Shown here in pieces: positions 1 to 64,000 of a stretch of DNA of 64,000 bases. The translations under genes and the position numbers were made by a program. This DNA is from an uncultured Lachnospiraceae bacterium. GTDB taxonomy: Bacteria > Bacillota > Clostridia > Lachnospirales > Lachnospiraceae. Under the pieces are notes generated by a model. The model was given only the letters and a program-made list of their open reading frames with translations, ran no database searches and was not told the DNA's origin. The stretch is taken from the NCBI GenBank assembly GCA_947626915.1, contig CANQUA010000006.1:1-64000 (forward strand). Reading direction: 5' to 3'. The number at the start of each line of letters is the position of its first letter. Position 1 is the stretch's first letter.

Positions 1-513
1 ACGATCCTGGTGGCCGGAAGCTCCGGCGCGTTCTTCTATATCGCGGATACGATCCTGCAGATGGACTGCTACCGGCCTCTGGATATCACGGAGCGCGTGA
101 AAACGCTCTGCAAAGAGCACACCGCCCCCAGGACCCAGACCCCGGATTTCGCGGTTCCCGATTTTAAACGTGCCTGGTCCGTCCGGAGAGGCAGCCGGGG
201 CGGGCGGGACGAACGGCTGAAGATCAAGACCTTCGGCCTGGATTCCTTCTCCATCGACCGGGAAACCGTGGATCTGCGGTATGTGGAACAGCTGGCCGAT
301 TCCGAACAGACGGCCGCCCTGGCCTATATGCTGCGCTGCGCCATAGAGGAAGTCCCGGACGGCAGGAAAACCGTGCGGCAGGCAGCGGAGTGGATCTACA
401 GCCGTCTGGATCAGAAAGGCTGGGAGCCCTACTGTTCTTCCTACGTTCCCTGCGGTCTGGCCAGGCCCAGGATCCAGGAGCTGTACGCATGCCTGAACCG
501 CTACCGGGGATGA
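1..513 (+). CDS. ABC-class P-loop ATPase (COG3044-like), C-terminal part
   Basis: The frame is open from base 1 (…ILVAGSSGAFFYIADTIL…), so the GTG at base 10 chosen by the ORF track is internal and the gene begins outside the window. The segment GSSGAFFYIADTILQMDCYRP matches the end of the predicted ABC-class ATPase family of COG3044, where a glycine/serine-rich strand is followed by ADT(V/I)I and M-D-x-Y-x-P. The rest is a helical C-terminal tail of about 110 residues. The biological role of the family is not known to me. It reads rightward, towards the leftward block that follows, and ends at a strong two-sided terminator. Only the last ~170 residues are visible, so the Walker motifs cannot be checked. 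Confidence 0.75.
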   Translation, partial: TILVAGSSGAFFYIADTILQMDCYRPLDITERVKTLCKEHTAPRTQTPDFAVPDFKRAWSVRRGSRGGRDERLKIKTFGLDSFSIDRETVDLRYVEQLADSEQTAALAYMLRCAIEEVPDGRKTVRQAAEWIYSRLDQKGWEPYCSSYVPCGLARPRIQELYACLNRYRG

Positions 514-534
514 CCGGTCCGGCCGGAAAGCCGC

Positions 535-629
535 AAAAAGGCAGGGCTTCTGAACACCGTCCGCCCGCAGAAGACGCCGGAGACTCTCCGGTGCCTGCGG
601 GCAGAGCGCTTTCAGAAGCCCTGCCTTTT
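535..629. terminator. Bidirectional terminator with nested stems
   Basis: The arms AAAAAGGCAGGGCTTCTGAA and TTCAGAAGCCCTGCCTTTT are perfectly complementary. The enclosed sequence folds again (CCCGCAG/CTGCGGG and CCGGAGA/TCTCCGG). An A-run on the left and a T-run on the right let it serve both the rightward ATPase gene ending at 513 and the leftward gene ending at 644. Confidence 0.85.
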
Positions 630-643
630 CCTATTCACGTTTT

Positions 644-865
644 CTACCATTCTTTCCGGATCTCGTCTTCCTTCACCCCGTAGCGGTGCAGAAACTCCCG
701 CAGATCGGCGTCGGTGCGGATAAACATGATTTCCTCAAACTTACCGGTAGCCTGGTCTTTAAACCCCGCTACCTTCTCACCATTGCAGATACTCGCTTTG
801 ATCACAGGCGTTTTGCCGGTCTTATCATAGGCCTCCACCTGCCATTTCGGTCCTCTTCCAAACAT
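644..865 (-). CDS. Small conserved hypothetical protein, 73 aa
   Basis: The ORF track starts far upstream at 1093, but the plausible start is the ATG at 865, giving MFGRGPKWQVEAYDKTGK. It has AGGAGG about ten bases upstream, and the longer ORF would overlap the next gene out of frame. The product is a short soluble mixed alpha/beta protein with no Cys or membrane segment. I do not recognise a named domain; it resembles small orphan proteins of Lachnospiraceae. It lies 70 bases downstream of a membrane-anchored protein gene on the same strand and may be cotranscribed with it. Transcription ends at the hairpin at 535-629. No function is assigned. Confidence 0.7.
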   Translation of the reverse strand: MFGRGPKWQVEAYDKTGKTPVIKASICNGEKVAGFKDQATGKFEEIMFIRTDADLREFLHRYGVKEDEIRKEW

Positions 866-935
866 CTCCCTTTTCCTCCTGTTTCCGTTTATTTCCTTCC
901 GCCGGACAGATCCTGTCCTTAAGCGAAGTCCGGCT

Positions 936-1652
936 CTACCGGTCCGTAAAATAAGGAATCGCCTGCAGCACATGTTCGCTGTTGACGGGAGCGCCGAACA
1001 CACAGAGGATCGTCGGCTCCGCGGAAGCGATATACTCTTCGCAGACCGCGCCGCCGGAAATATCAATGCCGTAGGGCAGCTCATCCCCCTCATACGTCAC
1101 CGATCCGTCCACCTCCGTCTCGATGACCTGTCCCGTGACCATCCGGTCCGAAAGCCGCTCATACATTTCAGGCGGAAGATACCGGCTTAAATCGGCAAAA
1201 ATTCCCATCGCCGCCTGCCGTTCAAACAAGCTGTAAGGGCAGATGATCAGATCCGCCTGCCCGGCCCCCACGATCGTCATATAGGCCATGTTCATCTGGC
1301 TGTCTTCCAGGTCATAATAGGCCACGGTAACGTTGTCGTTTTTCCGCTCGATGCCGAGATAGTCCTTCAGTTCCCGGCCGAGCTCTTCCGGAGCGCTGAC
1401 GTAGCTGCCGGTAAGGCACATGACCGACAGCACCTCCTTGTGAGGGTTGAGGACCATGGTGTAGACCAGATAACATACGAGGATAACGCCCGCCAGGACC
1501 GCCGCCGTCCCTTTCAGATAATAATCCTTGAAATACAGCCATTTTTGTTTCATCGGAAGGTTCTTCAGATCTTCCTTCGTCACCGTATCCTTCGACCGGT
1601 TATAGATCTCGGCATCGTCGCTCAGGGTCGTTTTTCTGTTTTTAATATCCAT
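936..1652 (-). CDS. Single-pass membrane protein with extracytoplasmic domain, 238 aa
   Basis: Start chosen at ATG 1652 (MDIKNRKTTLSDD), preceded by AAAGGAG at a spacing of about eight; the 45 residues upstream in the track look non-coding. The first ~45 residues are charged and cytoplasmic. One hydrophobic segment follows (GTAAVLAGVILVCYLVYTM), then about 165 residues that would lie outside. The outer part has strand-rich stretches (NVTVAYYDLED, ADLIICPYSLFE) faintly reminiscent of a periplasmic-binding-protein lobe, but no family was recognised. Similar short membrane-anchored proteins of unknown role are common in Lachnospiraceae. A TATAAT box lies upstream. Confidence 0.65.
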   Translation of the reverse strand: MDIKNRKTTLSDDAEIYNRSKDTVTKEDLKNLPMKQKWLYFKDYYLKGTAAVLAGVILVCYLVYTMVLNPHKEVLSVMCLTGSYVSAPEELGRELKDYLGIERKNDNVTVAYYDLEDSQMNMAYMTIVGAGQADLIICPYSLFERQAAMGIFADLSRYLPPEMYERLSDRMVTGQVIETEVDGSVTYEGDELPYGIDISGGAVCEEYIASAEPTILCVFGAPVNSEHVLQAIPYFTDR

Positions 1653-1787
1653 CCCGCTTCTCCTTTTCCCATATTTCCGCGCAGGAAATAAGATGCGCCG
1701 CCGCACCGCATAACTGCCGGCGGCGGTTCCGGAAACGGCTCCTCCGCTTCCCCAAACTCGAAAAAGCAGGTCCGTTCCTGTCTGCAA

Positions 1788-1815
1788 TTATAGCAAAAGC
1801 GGCCGGATTTGAAAA
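1788..1815 (-). promoter_or_regulatory. Candidate promoter for the 936-1652 gene
   Basis: TATAAT (minus strand, 1788-1793) with a weak -35 TTTTCA about 16 bases upstream, in a T-rich stretch otherwise unlike the GC-rich surroundings. Confidence 0.4.
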
Positions 1816-1868
1816 GCCGTATCTACTTTTTTAACAAATTTTCACATTTTTTTCATTAAAGTTTACTT

Positions 1869-1912
1869 GTCCGTCCAGCCAAGGAGCAGATTCGTGCCTG
1901 CATGAATATCTG
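1869..1912. repeat. Dispersed hairpin repeat, copy A
   Basis: GTCCGTCCAGCC followed by an imperfect palindrome (CAGATTCGTGC..GCATGAATATCTG). About three quarters of its positions match copy B at 36312-36354. It lies in the gap between purD and the membrane protein gene and could form a stem in RNA of either strand. No T-run follows on the minus strand, so it is not an ordinary terminator for purD. Confidence 0.5.
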
Positions 1913-1926
1913 TCTCCCATTATCCC

Positions 1927-3204
1927 TTAAGCTTCATCGATCGCCTTGCCGATATCGTGACGCATATATCGGTTCTCAAAATGAACCCATTCCGCGGCCC
2001 GGTACGCGTTTCCGCGGGCCTCTTTCAGCGTACTGCCCAGCGCCGTCACGCCAAGCACGCGGCCGCCGTTTGTGACGATCCGTCCCTCCGCGTCAAACTT
2101 GCTGCCCGCATGGAACACGTAATACCCTTCCTTTCCGTCAAAGGCGTCCAGCCCCGTTATCTCGAAGCCTTTCCGGTAATGTTCGGGGTACCCGTCGCTG
2201 GCCAGCACCACGCACACGGCCGCGTTGTCGTCAAACCGGAGATCGATCTGATCCAGCGTGCCGTCGATGCAGGCCTCGAACACGTCCACAATATCATTCT
2301 GCATCCGCGGCAGGACCACCTGGGTCTCCGGGTCGCCGAACCTGGCGTTGTACTCCAGCACTTTCGGCCCGTCCGCCGTCAGCATCAGGCCGAAGAAGAT
2401 CACGCCCTTGAATTCCCGGCCTTCGGCGCGCATGGCGTCCACGGTCGGCTGGTAAATATGTTCCCGGCAATAGGCGTCGATTTCCGGCGTATAGAACGGG
2501 CTGGGCGAGAACGTGCCCATGCCGCCGGTATTCAGGCCCTGATCCCCGTCTTTGGCCCGTTTATGGTCCTGGGCGGAGGTCATGACCCTGATGGTCCGTC
2601 CGTCCACGAAGGACAGAACCGACACCTCGCGGCCGGTCATAAACTGCTCGATCACGATCCTGTCGCCGGCCGAGCCGAACTGCCGATCCTGCATCAGGGT
2701 CTTTACGCCCGCCCGGGCCTCTTCCCGCGTGGCGCAGATCAGAACGCCCTTGCCGAGGGCCAGGCCGTCCGCTTTCAGGACGATGGGCACCGGGGCCGTC
2801 TCCAGATAAGCCAGGGCGGCTTCCGGCGAATCAAAAGTCTCATACGCGGCGGTCGGGATCCCGTATTTTTTCATCAGGTCTTTGGAAAAGGCCTTCGATC
2901 CCTCCAGGATCGCCGCATTTTTTCTGGGGCCGAAGGTGCGGATGCCCGCGGCCTCCAGCGCGTCCACCGCGCCCGCCGCCAGGGGGTCGTCCGGCGCAAC
3001 GACGGCCAGATCGATCGCATGCTCTTTCGCGAACCGGATCTGGGCCTCAAAATCCATGACGCCGATATCAACGCACTCCGCAACCGAAGCGATCCCGGCG
3101 TTCCCGGGAGCGCAGTAAATCTTTTCCACCTTCGGACTCCTGGCGATTTTCCACGCAATGGCGTGTTCGCGGCCGCCGCCGCCGATAATGAGAATTTTCA
3201 TCAT
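1927..3204 (-). CDS. purD: Phosphoribosylamine--glycine ligase (GARS)
   Basis: Catalyses the ATP-dependent joining of glycine to 5-phosphoribosylamine, the second step of de novo purine synthesis, in the cytoplasm. At 425 aa it has the usual monofunctional length. The N-terminal nucleotide-binding signature GGGGREHAIAWK, the ATP-grasp core (VLKADGLALGKGV, VEFNARFGDPETQ-like LEYNARFGDPETQ) and GGMGTFSPSP are all present. AGGAGG lies seven bases before the first of two adjacent ATG codons, which supports 3204. It is the last gene of the purE-kinase-purM-purN-purD operon, 18 bases after purN. Confidence 0.97.
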   Translation of the reverse strand: MMKILIIGGGGREHAIAWKIARSPKVEKIYCAPGNAGIASVAECVDIGVMDFEAQIRFAKEHAIDLAVVAPDDPLAAGAVDALEAAGIRTFGPRKNAAILEGSKAFSKDLMKKYGIPTAAYETFDSPEAALAYLETAPVPIVLKADGLALGKGVLICATREEARAGVKTLMQDRQFGSAGDRIVIEQFMTGREVSVLSFVDGRTIRVMTSAQDHKRAKDGDQGLNTGGMGTFSPSPFYTPEIDAYCREHIYQPTVDAMRAEGREFKGVIFFGLMLTADGPKVLEYNARFGDPETQVVLPRMQNDIVDVFEACIDGTLDQIDLRFDDNAAVCVVLASDGYPEHYRKGFEITGLDAFDGKEGYYVFHAGSKFDAEGRIVTNGGRVLGVTALGSTLKEARGNAYRAAEWVHFENRYMRHDIGKAIDEA

Positions 3205-3222
3205 GGTATCTCCTCCTGAATT

Positions 3223-3816
3223 TTATAGCTTTCCGTTGGCGATGGCGTCGATGGCCTGCGGCAGGATGACCCATTCCGCCTGCTCCATCACCCGCTGCTG
3301 CAGTACCTTAGGCGTATCCCCCGGCAGTACCTCTACCGCTTTCTGCAGGAGAATCGGTCCGGAATCCATGCCCTCATCCACGTAATGGACCGTAGCCCCC
3401 GTGATCTTAACGCCGCGGGCCAGGGCCGCCTCATGCACCTTCAGCCCGTAATATCCCACCCCGCAGAACGACGGGATCAGGGACGGATGAATATTAATGA
3501 TCCGGTTCGGATACCGGCGGATCATGGCCGGCGGAATCGTCACCAGATAACCGGCCAGAACGATCAGATCCAGCCCGTAGGAATCAATTTTTTCCAGAAG
3601 GGCCTCATTGAACGCCTCCCTGGTCTCAAATTCCTTCGGAGACAGGCAGACCGCCTCGATGCCGTGCTTCCGGGCCCGTTCCAGGGCATAGGCCCCGGCG
3701 TTATTGCTGATCACAACCCTCACTTCGGCGTTTGTAATGCGGCCGCTGTCGATGGCGTCAAGGATCGCCTGCAGATTCGTGCCGCCTCCGGATACCAGTA
3801 CCCCGACTTTCAGCAT
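3223..3816 (-). CDS. purN: Phosphoribosylglycinamide formyltransferase
   Basis: Transfers the formyl group of 10-formyl-tetrahydrofolate to GAR, the third purine step and the one after PurD. 197 aa, a normal length. Diagnostic segments are VLVSGGGTNLQAILDAI at the N-terminus, the formyltransferase signature (NIHPSLIPSF) with catalytic Asn-His, and GATVHYVDEGMDSGPIL with the catalytic Asp. The start overlaps the purM stop by seven bases, suggesting coupled translation, with AAAGGAG upstream. The serine and cysteine in HPSLIPSFCG follow the family pattern. There is no fusion to purM or purD, unlike the eukaryotic enzyme. Confidence 0.97.
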   Translation of the reverse strand: MLKVGVLVSGGGTNLQAILDAIDSGRITNAEVRVVISNNAGAYALERARKHGIEAVCLSPKEFETREAFNEALLEKIDSYGLDLIVLAGYLVTIPPAMIRRYPNRIINIHPSLIPSFCGVGYYGLKVHEAALARGVKITGATVHYVDEGMDSGPILLQKAVEVLPGDTPKVLQQRVMEQAEWVILPQAIDAIANGKL

Positions 3817-4841
3817 AATGTCACTCCTTTTTCCCCATCGGCGATAACGCCGATCTCGTAGGGGGTCTCGCCCGCGGCCTTCGCGGCGGCCATGGCCGCT
3901 TCCGCCTGTTCCGGGGCCACGGCCAGGATCATGCCGATGCCCATATTGTAAGTGTTATACATCATCTGCTCCGCGATCCCGCCTTTTTCAGCCAGGAGAC
4001 GGAAAATGGGCGGAACCGGATAGCTGTCCCTGCGGATGACCGCCAAAACGCCCTCCCGCAGCATCCTGGGCACATTCTCATAAAAACCGCCGCCGGTAAT
4101 ATGGCTGCAGGCCTTTATGCGGACGCCGGCGTTCCGGACCGCCTTCAGGGCCTTCACATAGATCCTGGTGGGGGTCAGAAGCGTATCGCCCAGCGTCCCT
4201 CCCAGTTCGTCATACCAGGTATTCAGGCCTTCCGGCGTCATTTCTTTTTCGAATACTTTCCGGACCAGAGAGAAGCCGTTGCTGTGCACGCCGGAGGAAG
4301 CCAGGCCGATAAGCACGTCGCCTGCCTTCAGGTCCCGGCCGTCGATCAGCTCCTTCTGTTCCACAACGCCGACCGCAAAGCCCGCCAGGTCGTATTCGTC
4401 TTCCGGCATCAGCCCGGGATGCTCCGCCGTCTCGCCTCCGACCAGCGCGGCTTCCGACTGCCGGCAGCCCTCGGCCACTCCCTTGACGATCTGGGCGATC
4501 TTTTCCGGAATATTTTTCCCGCAGGCAATATAATCCAGGAAAAACAGCGGTTCCCCTCCGGCGCAGGCCACGTCGTTGACGCACATGGCCACGCAGTCAA
4601 TGCCCACGGTATCATGCCGGTCCATCAGAAAGGCCAGCTTGATCTTGGTCCCGACGCCGTCCGTTCCCGACAGAAGCACCGGGTGTTCCATCTGCTTGAC
4701 GGCATCCAGGGAAAACGCCCCCGAAAAGCCGCCGATGCCGCCCAGCACCTCCGGCCGCATCGTCTTCGCCACATACTGTTTCATCAGTTCTACGGACCGG
4801 TACCCCGCCTCGATATCTACTCCCGCTTTCTTGTAATCCAT
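3810..4841 (-). CDS. purM: Phosphoribosylformylglycinamidine cyclo-ligase (AIR synthetase)
   Basis: Closes the imidazole ring, turning FGAM into AIR with ATP. Start set at ATG 4841 (MDYKKAGVDIEAGYRSVELM), which has GGAGG upstream; the 22 extra residues in the track belong to the preceding intergenic region. 343 aa is typical. Family motifs are GGFSGAF, LLSGTDGVGTK (ATP/phosphate binding), DCVAMCVNDVACAGGEPLFFLDY and SSGVHSNGFSLVRK. It follows the sugar-kinase gene by 46 bases and overlaps purN. Confidence 0.97.
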   Translation of the reverse strand: MDYKKAGVDIEAGYRSVELMKQYVAKTMRPEVLGGIGGFSGAFSLDAVKQMEHPVLLSGTDGVGTKIKLAFLMDRHDTVGIDCVAMCVNDVACAGGEPLFFLDYIACGKNIPEKIAQIVKGVAEGCRQSEAALVGGETAEHPGLMPEDEYDLAGFAVGVVEQKELIDGRDLKAGDVLIGLASSGVHSNGFSLVRKVFEKEMTPEGLNTWYDELGGTLGDTLLTPTRIYVKALKAVRNAGVRIKACSHITGGGFYENVPRMLREGVLAVIRRDSYPVPPIFRLLAEKGGIAEQMMYNTYNMGIGMILAVAPEQAEAAMAAAKAAGETPYEIGVIADGEKGVTLC

Positions 4842-4887
4842 AATTTTCCTCCATGAAGATAGCACTCGCTGCAGCCGTTTCCGTCGA

Positions 4888-5991
4888 TCAGCGATATTTT
4901 TCCACAATTTCCGACATCTGCGCCCATTTCCGCTCCATATCGGCCGCCAGCGCCAGCTGGGAACGGGCGCGCACCAGGTTATGTTCCGGATAATCCGTCT
5001 TAAAATAAACGCTGCCTTCCAGATAATCCGTCAAAAAGCGCATGCCGCACTCCAGCGTCATCAGCTTCGCTCCCATAGGCAGCATACGCACTTCCGCGTC
5101 AGTCAGGCTTCCCTGGCACCCTTCCAGAAAACCGTTTACGAAGCGCTCGTAAAGGTTCAGGGACAAAGACACCCTGCTCAGATCCCGCTCGTCCTCCGCG
5201 CCGGTATTGGCCCCGAAGCGGATGGCGTCTCCGAAATCGAAGATCGAGAGCCCCGGCATGATCGTATCCAGATCGATGACGCACAGCACGTCCCCGGTTT
5301 CGGCGTCAAACATGATATTGTTCAGCTTCGTGTCGTTGTGGGTCACGCGAAGCGGCAGTTCTCCGCTGCGAAGCATATCCATGGCCGCATGGGTCTCCGC
5401 TTCCCGCGCCAGAATGAAATCGATCTCAGGTCCTACCGAAGCCGCGTAGCCGCATACATCCGCGGCGGCGGCCCGTTTTAACGCCTCCAGACGCTTCGGC
5501 GTATCGTGGAAATCCGGGATTGTCTCTTCCAGACGGTCCGCCGGGAAATCCGCCAGCATCCGCTGGAAATGGCCGAAGCCCTGACCGCTGCGGTAGAAAT
5601 CCTCTTCCTTCTCTACCTGATCGTAGCAGACCGAATTTTCAATATAAAGAACCAGCCGCCAGCACTGGCCGTTTTCGTCGATATAGAATTTTTTTCCGTC
5701 CCGGGCGGAGATCAGATTCAGCGTCTCCCGGTCCGGATCCCCGCCCTGGGCGATGATCTTTTCCCGCAGAAATTCCGTCACCTGCTCCACATTTCCGTTT
5801 AAAGCCCGAAGATTTTTAAATACATCTCCGTTGATGCGCTGCAGGACGTAGCGGGGATACCCTTCGGCGCACTCCACCAGATACGTATCGTTGATATGGC
5901 CGGAGCCGAACCGGTTATAGGTCTTCACCGCTCCCTCCGGCAAAAACGCCCCCAGCGCCTGATCTATGTATTTACAGCTGCCTGCTTCCAT
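4888..5991 (-). CDS. APH-family kinase, N-acetylhexosamine 1-kinase-like
   Basis: 367-aa aminoglycoside-phosphotransferase-fold kinase. Visible motifs are the glycine-rich opening FGSGHINDTYLV, the catalytic loop THNDTKLNN (Asp base and Asn) and the metal-binding segment VIDLDTIMPG followed by FDFGDAIRFGA. That last arrangement is typical of NahK/LnpB-type N-acetylhexosamine 1-kinases rather than true antibiotic kinases. The substrate cannot be read from sequence; GlcNAc/GalNAc 1-phosphorylation is the best guess. Strikingly, it sits between purE and purM, 80 bases after purE, in an otherwise purine-only operon. GGAGA lies before the ATG. Confidence 0.8.
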   Translation of the reverse strand: MEAGSCKYIDQALGAFLPEGAVKTYNRFGSGHINDTYLVECAEGYPRYVLQRINGDVFKNLRALNGNVEQVTEFLREKIIAQGGDPDRETLNLISARDGKKFYIDENGQCWRLVLYIENSVCYDQVEKEEDFYRSGQGFGHFQRMLADFPADRLEETIPDFHDTPKRLEALKRAAAADVCGYAASVGPEIDFILAREAETHAAMDMLRSGELPLRVTHNDTKLNNIMFDAETGDVLCVIDLDTIMPGLSIFDFGDAIRFGANTGAEDERDLSRVSLSLNLYERFVNGFLEGCQGSLTDAEVRMLPMGAKLMTLECGMRFLTDYLEGSVYFKTDYPEHNLVRARSQLALAADMERKWAQMSEIVEKYR

Positions 5992-6071
5992 GAAACCTCT
6001 CCTAATTCTCCGCTTCTTTCCATTTCACCGCGCTTTCCCGCGGCTTTTGGTCTCCGCCGCGGACCTTCCGC

Positions 6072-6584
6072 TTACTTTCCGGCCAGATACGCCTTATAGC
6101 CGACCGCGTCCAGCCGCGCCGCCTTCGCCTCCACGTCGTGCTTCAGCGACTCCGTATAGGCTTTCAGGCGCGCCAGCAGCTCCTCATCCGAGACGGCCAG
6201 GATCTTCGCCGCCAGGATACCGGCGTTGGTTCCGCCTCCGATGGCCACGGTCGCAACCGGGATCCCGCTGGGCATCTGCACGATGGAATACAGGGAATCC
6301 ACGCCGCCCAGATCCGAGGTCTTCATCGGGACGCCGATCACGGGCATGGGGAAAATGGCCGCGCACATCCCCGGCAGATGCGCCGCTTTGCCGGCTCCGG
6401 CGATCACGACCTTCACGCCTTTCTCCTCCAGGGTTTTCGCATAGTTAAAAAAGATGTCCGGTTCTCTGTGGGCGGAAATCACCGTCATTTCAAAATCCAC
6501 CCCCAGCCGCTCCAGGACATCCGCCGCCTGCGCCATAACCGGCAGGTCCGAATCGCTGCCCATGACAATGCCAACTCTAGCCAT
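6072..6584 (-). CDS. purE: N5-carboxyaminoimidazole ribonucleotide mutase (class I PurE)
   Basis: Converts N5-CAIR to CAIR in purine synthesis. 170 aa; the motif order MGSDSDLPVM, ISAHREP, GAGKAAHLPGM and GGGTNAG matches PurE. The usual SAHRTP is SAHREP here. It is the first gene of the purine operon, starting about 100 nt downstream of a well-formed promoter. No purK follows, so N5-CAIR supply must be encoded elsewhere, or the enzyme may act as a class II AIR carboxylase; sequence alone does not settle this. Confidence 0.95.
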   Translation of the reverse strand: MARVGIVMGSDSDLPVMAQAADVLERLGVDFEMTVISAHREPDIFFNYAKTLEEKGVKVVIAGAGKAAHLPGMCAAIFPMPVIGVPMKTSDLGGVDSLYSIVQMPSGIPVATVAIGGGTNAGILAAKILAVSDEELLARLKAYTESLKHDVEAKAARLDAVGYKAYLAGK

Positions 6585-6692
6585 CGCTGTCTCTCCTTTT
6601 CTTATGGGTATGCCGGCCGGTTCGTCCGGGCCGCGTCGTGCCGCCGTCCTCCCGGGCGCAAACCGGACCGTTTCAATATAGGAATCGGTTCT

Positions 6693-6721
6693 ATCATAAC
6701 ATCCCGCAGATTTTATGGCAA
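6693..6721 (-). promoter_or_regulatory. Promoter of the purE operon
   Basis: TTGCCA (6716-6721), 17-base spacer, TATGAT (6693-6698) on the minus strand. The predicted leader is about 100 nt and contains a CCGGTT/AACCGG stem but no recognisable purine riboswitch core. Confidence 0.8.
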
Positions 6722-6770
6722 CCGATTTTTGCGTTTTGCCGCATAACGTTTGTCCCGAACCGCCGGCTGA

Positions 6771-7778
6771 TCAGACGTCCCAGTACCGCCGCCGCTGCTC
6801 CTCGTCCAGATTCTCCACGAATTTGCGCTTATACTCCAAAAATTCCCGCAGATCGATCAGAATATGGAAAATGAACGCCCTGTTTTCAAATTCATCCGCC
6901 GACGTGATCGGGTCCCGCTTCCGCATGCGCCCGAACACCGCGTCCAGCTTTTCCAGCTGCTCCGTCGGCACGTTCTTTTCGATCACGTAATCGGCGGTCT
7001 CCCGTATGTAATCGGCGATCTCGACGGCGTCCTCCGGCATCTGGCGGATCTTGCGCATCTCCGTATGAAGATTGCTCAGTACGCTGCACTGCTGCCAGCG
7101 CATTTCAAAATAATCGATATAGTAGCCGGGATGGGACTGAAAGGTATTGCCCTGGTACTCGTTGGCCTCGCTTATGTAATGCTCCAGCTGCCTTTCCAGG
7201 CTGCGCAGCTCCTGCCACACGTCCACCGTCATTTCCTGCCCCGACAGATAATCGGCCAGATGCAGGAGAATCGTCCGCAGCCGTTCCTCCGCGTCTCTCA
7301 TCCAGTTCAGAATGTCCTGCTTTCTGTGGCGGTTATTGCTGAACAGATTCAAAACGGTGGCGATGGTGATGCCGATCAGCAGAAGATACAGTTCGTTGGC
7401 GATGGAAGCGAGGCTGAAATCCATGGTTTCCAGAAAGTGCATCCCGATCACCGCGTTGACCGACAGGGCCGAACGCCAGCCGAGGGAGTCGCAGATCATC
7501 GTCATCAGCATCAAAAAGCAGCCGTAGGCGAACCAGTCGCTGCTGAACAGAAAAATCGTCATCCAGGCGATCAAAACGGCTATGGCAAAGGTAACGACCC
7601 GAAACAGGGACAGCTTCACCGTCTCCCATTTGGTAGTCAGGATCGTCAGCAGGGTGATCGAACCGGCTGACGCCGAATACTGCAGCCCGAAGCTTTTTGC
7701 CAGATACATGGCCAGCGCGCTGCCAAACCCGATCTTGGCCGCCTGCAGCGTGTATTTCCACATCTGATTCTTCTCCAT
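6771..7778 (-). CDS. Aromatic acid exporter family (ArAE_1/DUF939-like) membrane protein
   Basis: 335 aa. The first ~150 residues hold four to six hydrophobic segments (QAAKIGFGSALAMYLAKSFG, SLFRVVTFAIAVLIAWMTIF, LYLLLIGITIATVLNLF). The remaining half is a soluble, charged helical domain with coiled-coil tendency (RSLERQLEHYISEANEY). This layout is that of the half-length FUSC/ArAE family of Gram-positive bacteria. Family members are thought to export aromatic or other organic acids, but the substrate is unknown. It ends about 190 bases upstream of purE, and the purE promoter lies in that gap. It may follow msrA in transcription. Confidence 0.75.
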   Translation of the reverse strand: MEKNQMWKYTLQAAKIGFGSALAMYLAKSFGLQYSASAGSITLLTILTTKWETVKLSLFRVVTFAIAVLIAWMTIFLFSSDWFAYGCFLMLMTMICDSLGWRSALSVNAVIGMHFLETMDFSLASIANELYLLLIGITIATVLNLFSNNRHRKQDILNWMRDAEERLRTILLHLADYLSGQEMTVDVWQELRSLERQLEHYISEANEYQGNTFQSHPGYYIDYFEMRWQQCSVLSNLHTEMRKIRQMPEDAVEIADYIRETADYVIEKNVPTEQLEKLDAVFGRMRKRDPITSADEFENRAFIFHILIDLREFLEYKRKFVENLDEEQRRRYWDV

Positions 7779-7888
7779 GTCTCGTCCTCTCCGCTATGTA
7801 TTTTTGAACCCAGGCTCCGGCCGCGAAGGACGCCTCCGCAGCCGGAAAAGAATGATGAGAAGATCGTTTCGTCAGAAAAGCCCCGGCA

Positions 7889-8410
7889 TCACCGCAGCGG
7901 TTTCGCGGCCGCCTCAAACATGGCGGGGGAAATATGGCAGTAGCCCTGAGGGTTCTTCTCCAGATATTTCTGGTGATATTCCTCCGCCGTATAATAATTG
8001 GATAAGGGGAGCGCCTCTACGGCCAGCGGCGCGTCATACTGCTTTTGAAGCTCCGCAAGCGCCTCTTCCACCGCCGCCCGGTCTTCCGGCGCCGTATAAT
8101 AGATCCCTGTGCGGTACTGGATCCCGCTGTCCCCGCCCTGACGGTTCACGGAGGTCGGATCAATCACCCGGAAATACCGTTCCAGCAGCTCCGCAAGGGG
8201 CAGCCGGGCCGCGTCATAGACCACCTTTACTGTCTCCGCGTGGCCGGTCCCCTCGTACCTGACCTGCTCATAGGTGGGATTCTCCGTCCTTCCGTTGGCG
8301 TATCCGACTTCCGTGGAGAGCACGCCGTCTATGCAGTCAAAATACCGCTGCGTCCCCCAGAAGCATCCCCCCGCCAGATAGATTTCTCTGCATGTTGTCT
8401 GCTGATCCAT
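7889..8410 (-). CDS. msrA: Peptide-methionine (S)-S-oxide reductase
   Basis: Repairs methionine-S-sulfoxide in proteins, recycling through thiols. 173 aa. The catalytic motif GGCFWGTQ is present, followed by GVLSTEVGYANG, TGHAETVKVVYD and the NRQGGDSGIQYRTGIYY segment. C-terminal SPAMFEAA ends without the usual extra resolving cysteine, so recycling may rely on another thiol system. The gene is stand-alone (no msrB fusion). The start has GGAGGAAGGCA just upstream. Confidence 0.95.
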   Translation of the reverse strand: MDQQTTCREIYLAGGCFWGTQRYFDCIDGVLSTEVGYANGRTENPTYEQVRYEGTGHAETVKVVYDAARLPLAELLERYFRVIDPTSVNRQGGDSGIQYRTGIYYTAPEDRAAVEEALAELQKQYDAPLAVEALPLSNYYTAEEYHQKYLEKNPQGYCHISPAMFEAAAKPLR

Positions 8411-8458
8411 TGCCTTCCTCCTTTTTCCCGGCTTTGACGCAGGCTTCTTATAAATGCC

Positions 8459-9289
8459 TTATCCCGCGATCTCCGCCAGATATTTTTCCCGCAGCCGGTT
8501 TACCGTTTCCGCGTCCTTCCTTCCGACAGGGACGCCGTCCAGTTCCATGACCCGCATGCTCGGATGACTGGTGCTGGACATGAGGATCTCGTCGGCTTCC
8601 CGAAGCTCCGCCAGCGTGAAACCTCTCTCCTCCACCGGAATCCCCAGCTCTCCGCAGTAAGCGATCAGGTGCCGGCGCTCGACCCCCGGCAGAATCAGAC
8701 GATCGGCCGGATGAGTAATGAACACGCCGTCCTTGATCATGGACACATTTGCGTGGGAGCCTTCCGTCACAATACCGTCCCGCACGAAAACCGCCTCCTG
8801 ACAGCCGGCCTCCTTCGCCTTCTGGGCGGCCAGCACATTCAAAAGCAGGTTCAGCGTCTTGATATCGCAGTGGAGGAACCGGGTGTCCTCCACGCTGATC
8901 ACGCGGTAATCGTCCGCCATTTCCACGCCCTTCCAGGGCTTTATATAAATATACAGGTTACTCGGCACGCCCGCCGGGAACAGATGATTGCGGGGCGCGG
9001 TTCCCCTGGTGATCTGCCAGTAGACAAACTGGCAGGCGCTGTCTATCCGGCCGGTCAGCTCCTGCAGAAGCGCTCCGATCTCCTCTTTCGGCATGGGAAG
9101 CGCGATCCGCACCATGGAGGCGCTTCGCTCCATCCGGTCCAGATGCTCCTGCAGTGCAAAGAGCTTCCGGTTGAATACCATGGCGACTTCATAAATCCCG
9201 TCCCCGAAATAGAATCCCCTGTCGCCGGCCGGTATCATCATATCGGCGATCGGCGTGATCGTCCCATTATAATATGCCAGATCTTTCAT
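8459..9289 (-). CDS. Class IV aminotransferase, D-amino acid aminotransferase-like
   Basis: PLP enzyme of the branched-chain/D-alanine aminotransferase fold, 276 aa when started at ATG 9289 (MKDLAYYNGTITP), where GGAGG lies seven bases upstream. The 49 residues before it in the track are Arg-rich intergenic translation. Motifs are GDRGFYFGDGIYEV, the PLP lysine in CDIKTLNLLLNVLA, EAVFVRDGIVTEGSHANV and LPGVERRHLI. The pattern fits D-alanine aminotransferase (D-Ala/D-Glu supply for the wall). A branched-chain or aminodeoxychorismate lyase relative is less likely. Confidence 0.88.
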   Translation of the reverse strand: MKDLAYYNGTITPIADMMIPAGDRGFYFGDGIYEVAMVFNRKLFALQEHLDRMERSASMVRIALPMPKEEIGALLQELTGRIDSACQFVYWQITRGTAPRNHLFPAGVPSNLYIYIKPWKGVEMADDYRVISVEDTRFLHCDIKTLNLLLNVLAAQKAKEAGCQEAVFVRDGIVTEGSHANVSMIKDGVFITHPADRLILPGVERRHLIAYCGELGIPVEERGFTLAELREADEILMSSTSHPSMRVMELDGVPVGRKDAETVNRLREKYLAEIAG

Positions 9290-9353
9290 GTATCTGCCTC
9301 CATCCGTCTCCCGCCGCGCCCGGCCGGCCGTTCCCGGCTGCTTTGACCGCCCG

Positions 9354-9371
9354 CTTACGGCCGGCCGTAAG
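9354..9371. repeat. 18-bp perfect palindrome
   Basis: CTTACGGCCGGCCGTAAG in the 216-bp gap between thrS and the aminotransferase. It could be a protein site or a short stem. No T-run follows on either strand, so termination is not supported. Confidence 0.4.
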
Positions 9372-9505
9372 ACAGCGCCGCGGCGGCATTTCCTCAGGCC
9401 GCGCGGATGCCGCCTGGTTCTCCGCGGCAATTCCATCCCGTCCCGCGGTCCATCCTACGGTCCCGGCCACGCACTTTTGTTCCGTTGTTTACTTTTACTC
9501 CGTGT

Positions 9506-11437
9506 TTACGCTTCCTGCGCCTTCGTCTCCCGCATCACTCTCGACGCGATCTCTTCCTTCAGCCCGGCGATGAACGCTCCGATCTCCTTCTGCCCTTCGT
9601 CTCCGGCGAAACGGCTGCGGACGGAGATCACGCCGTTTTCCACTTCCTTCTGACCCACCACGATCATATAGGGCACCTTCTGCAGCTGGGCCTCGCGGAT
9701 CTTGTAGCCGATCTTCTCGGAACGGTAATCTGCCTCGACGCGGATTCCGGCGTCGTCAAACTGCTTCGCCACCCGGGCGGCGTACTCCTCATATTTGTCG
9801 GAGATCGGAAGCACCTTCACCTGCACCGGCGCCAGCCAGGTGGGGAACGCGCCCGCGAAATGCTCCGTGATCACGCCGATGAAGCGCTCGATGGAGCCGA
9901 ACACCACGCGGTGGATCATGACCGGACGGTGCTTCTGTCCGTCCGCGCCCTGGTACTCCAGTTCAAACCGCTCCGGCAGCTGGCTGTCCAGCTGGATCGT
10001 ACCGCACTGCCAGGTGCGTCCAAGGCAGTCGGAAAGATGGAAATCCAGCTTCGGGCCATAGAACGCGCCGTCGCCTTCATTGATCGTGAAGGTCTTGCCC
10101 ATGCCGGTAATCGCATTTTTCAGGACGTTCTGATTGTATTCCCATTCCTCCAGCGTGCCGATGTGGTCTTCCGGCATCGTGGAAAGCTCGATCTCATAAT
10201 GCAGGCCGAACGTGGAATAGACCTCGTCAAAGAGCCGGACCGTCTCCTGGATCACGTCCTCCATCTGCTCCCTCGTCATGAAGACATGGGCGTCGTCCTG
10301 GGTGAAGCAGCGCACGCGGAACAGACCGTGAAGCGTGCCGGATTTCTCATGGCGGTGGACAAGACCCAGCTCGCCGACGCGCATCGGCAGCTCGCGGTAG
10401 GAATGGGGCTCGCTCTTATAGACCAGCATTCCGCCGGGGCAGTTCATCGGCTTGATGCCGAAGGGAACCTCGTCGATCACCGTCGTATACATATTCTGCT
10501 TGTAGTGCTCCCAGTGTCCGGAACGCTCCCAGAGCTCGCGGTTCAAAAGGATCGGCGTGGAAATCTCCATGTAGCCGTACCGCTTGTGGACCTCGCGCCA
10601 GTATTCCAGCAGCGTGTTCTTCAGCACCATGCCCTTCGGCAGGAAGAACGGGAAGCCGGGGCCTTCGTCCGCCAGCATGAACAGTCCCAGTTCCCTGCCC
10701 AGCTTGCGGTGGTCGCGCTTCTTTGCTTCTTCCAGCATGGTCAGATACGCGTCCAGCTCTTCCTTCTTGCCGAATGCGGTCGCATAAATCCGGGTCAGCA
10801 TCTTATTGTGCTCGTCGCCGCGCCAGTAAGCGCCGGCAATGCTGGTCAGCTTGTAGGCCTTGCCCACGTCCTTCGTGTTCATCAGGTGGGGGCCGGCGCA
10901 CAGGTCGGTGAATTCGCCCTGCTCATAGAAGCTGATCTCCGCGTCCTCCGGCAGGTCCTGAATCAGTTCCACCTTGTAGGGCTCTTCCTTTTTCTGCATG
11001 AAGGCGATGGCCTCCTCCCTGGGCAGCGTGTAGCGCTTCAGGGGCAGCGCCTCCTTCACGATCTTCTTCATCTCCGCCTCGATCTTCTCCAGGTCCTCCG
11101 CGGTGATCGGCGCTTCGAAATCAATATCATAATAAAATCCGTCGGCGATGGACGGGCCGATGGCCAGCTTCGCTCCGGGATACAGGCGCTTGACCGCCTG
11201 GGCCATCACATGGCTCGCCGTGTGGCGCAGGGCAGCCAGTCCCTTTTCGTCTTTGGCGGTCAGGATATTCAGGGTGCAGTCGTGGTCCACCACGGTGCGC
11301 AGGTCCGCGCCCTCGCCGTCGATCTCGCCCAGGCACGCCGCGCGGGCCAGCCCGGCGCTTAAATCCGCCGCGATGTCGATGACCGGCATGGGCTGAGCGT
11401 ATTCTTTGATGCTTCCGTCTTTTAAGGTTACTTTCAT
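9506..11437 (-). CDS. thrS: Threonyl-tRNA synthetase
   Basis: 643 aa, full bacterial length. Order: TGS domain (MKVTLKDGSIKEYAQPM), editing domain with HTASH and DLCAGPHL zinc-type residues, class II catalytic core (motif 2 FRVRCFTQDDAHVF; PMNCPGGMLVYKS) and C-terminal anticodon-binding domain (VKVLPISDKYEEYAARV). It charges tRNA-Thr and clears Ser-tRNA-Thr. Expression is controlled by the T-box leader upstream. The leader-to-gene distance is unusually long because a truncated AAA-ATPase-like ORF lies in between. SD is GAGAGGAG before the ATG. Confidence 0.98.
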   Translation of the reverse strand: MKVTLKDGSIKEYAQPMPVIDIAADLSAGLARAACLGEIDGEGADLRTVVDHDCTLNILTAKDEKGLAALRHTASHVMAQAVKRLYPGAKLAIGPSIADGFYYDIDFEAPITAEDLEKIEAEMKKIVKEALPLKRYTLPREEAIAFMQKKEEPYKVELIQDLPEDAEISFYEQGEFTDLCAGPHLMNTKDVGKAYKLTSIAGAYWRGDEHNKMLTRIYATAFGKKEELDAYLTMLEEAKKRDHRKLGRELGLFMLADEGPGFPFFLPKGMVLKNTLLEYWREVHKRYGYMEISTPILLNRELWERSGHWEHYKQNMYTTVIDEVPFGIKPMNCPGGMLVYKSEPHSYRELPMRVGELGLVHRHEKSGTLHGLFRVRCFTQDDAHVFMTREQMEDVIQETVRLFDEVYSTFGLHYEIELSTMPEDHIGTLEEWEYNQNVLKNAITGMGKTFTINEGDGAFYGPKLDFHLSDCLGRTWQCGTIQLDSQLPERFELEYQGADGQKHRPVMIHRVVFGSIERFIGVITEHFAGAFPTWLAPVQVKVLPISDKYEEYAARVAKQFDDAGIRVEADYRSEKIGYKIREAQLQKVPYMIVVGQKEVENGVISVRSRFAGDEGQKEIGAFIAGLKEEIASRVMRETKAQEA

Positions 11438-11497
11438 TTTTCAAAAACTCCTCTCATATTATATAAGTTTGCAGAACGGTTTTGTGAAATCAGCCGT

Positions 11498-11638
11498 TCA
11501 GATCATATGCTTCGATTGAACAGGTATGTTGGTACCCAACCTGCTGTTGATGAACCCGATCAGTCCCGTTTTATCGACGTATGTCCCCTTTAACGCCGCC
11601 GCGAATCCGGCATTCCCTGCATTTAAATAATTCCCCAT
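11498..11638 (-). pseudogene. N-terminal stump of an AAA-ATPase-like / PD-(D/E)XK family gene
   Basis: Too short for the ORF track. ATG at 11638 opens MGNYLNAGNAGFAAALKGTY and continues VDKTGLIGFINSRLGT before a stop after 46 codons. This closely resembles the N-terminus of the AAA-ATPase-like family often fused to a DUF1703/PD-(D/E)XK nuclease domain, where the next residues would be the Walker A region (SRPRRFGKS). That region and the rest of the protein (~500 residues in intact members) are absent. The stump lies between the T-box terminator and thrS and is therefore transcribed when the T-box reads through. Most likely a decayed or deleted gene. Confidence 0.65.
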
Positions 11639-11687
11639 ATGCACCTCTTTCGCGTAACGCAGAGCACATTTTTCGGATGCAGGAGAT

Positions 11688-11938
11688 AAAAAATCCCTTC
11701 CTGCAATGCTGCTGCAAGAAGGGACGATTTTCCAAATCGCGGTTCCACCCTTATTGAATGAGCGGACATGCGCCGCTCAGACCACTTCATTTGCGAAGAT
11801 AACGGATTCACCGGGCCCGATTAAAGACCGCTCGGGGATGGTCTTCACGAAAGCTTCCCGCAGGACGCTTCCACCGTGCGCGTCCCTCTCTGGCCGTTTC
11901 GCCTCCGCTACTGTTCCCGTCAGCGCGTTTTCTTATCA
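11688..11938 (-). promoter_or_regulatory. T-box leader (tRNA-Thr sensing) with terminator
   Basis: The minus strand carries the T-box core AGGGTGGAACCGCG (11738-11751), then a terminator TCCCTTCTTGCA..TGCAGGAAGGGATTTTTT (11688-11724). Upstream is a stem I region with an AGAGAGGGA-type AG bulge, a GGTGGAAG distal loop and a likely ACC specifier (GAAGACCATC), matching threonine. Uncharged tRNA-Thr should favour the antiterminator and thrS expression. Confidence 0.93.
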
Positions 11939-11944
11939 TTAACG

Positions 11945-11973
11945 ATTATATGCGACGGGGATGGGTTTGTCAA
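11945..11973 (-). promoter_or_regulatory. Consensus sigma-A promoter for thrS
   Basis: TTGACA (11968-11973), exactly 17 bases, TATAAT (11945-11950). Perfect in both boxes, placing the start just ahead of the T-box. It lies only a dozen bases from the stop of the upstream ATPase gene. Confidence 0.92.
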
Positions 11974-11984
11974 GGAGTTTGTCT

Positions 11985-13214
11985 TTAAGACAGCAGCCAA
12001 TCGATCAGAAAAAGGGATTTGATCCCGTCATAGGAATTAATATAGTTTCTGTCCATTGATAATACGATCTTTTCGTAGTTGTCCGGAATCATTCGAAGAG
12101 GCTTAAGTTCTCTCTCTCGTGTCTCCGGCGACTGCATGCTTTCCGTTACCTGGATATATAATTTATCGTTGGGCTTTTCCGCCACAAAGTCAACTTCCGT
12201 TTCCCCGACCTTTCCAATATATACCCGGTAGTCGCGGCGAATCAGTTCCAGAAATACGATATTCTCGAGAACATGTCCCCGATCATCGCCGCGATATCCA
12301 AGCAACATATTTCGAAAACCCAGATCCGAAACATAATTTTTCCCCAGGGTTTTCAATAACTTCCTGCCTTTCACGTCGTATCTTTCAACAGAATAGATAA
12401 TAAATGCGCTGCGTAACATGGAGATATATTTCTCTACCGTTTTGCCGGCGATATTTTTTCTTTTACCGATCGGAATATCCCCTTCGCCGGACAAAACATT
12501 TCCGATGCTGTTAGGTGAAACGATACTGCCGATATTGGAACAAAGGAACAGCATAATCTTCTGCAGCGTTCCCTGATCCGCCTGATTGTTGCGCTGCAGA
12601 ATATCCCGGAGCACTACGGTAGAATAAATTCCTTCAAGAGCCTGATTACTTCCTGCTTCGTTGAAGCGGTATTCCCGCAGAATCGGCATACCGCCAAACT
12701 GCAGATATCTTTGAAATTTTTCTTCTACCGTAACAGAAGGATCAAACTTATAAAAAGTCAGGAATTCCTTAAATGACAGCGGCAGCATGCGGATTTCTAC
12801 ATATCTGCCGGAAAGCAGAGTGGAAAATTCCGTGGAAAGCAGGTAAGCGTTGGAACCGGTGATATAGATATCCACATCGAAATCGAGACGAAAAGACTCG
12901 ATTGCCTTTTCCCAATGTTCCACAGCCTGAAGCTCATCAAATAGTAAATAGGCCTTTCCGTTCTTCGGGATGCGTTCACTGACATAATCATAGAATGCAA
13001 GGTAATTGGTAATGTCACGATAACGCAGAGATTCCAGATTCATATGAATAATATTTCCGTCATCCACTCCGTTGTCAGACAGATACCTGTGGAACAAATC
13101 CAGCAGAGATGACTTGCCGCATCTGCGAATACCGGTGACAATCTTGACAAGATCTACATCCTTGTGCTGAATAAGTTGATTTAAATATTCCGGACGGTCG
13201 ATCAACTCAGCCAT
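11985..13214 (-). CDS. AAA_14/DUF4143 ATP-binding protein
   Basis: 409 aa. Walker A GIRRCGKSSLLDLF near residue 29, Walker B AYLLFDELQAVEHW near 95, a sensor-like TGSNAYLLSTEFSTLLSGRY, then a C-terminal DUF4143 domain ending in a restriction-endonuclease-like fold (KVGETEVDFVAEKPNDKLYIQV). Families of this type are scattered accessory genes of unknown function, often regarded as selfish or toxin-antitoxin-like. AGGAGG precedes the ATG, and a TTGACT-16-TATAAT promoter lies upstream, so it is autonomous. Its base composition is visibly more AT-rich than neighbouring housekeeping genes, consistent with transfer. Confidence 0.88.
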   Translation of the reverse strand: MAELIDRPEYLNQLIQHKDVDLVKIVTGIRRCGKSSLLDLFHRYLSDNGVDDGNIIHMNLESLRYRDITNYLAFYDYVSERIPKNGKAYLLFDELQAVEHWEKAIESFRLDFDVDIYITGSNAYLLSTEFSTLLSGRYVEIRMLPLSFKEFLTFYKFDPSVTVEEKFQRYLQFGGMPILREYRFNEAGSNQALEGIYSTVVLRDILQRNNQADQGTLQKIMLFLCSNIGSIVSPNSIGNVLSGEGDIPIGKRKNIAGKTVEKYISMLRSAFIIYSVERYDVKGRKLLKTLGKNYVSDLGFRNMLLGYRGDDRGHVLENIVFLELIRRDYRVYIGKVGETEVDFVAEKPNDKLYIQVTESMQSPETRERELKPLRMIPDNYEKIVLSMDRNYINSYDGIKSLFLIDWLLS

Positions 13215-13241
13215 GATGCACCTCCTTTTCTCTCTATCTCT

Positions 13242-13269
13242 ATTATACCAGAAAATCAGCAGCAGTCAA
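13242..13269 (-). promoter_or_regulatory. Promoter of the DUF4143 ATPase gene
   Basis: TTGACT (13264-13269), 16-base spacer, TATAAT (13242-13247), about 27 bases upstream of the ATG. Confidence 0.75.
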
Positions 13270-13286
13270 CAGTTTCAGACTTTCAA

Positions 13287-13320
13287 GTCAAAAACTTTAT
13301 ATTAATTATTCTTTTTTGAC
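13287..13320. repeat. AT-rich inverted repeat, possible terminator
   Basis: GTCAAAAA and TTTTTGAC separated by 18 AT-rich bases, in the 230-bp gap downstream of the methyltransferase gene. It could end that transcript. The rest of the gap holds no supported gene. Confidence 0.35.
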
Positions 13321-13446
13321 ATTAGCAGACAAAACTTTTGCGACGCACCAATCAGGCGAAGATCCAGAATTTCTCCGAATATATAAAAGAATTCTTCCCG
13401 AAATATCTTCTTTTCCACAATGATTTCGCGCTTCCCTCGGATTCAT

Positions 13447-14229
13447 CTATACCGTCTTCTTTAGCGCCACCGCTGCAAATTCTCCCGGCAGCTTCTCGTT
13501 CTCCCAGGACGGATGCTCGTCGAACCGCTCCAGGCAGAACCCGTTCCGAAGGATCGAATTAATGATCTCGCTGATGGTATACTTCCGATACTTACATTTG
13601 GGTATCTTCGCCCGCTCTTCGGCGCTATAAAATCTGGCGTGGGCCATCTCCCCTTCGAACACTTCCGTGGAAAAATAGCTCATGGAAGGCTGCTCCAGTT
13701 TCAGGCTGTCCATGAGCTTGGTGAATGGATGGAAATCGCTGCATATCATTTTCCCGCCCGGCTTCAGCAGGCAGTACATGACCTTCATGAATTCGTCGAT
13801 ATCGTGGAAATAATGCAGCACTCCGCCTTCCATAAATACGATGTCAAAATAACCGCCGTATTTCTCCATGTCGATCTCCAAAACGTCGCCGACTTCAAAG
13901 CAGATTGAGGCACCGGCCGCCGCTGCCGTTTCGCAGGCGTACCTTCGGTTGTCCTCCGAGATATCGAAGACCGTCACTTCAGCGCCGAGCAGCGCAAGCG
14001 GAATGGCCTTCTTCCCGCAGGACCCGCAGATATTGGCGATCCGGATTCCCTCAAACCGGTCGAAATAAGCCGCGTGCCATTTGAGCATCCGGAGCGGGTC
14101 TGCGATGTCTTTGCGTGCCCGCTCATCTGGCGTACCGGCGGTCCTTACCCAAAAATCGTACGCATCGAATTCCCACGCCTCCTTATTCTGCCTGCTGTAA
14201 TCCCTCATCTGCGCGTTCTCTTTTCTCAT
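13447..14229 (-). CDS. Class I SAM-dependent methyltransferase
   Basis: 260 aa. Rossmann motifs: IANICGSCGKKAIPLALLGAEVTVFDISEDNRRYA (motif I and the acidic end of strand 2), FEVGDVLEI, YFDIVFMEGGVLHYFHD and LLKPGGKMICSDFHP. The substrate is not evident; the overall form is that of small-molecule methyltransferases. ATG 14229 overlaps the stop of a tiny upstream ORF (ATGA), but the in-frame ATG at 14208 (MRDYSRQNKEAWEFDAY) is also plausible and matches where homologues usually begin. There is no good SD for either start. It appears monocistronic. Confidence 0.8.
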   Translation of the reverse strand: MRKENAQMRDYSRQNKEAWEFDAYDFWVRTAGTPDERARKDIADPLRMLKWHAAYFDRFEGIRIANICGSCGKKAIPLALLGAEVTVFDISEDNRRYACETAAAAGASICFEVGDVLEIDMEKYGGYFDIVFMEGGVLHYFHDIDEFMKVMYCLLKPGGKMICSDFHPFTKLMDSLKLEQPSMSYFSTEVFEGEMAHARFYSAEERAKIPKCKYRKYTISEIINSILRNGFCLERFDEHPSWENEKLPGEFAAVALKKTV

Positions 14230-14300
14230 CTGCGTGTTGTCCTGTGATGTTTCGTGAACTGCTCTATAATTATAATGATCATATATTCTTTTGTATCCAT
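14226..14300 (-). CDS. Possible 24-codon upstream ORF (leader peptide)
   Basis: MDTKEYMIIIIIEQFTKHHR.. runs 24 codons with AAGGAG about ten bases before its ATG, and its TGA overlaps the ATG of the methyltransferase gene. It could couple or attenuate translation of that gene. However, a TATAAT at 14269-14274 lies inside it, so it may not be transcribed. Tentative. Confidence 0.35.
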   Translation of the reverse strand: MDTKEYMIIIIIEQFTKHHRTTRR

Positions 14301-14458
14301 TTCTATATTATCTCCTTAATCTGTCACATAGTCAATTTAATCTTCCATAGCCAGATAGACTTTTTTCAGACGAAAACCATCAGACATTCTCTTTGCATAA
14401 ACGCAGAAAACGCCTGCAGAATAATAGACATTTAAAGCATGACCGTATCGCATAAACA

Positions 14459-15394
14459 TTACTCATGCAGCCGCCGGATGATCCGGAAGATCACCGCATG
14501 TTCCATCACAAGCGGCTGGGAATGGGCGAAGAAAATGATGCCGTCGGTGGGGGCGATGATGCTGCTCAGGATCTCGCCCTCGCAGGGATCGATGATCTCC
14601 GCCAGGACATCCCCGATATGTACCTCCGTCCCCGGCTCCGCCCTGCGGCGGAAGATCCCGGATTCGTTGCTGCGCACGTTCATCAGCTCCTCCTCGTGGA
14701 TCGTGGTGGCGATGAAGCCCGCGTGGCTGTTGTAGCGGATCACGCCCATGCGGGTCAGGAAGCGCAGCACCGCCGCCACCGCCTGGCGGGCCGAGGCCTC
14801 GTCGATCTGGTCCGTCGCGTTGGTATAGACGGAGAACGCATTGGTATTCCAGATCTGCCAGTTATAATTCAGCGTCAGCGTGTCCACCGGCCTGGGCTTC
14901 CGCAGGACCACATAGGGCAGCCCGAACAGGTTGGCCAGGCTGGCGTTCTCATAGCCGGTCTCCATCATCCGCACATGGGGCACAAAATTCCCGCGCATAT
15001 AGAAGCTGGCGAACTGGATGCCGTAATTGTACTGCTGCACCACCTCGAACAGTCCCGCCGCGATCCGCTGCGTCGTCTCGCCCTGGTCGTAGCCGGGGAA
15101 CATCCGGTTGATGTCCGTATTGTCCACGGGCCAGAACCGCTTGCCGATGTTCATGGCGGAATGATTGACCGACGGGATCACCAGGATCTCATGGTTGGCG
15201 GCCAGATTTCCGTGCTTCTCCAGATCGCGGAGCGCCCGCACCAGCTGGCTGCAGATATACATCTGCTGTACCTCGTTGCCGCGCAGGGCTCCCACGATAC
15301 AGGTGGATTTTTCTCCGATGCCGAAATGGTAGCCGTAAATATTCAGCGCGTCCCTGTACGCGTTCTCCATACGGAAAATCAGTTCTTTTCTCAT
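14459..15394 (-). CDS. M14/aspartoacylase-like protein lacking metal ligands (pseudoenzyme)
   Basis: 311 aa, paralogous end to end with the gene just upstream. The zinc motif THGDE of the family is ALRGNE here and the downstream DIHAS histidine is lost (GIQFASF). The VVEMG catalytic glutamate position reads VVLRKP. The NRMFPG substrate-binding motif survives (DINRMFPG). The protein therefore looks folded but non-catalytic, perhaps a binding or regulatory subunit of its partner. Its start overlaps the partner's stop (TGATG) with GGAGG upstream, so the two are translationally coupled. Confidence 0.8.
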   Translation of the reverse strand: MRKELIFRMENAYRDALNIYGYHFGIGEKSTCIVGALRGNEVQQMYICSQLVRALRDLEKHGNLAANHEILVIPSVNHSAMNIGKRFWPVDNTDINRMFPGYDQGETTQRIAAGLFEVVQQYNYGIQFASFYMRGNFVPHVRMMETGYENASLANLFGLPYVVLRKPRPVDTLTLNYNWQIWNTNAFSVYTNATDQIDEASARQAVAAVLRFLTRMGVIRYNSHAGFIATTIHEEELMNVRSNESGIFRRRAEPGTEVHIGDVLAEIIDPCEGEILSSIIAPTDGIIFFAHSQPLVMEHAVIFRIIRRLHE

Positions 15395-16329
15395 CAGAAT
15401 TCACCTCCCAGCACCCGGGCGATCAGCGAGCCGCTGTTGACAATCGGATACTCCCGCAGGGTAAATACCATCCCGTCAAACGGCGCGTACAGCGTTTCCT
15501 CCACCTTCCCCTCCAGGGGATTCAGGATCTCGCCGATGACCTCGCCTTGCCGGATGTGCATCCAATGCTCCACCTTCGGGATGAAAATGCCGGGGCGGTT
15601 GGCATTGATAAAGCCTACCTGTCCGTCCGAGGAAATGATGGGCTCTTTCGGCGTGATCACCGGGCCGTCCCAGATGCCTAAGTCTTTCATCAGGCAGAAA
15701 ATGCCGTCTACCAGCTGATTGCCGTAATCCAGCGTAATGCGCATGCCCACGCCCATTTCCACCACCAGCGTGGGGACGCCGGCCATGTTCATCGTATGGG
15801 CCAGGGTGGATTCCAGCACTGTCGCCGCCGCGTGGATCCACACATAATCCACGTTCAGGCGCTTCGCGTACGGCAGCAGTCTCTCCGCCGTCATCTCACT
15901 GACGCGCACCTGGGGAATCTCCCGCAGGAAAATATTGCTGGCGTGGATGTCGATGCAGAGATCCGCCCCGCTTAAGTCCTTTACGATCCGGTTGGCGATC
16001 TGCTCCTGGACCTGGCCGTCCTCGCTGCCGGGGAAGATCCGGTTCATGTCCAGATCAAAAGTCGGAATCCCCCGGGTGATGGAATCGATGCCAAGGGGAT
16101 TCAGAGCCGGGTAAATATCCACGATCCCTTTCAGGTGTTCCAGCCCGCTCTTCAGACGATGCCCCAGCTCGTAGCACACATACTGCCCCTCCAGCTCGTC
16201 GCCGTGGGTGCCGGTCACAATGCAGATGCGTTTTTCTTTTCCGGTCCGCACCTCCGGCGCGATCGTGGATTTGCGGATCTGGAGCCGCTCGTCCACCGGA
16301 AGTCCCACGGATACAACTGTCTTGATCAT
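15394..16329 (-). CDS. Succinylglutamate desuccinylase/aspartoacylase-family (M14) metallohydrolase
   Basis: 311 aa. Zinc-binding GTHGDELEG, substrate motif DMNRIFPG, DIHASNIF with the third metal ligand, and the VVEMGVG region with the catalytic Glu are all intact. A C-terminal beta-rich domain (GEVIGEILNPLEGKVEETLYAPFDG) is typical of this family. Members hydrolyse N-acyl amino acids or related amides; the substrate here is unknown. It forms a two-gene unit with a degenerate paralogue downstream. The next gene upstream, a P-loop kinase, lies 66 bases away on the same strand. Confidence 0.88.
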   Translation of the reverse strand: MIKTVVSVGLPVDERLQIRKSTIAPEVRTGKEKRICIVTGTHGDELEGQYVCYELGHRLKSGLEHLKGIVDIYPALNPLGIDSITRGIPTFDLDMNRIFPGSEDGQVQEQIANRIVKDLSGADLCIDIHASNIFLREIPQVRVSEMTAERLLPYAKRLNVDYVWIHAAATVLESTLAHTMNMAGVPTLVVEMGVGMRITLDYGNQLVDGIFCLMKDLGIWDGPVITPKEPIISSDGQVGFINANRPGIFIPKVEHWMHIRQGEVIGEILNPLEGKVEETLYAPFDGMVFTLREYPIVNSGSLIARVLGGEF

Positions 16330-16395
16330 ATCAGTATCTCCATTCTGTTCTGCCGCACGGGGCGGCGGATTATTTTATTCTGAACGTATTTTCCG

Positions 16396-17040
16396 TTATC
16401 TCAGCCCGAACGCTTTTTCCGCCAGGGCCAGCGTCTCCTCAGCGCTTCGATTTTCATCCCGCAAAATCACATGGAATCCGGAATTCAGGAAGCGATCGTA
16501 ATTCTCCCGGGTATTGATCCGCATCAGGCACTGCCGGAAATTGTCCAGCGCATATTCCGGGTCCGGCTCTTCCATAATCAGCCGGTATAAAAATTGCTTC
16601 TCCCGGTCCGGCCGCTCAAAAAAGCGCCGCACCGAGACCTCCGGACCCGCAAGCATGATCAGGACGTGATCGTGCTTTGCAACTGTTCTCAGCGTCTCGA
16701 TCGACACATTGGTATCCACGAACACCGGCTGATCCTGCGTCCGCAGCCCCTCCAGGATCCTAAGTTCCAGGAGCTCACATTCCCTGCTGGTGCGCCGGAT
16801 CCACGCCTCGTATTCATCGGGAGTCCTCCGGATGAAATCATGCCAGTCTTCCAGGTCCCTGGTATAGGTCAGCCCGGGGAATTCTTCCGGATCCAATTCG
16901 GGCAGCAGCCGGTTGTGGTAATTCTCCCCGCAGGCGATCCCGTTATATTTTTCCGCCAGCAGCCGGACCATCGTCGATTTTCCGGCGTAGGCGGTTCCGT
17001 TTATAAAATAAACAGCGCATTCCCTGAAATCAGATGCCAT
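16396..17040 (-). CDS. P-loop small kinase / AAA-type NTPase, 214 aa
   Basis: Start at ATG 17040 (MASDFRECAVYFINGTAYAG), with GGAGA upstream; the 21 residues before it in the track are intergenic. A Walker A (GTAYAGKSTM) opens the protein. A short strand VFVDTNVSIETL resembles Walker B, and R-rich segments (RRFFERPDREKQFLYR) look like a lid. The fold resembles shikimate-kinase or zeta-toxin-like P-loop kinases. The phosphate acceptor is unknown, and no antitoxin-like partner adjoins it. It precedes the M14 pair and may be cotranscribed with it. Confidence 0.7.
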   Translation of the reverse strand: MASDFRECAVYFINGTAYAGKSTMVRLLAEKYNGIACGENYHNRLLPELDPEEFPGLTYTRDLEDWHDFIRRTPDEYEAWIRRTSRECELLELRILEGLRTQDQPVFVDTNVSIETLRTVAKHDHVLIMLAGPEVSVRRFFERPDREKQFLYRLIMEEPDPEYALDNFRQCLMRINTRENYDRFLNSGFHVILRDENRSAEETLALAEKAFGLR

Positions 17041-17229
17041 CGTTATTTCTCCGTATTTCCCGGTCTTGGGCCGGTTTTTCCTGCCATTCCGGCATCCGGT
17101 CATGGCGCACAGAAAAGTTGCTTATGGGCGTAACTTGTCTCTGCTGAATTTGCGGACCTTCTGCAATTCTCCGGCCGCACATTCCGGCGGAGATTCATTC
17201 TGTAACGCCGAACCCGTTCCATGTACTTT

Positions 17230-18228
17230 CTATTCCCGGCCTGCCGCGCAGTCTTCCACTTTCACATAGACCGTCTGCTCCTGTCCGGCCGCGCCGCGGA
17301 AGCACCCCCGGTCGACGGAACAGTCGGCAAAATCCCGGCCGTGGGACACTTTGACGTATCGGTCGTCCACAATACAGTCGTGGGTCGGATCGTAAGCGGT
17401 CCACGCCCCGTCCTGCCACACTTCCGCCCACGCGTGGGTCGCTCCCTCGCCGACCACCATCCCCGCCGCGTAGCGGGCCGGAAAGCCTGCCATGCGGCAC
17501 AGCGTCACGTAAATATGGGCATAGTCCTGGCAGACTCCCCGGCCCAGCGCGAACGCCTCAGCCGCCGTCGTCCCCACATGGGTATGCCCCTGCGCATAGG
17601 CAAGCCGCCGGTACACCTCGTGCATCAGAAATTCCGGGAAACGCGTCCCGGCATGATCCGGAGACGGCAAACCGATTTCCTGCCTCCCGGTGTTTCCTTC
17701 TGCGGTGATTCCGGGACCTGATCCGCAGTATGGCGGTTTTCCGCGGTCCGCTTCGGGATACCCCATCGCACGGCAAAACAGTGCATAGCGTTCGCGGACG
17801 CGGTCCAGCCATTCCCGCATCGCCGCATCCGGTTTCGTCAGCCCGGACGGGTACCGGTAGAGGAACCATGGAGCCTGCCCGGCAGCAAGGCCATCCGGAC
17901 GATTTGCATCTTCATAGCCTGTATGCCCTGTGCCGCGGGCAGCCTGGGCCCGGAGTTCATGATCCGATGCTCCCCGCTCCACCCGCACCCTGGCGTTCAT
18001 CCGCACGCAGAGCGCGTCGTGCGGCGTCAGGATCTCGCCGCAGCACATCCGGCTGCCGAACCCGTCCGTCCTTTCGCGAACCGCGCACGCCGGCTCCAGA
18101 TGAAGCTCCAGCGCTTCCACCGTCTGCGCATCGTCTTCCATCGGCAGGCACCGGAACCGGAAATAGTGGTCTGTCACCGGTCCGTCAAACGCAAGCCGCA
18201 TCTCATACTGCACCTTCAAAATTCTCAA
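17230..18228 (-). CDS. Transglutaminase-like (cysteine protease fold) protein
   Basis: 332 aa. The N-terminal ~130 residues form the beta-rich domain usual for bacterial transglutaminase-like proteins. The C-terminal core carries the triad: Cys in GRGVCQDYAH, His in GATHAWAEVW and Asp in YDPTHD. Cytoplasmic, no signal peptide. Six bases after the alpha-E gene and last of the ATP-grasp/alpha-E/transglutaminase operon. Comparative genomics of such operons links the set to peptide synthesis and processing, with the transglutaminase acting as a peptidase or amidase. Substrate unknown. Confidence 0.9.
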   Translation of the reverse strand: MRILKVQYEMRLAFDGPVTDHYFRFRCLPMEDDAQTVEALELHLEPACAVRERTDGFGSRMCCGEILTPHDALCVRMNARVRVERGASDHELRAQAARGTGHTGYEDANRPDGLAAGQAPWFLYRYPSGLTKPDAAMREWLDRVRERYALFCRAMGYPEADRGKPPYCGSGPGITAEGNTGRQEIGLPSPDHAGTRFPEFLMHEVYRRLAYAQGHTHVGTTAAEAFALGRGVCQDYAHIYVTLCRMAGFPARYAAGMVVGEGATHAWAEVWQDGAWTAYDPTHDCIVDDRYVKVSHGRDFADCSVDRGCFRGAAGQEQTVYVKVEDCAAGRE

Positions 18229-18234
18229 GCTGTC

Positions 18235-18912
18235 TCACCTCAGAAAAAAATTCCACAGTGCGGACAGCGCTTCCCCGCGCCGCTCGGTCCACCACGGCCC
18301 CATGGCGAAGATCTCGTCCAGTTTCGCCTTGCAGACCGGGTCATAGGGCAGCCGCACCCTGCCCAGACGGTTCACAAATTTCGAATACTCCTTTTCGATC
18401 AAACGGAACGGATAGCCCAGGCGCAGATACAGATCCAGCCGCTCCAGGTACTTGCCGCATTTCATGATATTTCGGGCCTCCTCATCGTCTACCCGGTCGT
18501 CGGCGCAGCCCCAGAACGCGTGGATGTAGTCGATCACCTGCTGGAGATCGTAATGAGGCGCCGCGGACCCTGCCGCAGCCTCCAGATGGTCCAGCGCCAG
18601 CTGCAGATACGCCAGCGTATAGCTGCTGATCTCGTCCCGGATCACAATGCCGTTGTCGTAGGCACGTTCCAGATTGCTGCAGACGGAATTGGGATCCGTC
18701 CGGTCAAACAGATAGCGCCGGTTAAAATCTTCCCGGTCCCTGTAAATGTCCGGGATCGCCACCTTCTCACAGAAATCCTTATAAGCCTCCAGATCCACGT
18801 CAATCATCTGATCGTAGAAATCAAAAAACGTCACCAGCGTCGTAAACACCCGCTCCGTATACCGTCCGATCCAGAACAGATGGTCGGCCCTTTCTACCGA
18901 GATAATACCCAT
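18235..18912 (-). CDS. Alpha-E domain protein (DUF403)
   Basis: 225 aa, all-helical. It opens with MGIISVERADHLFWIGRYTERV, the hallmark of the alpha-E family, and contains repeated conserved acidic and arginine positions (DEISSYTLAYLQLALDHLEAA). The family always travels with a circularly permuted ATP-grasp ligase; its own activity is unknown. Its start overlaps the last 19 bases of the ATP-grasp gene, indicating coupled translation, and the transglutaminase gene follows after six bases. Confidence 0.92.
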   Translation of the reverse strand: MGIISVERADHLFWIGRYTERVFTTLVTFFDFYDQMIDVDLEAYKDFCEKVAIPDIYRDREDFNRRYLFDRTDPNSVCSNLERAYDNGIVIRDEISSYTLAYLQLALDHLEAAAGSAAPHYDLQQVIDYIHAFWGCADDRVDDEEARNIMKCGKYLERLDLYLRLGYPFRLIEKEYSKFVNRLGRVRLPYDPVCKAKLDEIFAMGPWWTERRGEALSALWNFFLR

Positions 18913-20210
18913 GTGTCCTTAAATCCTCCTCCCTGAGACGAATTGACCACAAACGAATCCGGGTTTCTGGAAAAGCGGGTCAGTCCGCTGGGCCATACCC
19001 GGGTCGTCTCTCCGGCCAGCACAAAGGCCCGCAGGTCGGCCTTCCTCGGGACCCGCGCCTCGCCTTCCACGATATCCAGATCCACGAAATCAACAACCTC
19101 CTGGGCGATGAAGCGCCTCGGTTCCCGGCGGACGGCCTCCGCCAGAGCCCCCAGCTCTTCACGGCTCAGATTGCTGCCGAATACGACGCCGTAACCCCCG
19201 GCCTCCGACACGTCTTTCACCACCAGACGGCTCAGATGCTCCAGGATGAACGTCCGGTCTTTCTCATAGAAGGCCAGATAGGTCGGCGCATTCCGGAGAA
19301 TGGGTTCCTCGCCCAGATAGTATTTTATCATATGCGGCACGAAATAGTAAATACCTTTGTCGTCGGCCACGCCGTTGCCGGGCGCGTTCAGGATCGCCAC
19401 ATTTCCGGCCGCGTAGACTTCCATGATCCCCGGCACGCCGATCAGCGACTCCGGCAGAAACGTCAGCGGGTCCAGATACTCATCGGAAATGCGCCGGTAC
19501 ACCGCCCCCACCTGCAGCTTCCGGCCCTCATACTGGCGGTAATACAGTTTGCCGCCCTCCGCCACCAGATCCTGGGGCATACAGAGAACCGATCCCGACC
19601 GCTCCGCCAGATAGGAATGTTCAAAAAAGGCCGCGTTGTAACGCCCCGGCGTCAGCACCACATGGATGCCGCCGGTGCTCACATACTCCATGGTCTCCCG
19701 GAGCATTGCGGCATACCCGCGGTTATCCTCCACATGGTTCCTGGCAAACGCCTCCGGAGCCGCCTGCCGGGTCAGGTCCCTGGCGATCATCGGATAGGAG
19801 GCCCCGGACGGGATCCGCAGATTGTCCTCCAGGACATACCAGTTCCCGTCTTTGCCCTGCACCAGGTCGATCCCGGAAATGTGGCTGCAGATGTGTTTCG
19901 GCGGCCGGATCCCCTCGCACTGGGGCAGATAGCCCTTGGAGGAATAAATGAAATCTGCCGGGATCACGCCGTCCTTTACGATCTTTTTGTCGGAATAAAT
20001 ATCCTCCAGGAAACAGTTCAGCGCCGTCACCCGCTGGGACAGTCCCCTGTCCAGATAATCAAACTCCCTGCGCGGGATCACCCTGGGAATCGGATCGAAC
20101 GGAAACAGCTGTTCATGGAACTCATGATTTTTATAGATACCGAATTTCACCCCATAACGGGCCAGGAGACGATTGATCGACTCCTTATGGTCCACTAAAT
20201 CCAATAGCAT
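18894..20210 (-). CDS. Circularly permuted ATP-grasp ligase
   Basis: Started at ATG 20210 (MLLDLVDHKESINRLLARYG), where AAAGGA sits about eleven bases upstream; the ATG twelve bases earlier falls directly on that SD and is less likely. 438 aa. Characteristic segments are GIDLVQGKDGNWYVLEDNLR, SGASYPMIARD, FEHSYLAERSGSVLCMPQDL, VAILNAPGNGVADDKGIYYF and SRNPDSFVVNSSQGGGFKDTW. Such ligases probably form a peptide-like amide bond using ATP. First gene of a three-gene operon behind a strong promoter. Confidence 0.9.
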   Translation of the reverse strand: MLLDLVDHKESINRLLARYGVKFGIYKNHEFHEQLFPFDPIPRVIPRREFDYLDRGLSQRVTALNCFLEDIYSDKKIVKDGVIPADFIYSSKGYLPQCEGIRPPKHICSHISGIDLVQGKDGNWYVLEDNLRIPSGASYPMIARDLTRQAAPEAFARNHVEDNRGYAAMLRETMEYVSTGGIHVVLTPGRYNAAFFEHSYLAERSGSVLCMPQDLVAEGGKLYYRQYEGRKLQVGAVYRRISDEYLDPLTFLPESLIGVPGIMEVYAAGNVAILNAPGNGVADDKGIYYFVPHMIKYYLGEEPILRNAPTYLAFYEKDRTFILEHLSRLVVKDVSEAGGYGVVFGSNLSREELGALAEAVRREPRRFIAQEVVDFVDLDIVEGEARVPRKADLRAFVLAGETTRVWPSGLTRFSRNPDSFVVNSSQGGGFKDTWVLSR

Positions 20211-20316
20211 CTTGCGCAACATCCTTTCGTGGAAATGTCGTACCGGGCCCGATCGCCGCGGGTTCCCGATAAAAAGCAAAAGACACCCCTCGCGGAGCGC
20301 CTTTACTTCCTTTTTG

Positions 20317-20345
20317 ACTATACATGAATACCACGGTTTTGTCAA
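20317..20345 (-). promoter_or_regulatory. Promoter of the ATP-grasp operon
   Basis: TTGACA (20340-20345), 17-base spacer, TATAGT (20317-20322), leaving a leader of about 100 nt before ATG 20210. Confidence 0.85.
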
Positions 20346-20372
20346 TCCCCAACCGGGAAAGCGGGTGCCTCT

Positions 20373-20624
20373 TTACGCGCTCTGCCCGACGGTTTCCGCG
20401 CCGGACGCGCCGATCATGTCCTTCAGCTGGTCCACCGACAGGTTTTTCTCCTTCATCAGCCGGGTCACCTCGCGGATCCGTTCGTTTTCGATCTCTTCGA
20501 TCAGAGACTGGCGCTTTTCCTCCATGGCGCTCAGGGCCGCCGTATACTGGGCAATGGTCTCCGCCGTCTTTTTCAGTTCGTCTTCCAGTTTCTCTTTTCT
20601 GGTTCGTCTATGCCTGCGTTCCAT
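20373..20624 (-). CDS. Small coiled-coil protein, 83 aa (DUF4315-like)
   Basis: Start at ATG 20624 (MERRHRRTRKEKLEDELKKT), backed by AGGAGGG. A basic head is followed by one long coiled coil (KTAETIAQYTAALSAMEEKRQSL) and a short helix (LMKEKNLSVDQLKDMIGA). The design resembles DUF4315-type small proteins found on clostridial conjugative elements and chromosomes, but no element genes are nearby. A TATAAT at 20675-20680 lies upstream. Monocistronic; function unknown. Confidence 0.7.
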   Translation of the reverse strand: MERRHRRTRKEKLEDELKKTAETIAQYTAALSAMEEKRQSLIEEIENERIREVTRLMKEKNLSVDQLKDMIGASGAETVGQSA

Positions 20625-20822
20625 AATAAATCCCTCCTGTGATCTTATGGCTTTATGATTGTCCATTTATTGCCATTATATGCAGGCATTTCCGCAATTA
20701 TCACCGATCCGGCCGCAAATCGGCCGGGAAAATGCAAAAACCAAAGCGTAGGTGCGGCATTTCCTTTTCCGGAAGCACCGCAGAATCCTGCCGGGCGGCA
20801 GAAACCGATGCGGTCCCGGCCC

Positions 20823-21794
20823 CTATACCCGCTCCCGGATCAATTTTTCAAACGCCTGCAGATCCTCCGCCTCGTTGATCTCGTTTCGGAGGGCCGCCGA
20901 ATGGGGAAGGCCCGCCGTGTACCAGGCCACGTGCTTGCGCAGCTCCCGCACGGCCAGGTATTCTCCTTTGTCCAGGGCCAGCAGCCGCCCGTGCCGCAGG
21001 ATCATTTCCCGCAGCTCGTCCCGCCCCGGCGGCGGAAGCAGTTCCCCCGTCCTGAGATAATGGAGGGTCCTCCGGAAGATCCAGGGATTGCCCCTGGCTC
21101 CGCGGGCGATCATCAGGCCGTCGCAGCCGGTCTCGTCCAGCATCCGCTTCGCGTCCTCCGGCGTGAAAATGTCCCCGTTTCCGATGACGGGGATCCTCAC
21201 GGCCTCTTTGACCCGCCTGATCACATCCCAGTCCGCGGCGCCGGAGTAGAACTGCTGCCTCGTCCGCCCGTGGACCGCCACGGCGGCCGCCCCGCAGGCC
21301 TCCGCCATTTTCGCGAACGCAACGGCGTCGCCGCAGGTTTCGTCGAAGGCCTTCCGGAATTTCACCGTCACCGGCTTTTTCAGCTTCCGGACCAGCGTTT
21401 TCAGGATCGCCTCCGCCCGCTTCGGGTCCTTCATCAGGGCCGAACCCTCCCCGTTGTTCACGATCTTCGGCACCGGGCAGCCCATGTTGACGTCGATCCA
21501 CGCGTAAGGGCCCGCCTCCAGGCGCTCCGCCATGCTGCCGATGATCTCCGGGTCGGACCCAAACAGCTGCAGGGCCACGCACGCTTCCCCGCCGCCGACC
21601 CGCAGAAGCTCCTCCGTGTTCCGGCTCCCATAAAAAACGGCCTTGGCGCTGACCATTTCCGTGTACGCCGCGCCGCAGCCCTGTTCCTCGCAAAGCCCGC
21701 GAAACACCAGATCCGTCACTCCCGCCATGGGCCCCAGTATCAGATTGTTTTTCAGCGTCACCCCGCCGATCGTTAGCCGCAGATCCCGCTCCAT
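20823..21794 (-). CDS. dusB: tRNA-dihydrouridine synthase (DusB type)
   Basis: FMN-dependent reduction of uridines in the tRNA D-loop. 323 aa. FMN-barrel signatures are LILGPMAGVTDLVFR, EMVSAKAVFYG, DVNMGCPVPKIV with the active-site Cys, the VKFRKAF segment, VHGRTRQQFYSG and IGNGDIFTPEDA. The C-terminal helical domain is short but complete. It is the last of the dnaE-pfkA-DUF-dusB run, three bases after the small upstream gene. Confidence 0.92.
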   Translation of the reverse strand: MERDLRLTIGGVTLKNNLILGPMAGVTDLVFRGLCEEQGCGAAYTEMVSAKAVFYGSRNTEELLRVGGGEACVALQLFGSDPEIIGSMAERLEAGPYAWIDVNMGCPVPKIVNNGEGSALMKDPKRAEAILKTLVRKLKKPVTVKFRKAFDETCGDAVAFAKMAEACGAAAVAVHGRTRQQFYSGAADWDVIRRVKEAVRIPVIGNGDIFTPEDAKRMLDETGCDGLMIARGARGNPWIFRRTLHYLRTGELLPPPGRDELREMILRHGRLLALDKGEYLAVRELRKHVAWYTAGLPHSAALRNEINEAEDLQAFEKLIRERV

Positions 21795-21797
21795 CTC

Positions 21798-22142
21798 TCA
21801 CCGTCCTGTTTTGTCCGCATCCAGTCCTTCTCCCAGGAAAAACACCCGGTAGTAAATCTCCAGGCTCTCCAGAAGCTCCCGTTTCTCCTGCTGGTACTGC
21901 CGGATCTTCAGCCCGCTCCCGATCTCGTCAAAATCGAAATCGTTCTCGGCCGCCATTACCTGAAACTGCAGAGCCCCCGCCTCGTTAAACTCCAGCGTCA
22001 GCACGCCGCCCACGTCCTCCGTGAACAGCACGCACAGGATCTGCAGCTCCTCCTTGACCGGCTCCGGCAGGCCGTCAAACTGCCGGTTAAAATAATATTT
22101 CTCTTCATAGGCGCTGGCTCCGCACAAGACCACATTCTCCAC
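21798..22142 (-). CDS. Conserved Lachnospiraceae protein of unknown function (DUF6145-like)
   Basis: The track begins at a GTG overlapping the pfkA stop (22265), but a GTG at 22142 has a much better ribosome site (GGAGG, eight bases). It begins VENVVLCGASAYEEKYYFN, where homologues appear to start; the upstream residues are Gly/Pro/Ala-rich and look non-coding. That gives 114 aa. Conserved patches are EELQILCVLFTEDVGG and EIYYRVFFLGEGLD. The soluble alpha/beta protein is habitually next to dusB in this group. The family name is from memory. Confidence 0.7.
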   Translation of the reverse strand: MENVVLCGASAYEEKYYFNRQFDGLPEPVKEELQILCVLFTEDVGGVLTLEFNEAGALQFQVMAAENDFDFDEIGSGLKIRQYQQEKRELLESLEIYYRVFFLGEGLDADKTGR

Positions 22143-22261
22143 TGCTCGTTCCTCCGATCCCCGGCTTACCGGGTTTTTACCGAAAACAGGGGCCGGTCCC
22201 TGCGCCTCATCGGCAGCAGTCTCCGCCGGCCCCTGTCCTGATTTCCTGTCCTTCCTGCCCG

Positions 22262-23236
22262 TCACCGTGTCAGCAGCTTGCTGATCTGATACTGATCCTC
22301 CGGCAGCGATTTCTGCATCGCCAGGGCTTCCTGGATATCAAAGTCCGTGTAGTCGCCGTTTTTGTAGGCGATCACCCGGTTGCTGGCCCCGTTCGCCAGA
22401 AGCTCCACGGCCTTCGCGCCCATGATCGAGGCGTATACGCGGTCCTTGCAGGTCGGTCCGCCGCCGCGCTGCATGTAGCCTAGGATCGTGGCCCGGGTCT
22501 CGATGCCCGTAGCGGCCTCGATCCGCCTCGCCATGGAGGTGGAATGTCCGATGCCCTCGGCGTTGATCACAATATGGTGGCGCTTGCCGATCTTGCGGCT
22601 CTCGATGATGTGATTGATCAGAGCCTGCTCGTTGCCGTCGTATTTCTCCGGAAGCAGGATGTCCTCGGCGCCGTTGGCGATGCCGCACCACAGCGCGATG
22701 TAGCCGGCGTGGCGGCCCATGACCTCAATGATGCTGCAGCGCTCGTGGGATGTGGACGTATCCCGGACCTTGTCGATGGCCTCCATGGCCGTGTTTACCG
22801 CCGTGTCGAAGCCGATGGTGTAGTCCGTGCAGGCGATGTCCAGGTCGATGGTCCCGGGCACGCCGATGGTGTTGATGCCCAGCGCCGACAGCTTGCCCGC
22901 GCCCCGGTAGGAACCGTCGCCGCCGATGACCACGATGCCGTCGATCCCGTGCTTCCGGCAGATCTCCGCGCCCTTGCGCTGGCCCTCCGGCGTCATGAAC
23001 TCCATGCACCTGGCCGTATAAAGGATCGTTCCGCCCCGGTTGATGATCTCTGAAACGGATTTGGTGTGCATGTCTATGATCTCTTCCTGCAGGAGCCCGG
23101 CATATCCCCTCATAATGCCTTTTACCTTCAGACCGCGGTTAATCGCGGTACGCACCACGGCGCGAATCGCGGCGTTCATGCCGGGAGCGTCGCCCCCGCT
23201 GGTCAGTACGCCGATCGTTTTCACTGTTTTAGCCAT
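22262..23236 (-). CDS. pfkA: ATP-dependent 6-phosphofructokinase
   Basis: Commits fructose-6-phosphate to glycolysis. Start at ATG 23236 (MAKTVKTIGVLTSGGDAPGM), with GGGAGG upstream; 324 aa. Present: ATP-binding GGDAPGMNAAIRAVV and GGDGSYRGA (Gly at the position that favours ATP over PPi), catalytic GTIDLDI with both aspartates, MGRHAGYIAL and GYMQRGGGPT. The usual GTIDND has Leu for Asn, as in other clostridial PfkA. It follows dnaE by about 50 bases. Confidence 0.96.
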   Translation of the reverse strand: MAKTVKTIGVLTSGGDAPGMNAAIRAVVRTAINRGLKVKGIMRGYAGLLQEEIIDMHTKSVSEIINRGGTILYTARCMEFMTPEGQRKGAEICRKHGIDGIVVIGGDGSYRGAGKLSALGINTIGVPGTIDLDIACTDYTIGFDTAVNTAMEAIDKVRDTSTSHERCSIIEVMGRHAGYIALWCGIANGAEDILLPEKYDGNEQALINHIIESRKIGKRHHIVINAEGIGHSTSMARRIEAATGIETRATILGYMQRGGGPTCKDRVYASIMGAKAVELLANGASNRVIAYKNGDYTDFDIQEALAMQKSLPEDQYQISKLLTR

Positions 23237-23284
23237 ATCCTTACCTCCCGTCAAGAGTTAATGATAAATTGATTATCCCTTATT

Positions 23285-26200
23285 TTAATTCATTTTACCC
23301 AGACTTTCAATGGTTTTTTGCACCGCTTTGACATTTTTTTCACCCAGGACCCGGTAAAGCTGCTCCAGAAGTTCCGGATCGCAGGAAACGTTCAGATTGG
23401 GAGGCAGCACCTTCCTGGCCCGCTCTTTCGCCAGATAGATCGTGACGCCGTCGTTTCCGTCGGACTGCTTCAGGATCTCCATGACCTCTCCGATTCTGGC
23501 GTCATAGTCCTGCTTGTCCGCAAACTGCAGCCAGAGCTGGCTGGGCAGGCTGGAAAAGGGGATCACCCGCTCGCAGATCAGCTTCCCTTTGGGTTCGTCG
23601 CCGATGGAAGCCCGCCCCTGGAAGAACACCTTGGCGTCGTCCGTCAGCACATCCCGGTATTTCTCGTAATCCTTCGGGAACACGACCACCTCCACACTGC
23701 CCAGCAGATCCTCCACCGTCACGAAGGCCATGTTCTGGCCGCTCTTCGTGATCTTGACGGTTTTGCCGACGATCATGCCGCCGATGGTCTCCCGGGCGCC
23801 GTCCTGAACGTAGGCTTCCCCCGTCTCCTCAGCCACCAGGAAAGCCGAGGAGTCGGCGGTCACATTGTCATGCCAGGTCTTCTCGTAGGCGTCCAGCGGA
23901 TGGCCGCTGATATAGATGCCGAGCATCTCTTTCTCGAAGGCCAGCATCACGTCCTTCGAATATTCCTCCACCTGCGGGAACGTGATCCGGAAGTCGCCTT
24001 TCGTGTCCTCGTCCACGAAATCAAACAGGCTCATCTGACCGGACAGGGAATTCTTTTTCTCTTTGTTTTTCTGATCCAGCATGTCCAGGGCCACCATAAA
24101 TTTCTGGTGGCGGTTGCCGGGCAGGGAATCCAGCGCGCCGGACTTGATGAAGCTCTCCAGCGTCTTTTTATTGACCTCCCGGTTGGAGGTGCGTTCCACA
24201 AAATCATCCATGCTGCGAAACGGCCCGTTGGCCCGGCGCTCCGCCACAATGGCGTCCACGACGGAGCGGCCGATGCTTTTGATGGCCGCCAGCCCATAGC
24301 GGATGGAATCCCCCGACACCGTGAAGCCGCCCTCTCCCTCGTTGATATCCGGCGGCAGGATCCGGATCCCCATCTGGCGGCAGGTCAGGACATATTCCGA
24401 TACCTTGGACGTATTCTCCATCACCGACGTCATCAGGGCCGCGAAAAATTCTCTCGGGTAATAATATTTCAGGTAGGCCGTCCGGTAAGCCACCACCGCA
24501 TAGCAGGCCGCGTGGGATTTGTTGAACGCGTACCTGGCAAAATCCGTCATTTCGTCGAAGATCCGATTGGCCGTCTGCTCGTCGATCCCGTTGCGGATGC
24601 AGCCCTTCACGCCTTCCTCGTCGTTTCCGTAGACGAAATTCTGACGCTCTTTCGCCATGACCGACTCTTTCTTTTTGGACATGGCGCGGCGCACCAGGTC
24701 GCTGCGGCCCATGGTATAGCCGGCCAGGTCCCGGACGATCTGCATGACCTGCTCCTGGTAAACGATGCAGCCGTAGGTCTCCCGCAGGATCGGCTCCAGC
24801 TGCGGACAGTCGTAGGTCACGGAGGCCCGGTCGTTTTTCCCTTTCAGGTACTTGGGGATGAAATCCATGGGGCCCGGACGGTAAAGGGCGATGCCGGCTA
24901 TGATGTCCTCCAGGGTCTCCGGCTTCAGCTCCTTCATAAAGCCTTTCATGCCGCCGCTCTCCAGCTGGAAGATGCCGTCGTCCCGGCCGCTTCCGATCAG
25001 CCCCATCACCGCTTTGTCATTGTAATCGATCCGGCCAAGATCCAGCCGGATCCCGTGGTTTTTCTCAATCTGCGCCACCGCGTCCTGGATCACGGTCAGG
25101 GTGCGCAGGCCCAGGAAATCCATTTTCAGAAGTCCCAGCTCCTCCAGAGTCGTCATCGTAAACTGGGTCGTCAGCGTACCGTCGGCCGCCCTGGACAGGG
25201 GAACGTAATTATCGACTGAGGTGCGGCTGATCACCACGCCGGCCGCGTGCATCGAAGAATGTCTGGGCAGCCCTTCCAGGCGCATGGACATGTCGATCAG
25301 GTATCGGACCTGCTCGTCCTCCTGGTAGGCTTTCCGCAGGTCTGGGCTGGTTTTCAGGGCCTTTTCCAGCGTGATCCCCAGATCCCGCGGAACCATCTTG
25401 GCGATGGCATCGCATTTCGTGTAGGGGATATCCAGGACGCGGCCCACGTCGCGGATCACGCCCCTGGCCGCCAGCGTACCGAAGGTTATGATCTGCACCA
25501 CCTGGTCTTTCCCGTATTTGCGGACCACGTAATCGATCACCTCCTGCCGCCGTTCGTAGCAGAAGTCGATGTCGATATCCGGCATGGACACGCGTTCCGG
25601 GTTCAGGAACCGCTCGAACAGCAGGTTATAGCGGATCGGATCGATATCCGTGATCTCCAGGCAGTAGGACACGATGGAACCCGCAGCGGAACCGCGGCCG
25701 GGGCCGACGCTGATGCCGTTCGTTTTCGCGTAATGGATGAAGTCCCAGACGATCAGGAAATAGTCCACATAGCCCATATTCCGGATCACGCCCAGCTCGT
25801 AGCGGAGCCGCTCCCACAGCGCCTCGTCCCCCTGGGGATACCGCTTCCGCATCCCCTCCTCGCAGAGATGGTTCAGGTAGCTCCAGGAATCGTAGCCCTC
25901 GGGCACGTCGAATTTCGGCAGCTTGGTGACGCCGAACTCGATCTCCACGCTGCAGCGGTCGGCAATCTCGTGGGTATGGTCCAGCGCCTCCGGCGCATAG
26001 GGGAACAGAGCCCGCATCTCTTCTTCCGATTTGCAGTAATATTGTCCCCCCTCGTAGCGCATCCGGTTCTCATCGGTCACCTTTTTGTTGGTCTGGATGC
26101 AGAGGAGGATGTCGTGGGCGGCCGCGTCCTCGGCGTAGATATAATGGATGTCGTTGGTCGCCACCAGCGGCACGCCGATCTCCCGGCTCAGCTTCATAAG

Positions 26201-26767
26201 CGCCTGGTTCACGGTCTTCTGGGCGGGGATCCCGTGATCCTGCAGCTCCAGGAAGAAATTGCCCTCCCCGAAGATATCCAGGTAGCGCAGCGCCGCCTCC
26301 CTCCCCTGGTCGTAAAGCCCTCTCTCCAGAAATCTCTGGACCTCGCCCGCCAGACAGGCGCTCAGGCAAATGATCCCCTCATGGTACTGGCGCAGCACTT
26401 CGTAATCCACCCGCGGCTTGTAGTAAAATCCGTCCACATACCCTTTGGACACGATCTTCATCAGGTTCTGATACCCTTCGTTGTTCTCCGCCAGCAAGAC
26501 CAGATGGTAATAGCGGTCCTCGCCGCGCACCGTCTCCCGGTCGAAACGGGAACCGGGGGCCACGTAGACCTCGCAGCCCAGGATCGGCTTGATCCCCGCC
26601 GCCTTCGCCGCCTTGTAAAAATCGATCACGCCGTACATCGCCCCGTGGTCCGTGATCGCCATACTGTCCATCCCCAGCTCTTTGGCCCGGCTGACCAGCT
26701 CGCCGATCTTGCTGGAACCGTCCAGGAGGCTGTACTCCGTATGCACATGCAGATGTGTAAACGCCAT
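23285..26767 (-). CDS. dnaE: DNA polymerase III subunit alpha, DnaE type
   Basis: 1160 aa, single ORF. The PHP domain opens with FTHLHVHTEYSLLDGSSKI and DHGAMYGVIDFY. The palm has GPGRGSAAGSIVSY, the catalytic PDIDIDFCYE, FGTLAARGVIRDVGR and HAAGVVIS. The helix-hairpin-helix and OB-fold C-terminal region (GGMIVGKTVKITKSGQNMAFVTVED) is complete. In Firmicutes with PolC this is the second replicase. SD is a run of G/A-rich bases before ATG 26767. Preceded by a 326-bp gap with a GC-rich tandem repeat and a hairpin. Confidence 0.97.
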   Translation of the reverse strand: MAFTHLHVHTEYSLLDGSSKIGELVSRAKELGMDSMAITDHGAMYGVIDFYKAAKAAGIKPILGCEVYVAPGSRFDRETVRGEDRYYHLVLLAENNEGYQNLMKIVSKGYVDGFYYKPRVDYEVLRQYHEGIICLSACLAGEVQRFLERGLYDQGREAALRYLDIFGEGNFFLELQDHGIPAQKTVNQALMKLSREIGVPLVATNDIHYIYAEDAAAHDILLCIQTNKKVTDENRMRYEGGQYYCKSEEEMRALFPYAPEALDHTHEIADRCSVEIEFGVTKLPKFDVPEGYDSWSYLNHLCEEGMRKRYPQGDEALWERLRYELGVIRNMGYVDYFLIVWDFIHYAKTNGISVGPGRGSAAGSIVSYCLEITDIDPIRYNLLFERFLNPERVSMPDIDIDFCYERRQEVIDYVVRKYGKDQVVQIITFGTLAARGVIRDVGRVLDIPYTKCDAIAKMVPRDLGITLEKALKTSPDLRKAYQEDEQVRYLIDMSMRLEGLPRHSSMHAAGVVISRTSVDNYVPLSRAADGTLTTQFTMTTLEELGLLKMDFLGLRTLTVIQDAVAQIEKNHGIRLDLGRIDYNDKAVMGLIGSGRDDGIFQLESGGMKGFMKELKPETLEDIIAGIALYRPGPMDFIPKYLKGKNDRASVTYDCPQLEPILRETYGCIVYQEQVMQIVRDLAGYTMGRSDLVRRAMSKKKESVMAKERQNFVYGNDEEGVKGCIRNGIDEQTANRIFDEMTDFARYAFNKSHAACYAVVAYRTAYLKYYYPREFFAALMTSVMENTSKVSEYVLTCRQMGIRILPPDINEGEGGFTVSGDSIRYGLAAIKSIGRSVVDAIVAERRANGPFRSMDDFVERTSNREVNKKTLESFIKSGALDSLPGNRHQKFMVALDMLDQKNKEKKNSLSGQMSLFDFVDEDTKGDFRITFPQVEEYSKDVMLAFEKEMLGIYISGHPLDAYEKTWHDNVTADSSAFLVAEETGEAYVQDGARETIGGMIVGKTVKITKSGQNMAFVTVEDLLGSVEVVVFPKDYEKYRDVLTDDAKVFFQGRASIGDEPKGKLICERVIPFSSLPSQLWLQFADKQDYDARIGEVMEILKQSDGNDGVTIYLAKERARKVLPPNLNVSCDPELLEQLYRVLGEKNVKAVQKTIESLGKMN

Positions 26768-26897
26768 GCCGTCCTCCCCCTTTTATCTTCTCGTAAAATC
26801 CGATTCTCTGAATGGACCCGAAAACGTCCGTGCCAAAGACCGCAGGCCGTTTCCGGCGGCGCCCGGCCGGTCTGCGGGAAAGCGTCCTGCTGACCCC

Positions 26898-26963
26898 GGA
26901 ACGCCTCCTGCCTGCCCGCAGGAACGCCCCCTGCCCGCCCCCGCAGGAATGCCTCCTGCCGGA
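26898..26963. repeat. GC-rich degenerate tandem repeat upstream of dnaE
   Basis: About three copies of a 23-25 bp unit GGAAYGCCYCCTGCCNGCCC(CC)GCA in the 326-bp gene-free stretch 26768-27093, with a weaker partial copy just before. The remainder of the gap holds the hairpin at 26987-27021 and no supported gene. Confidence 0.5.
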
Positions 26964-26986
26964 GCGGACGGGTCCGAAATGCTATG

Positions 26987-27021
26987 ATAAAAGGAGTCTG
27001 CTCAGTTTCCGCAAACTCCTT
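26987..27021 (-). terminator. Probable terminator after crh
   Basis: On the minus strand AAGGAGT..ACTCCTT with an inner partial stem is followed by TTTTATC. It would separate the hprK-crh transcript from dnaE. Confidence 0.5.
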
Positions 27022-27093
27022 ACTGCTGTTCCTCATCGCGCCGCGCCCCGCCGATCGGTCCCGGAGCCCGGCAGAGGTTTTTTCTGTCAGCGA

Positions 27094-27348
27094 TCAGCCC
27101 TCGGTCAGATATTTCTCAATACCGGCCATCGCCTTATCCTCGTCGGAACCGGCCGCTGTCACTGTGATCTCTTCGCCAGGCATCAGCCCAAGGGTCATCA
27201 TGCCCATGATACTCTTGGCATTCACTCTCTTGGATTCGCATTCCACATAGATGCTGCTGTCGAACTGGCTGGCTACCTGCACCAGCATGGCCACCGGCCT
27301 CGCTTCCAGACCGGTGTCCAGCTCAATCGTGATCGTCTTTTTTTGCAT
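27094..27348 (-). CDS. crh: Crh-type HPr-family protein with Glu at position 15
   Basis: 84 aa, HPr fold. The active-site region reads TGLEARPVAMLVQ: Glu stands where HPr has the phosphocarrier His15 (Crh of Bacillus has Gln). Ser46 in NAKSIMGMM, the target of HPr kinase, is kept. It thus cannot pass phosphate in the PTS but can be regulated by HprK, encoded in the same cluster, and by analogy may act in carbon catabolite control. Position after whiA matches B. subtilis crh. SD AGGAGG precedes the start. Confidence 0.88.
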   Translation of the reverse strand: MQKKTITIELDTGLEARPVAMLVQVASQFDSSIYVECESKRVNAKSIMGMMTLGLMPGEEITVTAAGSDEDKAMAGIEKYLTEG

Positions 27349-27360
27349 AATTCTTCCTCC

Positions 27361-28344
27361 TCATTCCTCTAAATGACCAGTCTGCCATTCAGCCATGTGT
27401 TTCTCCCGCAAGTCTTCCGCCAGGCTGCTAAGCTTTCTGAGCCGATGGTTTACTCCCGATTTGCCCACCGGCGGATCCAGGGACTCCCCCAATTCCTTCA
27501 GTGTGGCTTCCGGTTTTTCCAGTCTGGCCATGGCCATCTGGGCCAGATGGTCAGGCAGTCCCTCAAAGCCCACTGTGTCCCGGATGAACATGATATCTTC
27601 AATCTGCTTTACTGCCGCGGAAACGGTCTTGTTGATATTCGCGGTCTCGCAGTTGACCTGGCGGTTGACGCTGCCGCGCATCTCCTTCAGGATCCGGATG
27701 TTCTCAAACTCCATCAGAGCCTGGGAAGCCTCCATCACGCTCAGCAGATCCACGATCTGGTCTCCCTCTTTCACATAGACCACGTAATATTTTTTCCGGA
27801 CCACGATCCTGGCATCGATCCCAAACGCCGCGATCACATTCTTAAGCTGCTCTGCCTTCTCTTCCGTCTGACATGCGATCTCGAAATGATAGAACCGCTC
27901 CGGGTCGCTGACCGAACCGGCCGCCAGAAACGCTCCCCGCAGAAAGGCCCGCTTGCAGCAGCTGTTCTGGATCACCACGTTCCCGACCACCGACAGATCC
28001 TCCCCAATACTTCCGTCTGCAGTCAGAAGTTTCGCGGCCAGAAGCACCCGCCTGGACTCTCCGTCGTCCGGAACCGTCACCACGTAGACCCTCCTGCGCT
28101 TCAGATAAGCATTTCTCCGAATCACAATTTCCGTCTTTATATTAAATGTTTTTTTTAATAATGTAAAGTACTTTCTTGCAACTGCCACGTTTTCTGTTGA
28201 AATTTTTATGCTGAAACGGTCGTCTTCATCGATCTGCACCTTTCCGCAGAGGCTGATGATCGACGCGATCTCCGCGATCTGGCAGTGCCGGGCCGGGCTG
28301 ATCTGACGCGACAGCTCCTCTTTTACTCTGGACGAGAATGTCAT
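27361..28344 (-). CDS. whiA: WhiA sporulation/cell-division regulator homologue
   Basis: Start at ATG 28344 (MTFSSRVKEELSRQISPARH); the GTG four codons earlier overlaps its SD (GAGGTG). 327 aa: degenerate LAGLIDADG domain (RGAFLAAGSVSDPERFYHFEI) then a C-terminal helix-turn-helix (RLEKPEATLKELGESLDPPVGKSGVNHRLRKL). In Firmicutes WhiA affects division and chromosome segregation. It follows rapZ by 18 bases with no glmR (yvcK) gene between, unlike the B. subtilis arrangement, and crh follows after 12 bases. Confidence 0.95.
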   Translation of the reverse strand: MTFSSRVKEELSRQISPARHCQIAEIASIISLCGKVQIDEDDRFSIKISTENVAVARKYFTLLKKTFNIKTEIVIRRNAYLKRRRVYVVTVPDDGESRRVLLAAKLLTADGSIGEDLSVVGNVVIQNSCCKRAFLRGAFLAAGSVSDPERFYHFEIACQTEEKAEQLKNVIAAFGIDARIVVRKKYYVVYVKEGDQIVDLLSVMEASQALMEFENIRILKEMRGSVNRQVNCETANINKTVSAAVKQIEDIMFIRDTVGFEGLPDHLAQMAMARLEKPEATLKELGESLDPPVGKSGVNHRLRKLSSLAEDLREKHMAEWQTGHLEE

Positions 28345-28362
28345 ATCCCACCTCACGGGTTC

Positions 28363-29244
28363 CTAATTCTCCTGGGGCCTGCGGCCGTTTTCCATGTCCC
28401 GGTGCTCCAGCTTGAGTCCGATGGGCCGCAGGGAACGGAGATGCTGATACAGCGCCCTGGCGACGGTCACGGAACGGTGGCGCCCTCCCGTGCAGCCGAC
28501 GGCGATCACCAGCTGGTTCTTCCCTTCCTGCACATAGTTGGGGATCAGGAAATCCACCATGTCATAAAGCTTCTGCAAAAATACCGCGGCCGTGCCGCCT
28601 TTCATCACATACTCCTGAACCGGCCTTTCCTCGCCGGTTCTGTGCTTCAGTTCCTCCACATAGTAGGGATTGGGGAGGAAGCGAACGTCAAAAACCAGAT
28701 CCGCGTCCGCCGGGATCCCGTATTTGAACCCGAAGGACAATACGGTAATAAACAGATTGTCAAAGGAACGGTTCTCCATAAAAAGCTTTTCCAGTTCGTG
28801 GCGCAGATCCTTGGTCAGAAGCTTGCTGGTATCGATGATAAAATCCGCTTTTTCCTTCAAAAAGCCCAGCTTCTCCCGTTCCTTTACGATCCCCTGGTCG
28901 ATGCGTCCCATGCCGGCCAGCGGGTGGCTCCTGCGGGTCTCCTTGTACCGCTTGATCAGGACCTCGTCGCTGGAATCCAGGAAAAGCACCCGGCACTCCA
29001 CATGGTCCGTCCGCCATTCGTCCAGGATCTGCGAAAACTGCGGCAGCTCCTGGCCGCTGCGTATATCGATGCCCAGCGCCACGTTCTCCGAGGCTTTATC
29101 CGGGCTTTCCGCCAGCAGAGCCGCGAATTTCCGCATCAGAGGAATCGGAAGATTGTCCACGCAGTAAAAGCCCATATCCTCCAGCATCTTCAGCGCCACG
29201 GTCTTGCCCGCTCCCGACATGCCCGTCACGATCACCAGTTTCAT
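28363..29244 (-). CDS. rapZ: RapZ/YvcJ nucleotide-binding protein
   Basis: 293 aa P-loop protein. Walker A VTGMSGAGKTVALKMLED, Walker B-like CRVLFLDSSDEVLIKRYKETRRSHPL, and the conserved C-terminal VAIGCTGGRHRS-type segment (AVGCTGGRHRSVTVA). In E. coli RapZ binds a small RNA controlling glmS; the Gram-positive homologue YvcJ binds and hydrolyses nucleotides and its role is less clear. Located between murB and whiA, as is usual. Cytoplasmic. Confidence 0.95.
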   Translation of the reverse strand: MKLVIVTGMSGAGKTVALKMLEDMGFYCVDNLPIPLMRKFAALLAESPDKASENVALGIDIRSGQELPQFSQILDEWRTDHVECRVLFLDSSDEVLIKRYKETRRSHPLAGMGRIDQGIVKEREKLGFLKEKADFIIDTSKLLTKDLRHELEKLFMENRSFDNLFITVLSFGFKYGIPADADLVFDVRFLPNPYYVEELKHRTGEERPVQEYVMKGGTAAVFLQKLYDMVDFLIPNYVQEGKNQLVIAVGCTGGRHRSVTVARALYQHLRSLRPIGLKLEHRDMENGRRPQEN

Positions 29245-29347
29245 GTTTCCACCTGCCTCTTCCGCCGTTCTGTCTGTACCCCGGGAGGCGTCTCGCGGCG
29301 CGCTTCTTTCCCGCCGCTTCCGCCGGCCGGACAGCCGGTTCCGCCCG

Positions 29348-30250
29348 TCATCCCAGGTATTTCACTTCCCGCTCCAGCATAACGCCGAACTTTTCATAAA
29401 CGATCCGGCTTACCTCTCCGCACAGCTCCAGCACCTCCGCCGCCGTCGCGCCGCCCCGGTTGACCACGAAGCCGCAGTGCTTTTCCGACACCTGGGCCCC
29501 TCCGACGCGAAAACCGCGGAGCCCCGCGTCGTCGATCAGCCTGGCGGCGAAATATCCGGGCGGGCGCTTGAACATGCTGCCGGCGCTGGGATATTCCAGG
29601 GGCTGTCTGGATTTCCTCTGAGCGGCCAGATCGTCCATTTTGTCCCGGATCGCCTGTCCGTCGCCCCCGGCCAGCCTCAGCCTGGCGGAGAGCACGATAT
29701 ATCCGTTCTCCGGGATACAGCTGCTGCGGTACCCCAGCTTCAATTCCTCATTCGTCAGGTTATGTATCTCCCCTGCCGGCGTCAGGACCTTTGCCCCGGT
29801 CAGCACGTCCCGGATCTCCGAACCGTACGCGCCCGCGTTCATCACGACGGCGCCTCCCAGCGTTCCGGGGATCCCGGCGGCAAATTCCAGTCCCGTCAGG
29901 GACGCCTCCAGGGCCAGCTTAGCCAGCGTCCGCAGGGAGATCCCCGCCTCCGCCTCGATCTCCGTCCCCGTCCGGACGCTGCCGCACAGGCGTTCCGTGG
30001 AGATCATGACGCCGCGGTAGCCCTCATCCGCCACCAAAAGGTTGCTGCCCCTGCCCAACAGATAAAAGGGCTGCCCGTATTCCCGGCAGAGCGCGGTCAT
30101 CTGCCGCAGCTGCTCCGCGTTGCCCGGCGCCGCGAACACATCCGCCGGCCCGCCGATCCGCAGCGTCGTATGGGCGCTCATGGGCTCCATCGTCCGGACG
30201 GCTTCCTCTCCCGCCAGCGCCCGGAGCCTGTCGATCAATTCAGGATTCAT
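29348..30250 (-). CDS. murB: UDP-N-acetylenolpyruvoylglucosamine reductase
   Basis: Second committed step to UDP-MurNAc, an FAD/NADPH enzyme. 300 aa, type II form. FAD-binding LGRGSNLLVADEGYRGVMIS, GIPGTLGGAVVMNAGAYG, the catalytic serine segment YPSAGSMFKRPPGYFAA, and the short C-terminal domain with KHCGFVVNRGGATAAEV. It lies between hprK (160 bases upstream) and rapZ (103 bases downstream), joining wall synthesis to the HprK/Crh carbon-control genes. Confidence 0.96.
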   Translation of the reverse strand: MNPELIDRLRALAGEEAVRTMEPMSAHTTLRIGGPADVFAAPGNAEQLRQMTALCREYGQPFYLLGRGSNLLVADEGYRGVMISTERLCGSVRTGTEIEAEAGISLRTLAKLALEASLTGLEFAAGIPGTLGGAVVMNAGAYGSEIRDVLTGAKVLTPAGEIHNLTNEELKLGYRSSCIPENGYIVLSARLRLAGGDGQAIRDKMDDLAAQRKSRQPLEYPSAGSMFKRPPGYFAARLIDDAGLRGFRVGGAQVSEKHCGFVVNRGGATAAEVLELCGEVSRIVYEKFGVMLEREVKYLG

Positions 30251-30410
30251 GTTTCTCCCTCAGTCTGTTTGCTTTCTATCATATTTATTCGCCTGCGGCC
30301 GCGATCTTGCCTTTCGCCTCCACGTCTCCATCCGGCGCGGAACCATGGGCGAGACCTGTATCTCCCTGCCCTCCGCATCCGCCCGCCTCGTTCCGGTATG
30401 TACGCGCGGA

Positions 30411-31337
30411 CTATTTCGCCCGGTTCAAATTGGCCTGGGCCCGGTTCAAAAGCTCCCGCGCGGCGTTGTAGCCCATCATTTTCTGCCTGTGGTTGACGGC
30501 CGCCGTCTCGATGATCAGCGCCAGGTTCCGGCCGGGACGCAGGGGGATCGAATAGCAGACGATCTTATTTCCCAGGATCTCCGTATAACGGTCCTCCAGG
30601 CCGATGCGGTCGTACTCCGTGTTCCGGTTCCATTCTTCCAGCTTGATCACCATATCGATGGCCTGGGTATCGATCACGCTCTCCACGCCGAACAGCCCTT
30701 TCACATCGATGATGCCGATGCCGCGCAGCTCGATAAAATGCTTCGTCAGGTCCGGGGCCGTGCCGAACAGGGTCTCCTCGCTGACTCTGTGGATCTCCAC
30801 CGCGTCGTCCGCCACCAGGCGGTGGCCGCGCTTGATCAGCTCCAGGGCCGCCTCGCTCTTCCCGATGCCGCTCTCGCCCATCATCAGCACGCCCACGCCG
30901 AACACGTCCACCAGCACGCCGTGGATCGTGATACAGGGAGCCAGCTTCACATTGAGCCAGCGGATGATCTCCGCCATCTGTTCCGACGTGGTCTTGCCCG
31001 AAACCAGGCAGGGAACGCCGTAATGATTGCAGAGCTCCAGCATGTCTCCGTCCGGCATGATGTTCCGGCAGTAGACCATGCAGGGGATCTGCTGGGATAA
31101 CAGCCGCTCGTAGGTCTGCTTCCGCTGAGAGGGCTCCATCTGATTGATATATTCGTGCTCCACGTTGCCGATGATCTGCACGCGCTCATTGTCAAAATGA
31201 TCGAAAAAGCCTGCCAGCTGCAGCGCCGGGCGGTTCACATCGGGATGGGTCAGCACGATCTTTTCCACATCGATCTCCGGGGTCACATTCTTCAGCCCCA
31301 TCTTTTTGATCAGCTCCTGAATCGTCACGCCATACAT
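30411..31337 (-). CDS. hprK: HPr kinase/phosphorylase
   Basis: Bifunctional sensor that phosphorylates Ser46 of HPr and Crh with ATP and removes it again. 308 aa. N-terminal domain followed by the kinase core: Walker A LMMGESGIGKSEAALELI, DDAVEIHR, the signature ELRGIGIIDVKGLFGV and the C-terminal RPGRNLALIIETAAVN. A target with the right serine (the crh product) is three genes downstream. A promoter (GTGACA-17-TAACAT) lies about 120 bases ahead. Confidence 0.97.
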   Translation of the reverse strand: MYGVTIQELIKKMGLKNVTPEIDVEKIVLTHPDVNRPALQLAGFFDHFDNERVQIIGNVEHEYINQMEPSQRKQTYERLLSQQIPCMVYCRNIMPDGDMLELCNHYGVPCLVSGKTTSEQMAEIIRWLNVKLAPCITIHGVLVDVFGVGVLMMGESGIGKSEAALELIKRGHRLVADDAVEIHRVSEETLFGTAPDLTKHFIELRGIGIIDVKGLFGVESVIDTQAIDMVIKLEEWNRNTEYDRIGLEDRYTEILGNKIVCYSIPLRPGRNLALIIETAAVNHRQKMMGYNAARELLNRAQANLNRAK

Positions 31338-31458
31338 GAAGAGTTCTCCTTTTCCTTTTCGCCTGCTTTTCCCCGCGAAACGGCCGTTTCACGTTTTGCG
31401 GGACCCGTCTGCGGGCTTCGGGCAGGGATGAAGCGACGGGCCCTTCGGCCCTGGCACC

Positions 31459-31487
31459 ATGTTATCACAATTCCGGTTTCTTGTCAC
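31459..31487 (-). promoter_or_regulatory. Promoter of the hprK-murB-rapZ-whiA-crh run
   Basis: GTGACA (31482-31487), 17-base spacer, TAACAT (31459-31464), in the 225-bp gap after uvrC. Confidence 0.6.
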
Positions 31488-31562
31488 CCAAAATATGCTG
31501 CGCGTTTTCAGAAAGCGGTCCCGCCAGGCATGACGCACCCGGCGTTTCCCGCATATCCCGGG

Positions 31563-33422
31563 TCACCGGAAAAACCGGTACACGCTCTCCGCGGCTTTCC
31601 GGTTCATTTCCGGGATCTGCGCCAGTTCTTCCACCGACGCCTCTTTGACGGCCTCCAGCGATTTAAACGCGCGCATCAGCGCCTTGCGCCGGGCCGGCCC
31701 GATGCCGGGGATGTCGTCCAGGACCGAATGGACCTGGTCCTTGCCCCGGAGGCTGCGGTGGTACTCGATGGCGAACCGGTGGGCCTCGTCCTGGATCCGG
31801 GTGATCAGCCGGAAGCCCTCCGAATGCCGGTCGATGGGCACCTCCACATTCTGATAATAGAGCCCGCGGGTCCGGTGATGGTCGTCCTTGACCATGCCGC
31901 AGACCGGGATCTCCAGCCCCAGCTCCTTTAACACCTCCAGCGCGATATTCACCTGGCCGCGGCCCCCGTCCATCATCAGCAGGTCCGGGAAGCGGGTGAA
32001 ACTGCCCAGCGACTGGTCTTCTCCCAACTCCTCCAGTTCCTTCGTCTCCTGCAGGCCGTGGCGGAACCGTCTGGTCAGCACCTCCCGCATGGAAGCGTAA
32101 TCATTGGGGCCTTTCACGCTCTGGATCCTGAATTTGCGATAATCGCTCCGCTTGGGGCGGCCGTCCTCAAACACGATCATGGAGCCCACGGACTCCATGC
32201 CGCTGGTATTGGAGATATCGTAAGCCTCCACCCGCCGGATATTTCCCAGCCCGATCCATTCGCCGATCTGGTTCATGGCCCCGATGGTCCGCAGCTCCTC
32301 CCGCTTGATCTTCTCCTTGTCCTGGGACAGCACCAGCAGGGCGTTTTTCTCCGCCAGCTCCACGAGACGCTCCTTCTGCCCCCTCTGGGGCGCCGCGATG
32401 CGCACCTTCCGGCCCCGTTTCATTTCCAGCCACCGGCAGAGGACCGGACTTTCCTCCAGCTCCTCCTGCACCCAGATCTCCCGCGGTATAAACGGCGTCC
32501 CCGAATAAAACTGCTTGATGAAACTGGTCAGGATCTGCTGGCGGTCCTCTTCCACGGCTACGTTTACGTGGAAATGGTCCCGGCCGATCAGCTTGCCCTC
32601 CCGGATAAAAAAGACCTGCACCACCGCGTCGGTATCGTCCCTGGCCATAGCGATCACGTCCCGGTCGTCGGTATCGTTCCCGTTGGTAATCTTCTGCTTC
32701 TGGGCTACTTTTTTCACGCTGGCCAGAAGTTCCCGGTACTCGATGGCCTTTTCGAAATCCATCCGGTCCGAGGCCTCCTGCATCCGGTCCGTCAGAAGCT
32801 TCAGGATCCCGTCGTAATGCCCGTTTAAAAACTCCTGGACCTGGGCCACGGCCACGGCATATTCCTCCTTCGTGACATAGCCCTGACAGGGGGCGCCGCA
32901 CTGATGAATATGGTAATTCAGGCAGGGCCGCTCCTTGCCGATGTCCTTCGGCAGGTTCCGGCTGCAGGTCCGGATCTTATACAGCTTGTGGATCAGATCC
33001 AGCGTATCCTCCACGGCTCCCGCGCTGGTATAGGGACCGAAATATTTGCTTTTGTCCTTCTTCACGGTCCTGGACATCATGACCCGCGGAAAATCTTCAG
33101 CCACGGTTACCTTGATGTAAGGATAGGTCTTGTCATCCTTCAGCATCGTGTTGTACCGTGGCCGGTGTTCTTTGATCAGATTGCACTCCAGCACCAGGGC
33201 TTCCAGCTCCGAATCCGTGATGATGTATTCAAACCAGGCGATCCTTGACACCATCTGCTCGATCTTCGCCGTTTTATTGCGGCTGCTCTGAAAATACTGG
33301 CGCACACGGTTTTTCAGACTGATCGCCTTGCCCACATAGATGATCTGATCCCGCTTATCGTGCATGATGTATACGCCGGGCTGGGCCGGCAGCTTTTTCA
33401 ATTCTTCTTCCAGATTAAACAT
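31563..33422 (-). CDS. uvrC: Excinuclease ABC subunit C
   Basis: Makes both incisions in nucleotide excision repair. 619 aa. GIY-YIG domain ([31 protein letters not shown]), UVR motif ([21 protein letters not shown]), the C-terminal RNase H-like nuclease region ([35 protein letters not shown]) and a tandem HhH tail ([19 protein letters not shown]). Length and order are standard. It precedes the hprK cluster but is separated from it by a promoter. Confidence 0.97.
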
Positions 33423-33445
33423 GGGCTTTCTCTCCTGACGGGCCC

Positions 33446-33976
33446 TCAGCGCAGCCTGGTCCCGCTGAACCTCTGCCGCATTCTGAGACCGGATTCTATG
33501 GAAGCCGCCTGCAGCTCCGGATCGCCTGACACAGGCGGCAGATCCAGAACCTCATACAGAATATCCAGCTCCCGCTGGGTGACGGTTTTTTTCAGCGCCG
33601 ACAAAAGCGCCATCTTCCGGTCGAAATCTTCCTCGTCGAGAAACTCTGTCAGCAGCGGACTGACCGCCGGCTCCTGCCCGCCGCAGGACGCGCCGCCGGT
33701 TTCGGGCTCTTCCGGACCATTCTCCGGCTCCGCGCCTTCCTCTTTCGGGCACACCCGCTCGAACGGGCGCTTCTGCCCGCCCTGCAAAGGCCGGCCGGCG
33801 TCTGTTTCACTCATAAACGCCTCCAGCGGCGCGGCGTATACGCCGTAATTCCCGAACAGGGCCTGATAAATGACCAGACGCTCGCCGGTTTCCGTATGCT
33901 CCGCCACCGCCGCGACCTGATACAGGCCGCCTTCCAAATGCCGGTAAAATTCTCCCGGCCTGGGGATTCTTTCCAT
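33446..33976 (-). CDS. DUF1653 domain protein
   Basis: Start at ATG 33976 ([20 protein letters not shown]) with a GGGGGAAGG ribosome site; the longer track ORF runs antisense-like through Arg/Pro-rich sequence overlapping the next gene. The N-terminal ~60 residues are DUF1653 ([35 protein letters not shown]). Then comes a low-complexity acidic linker ([19 protein letters not shown]) and a C-terminal helical part of about 75 residues ([20 protein letters not shown]) that I do not recognise. Function unknown. 23 bases upstream of uvrC and likely cotranscribed. Confidence 0.8.
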
Positions 33977-34028
33977 CCGCGCCTTCCCCCTTTCTTTCCG
34001 CGGAACCTGCGCCGCCCAATGCCGCGGC

Positions 34029-35360
34029 TCAGTCCGCCGCTTTGTCCTCCGATTCCGCCGCTTCCGCGGATTCCGCCGCCTTCCGCTCCTGCTCTCTCTG
34101 CCTGGCGATCTGCTGCGCCTCCGCCTCCGCTTCCGCGGGCGTGCGCATGGCGTCCCAGTGGTACCGGCAGGAGGCGTTCCAGAGCAGCCACTCATCGTAC
34201 CCGGCGTCGTAGACCGCCTGTATCTCCTCGCGGATCTGCTCGGGACCGTACTGGATATAATGGCGCAGATAGGAGGCCGTAAAATCCTGCAGCCATGGCC
34301 GGACGATGGCCTGATGCTCCCCTTCCTGCGCATAGGAACGCAGATCGGCCGCCGAACCCTTTAACGCCGCCAGGATCGTATCATAGGGCTGCATGTCCGG
34401 ATGCTCGATCCCGAAGTTCCCGTCGCCGTAATGGGACGGATAGATCATGGGACAGATATAATCCAGGATATTCGCCATGTTCCCGTAGGACTGCCCCACC
34501 GCGTCGGAATCGATGCCTCCGCCGATGATGGCCCCGAATACATCCGCGGCCATATAGATGCCCTCCGAATGGAGCCGTTCATACGCGTGCTCCACGAACT
34601 GGGTGATGACCTCCTTTTTGTCGCGGCCCTGGGTGTCCGCATCCTCATACACCACGTCCTTGACGTTTTTCTCCGTGGAAAAACGCAGGTAATCGAACTG
34701 CACCTCGTCAAACCCGGCCTTGTGGGCCTCGACGCAGATCTCGATCAGATAATCCCAGACTTCTTCTTTGTAGGGATTCAGCCAGGTCTGGCCGCTGTTG
34801 TCCTTATACAGCTCGCCGTTTGCCAGCCGAAGCCCCCATTCCGGATGGGTCTTCGTCACATACGGGTCCTTAAACGCCACAACCCTGGCGATGGTATAGA
34901 TATGATGCTCTTTCAGTTTCTTCATCAGCGGCCCGATCTCCATCACGTTCTGCACCGATCCGGCCTCGCTGACCAGGGGGGAATCCATCGCGAAGGTCAC
35001 TCTCCCCGAATCGTCTTTTACGTCGATGACCACGGTGTTGATTTCCGTTTTGTCGATCTGGCCGATGATCTCGTCCATCCGGCTCGTGTTACCCGCCGCG
35101 TAGGCGGTCAGATAAATGCCCTTTACCTTCACGGCCGGCGCCAGCTCCTCCGGCCTGGTCGTCAGCTCTACAATGGATGGGAGCTGCGGGTCCGTCTCCT
35201 CCCGGCTGTCCGCGTCTTCCTGGTCCGCCGCGGCCGTCTCCGCGGAAGGATGCGTCACCACCACCGGCGCCGGCGTCTCTCCCAGGCGGTCATACCGTTT
35301 GCAGCCGGACAGCAGAAGCAGACACAGGCAGCACAGCAGGCATATTTCCAGCTTCTTCAT
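34029..35360 (-). CDS. Lipoprotein putative glycoside hydrolase (DUF4015/GH13-like barrel)
   Basis: Start at ATG 35360 (MKKLEICLLCCLCLLLLSGC), which gives a textbook lipoprotein signal with lipobox LSGC; an in-frame ATG seven codons earlier is possible. After a ~60-residue linker comes a TIM-barrel domain of the putative glycoside hydrolase family: VKGIYLTAYAAG, NTVVIDVKDDSGRVTF, IYTIARVVAFKDPY, FDEVQFDYLRF and ICPMIYPSHYG. The tail is a charged, Ala/Glu/Lys-rich coil. Anchored outside the membrane; the substrate is unknown. It has its own promoter and may read on into the DUF1653 gene 52 bases downstream. Confidence 0.88.
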   Translation of the reverse strand: MKKLEICLLCCLCLLLLSGCKRYDRLGETPAPVVVTHPSAETAAADQEDADSREETDPQLPSIVELTTRPEELAPAVKVKGIYLTAYAAGNTSRMDEIIGQIDKTEINTVVIDVKDDSGRVTFAMDSPLVSEAGSVQNVMEIGPLMKKLKEHHIYTIARVVAFKDPYVTKTHPEWGLRLANGELYKDNSGQTWLNPYKEEVWDYLIEICVEAHKAGFDEVQFDYLRFSTEKNVKDVVYEDADTQGRDKKEVITQFVEHAYERLHSEGIYMAADVFGAIIGGGIDSDAVGQSYGNMANILDYICPMIYPSHYGDGNFGIEHPDMQPYDTILAALKGSAADLRSYAQEGEHQAIVRPWLQDFTASYLRHYIQYGPEQIREEIQAVYDAGYDEWLLWNASCRYHWDAMRTPAEAEAEAQQIARQREQERKAAESAEAAESEDKAAD

Positions 35361-35417
35361 AATGCGTACATTTCCTCTCATGATTCCTGTCGGATCCTTG
35401 TTTCATTTTGTCCGTAT

Positions 35418-35446
35418 ATTGTAACACATTATTCATAATTTGGAAA
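35418..35446 (-). promoter_or_regulatory. Promoter of the lipoprotein hydrolase gene
   Basis: TTTCCA (35441-35446), 17-base spacer, TACAAT (35418-35423) in an AT-rich patch. Confidence 0.6.
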
Positions 35447-35518
35447 TATCTTTTCGCAGTTTCCACCCACAAAATGGGCAAAAATCCCATTTTTTTGCGG
35501 GATTCAGCCCACCAAAGC

Positions 35519-36187
35519 CTATTTTAAACCGGATTTTTCGAAAATTGCCATCACATCTTCCGGCTTGTCCGCCATATATTTCGGATGGAAGGCTTCCAGC
35601 TCCTCCCGTCCCCGGTACCCCCACAGCACCGCGACGGTATCCATCCCGGCGGCGATCCCGGTCTGCATGTCCGTATTGGTGTCTCCCATATAAAGACATT
35701 CCCGGGGGGATACGCCCAGACGGTCCGCCGTATAGAGAGCCGGGGCCGGGTCGGGCTTGCGGGGCATCCCCTCCCGTTCGCCGGTAATCTGATCGAAACA
35801 TCCGGTCCCGAACACGGCCTCGATATTCTCGACGGCCCGGTCCTGCCCCTTGTTGGTCACAACGGCGGTCCTGACGCCGCGGCTTTTCAAAAAGGCCAAA
35901 AGCTCCCGCATCCCGTCGTACGCCTCGATCCGATAGAGGCAGTTTTCTTCAAAATAATGGTTGTAGGCGGCGAAGGCTTCTTCCGGCACTTCATTCTCCC
36001 CGACGCCGCGGAACGCGAACGCCCGCTTCACAAAATTTTTGTAGCCGTCTCCGACAAAAATCTTCGTATGTTCTTCCTCCACAGGCTCCAGCCCAAACCG
36101 GGCCAGCGTCAGATTGATGGTCCGGGTCAGGGCCGCCAGCGTGTTGATCAGCGTCCCGTCCAGATCAAACAAACAGCATTTATACAT
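35519..36187 (-). CDS. HAD-superfamily phosphatase (phosphoglycolate phosphatase-like)
   Basis: 222 aa. HAD motif I FDLDGTLINTLAAL, motif II VTNKGQDRAVENIE (TN), motif III lysine in RKPDPAPALY and motif IV YMGDTNTDMQTGIAAG. The helical cap between motifs I and II is the C1 type seen in Gph/PpaX enzymes, so a small phosphoester such as 2-phosphoglycolate or pyrophosphate is likely, though substrate cannot be fixed. Monocistronic: its promoter lies about 40 bases ahead and the neighbouring lipoprotein gene has its own. Confidence 0.9.
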   Translation of the reverse strand: MYKCCLFDLDGTLINTLAALTRTINLTLARFGLEPVEEEHTKIFVGDGYKNFVKRAFAFRGVGENEVPEEAFAAYNHYFEENCLYRIEAYDGMRELLAFLKSRGVRTAVVTNKGQDRAVENIEAVFGTGCFDQITGEREGMPRKPDPAPALYTADRLGVSPRECLYMGDTNTDMQTGIAAGMDTVAVLWGYRGREELEAFHPKYMADKPEDVMAIFEKSGLK

Positions 36188-36228
36188 GATTTTCTCCTCG
36201 CAGTGATAAAGTATGTTCCGTCCTTCTT

Positions 36229-36257
36229 ACTATAATGCGGAATCCTTCTGCTTGCAA
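36229..36257 (-). promoter_or_regulatory. Promoter of the HAD phosphatase gene
   Basis: TTGCAA (36252-36257), 17-base spacer, TATAGT (36229-36234). Confidence 0.65.
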
Positions 36258-36311
36258 GAGAAATCTTTTCATGTTATACTGCCGGTCAGAACCTGTTGTT
36301 ACAGTCCGCTC

Positions 36312-36354
36312 GTCCGCCGGTCAAAGTGCAGATTCGCGCCTGCGCGAAGATCCG
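36312..36354. repeat. Dispersed hairpin repeat, copy B
   Basis: GTCCGCCGGTCAAAG followed by an imperfect palindrome (GATTCGCGC..GCGCGAAGATC). It aligns with copy A at 1869-1912. A weaker relative of its left half (CCAGCCAAAAGGAGCAGGTTCG) occurs at about 45207-45228. Confidence 0.5.
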
Positions 36355-36507
36355 CTCCCGGCCGGACAAACGAAGGGAGCGCCGTTTTATGAGCAAAGGC
36401 AGCCGCGAAGCGGCGAAAAGCGCGTAAGCGCGGCTTTGCGAACGGCGCGGAGCGAACTGACTGCAGCAGCCTGTTCAGACTGTCTGCCGCACAAAAGGAG
36501 AACCGCC

Positions 36508-37341
36508 ATGCTTACGATCGGATGCCACCTGTCTTCCTCCAAAGGATACCTGGCCATGGGCCGGACCGCCGTCTCCATCGGCGCCAATACCTTCCAGTTC
36601 TTTACGCGCAACCCCCGGGGCGGCAGCGCCAAAGCCATCGACGAGTCGGATGTGGCCGCCTATCTGGAATACGCCGAAGGCCACGGGATCCCGAAAATCC
36701 TGGCCCACGCCCCCTATACCTTAAACGGCTGTTCCGCCGATGAAAACGTGCGGGACTTCGCCCGGCGCACCATGGCGGACGATCTGCGCCGCCTGGAATA
36801 CACCCCCGGCAACTGCTATAATTTCCATCCGGGAAGCCACGGCGGCCAGGGGACGGAGGCCGGCATCGCCTATATCAGCGGGATGCTCAACGGCATCCTG
36901 ACGCCCGGGCACCGGACCACGGTCCTTTTAGAGACCATGGCCGGCAAGGGAAGCGAGGTCGGCGGCCGTTTCGAGGAGCTGCGGGAGATCCTGGACCGGG
37001 TCACCCTTCCGGAAAAAATGGGAGTCTGCCTGGACACCTGCCACGTCTGGGACGGCGGCTACGATATCGCCGGACACCTGGATGAGGTCCTGGATGAATT
37101 TGACCGGGTGATCGGGCTGGACCGCCTGAAGGCCGTTCATTTAAACGACAGCCTCAATCCCCTGGGCGCTCATAAAGACCGTCACGCCCGGATCGGCGAG
37201 GGGCAGATCGGCCTGGACACCCTGGTCCGCGTAATCAACCACCCGGCGCTTAAGCACCTTCCTTTTTATCTGGAAACGCCCAACGAGCTGGACGGATATG
37301 CGCGGGAGATCCGGCTCCTGCGGGAACAGTACCGCGGATAA
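36508..37341 (+). CDS. nfo: Endonuclease IV (apurinic/apyrimidinic endonuclease)
   Basis: One of few rightward genes. Start at ATG 36508 with AAAGGAG directly upstream ([20 protein letters not shown]); 277 aa. Zinc-site motifs of the AP endonuclease 2 family: [89 protein letters not shown] and FYLETPNE. It cleaves at abasic sites in base-excision repair. Convergent with the carboxypeptidase gene, whose stop is 18 bases away. Confidence 0.96.
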
Positions 37342-37359
37342 AACATTTTGGTTCTTCTC

Positions 37360-38625
37360 TCAGGGTACAAAAAACGTCAGGATCCGTTCCAGGCACCACC
37401 GCCAGGTGAGTTTCCGCACGCTCTCTTTTACATAGACCGGATACGTCCTAAGCGTCCTGTCCCCCAGACGGTATACAATGCGCCCCGCCTCCGTTCCTTC
37501 CCGAACGGGGGCCTGCAGGCTTTCCGGCAGCTCCAGCTCGACCGTCACTTCTTCTCCCTCTCCCAGCAGTACCTGCAGCGTCTTTTCCTCATCGCTTATC
37601 TGCAGCGACAGCCCGGTCTCCGCGCGGGACGACAAATCGCCGTTTTCCGGAATCCCGTCCCGCACCCAAAGCCGCGGAAGGCAGATCTCCCGGTACACTT
37701 CCTTTTTTTCATACTGCGAAAGGCCGTATTCCAGCAGGGTCCTGGCATCGCTCCATTTATAGGTCTTATGAGGCGGCCATCCGCAGCCTAAAAGGGCCAG
37801 ACTGTAGCGGCGTCCGTCTTTTTCCATGGCCCCCACGTAACAATAGCCCGCTCCGCCGGTAAACCCCGTTTTTCCGGAGATCACGCCGTTTACCATGGTC
37901 AGAAGCGCGTTGTGGTTGACGCAGGAATAGCTGCCTTTTCCTTCCAGATCCGTGAAAAAATAATTCTGCGTCCGGGTGATCTTTAAAAACGCCTCGCTTT
38001 CCGGCGATTCCCAGACGCAGTAATTCATGATCCTGGCCAGATCCCGGGCCGTGGTGCTGTGGGGGCGGTCGGTTCCGTCCGCGGTCCGGGAGGTCCCATC
38101 GAGACCGTTGGGCGTCACGAACCAGGTGTCCGTACAGCCTAACTCCGCGGCTTTCCGGTTCATCATCTCCGCAAAGCCGCCGACGCTTCCGCCCAGGTGC
38201 TCCGCAATCATCACGGCCGTATCGTTATGGGATTCCAGCATCAGCGAATATAAAAGATCCTCCAGACGGAAGGTCCGGCCCGCAGGCGCGCCCAGATGCA
38301 CCTTTGGCTGACCGGCCGCGTAGGAGGAGACCATGACCGGATCGTCCGGATCCCCATATTCCAGAGCCAGGATACAGGTCATGATCTTGGTGGTGCTGGC
38401 CATGGGCCTGGCCGTATCCCCATCCTTCGCATAAAGGACGCGGCCGGTGTCCCCGTCCATCAAAACGGCAGACTGCGCAAAGAGCTTCAGCTGCGGTCCG
38501 GGATCTGCCGTCCCGTTCCCGCCGTTTTCCGCCGCTGCCGTCAGGACGCCTATCTGCAGGCACCAAAAAAACAGAACCATCCGCCGCAGCCCCCGGCAGG
38601 CCTTTCTCCAGACTTTCACTGTCAT
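37360..38625 (-). CDS. D-alanyl-D-alanine carboxypeptidase (DacF/PBP5 family)
   Basis: Trims the terminal D-Ala of peptidoglycan pentapeptides outside the membrane. 421 aa. N-terminal signal peptide (LRRMVLFFWCLQIGVLTAAA), active-site SxxK (ASTTK) near residue 80, SxN (ESHND) and KTG (SGKTGFTGG). A beta-rich C-terminal domain follows (EGEEVTVELELPESLQAPV) and ends in a hydrophobic/amphipathic helix that may hold the enzyme to the membrane. Monocistronic between nfo and the RNA methyltransferase gene. Confidence 0.94.
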   Translation of the reverse strand: MTVKVWRKACRGLRRMVLFFWCLQIGVLTAAAENGGNGTADPGPQLKLFAQSAVLMDGDTGRVLYAKDGDTARPMASTTKIMTCILALEYGDPDDPVMVSSYAAGQPKVHLGAPAGRTFRLEDLLYSLMLESHNDTAVMIAEHLGGSVGGFAEMMNRKAAELGCTDTWFVTPNGLDGTSRTADGTDRPHSTTARDLARIMNYCVWESPESEAFLKITRTQNYFFTDLEGKGSYSCVNHNALLTMVNGVISGKTGFTGGAGYCYVGAMEKDGRRYSLALLGCGWPPHKTYKWSDARTLLEYGLSQYEKKEVYREICLPRLWVRDGIPENGDLSSRAETGLSLQISDEEKTLQVLLGEGEEVTVELELPESLQAPVREGTEAGRIVYRLGDRTLRTYPVYVKESVRKLTWRWCLERILTFFVP

Positions 38626-38688
38626 TTTCCTCTCGCGGACGCTTTTCCTTATTTTATTCCGGGCGGCCGGGAGATAGACGTTCTTTCT

Positions 38689-40206
38689 TCAGCTAAATTT
38701 TCTGAGCCCCTTCGGGTAATGGTTCTTCAGGCTGTCCCCCACCCGTTTCGCCCAGCCCAGAGGCCAGCCGTCCAGAAGCATCAGCGTCCAGCCGTCCGGC
38801 CCCTGCCTGCCGGCCCCCGCCGCGATCGTTTCTCCCCGCAGATACCGGCCGGCCTCCTCTTCGGTCAGTTCGCACCGCCGCCGGACCTGCTCCTTCCGCA
38901 GGTACAGCGCCAGCGCGTGGGACGGCTCGAAGCGGCCGTTCTTCACGGTTCCCAGATGCAGGCCGGGGCGCAGGACTCTGAGACCTGCGTAATCCGGCAT
39001 TCCGGCCGGAACATGGTAAAGCTGGCCGCCGAAAAGCGCGAACCGTCCGCCGCCCAGAATCTCCCCGCGGAAATTCTCCCCGCAGAACCCGCGCCAGAGT
39101 CCTTCCGCCGCACTGCCGCCGGACCGGGTCCCCGGCGCGTCTTTCTGTCCTTTTCGCCGGAATTTCCCCGGGAAAGCGCCGGTTTGCGCAGGCGCTTCCT
39201 GCCGGAAGCCTTCCTCGTCTCCGCCCTGTTTTCGCAGAACCGCGATATAATGGCCCTCGCCCTCCGCCTGATGGGGCCAGATCCTCCGGGTGTACGCCAG
39301 CTCCGGCCGTCCGTTTCCTCCCGGGACCCAGTCCGGCCGTCCGGCGGAAACGCCCTCGCAGCCGTCCGTTTCCTCCACCGAGAAATCCGGATGACGGTCC
39401 AGAAATCCCTGGATGCTGCCTTCATTTTCCTCCGGCGCAAAGGTGCAGGTAGAATAGACCAGCCTTCCGCCGGGACGCAGCATCACCGCCGCACAGTCCA
39501 GGATCTCAGCCTGGCGCGCGCTGCAAAGCCTCACATGCTCCTCGCTCCATTCGTTCCGCGCCGTCTCGTCCTTGCGGAACATCCCCTCCCCCGAACAGGG
39601 CGCGTCCGCCAGAACCCGGTCAAAGAAACCTGCGAAACGTTCCTCCAGCCGCCCGGGGGATTCATTGGTCACCACCACGCCTGCAGAGCCGAACCGCTCC
39701 ACATTCTGGGACAGGATCCTGGCGCGGGCCGGGTGGATCTCATTGCTCACCAAAAGCCCTTGTCCCGCCATACGCCCTGCGATCTGCGTGGTCTTGCCGC
39801 CGGGCGCCGCGCAGAGATCCAGGATCCTCTCCCCCGGCCGGGGATCCAAAAATTCCACGACAGCCATGGCGCTGGGCTCCTGGATGTAATAAAGCCCCGC
39901 CTCGTGGTACGGGTGCCTGCCGGGACGGGTCCCGGCGTCGTAATAATACCCCTCCCGCGCCCACAAAACCTTGCGCAGATGAAAGAGGGCGGAAAGCGTT
40001 TCCAGCGCCGCCTTCTCCGCCTCCCGATCCCCCAGCCGCAGCGGATTCAGCCGCAGCCCCATGGTCCGCGGCCGGCGGAAGCTCTCCAGGAAATCCCCGT
40101 ACGCATCGCCAAGCAGCCGCTCCATACGCACGCAGAAAGCCGCGGGAAGATCCGGTTCCGAAACTTCCCGCAGCATCTCCGTCTCTCTGTTTAAATCCAG
40201 ATCCAT
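38689..40206 (-). CDS. NOL1/NOP2/Sun-family rRNA m5C methyltransferase (RsmF-like)
   Basis: Start at ATG 40206 (MDLDLNRETEMLREVSEPDL), with GAGGA eight bases upstream; the track's longer version overlaps the next gene. 505 aa. SAM motif CAAPGGKTTQIAGRM, ADAPCSGEGMFRK and the catalytic VYSTCTFAPEENEG (Cys nucleophile) are intact. The C-terminal third carries the RsmF-type extension (GGRFALFGGQLYHVPAGMP, LHLGTVKNGRFEPSHALALYL). Likely methylates a cytosine of 16S rRNA. Ten bases after the HerA-like gene. Confidence 0.9.
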   Translation of the reverse strand: MDLDLNRETEMLREVSEPDLPAAFCVRMERLLGDAYGDFLESFRRPRTMGLRLNPLRLGDREAEKAALETLSALFHLRKVLWAREGYYYDAGTRPGRHPYHEAGLYYIQEPSAMAVVEFLDPRPGERILDLCAAPGGKTTQIAGRMAGQGLLVSNEIHPARARILSQNVERFGSAGVVVTNESPGRLEERFAGFFDRVLADAPCSGEGMFRKDETARNEWSEEHVRLCSARQAEILDCAAVMLRPGGRLVYSTCTFAPEENEGSIQGFLDRHPDFSVEETDGCEGVSAGRPDWVPGGNGRPELAYTRRIWPHQAEGEGHYIAVLRKQGGDEEGFRQEAPAQTGAFPGKFRRKGQKDAPGTRSGGSAAEGLWRGFCGENFRGEILGGGRFALFGGQLYHVPAGMPDYAGLRVLRPGLHLGTVKNGRFEPSHALALYLRKEQVRRRCELTEEEAGRYLRGETIAAGAGRQGPDGWTLMLLDGWPLGWAKRVGDSLKNHYPKGLRKFS

Positions 40207-40216
40207 ACGCAAATCC

Positions 40217-41848
40217 TCATCTTCCAAACAGGGTCCCCAATATCCCGCGGCCGATGCTGGCGCCCAGATTGCCGCCCAGCTTTTTGCCGAAGCTGCCGCC
40301 GATGGATTTGCCAAGCTCGTTGCCCACCTCGCGGCCGATGGTTCCCGCCGCCGTCTTCGCCACGTTGGAAACCGCCCGCTTCCTCGCTTTCTCCGCGGAT
40401 TCCTTTTCTCTGGCCTCCTCTTTCGCTTTCCGCTCCGCTTCCTTCGCCTCCGCTTTGGCCTGGCGCTCCGCCTCCTTCGCGGCTTCTTTCGCGGCCTGCT
40501 CTTCGGCCTTCTGCTTCTCCGCCAGCGCCTTCTGTTCCTCTTCCTCCTGTTTCTGCTGCTTCTGCTTCCTCTGGAAAAACTCGTAGGCCGAGTCCCGGTC
40601 TACCATCGTACCGTACCTGGCGTACAGCAGATTGGAATGAATCTCCTCCTGGCGGACTTCGTCGGAGACCGGCCCCATCAGGCTCTGGGGCGGCAGGATC
40701 TTCGCCCGCTGCACCACCATCGGGGAACCGTCCTCCTGCAGAAACGATACCAGCGCCTCACCGATGCCCAGCTGGGTCAGCGCTTCCTTCGTATCAAACT
40801 CCGGATTGATGCGGAACGAATCCGCCGCCGCTTTCACCGCCTTCTGGTCTGACGGCGTATAGGCATGGAGCGCATGCTGGATCTTATTGCCCAGCTGTCC
40901 CAGCACGCCGTCCGGAATATCCCGCGGACTCTGGGTGATAAAATAAACGCCCACGCCCTTGGAACGGATCAGCTTCACGACCTGCTCGATCTTCTGCAGC
41001 AGCGCTTTGGGCGCGCCGTCGAACAGCAGATGGGCCTCGTCAAAGAAAAATACCATCCGCGGTTTTTCACAGTCTCCCGCCTCCGGCATGACCTCGAACA
41101 GTTCCGAAAGCATCCACAGCATAAAGGTGGAATACAGCATGGGGCTCTGGATCAGGCTCGCGCTGTGGAGAATGTGGATCGTTCCCTTTCCGGAAAAATC
41201 CGTCCGGAACCAGTCGTGGATATCCAGCGCCGGCTCCCCGAAAAACGCCTCTCCCCCTTGCTCCTCCAGCGCCGTCAGGTTCCGCAGGATGCTGCCGATG
41301 CTCTGTTTGGGCAGATTGCCGTAAGCCGCCCCGTAATCCTTATTGTTCTCCGACACATAATTCAGCATGGCCCGCAGATCCTTGCTGTCCAGAAGCAGCA
41401 ATCCCTCGTCGTCCGCGATCCTGAACACGATCGACAAAACATCGCTCTGGGCCGGCGTCAGATCCATAAGCCGCGCCAAAAGCGTCGGTCCCATTTCGCT
41501 GATCGTGGTCCGCAGAGGCAGCCCCTGCTTCCCGAAGAGATCCCAGAAACAGACCGGATAGGCGTGATACTGAAATCCAGCTTCCTTCAGGCCGAATTTC
41601 TCCATGCGCTTCTGCATATCCTCGCTGTCGGTTCCCGGCCGGCACATGCCCGCCAGATCCCCCTTCACGTCCGCCAAAAACACCGGCACGCCGGCGTCGC
41701 TGAACGATTCCGCCATCACCTTCAGCGTAATCGTTTTGCCGGTGCCCGTCGCGCCCGCGATCAGTCCGTGCCGGTTCGCCATCTGCGGCAGGATATTCAG
41801 TTTCTCTCCGCCGGCCGTTCCCATCCATATTTTTCCGTCATACAGCAT
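40217..41848 (-). CDS. HerA-like ATPase of the DUF853 (YjgR) family
   Basis: 543 aa. Walker A IAGATGTGKTITLKVMAESF, a second FLADVKGDLAGMCRPG, Walker B MVFFFDEAHLLFDGAP and arginine-finger-like FITQSPRDIPDGVLGQLGNKIQHALHAYTP identify the DUF853 branch of FtsK/HerA ATPases. From residue ~405 a long Lys/Glu/Ala coiled coil (QKQEEEEQKALAEKQKAEEQ) precedes a Gly-rich tail with repeated GKxxGGxxG. The cellular role is unknown. Followed at ten bases by the rRNA methyltransferase gene. Confidence 0.9.
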   Translation of the reverse strand: MLYDGKIWMGTAGGEKLNILPQMANRHGLIAGATGTGKTITLKVMAESFSDAGVPVFLADVKGDLAGMCRPGTDSEDMQKRMEKFGLKEAGFQYHAYPVCFWDLFGKQGLPLRTTISEMGPTLLARLMDLTPAQSDVLSIVFRIADDEGLLLLDSKDLRAMLNYVSENNKDYGAAYGNLPKQSIGSILRNLTALEEQGGEAFFGEPALDIHDWFRTDFSGKGTIHILHSASLIQSPMLYSTFMLWMLSELFEVMPEAGDCEKPRMVFFFDEAHLLFDGAPKALLQKIEQVVKLIRSKGVGVYFITQSPRDIPDGVLGQLGNKIQHALHAYTPSDQKAVKAAADSFRINPEFDTKEALTQLGIGEALVSFLQEDGSPMVVQRAKILPPQSLMGPVSDEVRQEEIHSNLLYARYGTMVDRDSAYEFFQRKQKQQKQEEEEQKALAEKQKAEEQAAKEAAKEAERQAKAEAKEAERKAKEEAREKESAEKARKRAVSNVAKTAAGTIGREVGNELGKSIGGSFGKKLGGNLGASIGRGILGTLFGR

Positions 41849-42011
41849 ATTCTTTCCTCCCTGTTCTTCTGTTTTCGCACATTCCGTTCCCAGCCGTCCG
41901 CCGCAGTTTTCCCGCTGCCGTCCGGCGCCGGTTTTCGCCGCTCAAACGCCCGGCTGACCTGTCCGACGACCTGCAAACGGACTTCTGAACGCCGTCGCCA
42001 GACTCAGCCGC

Positions 42012-42989
42012 TCATGTCCGGCTGTCCTGCCCGTTCTGCCCGAACGTCATCCTGAGCTGCTCAAATGGTTCTTCTTTTCTGGTGATGACATCGTAAAGCC
42101 GTTCCTCCGTCATCGTATACGGGACGGCCCCCTTTTCGATCAGTTTCCGGTTCCCGTCGTACTCCTTATGGTCCCATACCAGCACCTTCGTCCACTCGTT
42201 CCGCAGGGCCTCGGCCGCTCCGTTCCAGGTGCCTCCTCTGTTATAATCGGACGAGACCACGAACGCGCCGTACGCGGAGGCGTAGATATATTTGTTCCGA
42301 TTCATGGCCCTTGCCGCCGAGAACCCGGCGTCCGGCTTCCTGTCCGACAAAAGCAGCAGCTTCCCGTCTATGATCCGCTCCAACGTCTCCCGTTTCCGGA
42401 TCCGGGCCGTCATCGCATCCGCCAGGAACGCCACCGCCGCGCCGCCGTGTCCGATCGCGGACGTCTCGGAAATGGTGTCTACGCCTCTCGCTCCGCCCGA
42501 ATACACGACCAGCTTTTCCAGGGCCGCCTTCTCCGCCAGACGGTCGGCAAACACCATGCCCGCCTCGTCCACGTTGCGGGAACCTACGACGGCGACGCCT
42601 ACCTTTCCCGCCAGCGACAGATCTCCGGCGTAAAACAGCACCGGCGGCGTCTTCCGCTTCAATTTCCGCTTCAGCAGCGGCGGATAGGCGGGATCAAACA
42701 ACGTCACGGCCCCGATCCCTTTCCGTTCCAGACCGTCCAGCTCAAACGCCGCGCTTCTGCCGCGCGTGCAGAGAGACCGGATCCGCGCCGCTTCCTCCTC
42801 CGTGCAGGAAAGTCTTTCCCGCCATTGCTCCGCCGGTTCCAGGACAGCCCTCGGTTCCAGGCCGCAGGCAATCACGCGGTCCAGAAACGCGCTCCATTCT
42901 CCCGGAGAAAACGGCCTTAGGTTCTCATCCTTTATGCCGACATAAGAGCAAAGCAAAATCGCGCACATGGCGTTATCCGAAAATTTCAT
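42012..42989 (-). CDS. DprA/Smf-like Rossmann protein
   Basis: 325 aa. The core VGVAVVGSRNVDEAGMVFAD, VVYSGGARGVDTISETSAI and AFLADAMTARIRKRETLERI is the DprA Rossmann fold, which binds ssDNA and loads RecA in competence. The C-terminal half (FSAARAMNRNKYIYASAYGAFVVSSDYNRGGTWNGA) keeps the DprA order but the protein lacks the usual C-terminal winged helix and differs from housekeeping DprA. It is probably the stand-alone DprA-like subfamily of uncertain role. Expressed from its own promoter with a ~170-nt leader. Confidence 0.82.
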   Translation of the reverse strand: MKFSDNAMCAILLCSYVGIKDENLRPFSPGEWSAFLDRVIACGLEPRAVLEPAEQWRERLSCTEEEAARIRSLCTRGRSAAFELDGLERKGIGAVTLFDPAYPPLLKRKLKRKTPPVLFYAGDLSLAGKVGVAVVGSRNVDEAGMVFADRLAEKAALEKLVVYSGGARGVDTISETSAIGHGGAAVAFLADAMTARIRKRETLERIIDGKLLLLSDRKPDAGFSAARAMNRNKYIYASAYGAFVVSSDYNRGGTWNGAAEALRNEWTKVLVWDHKEYDGNRKLIEKGAVPYTMTEERLYDVITRKEEPFEQLRMTFGQNGQDSRT

Positions 42990-43165
42990 GCTTCATCTCC
43001 GCTTCTGCCGGCCGTATTGTCCGGCGCGAAAGGAAAGGCCCTGCCGTTTCCTTTCTTCCTGAGTTTGTCTCCGCAGGCCGCGAACGTCCGGCGGGAATCT
43101 GTCATACCGTCCACCAGCAGAACATTTCCGGTACAGGCAATTTTTCCGCGTTTCCCTCTGCTAAA

Positions 43166-43194
43166 ATTATACAGGGTTTTCCCGCACGTTTCAA
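43166..43194 (-). promoter_or_regulatory. Promoter of the DprA-like gene
   Basis: TTGAAA (43189-43194), 17-base spacer, TATAAT (43166-43171). Leader of about 170 nt with no supported gene in it. Confidence 0.8.
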
Positions 43195-43228
43195 CCATAA
43201 CTTACGGTTCGGGCCGTGCAAATACGCA

Positions 43229-43258
43229 AAAAACTGCAGGTCTCCGCCTGCAGTTTTT
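43229..43258. terminator. Bidirectional terminator
   Basis: AAAAACTGCAGG-TCTCCG-CCTGCAGTTTTT, a perfect 12-bp stem with a six-base loop, 28 bases after the stop of the DUF6465-like gene. Confidence 0.92.
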
Positions 43259-43286
43259 CAAAAATATCTTCGCCCCTCACCGTTTC

Positions 43287-43760
43287 TCACAGATCAATCT
43301 TCATATCCTCGCCGCCGACGCCGTTTACCACATAATATACGACGCCTTCTTCCGGCTTCACATAGATATCGATCGAAGCCGGCTCCCCGTCGGGAACCGC
43401 CCCGGCCGCGGCAGCTTTCACCGCTTCCACCACGTCGGCCACCTTATATTCCAGGCCGGCAAACTGTACGGTCACAGTCGTTTCCGGTTCTTTTACAGTT
43501 TCTTTTCCGGCGCTTCTCTTCCTGGAAGCCGGCTTGGATTCTCCTGCTTCCGCCGTTTTTGCCGCACTCTTCCTGGTTCTGGTCTTCTTCTCTGCCGGAG
43601 CCGTCTCAACTGTCTTCTCCGCAGTCTTTCTGGCTCCGGTTTTCTTCGTCTCCGCTGCCGTCCCCTCAGCGGCCGTCTTTCTGGTCCTGGTCTTCCTGGC
43701 CGGCTTCTCCTCCGCCGCCGTTTCCACCATCGTCTCCGTCATATCCTTCATTTCTGGCAT
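43287..43760 (-). CDS. Lys/Ala/Thr-rich protein with folded C-terminus (DUF6465-like), 157 aa
   Basis: Start at the second ATG (43760, MPEMKDMTETMVETAAEEKP), placed eight bases after AGGAGG. The first ~95 residues are a disordered basic tail with repeated KTRTRK/KKT.ARK blocks (KTRTRKTAAEG, KKTRTRKSAAK) like histone H1 or bacterial HU tails. The last ~60 form a compact domain (TVTVQFAGLEYKVADVVEAV … IDIYVKPEEGVVYYVVNG). Nucleic-acid binding by the tail is inferred. Has a near-consensus promoter and a strong terminator, so is monocistronic and probably well expressed. Confidence 0.8.
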   Translation of the reverse strand: MPEMKDMTETMVETAAEEKPARKTRTRKTAAEGTAAETKKTGARKTAEKTVETAPAEKKTRTRKSAAKTAEAGESKPASRKRSAGKETVKEPETTVTVQFAGLEYKVADVVEAVKAAAAGAVPDGEPASIDIYVKPEEGVVYYVVNGVGGEDMKIDL

Positions 43761-43842
43761 AATCATTTCCTCCTGCAGGCTTCACGCCTTATATCTTGTC
43801 AGATCCTGGTCTGAACCTGATCTGCAAAATAAATTTATTGGT

Positions 43843-43871
43843 AGTATAAAACGATTTCCGGTTTTTGTCAA
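43843..43871 (-). promoter_or_regulatory. Promoter of the DUF6465-like gene
   Basis: TTGACA (43866-43871), 17-base spacer, TATACT (43843-43848). The 364-bp gap 43761-44124 holds this, the hairpin at 43881-43908 and otherwise nothing supported. Confidence 0.88.
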
Positions 43872-43880
43872 CCAAACCGC

Positions 43881-43908
43881 AAAAACCTGTTGCTTTTATG
43901 AGGTTTTT
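43881..43908. terminator. Weak hairpin, possible terminator of the Rpn-like gene
   Basis: AAAAACCT and AGGTTTTT with a 12-base loop and flanking T/A runs, about 215 bases downstream of the leftward gene at 44125. Confidence 0.4.
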
Positions 43909-44124
43909 TCTTATTTTCCCGCTATTTTATCCAAAATGCAAGTCATTTATACATGTCCCGGTCCGTCAAACCGCATTCATAAAGCCACAGGAAACCGGCA
44001 GACCGCTCCTGCCGCTCCGGTCCCGCTGCACAGCGAAAGAAAAATTATGCCAATATTCCATACATCCCCCTGTACGCCGGAGAAAACGCGCCGGAGAGAC
44101 CGCAATTGATATCCAGACCGGAGA

Positions 44125-45129
44125 TCACTGTTCCTGCAGCTTCCGAACCGTCTCCGGGGGAAGACCGAGGATCCGGGCAATCTGGTCCGGAGAAAGCGTG
44201 CCGTCTTTCAGAAGCTTGACGGCGGCGTCGATATACCCTTCCTCCCGGCTCAGCCGTTTCTCATTCTGGATGTGCAGTTCTTCGTCATATTCTTCCAGGA
44301 TCATGTCCGTCACCTCCGCACGGTTTTTCAAAAGAATATCCGACAACACCCCGTCCGCTATACACTCGTCAATCGCACGGTCCGCCGCCGCGCGCAGCGT
44401 CATGCCCTCCGTTCGGTATTGACGGATCAATCCCACCAGCCGCGCATATTCCGCCAGCCGGCGGCAGTTCTCCATCAGCTCCCGGTTGTGTCCGTGGTTG
44501 ATGTTCACCACATGGGCAACGCACTCCAGCGCCGGGCCGTATCTGCCCGCAGCCGATTCATGGCCGCCCTCCGGACCGGCCCCGTCCGCGGCATGATTTT
44601 CCCTGCCCGCAGTAGCGCAGATCGCGCCGCCATTTCCCTGCTCTGTACTGTCCCTGCCGCCCTTGGACCGCGCCGCCATATCCTGCAGCATTTCCCCGTC
44701 TTTCACAAATGAATCCGACAGCCGCAGCTCCTGCCGGTCCGGCTGCTCCTTCGTCCCATTATAAAATACCACATACCGGGGAGCCGGGAGCGTCAGTCTG
44801 ACCGACGAATAAATGTCCAGGCCATGGGACGCCACATACCCCTTATACAGCGCCGCCAGATAAAAGACGCCCCGCAGCGGCATGTTCGGGTTCCAGGTGG
44901 ACTGCGCCTCGTACAGGTTCATGTCGGCCCGGAAAAGAAACGAGACGTCGTTCTTCATCCCCATATAGACGACATTTTCCAGCGTGTTGAACTCCAGGTC
45001 ATCCGGGTTGTCATAGGCCGTACCGTTCATGGCGTTGTAAAGGGAGAGCGCGTCTTTCGCGTCGGAGAAGACAAGCGCAAACAGGGTGGACTTGTGTTCC
45101 CGGTTGATCGTAGTTTTGTTTTCCGGCAT
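44125..45129 (-). CDS. Rpn/PD-(D/E)XK transposase-like nuclease
   Basis: 334 aa. N-terminal nuclease-like domain with KNDVSFLFR and LYEAQSTWNPNMPLRGVFYL, the PD-(D/E)XK variant (E-x-Q) of the Rpn family, thought to promote recombination in related proteins. A C-terminal helical part has LLKNRAEVTDMILEEYDEE and a short HTH-like end (LSPDQIARILGLPPETVRKL). Between them lies an atypical Gly/Ala-rich insert of about 45 residues (RSKGGRDSTEQGNGGAICAT). SD is AAAGGAGGT. Single gene with its own promoter; no terminal repeats found. Confidence 0.78.
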   Translation of the reverse strand: MPENKTTINREHKSTLFALVFSDAKDALSLYNAMNGTAYDNPDDLEFNTLENVVYMGMKNDVSFLFRADMNLYEAQSTWNPNMPLRGVFYLAALYKGYVASHGLDIYSSVRLTLPAPRYVVFYNGTKEQPDRQELRLSDSFVKDGEMLQDMAARSKGGRDSTEQGNGGAICATAGRENHAADGAGPEGGHESAAGRYGPALECVAHVVNINHGHNRELMENCRRLAEYARLVGLIRQYRTEGMTLRAAADRAIDECIADGVLSDILLKNRAEVTDMILEEYDEELHIQNEKRLSREEGYIDAAVKLLKDGTLSPDQIARILGLPPETVRKLQEQ

Positions 45130-45144
45130 AAACTTACCTCCTTT

Positions 45145-45174
45145 ATTTTACATCAAAATGGCGCTGCTTGTAAA
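45145..45174 (-). promoter_or_regulatory. Promoter of the Rpn-like gene
   Basis: TTTACA (45169-45174), 18-base spacer, TAAAAT (45145-45150), close to the AAAGGAGGT ribosome site. Confidence 0.65.
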
Positions 45175-45260
45175 CAGCAAATTTCGGAAGCAGGGCAGGG
45201 TTCGCCAGCCAAAAGGAGCAGGTTCGCCAGCCAAAACGGCTGTCTGCGAAGCAGGACCGC

Positions 45261-45428
45261 AGACGAGGCAGAGCTGCAAGTTGGACAGAACCGCAGATGA
45301 GGCAGAATCGCAGGCAGAGAAAACCGCAGCCAGAGCAAAGCTGCAAATGGAGCAGAACCGTAACCGAAGCAAATCTCCAAATGGAACAGCCCCGTAACCA
45401 AATCAGAACCGCAAATGGGCCAGCCCCT
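45261..45428. repeat. Degenerate 33-34 bp tandem repeat, ~5 units
   Basis: Units start at 45261, 45295, 45328, 45362 and 45396, each running AGMYGARGCARA.CTGCAAATGGA.CAGAACCGY. Divergence is about a third of positions. The unit length alternates 34/33, so no frame is kept and coding is unlikely. Confidence 0.65.
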
Positions 45429-45802
45429 CAGGAACTGCGCAAGCCGCAGCCTCGCATATCCGCACATTTATCTTTTGTAAAAGCTGTAAGTGGATTCTGC
45501 CGGAGAAAATCCGGCGGGAATACCGAAAACAAATGACTGTTCAATCAGAAGTATACCAGACCGTGAGAAAAACCGCAAGCAATTTTTCACGGCGTCAAAC
45601 CGGCATCAGGAATTCCCGCTGCCAAAATACCCGCTGTCAAACTGTCAGAATACCGTCCTTCAAAAGCACTTTTTGTCCGCCGATTTTTTACGCCGGAAAA
45701 CAGAAAACGGACTCCGAAAAGTCCGCAATCCGCAGCTTATATAAACTTACATAAAACTACAGCCCCAAACCTCAGAAATCTTGCCCGCCCTGCCGCCTGA
45801 CG

Positions 45803-46561
45803 CTAAAGAAACAATTCATTTTCCTTACGCCCGGAACACGCCTTTTTGATCGCCAATGCCGCAGCGGATACCATCACGCCGTTGACCTTCCGCGCTTTCT
45901 GAGGACAGACAAAAACGCACCGCATACAGGAAATGCACGTTTTCCCATCCGTTATCCTGGGATTTTCGGGATTGATCGCCTGCGCGGGACATTGCTTCGC
46001 GCAGAGACCGCATTCTGTGCAGGAAGAATCTGCTTTCGGCACAAGGCCGACGCCGCCGGCCTTTTTGTAAGGCCGGTTCCCGGGAATAACCGGCTTCCTC
46101 CGATCGCCTCTTTGGAGTTTCTCATGGATCTTCCCTGCAAAGCCGGCCAGCTGCTCACAGTCCGCACGATCCGGCCGCCCCGCCGCGTACTGATGCATGA
46201 TGGAATGCTCCGCAACGGCTGAAACCGCGGCGATCACCTGAAATCCGCACGCTTCCGCGGCATCTTCCATCTGAACCAGCGTGTCCTCATAGGCCCGGTT
46301 CCCATAAACGGCGGCCAATATACAGTTCGCCCCGTTCCCCCTGATTTTGCCAAGCCTTTCCAGCGCGAGCCGCGGGGCAAGCCCTCCAAACGACGGCATT
46401 GCAATCAGCACCACATCCTCCGGCTGAAAAACGATTTTCGAATCATCCGTATCCGCGGCCGAAAGATCGATGGTATCGGCAGACGGCCAATCTTTTGTAA
46501 TCGCTTCCGAGACTTTTTCCGTTCCTCCCGTGGGGCTGAAAAGGATTTTCACATATTTCAT
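45803..46561 (-). CDS. EFR1-family flavodoxin-ferredoxin
   Basis: 252 aa fusion. N-terminal flavodoxin-like half with the FMN phosphate loop FSPTGGTEKVSEAI and MPSFGGLAPRLALERL. C-terminal pair of [4Fe-4S] clusters in CTECGLCAKQCP and CISCMRCVFVCP. An intracellular electron carrier; the partner is unknown. Divergent from the Rrf2 regulator gene, with a perfect promoter and two inverted-repeat sites between them, so it is probably the regulator's target. AGGAGG precedes the ATG. Confidence 0.92.
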   Translation of the reverse strand: MKYVKILFSPTGGTEKVSEAITKDWPSADTIDLSAADTDDSKIVFQPEDVVLIAMPSFGGLAPRLALERLGKIRGNGANCILAAVYGNRAYEDTLVQMEDAAEACGFQVIAAVSAVAEHSIMHQYAAGRPDRADCEQLAGFAGKIHEKLQRGDRRKPVIPGNRPYKKAGGVGLVPKADSSCTECGLCAKQCPAQAINPENPRITDGKTCISCMRCVFVCPQKARKVNGVMVSAAALAIKKACSGRKENELFL

Positions 46562-46580
46562 AAACCCATTCCTCCTGTGA

Positions 46581-46599
46581 TGTAAAATTTAGAATTACA
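46581..46599. promoter_or_regulatory. Putative Rrf2 operator 1
   Basis: TGTAA-N9-TTACA (extended GATGTAA/TTACATC), lying at and just downstream of the expected start of the EFR1 transcript. Confidence 0.6.
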
Positions 46600-46608
46600 T
46601 CTTCGTTC

Positions 46609-46637
46609 ATTATACTGCCGGAATGGTGTAATGTCAA
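46609..46637 (-). promoter_or_regulatory. Consensus promoter of the EFR1 gene
   Basis: TTGACA (46632-46637), 17-base spacer, TATAAT (46609-46614). Confidence 0.9.
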
Positions 46638-46645
46638 CCTTTACA
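46627..46645. promoter_or_regulatory. Putative Rrf2 operator 2
   Basis: TGTAA-N9-TTACA, same arms and spacing as operator 1. It covers the -35 box of the EFR1 promoter and the -35 of the Rrf2 promoter. Confidence 0.6.
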
Positions 46646-46668
46646 ACAGGACAGAATTTTGATAAAAT
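46640..46668 (+). promoter_or_regulatory. Promoter of the Rrf2 gene
   Basis: TTTACA (46640-46645), 17-base spacer, TAAAAT (46663-46668). Its -35 is the right arm of operator 2. Confidence 0.7.
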
Positions 46669-46690
46669 AACGGCGGGAGGACAGACGCTT

Positions 46691-47131
46691 ATGCAGATCA
46701 GTAAAAAATGTTCCATCGCCATCCATTGCCTGGTATTTATAAATGAGTACGGACGGCAGAGAAAAGTCACCAGCGAACTACTGTCGCTGTCAACCGGATG
46801 CAACCCGGTAATCATCCGCAATATCCTGAGTTCCCTGAAAAAAGCAGGCATCGTTGCGGTCCCGCCCGGGACGGGCGGCGCTACCATAGAACCGCCCCTG
46901 GAGGAGATTTCATTATACCAGATATGTCGGGCGGTGGAGCCGGACGCCATCAGCAAGCTGATCGGGATACATTCTTCCGCCTCTTTGCTCTGTCCGGTCG
47001 GAAGAAACATCGGCCGCGTCCTCGGAAACGCCTACCAGACAGTCCAGGAGGATCTGGCCGACAGTCTGAAGCGCATTTCTCTGCAGAATATAGTCGACGA
47101 ATACCATGCAGTCCTTGCTCAGGCGGAGTGA
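46691..47131 (+). CDS. Rrf2-family transcriptional regulator (YwnA-like)
   Basis: Start at ATG 46691 (MQISKKCSIAIHCLVFINEY) with GGGAGG upstream; 146 aa. The winged helix-turn-helix is clear (VTSELLSLSTGCNPVIIRNILSSLKKAGIV). The region that carries three cluster-binding cysteines in IscR/NsrR has only one here (SASLLCPVGRNIG), as in YwnA-type members, so sensing by an Fe-S cluster is doubtful; thiol or ligand sensing is possible. Likely represses itself and the divergent EFR1 gene through the TGTAA-N9-TTACA sites. Its last 13 bases overlap the end of the convergent GH43 gene. Confidence 0.9.
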   Translation: MQISKKCSIAIHCLVFINEYGRQRKVTSELLSLSTGCNPVIIRNILSSLKKAGIVAVPPGTGGATIEPPLEEISLYQICRAVEPDAISKLIGIHSSASLLCPVGRNIGRVLGNAYQTVQEDLADSLKRISLQNIVDEYHAVLAQAE

Positions 47132-48159
47132 ACCTTTTCCGTAAGCACTCCGGTGCGCAGCTCCATCCTCTCCCGCGCCTCTTTTTCTCCGCAGGACGGC
47201 GTCGGCTGCAGGCCGGTGGTCGGTCCCTGAATAAAAAGCTTCCCGTCCTCCGTAAACCCGGCCCGGTCCAGATTGGGACGTCTGGCCGCCGACGGATTGA
47301 GCGGATCGCAATGGGAATGATACATCGCCCAAAGCTCCGTCCCGTCCGGCGATACCGTAAAGCTGTGGTGCCCCGGCCCCGAAACATCCCCGCGTTTTCT
47401 GCCGGTCTCAAAATTCACAGACGCAAGGATCGGATTCTCCTCCGCTTTCACAAACGGCCCCAGCGGTCCATCCGCCGCCGCATATCCGACTGCGTAAGCC
47501 GGACCCGCATAAAAATTGGCGGAATAACTCAGATAATACCGCCCGCGATATTTAAGCATTTCCGGTCCCTCGTTCCAAAGCGGCTCCCCCGACGTCAGCT
47601 CCCAGTCCTGCCGCGGCGTCAGCAGCTTCACCGGCTCCCCAACCGTCTCCGTCAGATCGTCGCTCAGCCGGATCCCATAGATCTCGCTGGTTTTCTTTCC
47701 ATCCGCTGTATTTTCCGAACAATCCCTGGAATAATACAAATACTTCTTCCCGTCCTCGTCTGCCAGCACATTGGCATCAATGGCCGCGTACCCAAAATCA
47801 AACAGCGGGGCATTTTTGATGTTTTTAAACGGTCCTGCCGGGTGCTTTGACACAGCCAGCCCGATGCGCAGGCTCCCCGCGCGGTTCCTCGCGGAATAAA
47901 ACATGTAATACCGGTCCTCATATTCCACGACCTCCGGCGCCCAGAACGTCTTTCCCGCGCCGCACCAGTCGCTTTCCCGCGCCAGAAAGCAGACCGTCCG
48001 GTCTTCCCAATGCACCAGGTCCTCTGATCTCCAGCAATCGTAGCCGTCCTTTCCCGTGGTACCGTAAAGATAATACATGCCTGTCTTCGTCTTCAGTACG
48101 AACGGATCCGCGACAGACAGTTCCTTCAACTCTTCATTGGAAAAAAAATAATCCTTCAT
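47119..48159 (-). CDS. Cytosolic GH43-family glycosidase
   Basis: Start at ATG 48159 (MKDYFFSNEELKELSVADPF); 346 aa, no signal peptide. Five-bladed beta-propeller with the GH43 catalytic acids recognisable: ADPF Asp (base), AIDANVL Asp (modulator) and LWNEGPEM Glu (acid). GH43 enzymes usually remove arabinose or xylose; specificity is not readable. About 60 percent identical by eye to the secreted lipoprotein two genes upstream, so the pair may act on polymer outside and oligomer inside. Last gene of the leftward catabolic locus. Confidence 0.9.
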   Translation of the reverse strand: MKDYFFSNEELKELSVADPFVLKTKTGMYYLYGTTGKDGYDCWRSEDLVHWEDRTVCFLARESDWCGAGKTFWAPEVVEYEDRYYMFYSARNRAGSLRIGLAVSKHPAGPFKNIKNAPLFDFGYAAIDANVLADEDGKKYLYYSRDCSENTADGKKTSEIYGIRLSDDLTETVGEPVKLLTPRQDWELTSGEPLWNEGPEMLKYRGRYYLSYSANFYAGPAYAVGYAAADGPLGPFVKAEENPILASVNFETGRKRGDVSGPGHHSFTVSPDGTELWAMYHSHCDPLNPSAARRPNLDRAGFTEDGKLFIQGPTTGLQPTPSCGEKEARERMELRTGVLTEKVHSA

Positions 48160-48239
48160 GTGATTTTGTTCCCCTTTTGTAAATGAATCTGCCATTCCGC
48201 GGCAGACGCTTTGCCGTCTTCTTCCGCGTACAATCCCGG

Positions 48240-49505
48240 TCATTCCAGATGGAGCCGCACGCCGGACCGCGCCAGCCCCTGCTGCAGCCTTTCGACAGAC
48301 AGCTCCGCAAGGCCGGTCTTCCCCTTTACGCAGAATGCCGCGGCCATTCCCGCCGCCTGCCCGGTCGCCGCGGCCGCAGGAATGACTCTTACCACATCCC
48401 AGGCCCATCCCGCCGCCGATACGGTGCGGCCGGCCGTTATCATATTTGAATATTCCCGGCAATACAGGATCCTGAGCGGAAGCTCATAGCAGCGGCCGCT
48501 GTGCAGGAAATCGCCCGTCACCCCGACGGAATCCTCAAAATGCCTTCCGCAATCTTCTTCCGTCAGCGTATACATTCCCTCCAGCCGGCACACCTTCCGC
48601 AGCTGAGGCATGGAAGGAGCCGCGCATATATCCCTTTCCAGGCGCGGCGTCGCCTGCAGATACGCAAAAAGCAGTTTTCGTCCGGCCATCATAAACGCCG
48701 TGATTTCCTCGGCGCTGCTTCCGCACAGCAGCGGAAAATCTTCCGGCTGTCCTTTTCCCTGCATACCCGCTCCCAGACAGAGCCAGCGACTGTATTTCTG
48801 TATCCGTCCGCTGTCCGCCGCCTGCCTGCAGCCCGCGCCGTCCGTAAGATGCGCCACATAGGAAAGATAATTCTCTCCGTTCTCAAAGGGCGCCCCCGCG
48901 CCGCGCATCACCTGCAGATCTCCCACCGCGTCCACCACGAATCCGGTCTTATAGAAGCCGCGCCCGGTCTTATTCTCCACGATTACCCCTTCGCAGCTTT
49001 GCCCGTTCCTGACCGTCCTGACCACCTGCGTGTCCAAAAGCAGCTCCACGCCGCTTTCCGCCGTCCAGCGGTCCAGCGCCGCCGAAAAAATTGCCGGCGA
49101 GAAAAACGTCCCGCAGCGTTCTTTTTTCGGGAACAGGACGGAATCTTCCGATTCGCCGCCGGCCTCTGCGGCCCGCTCCGCGATATCCGCCGGATCGGAC
49201 TGACTTTTCCAGCCCTCCGGCAGGGAATCATACCCATACCGGACCGCCAGGCGCAGCAGCTCCTCCGGCATCCCGTACATGAGTTTTTTCCCTTTGCCGT
49301 CACAGATCGGCTCAAACCAGTTGATCAGCCCCGCCGTCGCCAATCCGCCCAGCTGAACGCTTTTTTCGATCAGCAGTACCCTTACGCCGTTTCTTGCCGC
49401 GGATACCGCCGCGCAGACGCCGCTTATGCCGCCTCCGCAGACGATTACGTCATATTCCCCTCTGAGCGGCGTTTCAAGCCGCTCGTCAAGACAATATCCG
49501 TTCAT
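48240..49505 (-). CDS. FAD-dependent oxidoreductase (FAD_oxidored type)
   Basis: Start at ATG 49505 (MNGYCLDERLETPLRGEYDV) with GGAGGG upstream; 421 aa. Dinucleotide fold VIVCGGGISGVCAAVSAARNG, LIEKSVQLGGLATAGLINWF, GFVVDAVGDLQVMRGAG and a C-terminal FAD loop (SNMITAGRTVSAAGWAWDVVRVIP). Members of this family recur in gut-bacterial glycan loci with no proven reaction; oxidation of a sugar or cyclitol hydroxyl is a reasonable guess. It sits between two GH43 genes in the same orientation. Confidence 0.88.
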   Translation of the reverse strand: MNGYCLDERLETPLRGEYDVIVCGGGISGVCAAVSAARNGVRVLLIEKSVQLGGLATAGLINWFEPICDGKGKKLMYGMPEELLRLAVRYGYDSLPEGWKSQSDPADIAERAAEAGGESEDSVLFPKKERCGTFFSPAIFSAALDRWTAESGVELLLDTQVVRTVRNGQSCEGVIVENKTGRGFYKTGFVVDAVGDLQVMRGAGAPFENGENYLSYVAHLTDGAGCRQAADSGRIQKYSRWLCLGAGMQGKGQPEDFPLLCGSSAEEITAFMMAGRKLLFAYLQATPRLERDICAAPSMPQLRKVCRLEGMYTLTEEDCGRHFEDSVGVTGDFLHSGRCYELPLRILYCREYSNMITAGRTVSAAGWAWDVVRVIPAAAATGQAAGMAAAFCVKGKTGLAELSVERLQQGLARSGVRLHLE

Positions 49506-49570
49506 GTTTCCCTCCGATTTTCCGTAACCCCTCTGCCGTTTTTCCGGCTCCAGGGTCTCCCGGCTGTCCT

Positions 49571-50881
49571 CTATTCCTCTTTCCTCGACGGTACCGGCTG
49601 CGGCCCGGTAGTCGGGCCCGAAATATACAGTCTGCCATCCTCCGTGAACCCCGCCCGGTCCAGATTGAACCGCCGTCCGTTTTTGGGATTGGCCGGATCG
49701 ATATGCGAATGATAGGCCACCCACAGCTCCGTGCCGTCCGGCGACACGGTAAAACTGTGGTGTCCGGTCCCGGATACATCCTCACGGCTCTGTCCGTACG
49801 GCTCCGTCATGGATGTCAGGATCGGATTCTCCTGTGCTTTCACAAAAGGACCCAGCGGCGAATCCGCCACCGCATATCCCACGCCGTAAGCCGGACTGAC
49901 ATAGTAATTGGCGGAATAGCTCAGATAATATTTCCCGTCATATTTGATCATCTCCGGCCCCTCATTCCAGAGAGGATTGCCGGAAGCCAGTTCCCAGGGC
50001 TGTTCCGGCGTCAGCAGCTTCACCGGCTCTCCCTCGATCCCGGAAAAATCATCTTTCAGAACCGCTCCGTAAATTTCACTGGTTTTCTTCCCGTTCACCA
50101 CATTTTCGGAACAATCCCTCGAATAGTAAAGATATTTCGCTCCGTCGTCGTCGATCAGCACATTTGCGTCGATCACTGCGTAACCCGGATCAAACAGCGG
50201 TTCGTTTTTCAGATCCTGAAACAGTCCGTCCGGCCTGTCGCACACGGCGGCTCCGATGCGCAGACTGCCCTCACGGTTTTTGGAGGTATAAAACATATAA
50301 TAACTGTCCTCATATTCCACTACCTCCGGGGCCCAGAATGTCCCGCTCGCGCCGCACCATTCGCTGCCAAAGATCATAAAGCAGGTACGCCTGTCTGTCC
50401 AGTTCAGCAGGTCTTCCGATTTCATGCAGGAGAAGCCCTTGCCTCCTGTAGTACCATAAAGATAATACATGCCGTCCGACGCTTTCAGGACGAAGGGATC
50501 CGCAATCTTCAGGCTTTTAAACCGTTCATTGGAAAAATATCCTTCCGGCAGGATCTCCTCTGTCTCTTCCGTTTCCGTCCCGGTCCGGCCCGCAGTCTCC
50601 CCGTCCTCCAACGCAGACGTTTCCGTCTCAGTCTGGGAAGACGTCTCTCCTGTCTCCGGCCGGGACATCTCTTCCGTTTCCGCCTGGACCATGGTTTCCT
50701 CTGCGCCGGACCGCGTCGCGGCATCCTCCGCCGCATCCGCCATCGCTGCCGCATCCTCCGTAGGAGCGGCAGATTTCTCCGGTACTTCCGCGGAAATATT
50801 CGTCCTGCCGCATCCCGGCACTGCCGATACGCACAGCAAAACCATGATCCATACCGGCCATTTCCCTGTTCTTTTTTTCAT
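49571..50881 (-). CDS. Lipoprotein GH43 glycosidase
   Basis: 436 aa. Signal peptide with lipobox VPGC, then a ~90-residue Glu/Thr/Ala-rich linker (ETEEMSRPETGETSSQTETE) and a GH43 propeller with IADPFVL, VIDANVLIDDDG and LWNEGPEM carrying the three catalytic acids. The catalytic domain is a close paralogue of the cytosolic enzyme at 47119-48159. Expected to be tethered to the outer face of the membrane and to act before transport. It follows the 997-aa lipoprotein gene by 50 bases. Confidence 0.92.
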   Translation of the reverse strand: MKKRTGKWPVWIMVLLCVSAVPGCGRTNISAEVPEKSAAPTEDAAAMADAAEDAATRSGAEETMVQAETEEMSRPETGETSSQTETETSALEDGETAGRTGTETEETEEILPEGYFSNERFKSLKIADPFVLKASDGMYYLYGTTGGKGFSCMKSEDLLNWTDRRTCFMIFGSEWCGASGTFWAPEVVEYEDSYYMFYTSKNREGSLRIGAAVCDRPDGLFQDLKNEPLFDPGYAVIDANVLIDDDGAKYLYYSRDCSENVVNGKKTSEIYGAVLKDDFSGIEGEPVKLLTPEQPWELASGNPLWNEGPEMIKYDGKYYLSYSANYYVSPAYGVGYAVADSPLGPFVKAQENPILTSMTEPYGQSREDVSGTGHHSFTVSPDGTELWVAYHSHIDPANPKNGRRFNLDRAGFTEDGRLYISGPTTGPQPVPSRKEE

Positions 50882-50931
50882 ACTTTCTCCTTGCCGGACA
50901 GAACCGCCCCGTTTCCGGCCATCGCCGCCTG

Positions 50932-53925
50932 TCAGTTGGCTCCGTTTCCCGTTACATCGTCAAATCCTCTGACTTTTTCGCCGAGCGGCATGGGATTCAC
51001 CGGCATGGTAAACGTAGTGGAAAGCGGCGACGGATGCCCGTCTTCGCCGATATGCACGCCGCTCTCATCCACCGTATACGGTTCCACGAAATAATACCGT
51101 CCGCTCGACGTGTTCTTTCCCAGATAACCGTGATAAACGATATACCTGGTCTTTCCGTCCGGCGCATCCAGAAACCGCGGGATGCCGACGCCGCATACCT
51201 CGTCGCTTTTGGAAAAAATCGGCACAGGCGATTTTTCCCAGCTTTCCGCCGACAGGATATCGCCTCCCAGATAAGTCATCTGGCCCATCTTATATCCCGG
51301 CGTCCAATATCCGCTTCCGCAGTAAACCACAAACAATCTGCCGTCTTCGCTGACTACCGGCGCTATGCCTTCCACCACGGCAGGATACCATTTCTGCTGC
51401 GTCTCGGAATAGCCGTAGCCTTCACGTTCCCAGTCGTATTCCGGTGTGATCAGCTCCAGCGCCTTCCCCGCAGTCGTCCAGGGATTCTCCATCTCCGTCA
51501 AGTAGATCATCTGATGGAAATCAGCCGTTCCCCGTCCTGTTTCCCCGGTCAGAAAAGCATAGGCTTTCCCGTCGTAGTGCATGGTATTGATTCCGATAAG
51601 CGCTTCGCTCCCGTTATAGTCTTCATTTCCGATCACGAACGCTTCCGGTACGCCGAGTTCGCCCGTAACCGGATTGACCCAGTCCCCTTCTAAGTCATCC
51701 GAAGTGCATTTTAATACGTAAGTGCGGCGGCTCGGCCCGGTGATCGTACTGGTTTTGCCGTTGTCCATCGCACGGCTGAAGGTTGAAAAATATGCGTACC
51801 ATCCCGCGTACTCCGCGCCAAATTCCTCTTCTGCGTAGTAGGTAAGCTCAGAGGGCCAGGGACAATTGATCCTTCCTTCCATGGCGTCATACGCAGCCTG
51901 AGCGGTCCGGTCAAAAAATTCTTCCTCAACCGAATAAATCAGATCCGGCAAATTGGCCGCCTTATAGATTCCGAAGATATCTCCGGTGGGCGTTGGCAGA
52001 GAATAATACATCCCGCCGGCAAACGCCATATGCGGATCCGCTCCCACGCAGATCGGATTCTGCCAGGAAAACGTACCGTCCTCCTCGCGGCTCAGATCCG
52101 CATCACCCAGGACAGTCAGCCGGGACGCCGCGTTCCCGGGGAAGCGGCCGCTTCCTTCCAAATCTGTCAGATGCGAAAAATCGCCGCCGGAAACCGTAAC
52201 GTCAAAGCTGCCGTTCACCGTCGTTTCATACCGCGTGGCGGCCCGGATTTTTCCGTAAAACCGGCCGTCCTCGATATTTACGCGGATCCCGCCGTCAAAG
52301 GTTTCGCCCGCATACGAATCCAGACCATATACGCCTCCGTAGAAGCAGCCGCCTTTAATGGTCAGAACGCCTTCTCCCGTCTGGCTGCCCGATCCCATCG
52401 CGCATACCTTCCCATAAAAATCACCCCCGGTGATCGTCAGCGAAACGGACAGATCCGAAAAGTTTGCGGCAAAGCCCTCGGTAGGTGTGTTTGCGCCATA
52501 CACCTGATTCCATGTACCGCTCTCTACCGTCAGATCCGTGCCCGACAGTCCGGAAACGATTTTCGCGCCTCCGATCAGGGACGGGTACACCGCTGCTTCC
52601 GGCGCAAGGATACATTCCACCCCGTCGCCGATGCGCGCCCTGTGCCCGTTAAAGGAAATCCACGACGAATCGCTCTGCACATAGAGATTCAGCCTTTCAA
52701 GCGTGACCGGCGCCTCAAAAGAAAGCCCTTCCGAAATACAAAGCTCCGCGCCGTTGTTCCGGTAATCCGCCCCATCGAAGACAGAGGTCAGCGTATAGCT
52801 CCCCTCCGAAGCCGGCAGATTCGCGATCCTCGGCAGGCTCACCGGGCCGCAGAGAACAATCGTGCCGCCCTCCGGCAGCAGGGCATACGCCTCCTCCAGC
52901 CCGGCCGCAGCACTCTCAGGGGAAAACCCTCCGCCGCTTCCTCCATCGCATACGTATACCTCCGACTGTCTCCTGACCGTCGCAAATTTCTCCGCCAGCC
53001 GCAGGACAAGCGCCTCATCCGCCAGCGGCAGGGAAACCAGCTCCGAGGAACCGCAGTCCTGAATGGACAAATCTCCGATACTGCCGCCGCCAAGCATCAT
53101 CTGAAAACGGTCCGCCGCATCTTGCACCGTCATATCGCCGAGCGTTCCGCCGTTTATTTCCGCGGTCACCGTGTCTCCGCTGAGGGTAAGGGCTGCAACG
53201 CTCCCGCCGTCCAGCCGAATCCGGCTGCCAGATGCCGACGCAAAGTCCCCGCCCGCTACTGTCAGATTTCCGCCCTCGAGCGAAAGCGTACCGTCTGACA
53301 CGCACGACCGGGCAAATACCGCCTCATGCGTGCCGGCACATATTACCGCATGACCGCCCAGCGTAATCCGTTCAAAAGAGGCGTCGCCTCCCAGCGTAAA
53401 TTTCCCCTCCAGCGTCAGGCTGCCGCCGCGGTAGCGGACCGGTTCCGCGTGCACCGGTTCGGTAAAATCCGCCGCCGTGTATTCGCCGTCAATGATAATG
53501 TCCCCGCCGCCGTCCAGTTTTTCAAAAGCAGCTTCCAGACTGCCAAGTGGCTGGCCGCGGCTGCCGTCCCCGGTTCCGCCCGCCGCCACATATACCACGC
53601 CGGAGCGGACGGCCGGGTCGGATGCACCGGAAGTTCCGGAACCGGACGGGGATATTTCCGGTGTGCTTTCCGACGGCGCATCCGGCGCGGAAACAGACCC
53701 GTTTTCCGCCGTCCCGGCAGGCGTCCCGTTCCCCTCCGCGTCTTCCGTCCCGCTGTCCGCCTTTCCGGCAGAGCTTTCCGGGCCGGATGCCGATGTACCG
53801 GAAGCTTCCGTTTCCGGGCTGCCGGGATTTTTTCCGCACGCCGCCAGGAACACGGACAGCGCCAGCATCAGACAAAAAGCTGTCCTCATTTTCCTGCAGT
53901 GCCTTTTCTTCACTGTCTTCCCCAT
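50932..53925 (-). CDS. Large lipoprotein: beta-helix-like region plus GH43-like domain, 997 aa
   Basis: Start at ATG 53925 (MGKTVKKRHCRKMRTAFCLM), with AAAGGA eight bases upstream. Lipobox LAAC, then a Ser/Gly/Pro/Glu-rich linker of ~100 residues. Residues ~130-640 repeat short strands with Gly/Asp turns (GGSLTLEGKFTLGGDASFERITLGGHAVI, LEGGNLTVAGGDFAS), typical of a right-handed beta-helix. From ~650 a GH43-like propeller follows (NPICVGADPHMAFAGGMYYS … EGIAPVVSEDGRLFVVYCGSG). It could bind and cleave a surface polysaccharide. Five bases after the permease gene. Confidence 0.8.
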   Translation of the reverse strand: MGKTVKKRHCRKMRTAFCLMLALSVFLAACGKNPGSPETEASGTSASGPESSAGKADSGTEDAEGNGTPAGTAENGSVSAPDAPSESTPEISPSGSGTSGASDPAVRSGVVYVAAGGTGDGSRGQPLGSLEAAFEKLDGGGDIIIDGEYTAADFTEPVHAEPVRYRGGSLTLEGKFTLGGDASFERITLGGHAVICAGTHEAVFARSCVSDGTLSLEGGNLTVAGGDFASASGSRIRLDGGSVAALTLSGDTVTAEINGGTLGDMTVQDAADRFQMMLGGGSIGDLSIQDCGSSELVSLPLADEALVLRLAEKFATVRRQSEVYVCDGGSGGGFSPESAAAGLEEAYALLPEGGTIVLCGPVSLPRIANLPASEGSYTLTSVFDGADYRNNGAELCISEGLSFEAPVTLERLNLYVQSDSSWISFNGHRARIGDGVECILAPEAAVYPSLIGGAKIVSGLSGTDLTVESGTWNQVYGANTPTEGFAANFSDLSVSLTITGGDFYGKVCAMGSGSQTGEGVLTIKGGCFYGGVYGLDSYAGETFDGGIRVNIEDGRFYGKIRAATRYETTVNGSFDVTVSGGDFSHLTDLEGSGRFPGNAASRLTVLGDADLSREEDGTFSWQNPICVGADPHMAFAGGMYYSLPTPTGDIFGIYKAANLPDLIYSVEEEFFDRTAQAAYDAMEGRINCPWPSELTYYAEEEFGAEYAGWYAYFSTFSRAMDNGKTSTITGPSRRTYVLKCTSDDLEGDWVNPVTGELGVPEAFVIGNEDYNGSEALIGINTMHYDGKAYAFLTGETGRGTADFHQMIYLTEMENPWTTAGKALELITPEYDWEREGYGYSETQQKWYPAVVEGIAPVVSEDGRLFVVYCGSGYWTPGYKMGQMTYLGGDILSAESWEKSPVPIFSKSDEVCGVGIPRFLDAPDGKTRYIVYHGYLGKNTSSGRYYFVEPYTVDESGVHIGEDGHPSPLSTTFTMPVNPMPLGEKVRGFDDVTGNGAN

Positions 53926-53930
53926 CCTCT

Positions 53931-54839
53931 CTATCCTTTCAGCGAGCCCACAAACACGCCTCTCACAAAGTACTTCTGAATGAACGGATAAATACACAGA
54001 ATGGGTGCGGTCGCTACCACAATAACGCAGTATTTCACCAGTTCCCGGTAAGCTTCTACTTCGCTGAGTTCCGCGGATTCGACAACTGCCGTCTGAGAAC
54101 TACTGTTGCTAACCAATATCTCTCTCAGGAAAAGCTGAAGCGGATACATCTCTCGTTTATCCAGCAACACCATCGCATTAAACCAGGAATTCCAATGCCC
54201 TACCAGATAGTAAAGCAAAATAACCGCTAAAACTGGTTTTGAAAGCGGAAGAATCACTTCTTTCAGGATCGTAAATTGTGACCCGCCATCTATGATCGCA
54301 GCTTCTTCCAGATCCCGGGGAACCGACTGAAAGCCTGTTCTCAAAATAATCATATCCCAGGTACCGATCGCCCCCGGCAGGATCATTGCCCAGATGTTGT
54401 TATACAGCTTCAGCTGTCTCATCAGCAAATACCATGGTATCAGACCCCCTCCGAAAAACATGGTAACAATAATGACCATCATCAATACCTTTTTGAACAT
54501 CAGCCCCGAGCGCGACAATGTAAACGCGCCCATAATGGTCATAATCATGTTCAGCGCTGTTCCCAGGACCACATATATAAGTGTATTCCGGTAACCAATC
54601 AGAATGGAACTATCCTTAAAAGTAATCGCATAACCGCGCAAAGTAAAACCTAACGATTTAAATAGAAGCCCCTCATGCGCAATCAAACGTTCCGGATCAC
54701 TGAATGACGCAAATATAATATATAAAATGGGATATAAACACAACAACGTCAAAAAGCCAAGAACTGCATAGTTAATGATGCAGAATATAATATTGGATGG
54801 CGTCCATCTCCCGACACGTCGTATATTTTGTCCTCTCAT
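53931..54839 (-). CDS. Carbohydrate ABC transporter permease, LplC-like
   Basis: Start at ATG 54839 (MRGQNIRRVGRWTPSNIIFC) nine bases after AGGAGG; 302 aa. Six membrane segments, with the inner-membrane signature EEAAIIDGGSQFTILKEVILPLSKPV (EAA loop). The NTNTPG-free N-terminus and FASFSDPERLIAHEGLLF are typical of LplC/YtcP permeases that pair with LplB-type partners for oligosaccharide import. The ATPase is not in the window; such systems often share an MsmK-type ATPase. Thirteen bases after the other permease gene. Confidence 0.93.
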   Translation of the reverse strand: MRGQNIRRVGRWTPSNIIFCIINYAVLGFLTLLCLYPILYIIFASFSDPERLIAHEGLLFKSLGFTLRGYAITFKDSSILIGYRNTLIYVVLGTALNMIMTIMGAFTLSRSGLMFKKVLMMVIIVTMFFGGGLIPWYLLMRQLKLYNNIWAMILPGAIGTWDMIILRTGFQSVPRDLEEAAIIDGGSQFTILKEVILPLSKPVLAVILLYYLVGHWNSWFNAMVLLDKREMYPLQLFLREILVSNSSSQTAVVESAELSEVEAYRELVKYCVIVVATAPILCIYPFIQKYFVRGVFVGSLKG

Positions 54840-54852
54840 TATGTGTACCTCC

Positions 54853-55809
54853 TCAGAATAAGCTCGTCTCGGTAAGTTTCTTTGAAACTTTATTAGAGAT
54901 ATACAGCAGAACAAAATTAATTACGGCACTGGACAGACCCACAGCCGCCGAAAAACTGTAGTTTCCCTGCTGGAGTCCCCGCCGGTAAACATAAGTGGCG
55001 ATCGTATCGGCGGTTTCATACGTCATCGAATTGTATAAAAGAATCGCCTTCTGATAACCGGACGACAGCAGTCCGCCCAAATCCCGGATCAGCAGGATCA
55101 TGATCGTAGGCAGAATCGACGGAATTGTAATATGCCACATTTTCACCAGACGGCCTCCGCCGTCAATCTCTGCCGCTTCATACAGCTGCGGATCCACGGA
55201 AGCCATGGCCGACAGATAGATGATGGAGCCCCATCCTATGCCCTGCCAGATTCCTGATAAAACATAAATGGGCCGGTACATACTCGCATAATTCAAAAGC
55301 GAACTGTGTTCTGTTCCCGTGAAGAAATTTACAATCTGGTTTATAGGACCGCCGGAAGCAACAAACAGACGGATGATGCCGCAGGCCACCACCAACGAAA
55401 CAAAATGCGGCATGTACGTGATCGTCTGCACGGTTCGCTTAAAAGCTGCGTTCCTCACTTCGTTCATCAGAAGCGCCAGGATGATGGGGGCCGGAAAGCC
55501 CAGAACCAAACTCCAGAGATTCAGCATCAGAGTGTTCTTTACAAGCCGGAACAAATAAGGATTGCTGAAAAAATCCACGAAATTTTTAAGACCCACCCAT
55601 TTGCTCCGTGCAAATCCCAGAAGCGGCTTGAAATCCTTGAACGCAATCAATACTCCATACATCGGAAGATAATGAAAGACAATGTACCATATAAGTACCG
55701 GAATAAATACAAAATAAGCAAACCAATTTCTCCTTAGATCTTTCTTAACCCTTGTCCAAAAAGGCTGCTGATACTCCAACAGGACTGTCTGTTTTTTCTT
55801 TTTACTCAA
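54853..55809 (-). CDS. Carbohydrate ABC transporter permease, LplB-like
   Basis: The track begins at ATG 55830, but that codon lies in a strong hairpin with no SD. A TTG at 55809 has GGAG at good spacing (start SKKKKQTVLLEYQQPFWTRV), giving 318 aa. Six membrane segments; LplB features are FHYLPMYGVLIAFKDFKPLLG, LMNEVRNAAFKRTVQTITYMPHFVS and EAAEIDGGGRLVKMWHITIPSILP. It pairs with the downstream permease and the upstream binding protein. Confidence 0.92.
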   Translation of the reverse strand: MSKKKKQTVLLEYQQPFWTRVKKDLRRNWFAYFVFIPVLIWYIVFHYLPMYGVLIAFKDFKPLLGFARSKWVGLKNFVDFFSNPYLFRLVKNTLMLNLWSLVLGFPAPIILALLMNEVRNAAFKRTVQTITYMPHFVSLVVACGIIRLFVASGGPINQIVNFFTGTEHSSLLNYASMYRPIYVLSGIWQGIGWGSIIYLSAMASVDPQLYEAAEIDGGGRLVKMWHITIPSILPTIMILLIRDLGGLLSSGYQKAILLYNSMTYETADTIATYVYRRGLQQGNYSFSAAVGLSSAVINFVLLYISNKVSKKLTETSLF

Positions 55810-55824
55810 CCTGTTCTCCTTTCC

Positions 55825-55861
55825 GCCCATATGCAGAATTCAGAAAGCTCTGCATATGGGC
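55825..55861. promoter_or_regulatory. 13-bp stem-loop between binding-protein and permease genes
   Basis: GCCCATATGCAGA and TCTGCATATGGGC, perfect stem, 11-base loop, no T-run. Likely an mRNA processing or stabilising hairpin that sets the binding protein above the permeases. Confidence 0.7.
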
Positions 55862-55895
55862 GAGTCGCAAATATAAAGCCTAATGAAACAGCTGC

Positions 55896-57716
55896 TTATC
55901 TTGTCAGGAATCTGTCATATGCAGCCTGATATACGGCCACGTATTGATCAACTCCCATTTCCTTAACCGTCTGACGATACTCTTCCGCAGCTGAAACCGG
56001 AAGCTGCCCCATAATAATCTTCATCAAATACTCGCTTTTTGCCGTCTTGATGTTATTCGAAATATCCACAATTGACGCAGACTCTTCAGGTGTCAGAGAA
56101 ACCGGCGGCAATCCCACCCGTTTGCTGTCCCATGTCCAGTCGCCCAGGATTTCATACAGCTGAGGATTTTTGGTCCCTGTCGGGCTGCTGTCTACCTCCC
56201 AATACGCGCCCGTAAACCAGTGCAGCCTGTACTTTGACAAAGAATAGTTTCCACCGTTTTGCACAATCTCCTCATCTGTATACACCAGACTATCATCCGG
56301 ATAATACGGCTTTCCATTCTCATCGATCAGATGTATATCCCCATAGGAACCCAAACCATAAAGCTCCCAGCCTTTTTTGGAATAGCCGAAATCCAAAAAT
56401 GCCAGCGCTGCTTCGATATTATCGCACTGTGTTGTAATGGATGTATAAGTGCCCGTAGACACCCAGTTCGGATAATAGTCAACTGCCGTCTGATCTCCTT
56501 TATTCAACACGGGATAAGGAGCGGCAATGACATCTTTGCCAATCTCGCCTTTCACTGCCTTTGCAATCGTAGACGGTGAATTATGAATAACCGCGCTTCC
56601 GTCTGCAGAGGTTATCAAAGAGGTTCTGTGCGTTGAATCGCCGGTTGCAAAATCCTGATCGATCAGCCCTTCTTTATACCATTGGCTCATCGTCTCCAGG
56701 TAGCCTTCCAACCCCTCCTGTATCGGGCCATACGCTATTTTGTTGTTATCGTCTACAAAAAGGCCGCTGTAAACACCGTAGGCGCTTGCAAAGCAAGAAA
56801 AACCATTGCTGATAAAACCATCTGAACAGGCAAACGTAAGAGGCGCGCTGTAGCCGGCATTTTTACAATCTGTCAGGAAGTCATGCCACTCGTCAATCGT
56901 TTCAGGGACTTCTGTCCATCCGGTCCTTTCCATTGCCTCCTCTCTAATGCATAAGCCATAAGGAACTCCTGCAACTCCCGTATTCAGTACACTGATCGCC
57001 AGCCGCTGGTGCTCGTCGTTTACCGATTCAACCTTCATGGCCTCGCTGTTAGCACTGTCATTAAGAAATTTCATGTAATTCGGCAGATACTGCTCATACT
57101 CTGCCAGGTCTATGATCAAACCATCCTCGTAGGCCGCAGGCAGCCCTCCCGTGTAATAAGTATTATACCTCATGATAATATCCGGCAGCTCGCCGCCGCT
57201 GATCATGAGATTAAATTCTGTTGCTTCTTCACCCACTGTAGGCGTGATGAAATTCAGCTTGATCCCCGTCAGCTCTGATACCTGCTTAAATACAGGATGC
57301 TGGCTTAAATCCGGATAAATGTCAGCTGTACCATACAAACTTGGCATCCAGATGTCCAGCGTCACCCCGTCGAATCGTCCGTCGTAAGCCGAATAATCGC
57401 TCCCCAGCCCATAAAAGTCCCCAAGATACGAATCGTCCAGCGTCGTGTTTACCAGGGCGATCTCCTCCGCTGACGGATTTGTATTGCCGCGGATACGGGC
57501 AGCCAGATCGGATTCCGCCGCCTGTGTCTCTTCGGATGCAGCCGTCCCCGCAGCAGCCGTCGTGGCAGCCGCTGTCGTCGCAGCTGCGGTCGTCGCCGCT
57601 GTCGTCGCGGCTGTTGTAGAATTTCCGCCGCTGCCGCCGCACCCCCCCAGAAGAGAGGCGGCCAAAATCGCAGCCGCAGTTCCAGCCAGCCATTGTTTTC
57701 TCTGTTTCTTCATCAT
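55896..57716 (-). CDS. Extracellular solute-binding lipoprotein (LplA/YtcQ-like)
   Basis: Start at ATG 57716 (MMKKQRKQWLAGTAAAILAA), after AGGAGGAGG; 606 aa. Lipoprotein signal with LGGC, then a Thr/Ala low-complexity tether (STTAATTAATTAAATTAAAT). The two-lobed family 1 binding protein follows, of the large LplA type (~550 residues) that imports oligosaccharides (GVTLDIWMPSLYGTADIYPD; SADGSAVIHNSPSTIAKAVKG). Its gene precedes the two permeases, with a hairpin between. Confidence 0.92.
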   Translation of the reverse strand: MMKKQRKQWLAGTAAAILAASLLGGCGGSGGNSTTAATTAATTAAATTAAATTAAAGTAASEETQAAESDLAARIRGNTNPSAEEIALVNTTLDDSYLGDFYGLGSDYSAYDGRFDGVTLDIWMPSLYGTADIYPDLSQHPVFKQVSELTGIKLNFITPTVGEEATEFNLMISGGELPDIIMRYNTYYTGGLPAAYEDGLIIDLAEYEQYLPNYMKFLNDSANSEAMKVESVNDEHQRLAISVLNTGVAGVPYGLCIREEAMERTGWTEVPETIDEWHDFLTDCKNAGYSAPLTFACSDGFISNGFSCFASAYGVYSGLFVDDNNKIAYGPIQEGLEGYLETMSQWYKEGLIDQDFATGDSTHRTSLITSADGSAVIHNSPSTIAKAVKGEIGKDVIAAPYPVLNKGDQTAVDYYPNWVSTGTYTSITTQCDNIEAALAFLDFGYSKKGWELYGLGSYGDIHLIDENGKPYYPDDSLVYTDEEIVQNGGNYSLSKYRLHWFTGAYWEVDSSPTGTKNPQLYEILGDWTWDSKRVGLPPVSLTPEESASIVDISNNIKTAKSEYLMKIIMGQLPVSAAEEYRQTVKEMGVDQYVAVYQAAYDRFLTR

Positions 57717-57867
57717 TTTTCCTCCTCCTGAATAAAATAAATAGTTCCTGTATCTGATTCCCTGCGGGAAAATCATTCTGACATTCTTTTTTATATGCGG
57801 TCCTTATGCCCGCCGATGGACGGACCTGTTTACGCTGTTCCCGCGTCTCTGCCTGACCGGAAAACGA

Positions 57868-58857
57868 TTATGCAGCACCTACGCGCAAAACCACCTTGCC
57901 CACATTCTCCCCCCGTTTCAGGATCTCATGGGCCGCCTCCGCCTCCGTAATCGGCAGCACCCGATAGATGGTCGGACGTATCTCACCGCTCTCCACCTTC
58001 GGCCACACATCTTCAACCAGCTTCGCCAGAATCTGCGCTTTGACGGAAGGTGTGCGGGAACGCAGGGTACTCCCGATGATCCGGATATTTTTCACGTAAA
58101 TATTTTTCAAATCGATCTTTGTTTCCTGTCCGGCCAATGCCGCGATCATGATCCAACGGGCCCCGTACCTGACATAGGGAAGGCACCGGCCCATCATCTC
58201 TCCGCCCAGGCAGTCGATTGCCACATCCACAGGGCGGCCTTTTTCTTCTTCCGCCTTCAGAACCTCCGCGATATCTCTGGCGGAGGTATTGACAACCAGA
58301 TCCGCTTTCAGATGGCGGATGGACGCCGCGATCTCATCCGAGAGCACCGTCGTGATCACCCGTATGCCAAAGGCTTTCGCCATCGGAATGATCACGCTGG
58401 CCAGACCGCTGGCGCCGGCGTTCATCAGAAGCGTGTCCCCCGGCCGGATCCGCCCTTCCATAAATAAATTCAAATACGCCGTGGCAAAGGCTTCCGGCAT
58501 GGCCGCAGCCTCGATCATTGTACAGTTTCGGGGAACCGGCATCAACATATCGTACCGTACGTTCACGTACTGGGCATATCCGCCTCCTCCGAGCAGGGCG
58601 CAGACCTTATCCCCGATCTTCCAGCCGGATTCCGCAGGTACATCGTTTCCGATCTGTACGATGGTTCCGGCTATTTCCAGCCCCATCCATTCCGGACATC
58701 CGGGAGGCGGAGGATAATCGCCGTCCCTCTGCATCAGATCCGCCCGGTTAAGAGCCGCCGCTTCTATTTTTACCAGTACATCCTCCGCCCCGGTTACCGG
58801 GTCCGGCACCTCACTCCATAAAAGTTCTTTATTCTTTCCAATCAGTATTGCTTTCAC
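57868..58857 (-). CDS. MDR-family NAD(P)H:quinone oxidoreductase (PIG3-like)
   Basis: 329 aa. Medium-chain dehydrogenase fold without the structural or catalytic zinc cysteines: AAALNRADLMQRDGDYPPPPG, GDKVCALLGGGGYAQYV, the nucleotide site NAGASGLASVIIPMAKAFG and KKIDL-like KIDLKNIYVKNIRIIGSTLRSR. The PIG3/quinone-reductase branch reduces quinones or enones with NADPH. In this operon it may reduce an unsaturated intermediate made by the dehydratase-like enzyme upstream (inference). 36 bases after the dehydroquinase-like gene. Confidence 0.88.
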   Translation of the reverse strand: MKAILIGKNKELLWSEVPDPVTGAEDVLVKIEAAALNRADLMQRDGDYPPPPGCPEWMGLEIAGTIVQIGNDVPAESGWKIGDKVCALLGGGGYAQYVNVRYDMLMPVPRNCTMIEAAAMPEAFATAYLNLFMEGRIRPGDTLLMNAGASGLASVIIPMAKAFGIRVITTVLSDEIAASIRHLKADLVVNTSARDIAEVLKAEEEKGRPVDVAIDCLGGEMMGRCLPYVRYGARWIMIAALAGQETKIDLKNIYVKNIRIIGSTLRSRTPSVKAQILAKLVEDVWPKVESGEIRPTIYRVLPITEAEAAHEILKRGENVGKVVLRVGAA

Positions 58858-58893
58858 TTTTTTCCCCTTTTCCGGTTACCCTAAAACTTCCTC

Positions 58894-59664
58894 TCACGCC
58901 ATATGATCCCTCATAATTTTCAAAGCCTTAAGGTTCGGCTGTTCCTTGGAATCCCCCGGCCCGTAATGCTGCACGCAGAGATACATACAGACTCCCAGTT
59001 CCGGGCCGATCTGCCTCAGCAGCCGGCAGTATGGGCCATTCGCCAGAAGCAGATAATGGATATCCAGCTCCTGCTTCAGGCGATAGGCCATGTGCAGATT
59101 CTGCATCAGCTGCTCTTCCGTCTGGGCGTGATTGACGATTTTCGCAATATCCGCTCCCCTGGCCTGATGCTCTTTTGCGGTTGCAACCACCTGTTCCTCG
59201 TCAAAATAGGCGCGGATATGAGAGGACATCAGCACCTCTCCCCCGCTGTCATGAATCCTGGCGATCAGAGCCTTCTGCTTTTTCACTGCCTCCGGATCAT
59301 AAGTCATGTCGTGCGCGTCCTGATGATACAAATCTCCCATAACGTCGCAGAGCGCGGCCCCTGCTTCCAGCCCCATCAAAAGATATTCGACGCATTCTTC
59401 ATCCGTATAGCCTCTGCTGGCCATGCCGCGGTAGCTGGTGATGTAAATCGGCCGGTTATCGCAGTAGGAAAATATCTTTTTCAACGTATCCGGCGTTCTG
59501 TATTCACGCTTCAGATACTCCAGCTGGAAGCCAAACGCTTCCGCGCCGTCATAGAGAGAATTCATGATTAAATTAATGCATTCCTCCGGCGTTTCCCTCA
59601 GAATCATAGAGGTCAGAAGCGGTTTCTGATACGTGAGGAATGTCGGTTTCATGGCTGGTCTCAT
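58894..59664 (-). CDS. Type I 3-dehydroquinate dehydratase-like enzyme
   Basis: Start at ATG 59664 (MRPAMKPTFLTYQKPLLTSM) with GAGGGG upstream; 256 aa, TIM barrel. The residues expected of a type I dehydroquinase appear in order: Glu in GFQLEYLK, Arg in YITSYRGMASRG, His in LMSSHIRAYF, the Schiff-base Lys in ADIAKIVNHAQTEEQ and Arg in GPYCRLLRQIGPELG. Homology is distant, and the gene sits in a sugar-uptake operon rather than with shikimate genes, so it probably dehydrates a different keto-cyclitol or aldol-type substrate. Confidence 0.75.
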   Translation of the reverse strand: MRPAMKPTFLTYQKPLLTSMILRETPEECINLIMNSLYDGAEAFGFQLEYLKREYRTPDTLKKIFSYCDNRPIYITSYRGMASRGYTDEECVEYLLMGLEAGAALCDVMGDLYHQDAHDMTYDPEAVKKQKALIARIHDSGGEVLMSSHIRAYFDEEQVVATAKEHQARGADIAKIVNHAQTEEQLMQNLHMAYRLKQELDIHYLLLANGPYCRLLRQIGPELGVCMYLCVQHYGPGDSKEQPNLKALKIMRDHMA

Positions 59665-59718
59665 ACTTGATCCCCTCTTTCCGTTCATGTTCTGTCTCTG
59701 GCCAGCAAGTGCCCTCTG

Positions 59719-60441
59719 TCACATCTGTTTTCTGAGTCCGTCGATCTGGTAATTCTGCCCGGCGATATAGGAAGCGTCGTCGCTGGCCAGGAAACAAATC
59801 AGCTGTGCGCATTCCTCATACAGGCCGGAGCGTCCCATAAAGGATAGTCCCGGATTGGCCGTTTCTACCGCGTCGATGCTTCCCGGCGATACCGCGTTGA
59901 CATATACGCCACGGCCCGTTACTTCTTTCGCCAGCGCCTTGGTAAACGAAACAATCGCTCCTTTTGTCATGGAATAATCTACCATGTACGCCTTGCCGTA
60001 TACAGCCACAACGGAAGCCAGATTGACGATCTTCCCGTAACCGTTTTCCAGCATATGTCCCAGCACTGCCCGCGTAAAATAGAGCGTTCCCAGAATATTA
60101 ACGTCTATCTTTTTCTTCCAGGTGCTGCTCTGTGAATTCTCAAACAGGCCCCAGCCCTCCCGGAAAATTCCGGCGTTATTGATCAGGATTTCTACTTTTC
60201 CAAACCGGGCCACGGCGAACTCCGCCGCCTGCTTTACTCTCTCTTCATCGCTTACGTCACATTCAAATGTGAGAACTTTCGGCGAAAGTCCGCCCAGCGA
60301 TTCTTTCGCTTTTTCCAGCGCTTCGGCGTTGACGTCCGCCATCAATACTTCCGCCCCGTTTTCCGCCAGAAGCCTGACCGTCGCCAGGCCGATCCCTCTC
60401 GCCGCTCCGGTTACAATCGCATGTTTTCCCGTAAAATCCAT
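59719..60441 (-). CDS. Short-chain dehydrogenase/reductase
   Basis: 240 aa. Classical SDR: TGAARGIGLATVRLLAENG cofactor loop with Asp after strand 2 (LMADVNAEAL, suggesting NAD), LINNAGIF, catalytic Ser in NLASVVAVYG, YSMTKG with Tyr and Lys, and a C-terminal CFLASDDASYIAGQNYQIDG. Interconverts an alcohol and ketone; in context it may oxidise a ring or sugar hydroxyl to give the ketone needed by the dehydroquinase-like enzyme next door (inference). Confidence 0.93.
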   Translation of the reverse strand: MDFTGKHAIVTGAARGIGLATVRLLAENGAEVLMADVNAEALEKAKESLGGLSPKVLTFECDVSDEERVKQAAEFAVARFGKVEILINNAGIFREGWGLFENSQSSTWKKKIDVNILGTLYFTRAVLGHMLENGYGKIVNLASVVAVYGKAYMVDYSMTKGAIVSFTKALAKEVTGRGVYVNAVSPGSIDAVETANPGLSFMGRSGLYEECAQLICFLASDDASYIAGQNYQIDGLRKQM

Positions 60442-60556
60442 ATCCGTCGTCCTCCTTCGTTTTCACCAAATATCGAATATCCTGCCTGTTCGGGCATCCC
60501 TCCGCCGTTTCGTTTTCGCCGCCGCGGTTCCGTTCCCGGCTGCCGCAGGCGCCGGC

Positions 60557-61225
60557 CTAAAGAATCCTGAGTACCCCATTCCTCCCCGGCAGCACCTCCG
60601 GGTCATGGCAGAGCAGCACCTCGTACTTCGCATCGCGGTACTTCCTGATAAATTCTTCGCTCTTTTCCGGGTCGCAGGACCTGCCGGTTGGGATCTGCTT
60701 TTCCAGGCAAGCTCTCAGATAGCACTCGTCCCCGGCGACGACGAAGGTTTTGTCCCCGGCTTCGATCTCGACGACGCAGGAACCTTTCGAATGTCCGCCG
60801 ATCCGCAGCATCCGGACGCCATCGTCCAGAACGCGCTCCCGCTCAAAACAGTCCGCCCTGAAATCATCCGGAATATAGCGTTTCCCTGCTTTCCATTCCT
60901 CTTCCTGAATATGTATAATCGCGTTTTTAAAGTATCTGACCGCTTCGATGTGGTCGTGATGGGCATGGGTAACCGCCACGTCGGTCACGTCCTCCGGAGC
61001 ATAGCCGCATTCCGCAAGCGGCAGAAGGGGACTACAGAAATTGCGCATGTCAAATCCCGGCATCGTCTCGCAGCCCGCGTCCGCCAGGATCACCCGGCTC
61101 CCCGTCTCGATCAGATAAATGATAAATGAAATATTTGCAGTTTTTTCCTTGCTTTCTCCGCGAAATACCCAGGAAAGCGGCAGCACGGATTCCGCATATT
61201 TCAGGGCTGTAATCCGGATTTTCAA
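60557..61225 (-). CDS. Metallo-beta-lactamase-fold hydrolase (lactonase-like)
   Basis: 222 aa. Metal motif VTHAHHDHIEA (HxHxDH), then GGHSKGSCVVEIEAG (His), VVAGDECYLRAC (Asp) and LLCHDPEVLPG (His). The set resembles N-acyl-homoserine lactonase/GumP-type enzymes, which open lactones; an ester or lactone substrate is likely. It is the first gene of the leftward catabolic operon and diverges from the AraC regulator, 234 bases away. SD AAAGGAGGAAG precedes the ATG. Confidence 0.88.
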   Translation of the reverse strand: MKIRITALKYAESVLPLSWVFRGESKEKTANISFIIYLIETGSRVILADAGCETMPGFDMRNFCSPLLPLAECGYAPEDVTDVAVTHAHHDHIEAVRYFKNAIIHIQEEEWKAGKRYIPDDFRADCFERERVLDDGVRMLRIGGHSKGSCVVEIEAGDKTFVVAGDECYLRACLEKQIPTGRSCDPEKSEEFIRKYRDAKYEVLLCHDPEVLPGRNGVLRIL

Positions 61226-61459
61226 AGCTTTGCTTCCTCCTTTCCGGCCTGTAATTTTCCGCCCGGAGCACTTGAAACCACAGGCAAATTATGCTATATT
61301 GGTAACAGAAATAATTGTGGCGCTAAAGTGGAATAATTTGGAAAGATTCATTCAGGAGCGCCAAAACATTTCTTTTTTCGTAATTTATTATACTCTTTCC
61401 ACGATTGCTTCGTACATATATAAAACAGCAAATAACATGTAAAAAAGGGGAAATCCATT

Positions 61460-62275
61460 ATGTCCATTTATCTTGATCTGGCGGCCCGCCATTCCATTGT
61501 TGCGGCAAACGCCCATTATTACAAAATTCCGACTGCTGAACGCTATATCGACCGCACGCTCCAGTTCCATGATTTCATCTATCTGATCGACGGAAACTGG
61601 GCGATCACGGAAAACGACCACGAATATGTACTGAACAGCGGGGACGTGCTCCTTCTGACCGCGGGCAATCACCATTACACCCGCCTCCCCTGTATGGCAG
61701 GGACGAAAACCTTCTGCATCCACGTCACCTGTCTGCCGGGAGACCGGCCCGGCTGTCCCACGAGCCTCAAGCTGCCGACCCTGATGCGCATGCAGGGGCG
61801 GCAGAACCCCAAATATTATTTTGAAGAGATCGTTTCCGTTTACTGGTCGTCGTCCTCCTACAAAACGGAACGTCTGTCCGCCCTCTGCGAACTTCTGATC
61901 CTGGAGCTGGCCAATGAACAATCCCAGCAGTCCTCCTCGCCGGATAATCTGATCCTGATCGCCAATTCGGCCATCGAGATTTTGACCGCTTCGCCCCACC
62001 GGCGCTTCCAGACCCAGGAGATGGCCCAGCTTTTGTTTATCAGTGAAAAGACGCTGAACAACGCCATGCGGAAAAAGACAGGCATGCCTTTCTACGCCTA
62101 CGAGAAAAACCTGAAGCTGGAAATGATCGCGCTCCAGCTGGAAATGGAACCGCTGATCAGCGTGCAGGAACTGGCGATCGCGTTCGGTTTCTGCGACCAG
62201 TTCCATCTGAGCAAAGCGTTTAAGCAAAAATACGGCATATCGCCGGCGCAGTTCCGCCAGGCAAAGCTCGCTTAA
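61460..62275 (+). CDS. AraC-family transcriptional regulator
   Basis: 271 aa. N-terminal cupin-like sensing domain (RTLQFHDFIYLIDGNWAITENDHEYVLNSGDVLLL), then a C-terminal pair of helix-turn-helices (FQTQEMAQLLFISEKTLNNAMRKKTG; ISVQELAIAFGFCDQFHLSKAFKQKYGISPAQFRQ). It is transcribed away from the 14-kb leftward locus and is the natural activator of it. No obvious -35 exists for the leftward promoter, as expected for an activator-dependent start. Ends at a strong hairpin. Confidence 0.92.
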   Translation: MSIYLDLAARHSIVAANAHYYKIPTAERYIDRTLQFHDFIYLIDGNWAITENDHEYVLNSGDVLLLTAGNHHYTRLPCMAGTKTFCIHVTCLPGDRPGCPTSLKLPTLMRMQGRQNPKYYFEEIVSVYWSSSSYKTERLSALCELLILELANEQSQQSSSPDNLILIANSAIEILTASPHRRFQTQEMAQLLFISEKTLNNAMRKKTGMPFYAYEKNLKLEMIALQLEMEPLISVQELAIAFGFCDQFHLSKAFKQKYGISPAQFRQAKLA

Positions 62276-62295
62276 CCTCCGTTTGTTCCGCAAAA

Positions 62296-62353
62296 AAAGG
62301 ACGCTGTAAAATCCACCTGCCGCTCCACGGAAGGCAATTTTACAGCGTCCTTT
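62296..62353 (+). terminator. Terminator of the AraC gene
   Basis: Perfect 17-bp stem AAAGGACGCTGTAAAAT/ATTTTACAGCGTCCTTT around a 24-base loop, 20 bases after the stop. The T-run is short. Confidence 0.75.
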
Positions 62354-62422
62354 CCGGATTCGCCGTCATGGATTCTCTTTTTCCGTCATATGTATCACCA
62401 AACCCTCTTCATGAGGCTCTCT

Positions 62423-63259
62423 ATGAATACTCCTTCTCACGTCATCCGCCGCGGCGCGGAGCTGTTTTTTCTGGCCGTACTCTGCTTCTGCATGGGAGAC
62501 ACGGCCGCGAGGCTGGCGGAACGTTATCCGCTTTCCGCCCAGGAAGGCGCCGCCCTGCCCGCTTCCTCAGAGGGCAGCTGGGGCTTAAGCTTCCAGGAGG
62601 AAGGCAAGCCGCCCGTCGCCAACGCTACCGCCGACTATCTGAAGCAGTTCGACGCTTTCTACGCCCGCCAGACCGATGAAAAAGTGATCTACCTGACCTT
62701 CGACGCCGGCTACGAAAACGGAAACACCGAAGCGATCCTGGACGCCCTTCAGAAACACAAAGCCCCGGCGGCATTTTTCCTCGTGGGCAATTACCTGGAA
62801 ACCAGCCCCGACCTGGTGAAGCGCATGGTCGCAGAGGGGCACATCGTCGGCAATCACACCTACCATCATCCGGATATGTCCAAAATCTCTACGAAGGAAA
62901 GTTTTGAAAAGGAACTGAACGATCTGGAAACGTTGTTTGAAGAGACGACCGGGCAGGCCATGAAGAAATATTACCGGCCGCCCCAGGGGAAATACAGCGA
63001 GAGCAATCTGAAAATGGCAAAAGAAATGGGCTACAAGACGTTTTTCTGGAGCCTGGCCTACGTGGACTGGTACCAGGACAAACAGCCTTCCCACGAGGAA
63101 GCGTTTGAAAAGCTGCTGGGCCGCATCCACCCCGGCGCGGTCGTCCTGCTCCACAGCACGTCGAAGACCAACGGGGAAATCCTCGACGAGCTGCTGACCA
63201 GATGGGAGGAAATGGGCTACCGCTTCGCCTCGCTGGATGAGCTGGCGGCAGCTGAATAA
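62423..63259 (+). CDS. Polysaccharide deacetylase, PdaA-like
   Basis: The track starts at ATG 62390, but the ATG at 62423 (MNTPSHVIRRGAELFFLAVL) has GAGG at six bases and gives a proper signal anchor; 278 aa. NodB domain: YLTFDAGYENGNTEAILDAL (catalytic Asp), GNHTYHHPDM (metal His), YYRPPQGKYS and PGAVVLLHS. The TFDAGYENG form is that of PdaA, which deacetylates muramic acid on the way to delta-lactam in spore cortex; a role with wall N-acetyl groups is likely. Monocistronic and convergent with the GH3 gene, eight bases away. Confidence 0.9.
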   Translation: MNTPSHVIRRGAELFFLAVLCFCMGDTAARLAERYPLSAQEGAALPASSEGSWGLSFQEEGKPPVANATADYLKQFDAFYARQTDEKVIYLTFDAGYENGNTEAILDALQKHKAPAAFFLVGNYLETSPDLVKRMVAEGHIVGNHTYHHPDMSKISTKESFEKELNDLETLFEETTGQAMKKYYRPPQGKYSESNLKMAKEMGYKTFFWSLAYVDWYQDKQPSHEEAFEKLLGRIHPGAVVLLHSTSKTNGEILDELLTRWEEMGYRFASLDELAAAE

Positions 63260-63266
63260 GGGCCGG

Positions 63267-64000
63267 TTATCCCACCATGTCCCGCCCTGTTCCTGCCTGG
63301 GTGTAGAGCGCGTCGCCCATCAGACAGACGCGGCTCTGCGCCCGTATGTCCCGCGAAGAGGAGGCCGCGCTGATTACATACTCCCCGCCCTCAACCACCC
63401 ATTTTCGAAGCAGTACGTTATAATAAGAGAACGCGTCGCGGTCCAGCGTAAAACGCACGGCTGCGGTTTCACCCGCGCGCAGCCGGACTTTCCGGAACGC
63501 TTTCAGCTCCTTTTCGGCCCTGCTCCGGCCCGTACCGCGGCTTCCCACATAAATCTGGACCACCTCGGCCCCGTCCCGCTCTCCGGCATTGCGCAGCGTC
63601 AGGCTTACTTCCACTGTATTTCCCGCTATCTCCGTCTCCAGCCGGCCGTATTCAAACCTGGTATAAGAAAGCCCGTGCCCGAACGGATAATCGATCTCCT
63701 CCGGGTGCCGGTCGTAATAGCGGTAGCCTACGGCCTCCTTTTCCCGGTACTCAACCACATTTCCGCTCCCCGGATAATCCAGATCTGTGCGCATCCGGTT
63801 TGGAAAGGTCTCCGGCAGCTTTCCGGACGGGTTCACCCGCCCCGTCAGGACATCCGCAACCGCTCCGCCTGCCCCTTCGCCCGCCAGCCACATCTGGACC
63901 AGCGCGTTCACCTTCTTATGCCAGCCGCCCAGAACCATGGCGCCGCCGGTCTGCATAACAACCACGACCTTTTTCCCCGCGCCGCAGGCCGTTTCGATCA
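63267..64000 (-). CDS. Glycoside hydrolase family 3 enzyme, C-terminal part
   Basis: The frame stays open to base 64000 (…IETACGAGKKVVVVMQTGG…), so the track start is internal and the N-terminal catalytic barrel is outside the window. Seen here: the end of the GH3 alpha/beta sandwich (MQTGGAMVLGGWHKKVNALVQMWLAGEGAG, RVNPSGKLPETFPNR, DYPFGHGLSYTRFEY) and the fibronectin-III-like C-terminal domain (VSLTLRNAGERDGAEVVQIYVG; RVRLRAGETAAVRFTLDRDAF). Probably a beta-glucosidase or beta-xylosidase. Proximity to the GH43 locus suggests a related diet. Confidence 0.93.
   Translation of the reverse strand, partial: IETACGAGKKVVVVMQTGGAMVLGGWHKKVNALVQMWLAGEGAGGAVADVLTGRVNPSGKLPETFPNRMRTDLDYPGSGNVVEYREKEAVGYRYYDRHPEEIDYPFGHGLSYTRFEYGRLETEIAGNTVEVSLTLRNAGERDGAEVVQIYVGSRGTGRSRAEKELKAFRKVRLRAGETAAVRFTLDRDAFSYYNVLLRKWVVEGGEYVISAASSSRDIRAQSRVCLMGDALYTQAGTGRDMVG

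Follow-up and report, generated by a model that had tools for sequence, protein, structure and literature searches.

The window analysed here, a 64,000-nucleotide stretch of contig CANQUA010000006.1 from an uncultured, gut-type Lachnospiraceae bacterium (assembly GCA_947626915.1), carries an AraC-family regulator gene (61460..62275, + strand; PF12833 6e-16, PF02311) that is divergent from a run of eleven closely spaced genes on the - strand. The gaps within the run are operon-like, at 115, 54, 36, 151, 65, 13, 5, 50, 65 and 80 bp (range 5-151 bp), and a crude scan saw no strong promoter or terminator inside it. The intergenic region between the regulator and the run (61226..61459) is, from its sequence, the presumed operator and promoter region for both transcripts, and its promoter-like matches are weak. 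The first-pass annotation had described this same arrangement, and coordinates, strands and spacing bear it out; the families that it named are mostly confirmed by profile matches as well (MBL, SDR, DHquinase_I, MDR, SBP_bac_1, BPD_transp_1, GH43 and FAD_oxidored).

Four enzyme genes, referred to below as the core, form the promoter-proximal end of the run and adjoin the AraC gene. The first (60557..61225, - strand), with a TTG start after AGGAGG, encodes a lactonase-like MBL-fold hydrolase (PF00753 8e-15). Its motifs (AiiA-type HxHxDH at 87, GGH 143, GDECY 165, CHD 206) supply AiiA-type metal ligands (HxHxDH and a further His/Asp/His) together with a D-x-x-Y, and its best solved matches include AHL lactonases and other lactonase-like enzymes. 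The NCBIfam AiiA model scores 53.7 vs 375, so the hydrolase is not an AiiA orthologue. The second is a short-chain dehydrogenase/reductase (59719..60441, - strand; PF00106 2.5e-54; GAARGIG and YSMTK motifs), the third a type I dehydroquinase-like lyase (58894..59664, - strand) and the fourth a medium-chain dehydrogenase/reductase (MDR) of the PIG3/quinone reductase family (57868..58857, - strand). The MDR passes the curated cut-off of that family (TIGR02824, 348 bits vs 297), but unlike the family at large it belongs to a tight subgroup tied to the dehydroquinase-like cassette, whose members are mostly 66-79% identical. It is a probable enone reductase and probably acts on one particular enone.

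The remainder of the run holds an importer, GH43 enzymes and one further redox gene, all on the - strand. The importer consists of an LplA-type solute-binding lipoprotein (55896..57716; SBP_bac_1 PF01547) and LplB- and LplC-type permeases (54853..55830 and 53931..54839; both BPD_transp_1 PF00528). Two lipoproteins had been assigned GH43 domains, and both assignments stand: one (49571..50881) is arabinofuranosidase-like by PF04616, while the other (50932..53925), a 997-aa protein with a lipobox, has no Pfam match and is placed by solved GH43 matches (3e-14) to its C-terminal part. A cytosolic, arabinofuranosidase-like GH43 (47119..48159; PF04616 9e-60) is 70% identical to the lipoprotein at 49571..50881; PF04616 scores 203 and 194 bits on this pair (E-values 1e-60 to 1e-57), and both keep the catalytic Asp/Asp/Glu in the motifs ADPF, DANV and NEGPE. 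The nearest solved relative of the cytosolic enzyme is HoAraf43 (PDB 4QQS, 2e-87), for which an arabinofuranose-containing substrate of greater complexity than arabinan has been proposed (PMC4356313); the window differs in having one lipoprotein copy and one cytosolic copy. L-arabinose itself is an unlikely substrate for the cassette, given that an L-arabinose isomerase is encoded elsewhere in the genome. The further redox gene (48240..49505) encodes an FAD-dependent oxidoreductase (FAD_oxidored PF12831 2e-55), a relative of which lies near two other cassettes (L086, L112).

At the centre of the cassette is the lyase, which matches DHquinase_I (PF01487) at 40.5 bits against a cut-off of 22.2 and is predicted to fold as a type I dehydroquinase barrel (pLDDT 95.2). 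A structure search, suggested in the first-pass annotation, returned dehydroquinases for all 50 of the 50 PDB matches listed by Foldseek, with a best TM of ~0.8 to AroD, the type I 3-dehydroquinate dehydratase; identity to solved type I enzymes is 11-18%. Glu, His, Lys and Arg positions had all been said to be kept. For E. coli AroD His143, Lys170 and Arg213 this holds (H149, K175 and R217), as it does for Gln236 (Q242), and K175 and H149 are present in 38-39 of 40 relatives, the remainder being gaps from partial or broken ORFs. It does not hold for Glu86 of the triad, which aligns to S83 and in most relatives is N, D, S or Q; many of these have a Glu at a shifted position, which the window protein lacks. 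Glu46 and Arg48, which flank the ring hydroxyls in AroD, become G45 and Q47 when the ungapped strand is aligned by eye (the automatic alignment places gaps here), and D and H in a long subtype of the lyase. The kept Arg and Gln positions suggest that the substrate bears a carboxylate.

A role in shikimate synthesis, against which the first-pass annotation had argued, is rejected in view of the replaced residues, including the ring-hydroxyl contacts, and of a type II dehydroquinase encoded on another contig of the same genome, so that the lyase is not needed for that pathway; the NCBIfam aroD model (TIGR01093) reaches 23.5 bits vs a cut-off of 139. Unlike AroD, the window lyase sits in an AraC-linked, catabolic-looking cluster.

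The gene-neighbourhood search suggested along with the structure search found the core to be conserved. Among 391 sampled genomes of the class Clostridia, 27 (~7%) carry the lyase, and 24 of these 27 also carry the MDR, where 2.3 would be expected (p ~3e-27); a further ten carry the MDR but no lyase. The divergences of the two proteins correlate (Mantel r 0.55, with 2 of 5000 permutations as high). Across 40 lyase loci, the neighbours include an SDR in 27, the MDR in 25, an AraC gene in 19 (mostly divergent), a Zn-ADH-like gene in 16, a Gfo/Idh gene in 15, an epimerase-like gene in 13 and an MBL gene in 9. Importer permease genes occur in 5 of the 40 and GH43 in one, the window's own. The SDR adjoining the lyase gene in several relatives is 46-53% identical to that of the window, some genomes hold several cassette paralogues, and in several relatives the cassette lies amid housekeeping genes with no transporter or glycosidase. 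These counts leave out two loci in which ORF calling missed the lyase (L087, L092) and the weak matches L010-L023, taken to be ordinary or remote members of PF01487. They come from a whole-genome profile search, far more sensitive than a protein scan of genome contigs, which found one relative (L003); the viral collection searched contained none.

The eleven genes, which had been presented as one unit, are thus not a single conserved unit: in distant Clostridia the core turns up with no GH43 genes, and often has an AraC gene and other redox genes beside it. Judging from the co-occurrence of lyase and MDR across genomes, the core functions as a conserved unit, to which the GH43/importer part has been attached locally. 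This comparative evidence for a conserved unit across Clostridia is what is new here.

What might the core act on? The first-pass annotation had proposed a sugar or cyclitol. The neighbourhoods lean weakly to uronate/KDG-type metabolism and not to cyclitols. In the window's own genome, a paralogous GH43/SBP/LplB/LplC set (79/60/69/66%) sits with KDG-kinase-like and KDPG-aldolase genes. Among related cassettes, in one (L029) KduI and a weakly GH88-like protein share a run on one strand with the importer, lyase, SDR and MDR, two others (L080, L089) have KduI nearby, and a KDG-kinase-like gene stands beside an MDR/Gfo/ADH cassette with LplBC (L104). Against a uronate reading, the window locus lacks KduI, a GH88-like protein, a KDG kinase and a KDPG aldolase, and known pectin/uronate catabolism (KduI-KduD-KdgK-KDPG aldolase) has no step for the lyase or the MDR. 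Myo-inositol catabolism (IolG/E/D/B/C/J) follows a similar logic, in which a ketone is formed and dehydrated and the ring is hydrolysed, and an operon adjoining one cassette (L025) has an IolB-like gene, but its enzymes are of other families, and profile matches identify no IolE dehydratase or IolD hydrolase homologue among the eleven window genes.

We tentatively read the locus, at somewhat below even chances, as an AraC-controlled glycan-utilisation locus with a catabolic tail for which we found no pathway match. The cassette probably degrades a sugar acid or ring-shaped polyol. Starting from the observed gene content, spacing, kept residues, conservation and co-occurrence of the core, and from the predicted fold, we infer the substrate and the order and direction of the steps. 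Lipoprotein GH43 enzymes would trim an arabinofuranose-bearing plant glycan extracellularly, the LplABC importer would bring in the fragment and the cytosolic GH43 would complete the trimming. The SDR (or FAD enzyme) would then turn a hydroxyl of the released core unit into a ketone; the lyase would bind this ketone as a Schiff base on K175 and, H149 acting as the base, produce an enone by beta-elimination of a hydroxyl (or alkoxyl); the MDR would reduce that enone; and the lactonase-like MBL enzyme would open a lactone or cyclic ketone. Neighbouring genes hint that the released unit is a uronate or sugar acid whose product feeds a KDG-type lower pathway. The favoured reading is thus oxidation, beta-elimination, reduction and hydrolysis on a carboxylated cyclic substrate, perhaps uronate-derived. 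A similar route had been suggested before, and the co-conservation of lyase, SDR, MDR and MBL makes it reasonable, with the reservation that MBL is found in so few loci that hydrolysis may not be a core step.

The whole proposal, from GH43 trimming through import to these steps on a sugar acid, is possible but in our estimate falls a little short of an even bet. Against it count the missing Glu86 and the fact that the GH43s are the only window enzymes with a close characterised homologue acting on a known substrate. Further points against it are the relatives whose cassettes lie amid housekeeping genes and the genomes that carry the MDR but no lyase. The earlier expectation of a new catabolic substrate agrees with our finding that no complete known pathway matched; a search of largely open-access papers on hydroaromatic (quinate) pathways of the gut, on 3-keto glycosides and on gene clusters with a dehydroquinase likewise gave no match. 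A bolder version, which we consider rather unlikely, is that the cassette forms an undescribed anaerobic pathway, widespread in Clostridia and multicopy in some genomes. A dehydroquinase turned to a new use would remove a hydroxyl or alkoxyl by beta-elimination from the oxidised form of a uronic acid or comparable sugar acid, such as a modified glucuronate from plant gums or glucuronoarabinoxylan, and the product would be reduced by an enone reductase dedicated to it. Annotation as dehydroquinase-like protein plus quinone reductase would hide a recurrent, probably catabolic cassette; assigning its substrate would reveal anaerobes' use of a compound missed by present annotation and give the type I dehydroquinase fold an additional, catabolic branch.

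An alternative that we judge unlikely is oxidative, non-hydrolytic deglycosylation, where an SDR, Gfo or FAD enzyme makes a 3-keto-glycoside, the lyase beta-eliminates at C1 and the MDR handles the enone sugar. The 3-keto principle has precedent in puerarin C-deglycosylation (PMC10539306). Several paralogues per genome would suit a varied substrate range, different cassettes are flanked by varied glycosidases (GH2, GH3, GH29, GH30, GH36), and the relatives' Gfo/Idh proteins have sub-cut-off matches to levoglucosan and glycoside 3-dehydrogenases. However, a Gfo/Idh enzyme is absent from the window, the GH43s here already cut glycosidic bonds, the kept Arg/Gln point to a carboxylate, and known 3-keto lyases belong to a different family.

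Quite unlikely, in our estimate, is quinate/shikimate-like hydroaromatic catabolism, where an SDR or ADH would form a ketone resembling 3-dehydroquinate, the lyase would remove water from it, the MDR would reduce the resulting enone, and ring opening would fall to the MBL enzyme. The fold, the Schiff-base Lys, the His and the carboxylate-side Arg213/Gln236 would fit, and hydroxycyclohexanecarboxylate dehydrogenases are among the many models that the SDRs match below cut-off. Yet the residues flanking the ring hydroxyls are replaced, Glu86 is lost, the aroD model is far under its cut-off, a sugar importer and arabinofuranosidase-like genes would be unexpected, and the literature searched contained no such gene cluster.

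We consider it improbable that this is an ordinary arabinan/arabinoxylan locus with the core as a chance neighbour in aldehyde/quinone detoxification. GH43, importer and AraC genes are standard for such a locus, PIG3 MDRs often carry the annotation quinone reductase, and among the genomes examined the core is linked to GH43 in this one only; but here the core is promoter-proximal in the same run beside AraC, with no clear internal terminator, and elsewhere the conserved core has its own AraC genes.

In the least probable alternative, the cassette belongs to an oxidative pentose/hexose pathway, with the SDR as sugar 1-dehydrogenase and the MBL enzyme as lactonase, followed by cleavage; the lyase would be a class I aldolase or a dehydratase acting on a 2-keto-3-deoxy sugar acid. 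Class I aldolases are likewise barrels with a Schiff-base lysine, SDR and lactonase would match the initial two steps and KDG-type genes lie near relatives, but the cassette lacks a sugar-acid dehydratase, the best fold matches listed are all dehydroquinases, and the MDR, the most conserved partner of the lyase, has no role in such pathways.

The AraC gene (61460-62275, +) stands at the right of eleven leftward genes on the - strand, as the first-pass annotation had described, with intergenic gaps of 5-151 bp. Leftward of AraC, the order is MBL (a lactonase-like hydrolase), SDR, the type I dehydroquinase-like protein that we call the lyase (58894-59664, -), a PIG3-type MDR, the SBP, LplB and LplC of a sugar importer, a 997-aa lipoprotein, a GH43 lipoprotein, an FAD oxidoreductase and a cytosolic GH43. 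Promoter and terminator scans of this run found no element clearly dividing it and, because they rest on consensus matching, a single transcript is likely as a prediction only. At the end of the window (63267-63965, and 1271-3406 of region L030), a GH3 glycosidase gene extends past the edge, and beyond it lies, by eye, a glycerophosphodiester phosphodiesterase-like gene. Elsewhere (45803-47131), a ferredoxin-domain gene (45803-46561, -) and an Rrf2 regulator gene (46631-47131, +) are divergently oriented, and a promoter-like sequence that matches TTGACA-17-TATAAT perfectly lies between them (46637-46609, -).

We have high confidence that a conserved functional core exists. A profile search of 391 class-wide genomes (E <= 1e-12) places the lyase in 27, with at most four matches per genome, and also in two additional genomes of the same phylum; within the same family, clear relatives occur in just about five other genomes. 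The neighbourhood search that the first-pass annotation had proposed for this protein reveals a conserved cassette over 40 lyase loci, where neighbours, counted as minima since some contigs are short, include SDR (27), MDR (25), AraC (19), Zn-ADH-like (16) and Gfo/Idh (15) genes and, more rarely, epimerase-like (13), MBL (9), LplC (5), LplB (4), amidohydrolase (4) and KduI (3) genes; GH43 stands beside the lyase in the window alone. Of the 391 genomes, 34 carry MDR orthologues, and 24 of these also have the lyase, where 2.3 would be expected (Fisher p 2.8e-27, inflated by the genomes' shared ancestry); the adjacency of the two genes is independent support for their association. Their divergences are correlated (Mantel r 0.55, its significance similarly inflated). 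Mean identity is 70% among MDRs and 41% among lyases, and thus the MDR's substrate seems the more uniform. An AraC gene adjoins the cassette in both phylum-level outliers, where the gene order Gfo, epimerase-like, ADH, lyase, MDR is retained. Eight other MDR cassettes (L103, L104, L106, L110, L111, L112, L113 and L119) have Gfo/Idh and/or Zn-ADH-like genes, usually AraC, and no dehydroquinase-like gene nearby; another enzyme may replace the lyase there.

What kind of enzyme is the lyase? It matches PF01487 (40.5 bits, cut-off 22.2) and falls far below the aroD equivalog threshold (23.5 against 139). We reject a role in shikimate synthesis, because a separate dehydroquinase, of type II, is encoded on a different contig of the source genome (5e-59). 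Besides the lyase, that genome encodes no PF01487 protein. In a single case (L118, G448:C22), a cassette-type MDR and AraC gene lie close to shikimate genes on the opposite strand (by eye, aroC-like, chorismate mutase-like, aroE-like and type II dehydroquinase-like).

The structure model, built from a 28-sequence alignment (pLDDT 95.2), answers the structure search also proposed at first pass: every PDB match listed is a dehydroquinase (TM about 0.8), among them the crystallised AroD Glu86 mutants 4GUF and 4GUG. Light and colleagues reportedly studied Glu86 mutants of AroD in 2013. By alignment, E. coli AroD His143, Lys170, Arg213 and Gln236 correspond to H149, K175, R217 and Q242. Between 36 and 39 of the 40 relatives retain these positions, and in the few that lack H, K or R the alignment has a gap there. 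The first-pass claim that Glu, His, Lys and Arg are kept therefore stands for the last three and is wrong for Glu, since Glu86 pairs with S83, at a position that is not conserved, and Glu46 and Arg48 are G45 and Q47 (read by eye along the strand). In AroD the carboxylate is held by Arg213/Gln236 and the ring hydroxyls by Glu46/Arg48/Arg82; keeping the former pair and losing Glu46/Arg48 suggests that the substrate is a carboxylated ketone other than dehydroquinate. Loss of dehydroquinase activity has a precedent in an Aro1 domain inactivated by active-site substitutions (PMC9074039). A longer second subtype of the dehydroquinase-like lyase (L076, L078, L079, L080, L088, L089, L091, L029 and L062:17012-17896) has an insertion and D/H for G/Q; ADH, Gfo/Idh, amidohydrolase or KduI genes accompany it.

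The gene set, predicted fold, catalytic positions and conservation are the observed basis for a proposed chemistry. The SDR or FAD enzyme would form a ketone, the lyase would eliminate through a Schiff base, the MDR would reduce the enone and the MBL enzyme, which has AiiA-type ligands and a D-x-x-Y motif, would hydrolyse a lactone or ketone. This chemistry is tentative, somewhat short of probable. The MBL gene was not found in most of the 40 lyase loci, and so may be accessory. The individual protein families are already known; neither the profiles nor the open-access literature searched yielded a described pathway matching the cassette or its central dehydroquinase subfamily, and an earlier description may exist beyond the mostly open-access papers covered.

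Neighbouring genes give a weak hint of uronate or sugar-acid catabolism. Locus L029 holds importer, lyase, SDR, amidohydrolase, KduI (444 against an equivalog cut-off of 250), weakly GH88-like and MDR genes in one same-strand run; KduI recurs at L080 and L089, L104 combines LplBC, SBP, MDR, Gfo, ADH and a KDG-kinase-like gene, and an operon adjoining the L025 cassette includes an IolB-like gene. A second locus of the source genome (L128, G000:C44:1-19000) encodes a GH43 79% identical to the window's GH43 lipoprotein and a related importer (SBP 60%, LplB 69%, LplC 66% identity); in place of the cassette it carries KDG-kinase-like and KDPG-aldolase genes. Against this reading, many cassettes lie among housekeeping genes. 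A uronate-type substrate is a low-confidence proposal. GH2, GH3, GH16, GH29, GH30 and GH36 genes border other cassettes, indicating no one clear substrate.

On the glycan side, Pfam gives no domain for the 997-aa lipoprotein, but its C-terminal 356 residues align with solved GH43 enzymes (3e-14), bearing out the GH43 domain first assigned to it. The GH43 lipoprotein and cytosolic GH43 are 70% identical, one extracellular and one intracellular, and thus probably cut the same linkage outside and inside the cell. The closest solved relative of the cytosolic GH43, HoAraf43 (4QQS, 2e-87), is active on pNP-alpha-L-arabinofuranoside and gave no degradation products from arabinofuranopentaose; its authors expected a more complex, arabinofuranose-containing substrate (PMC4356313).
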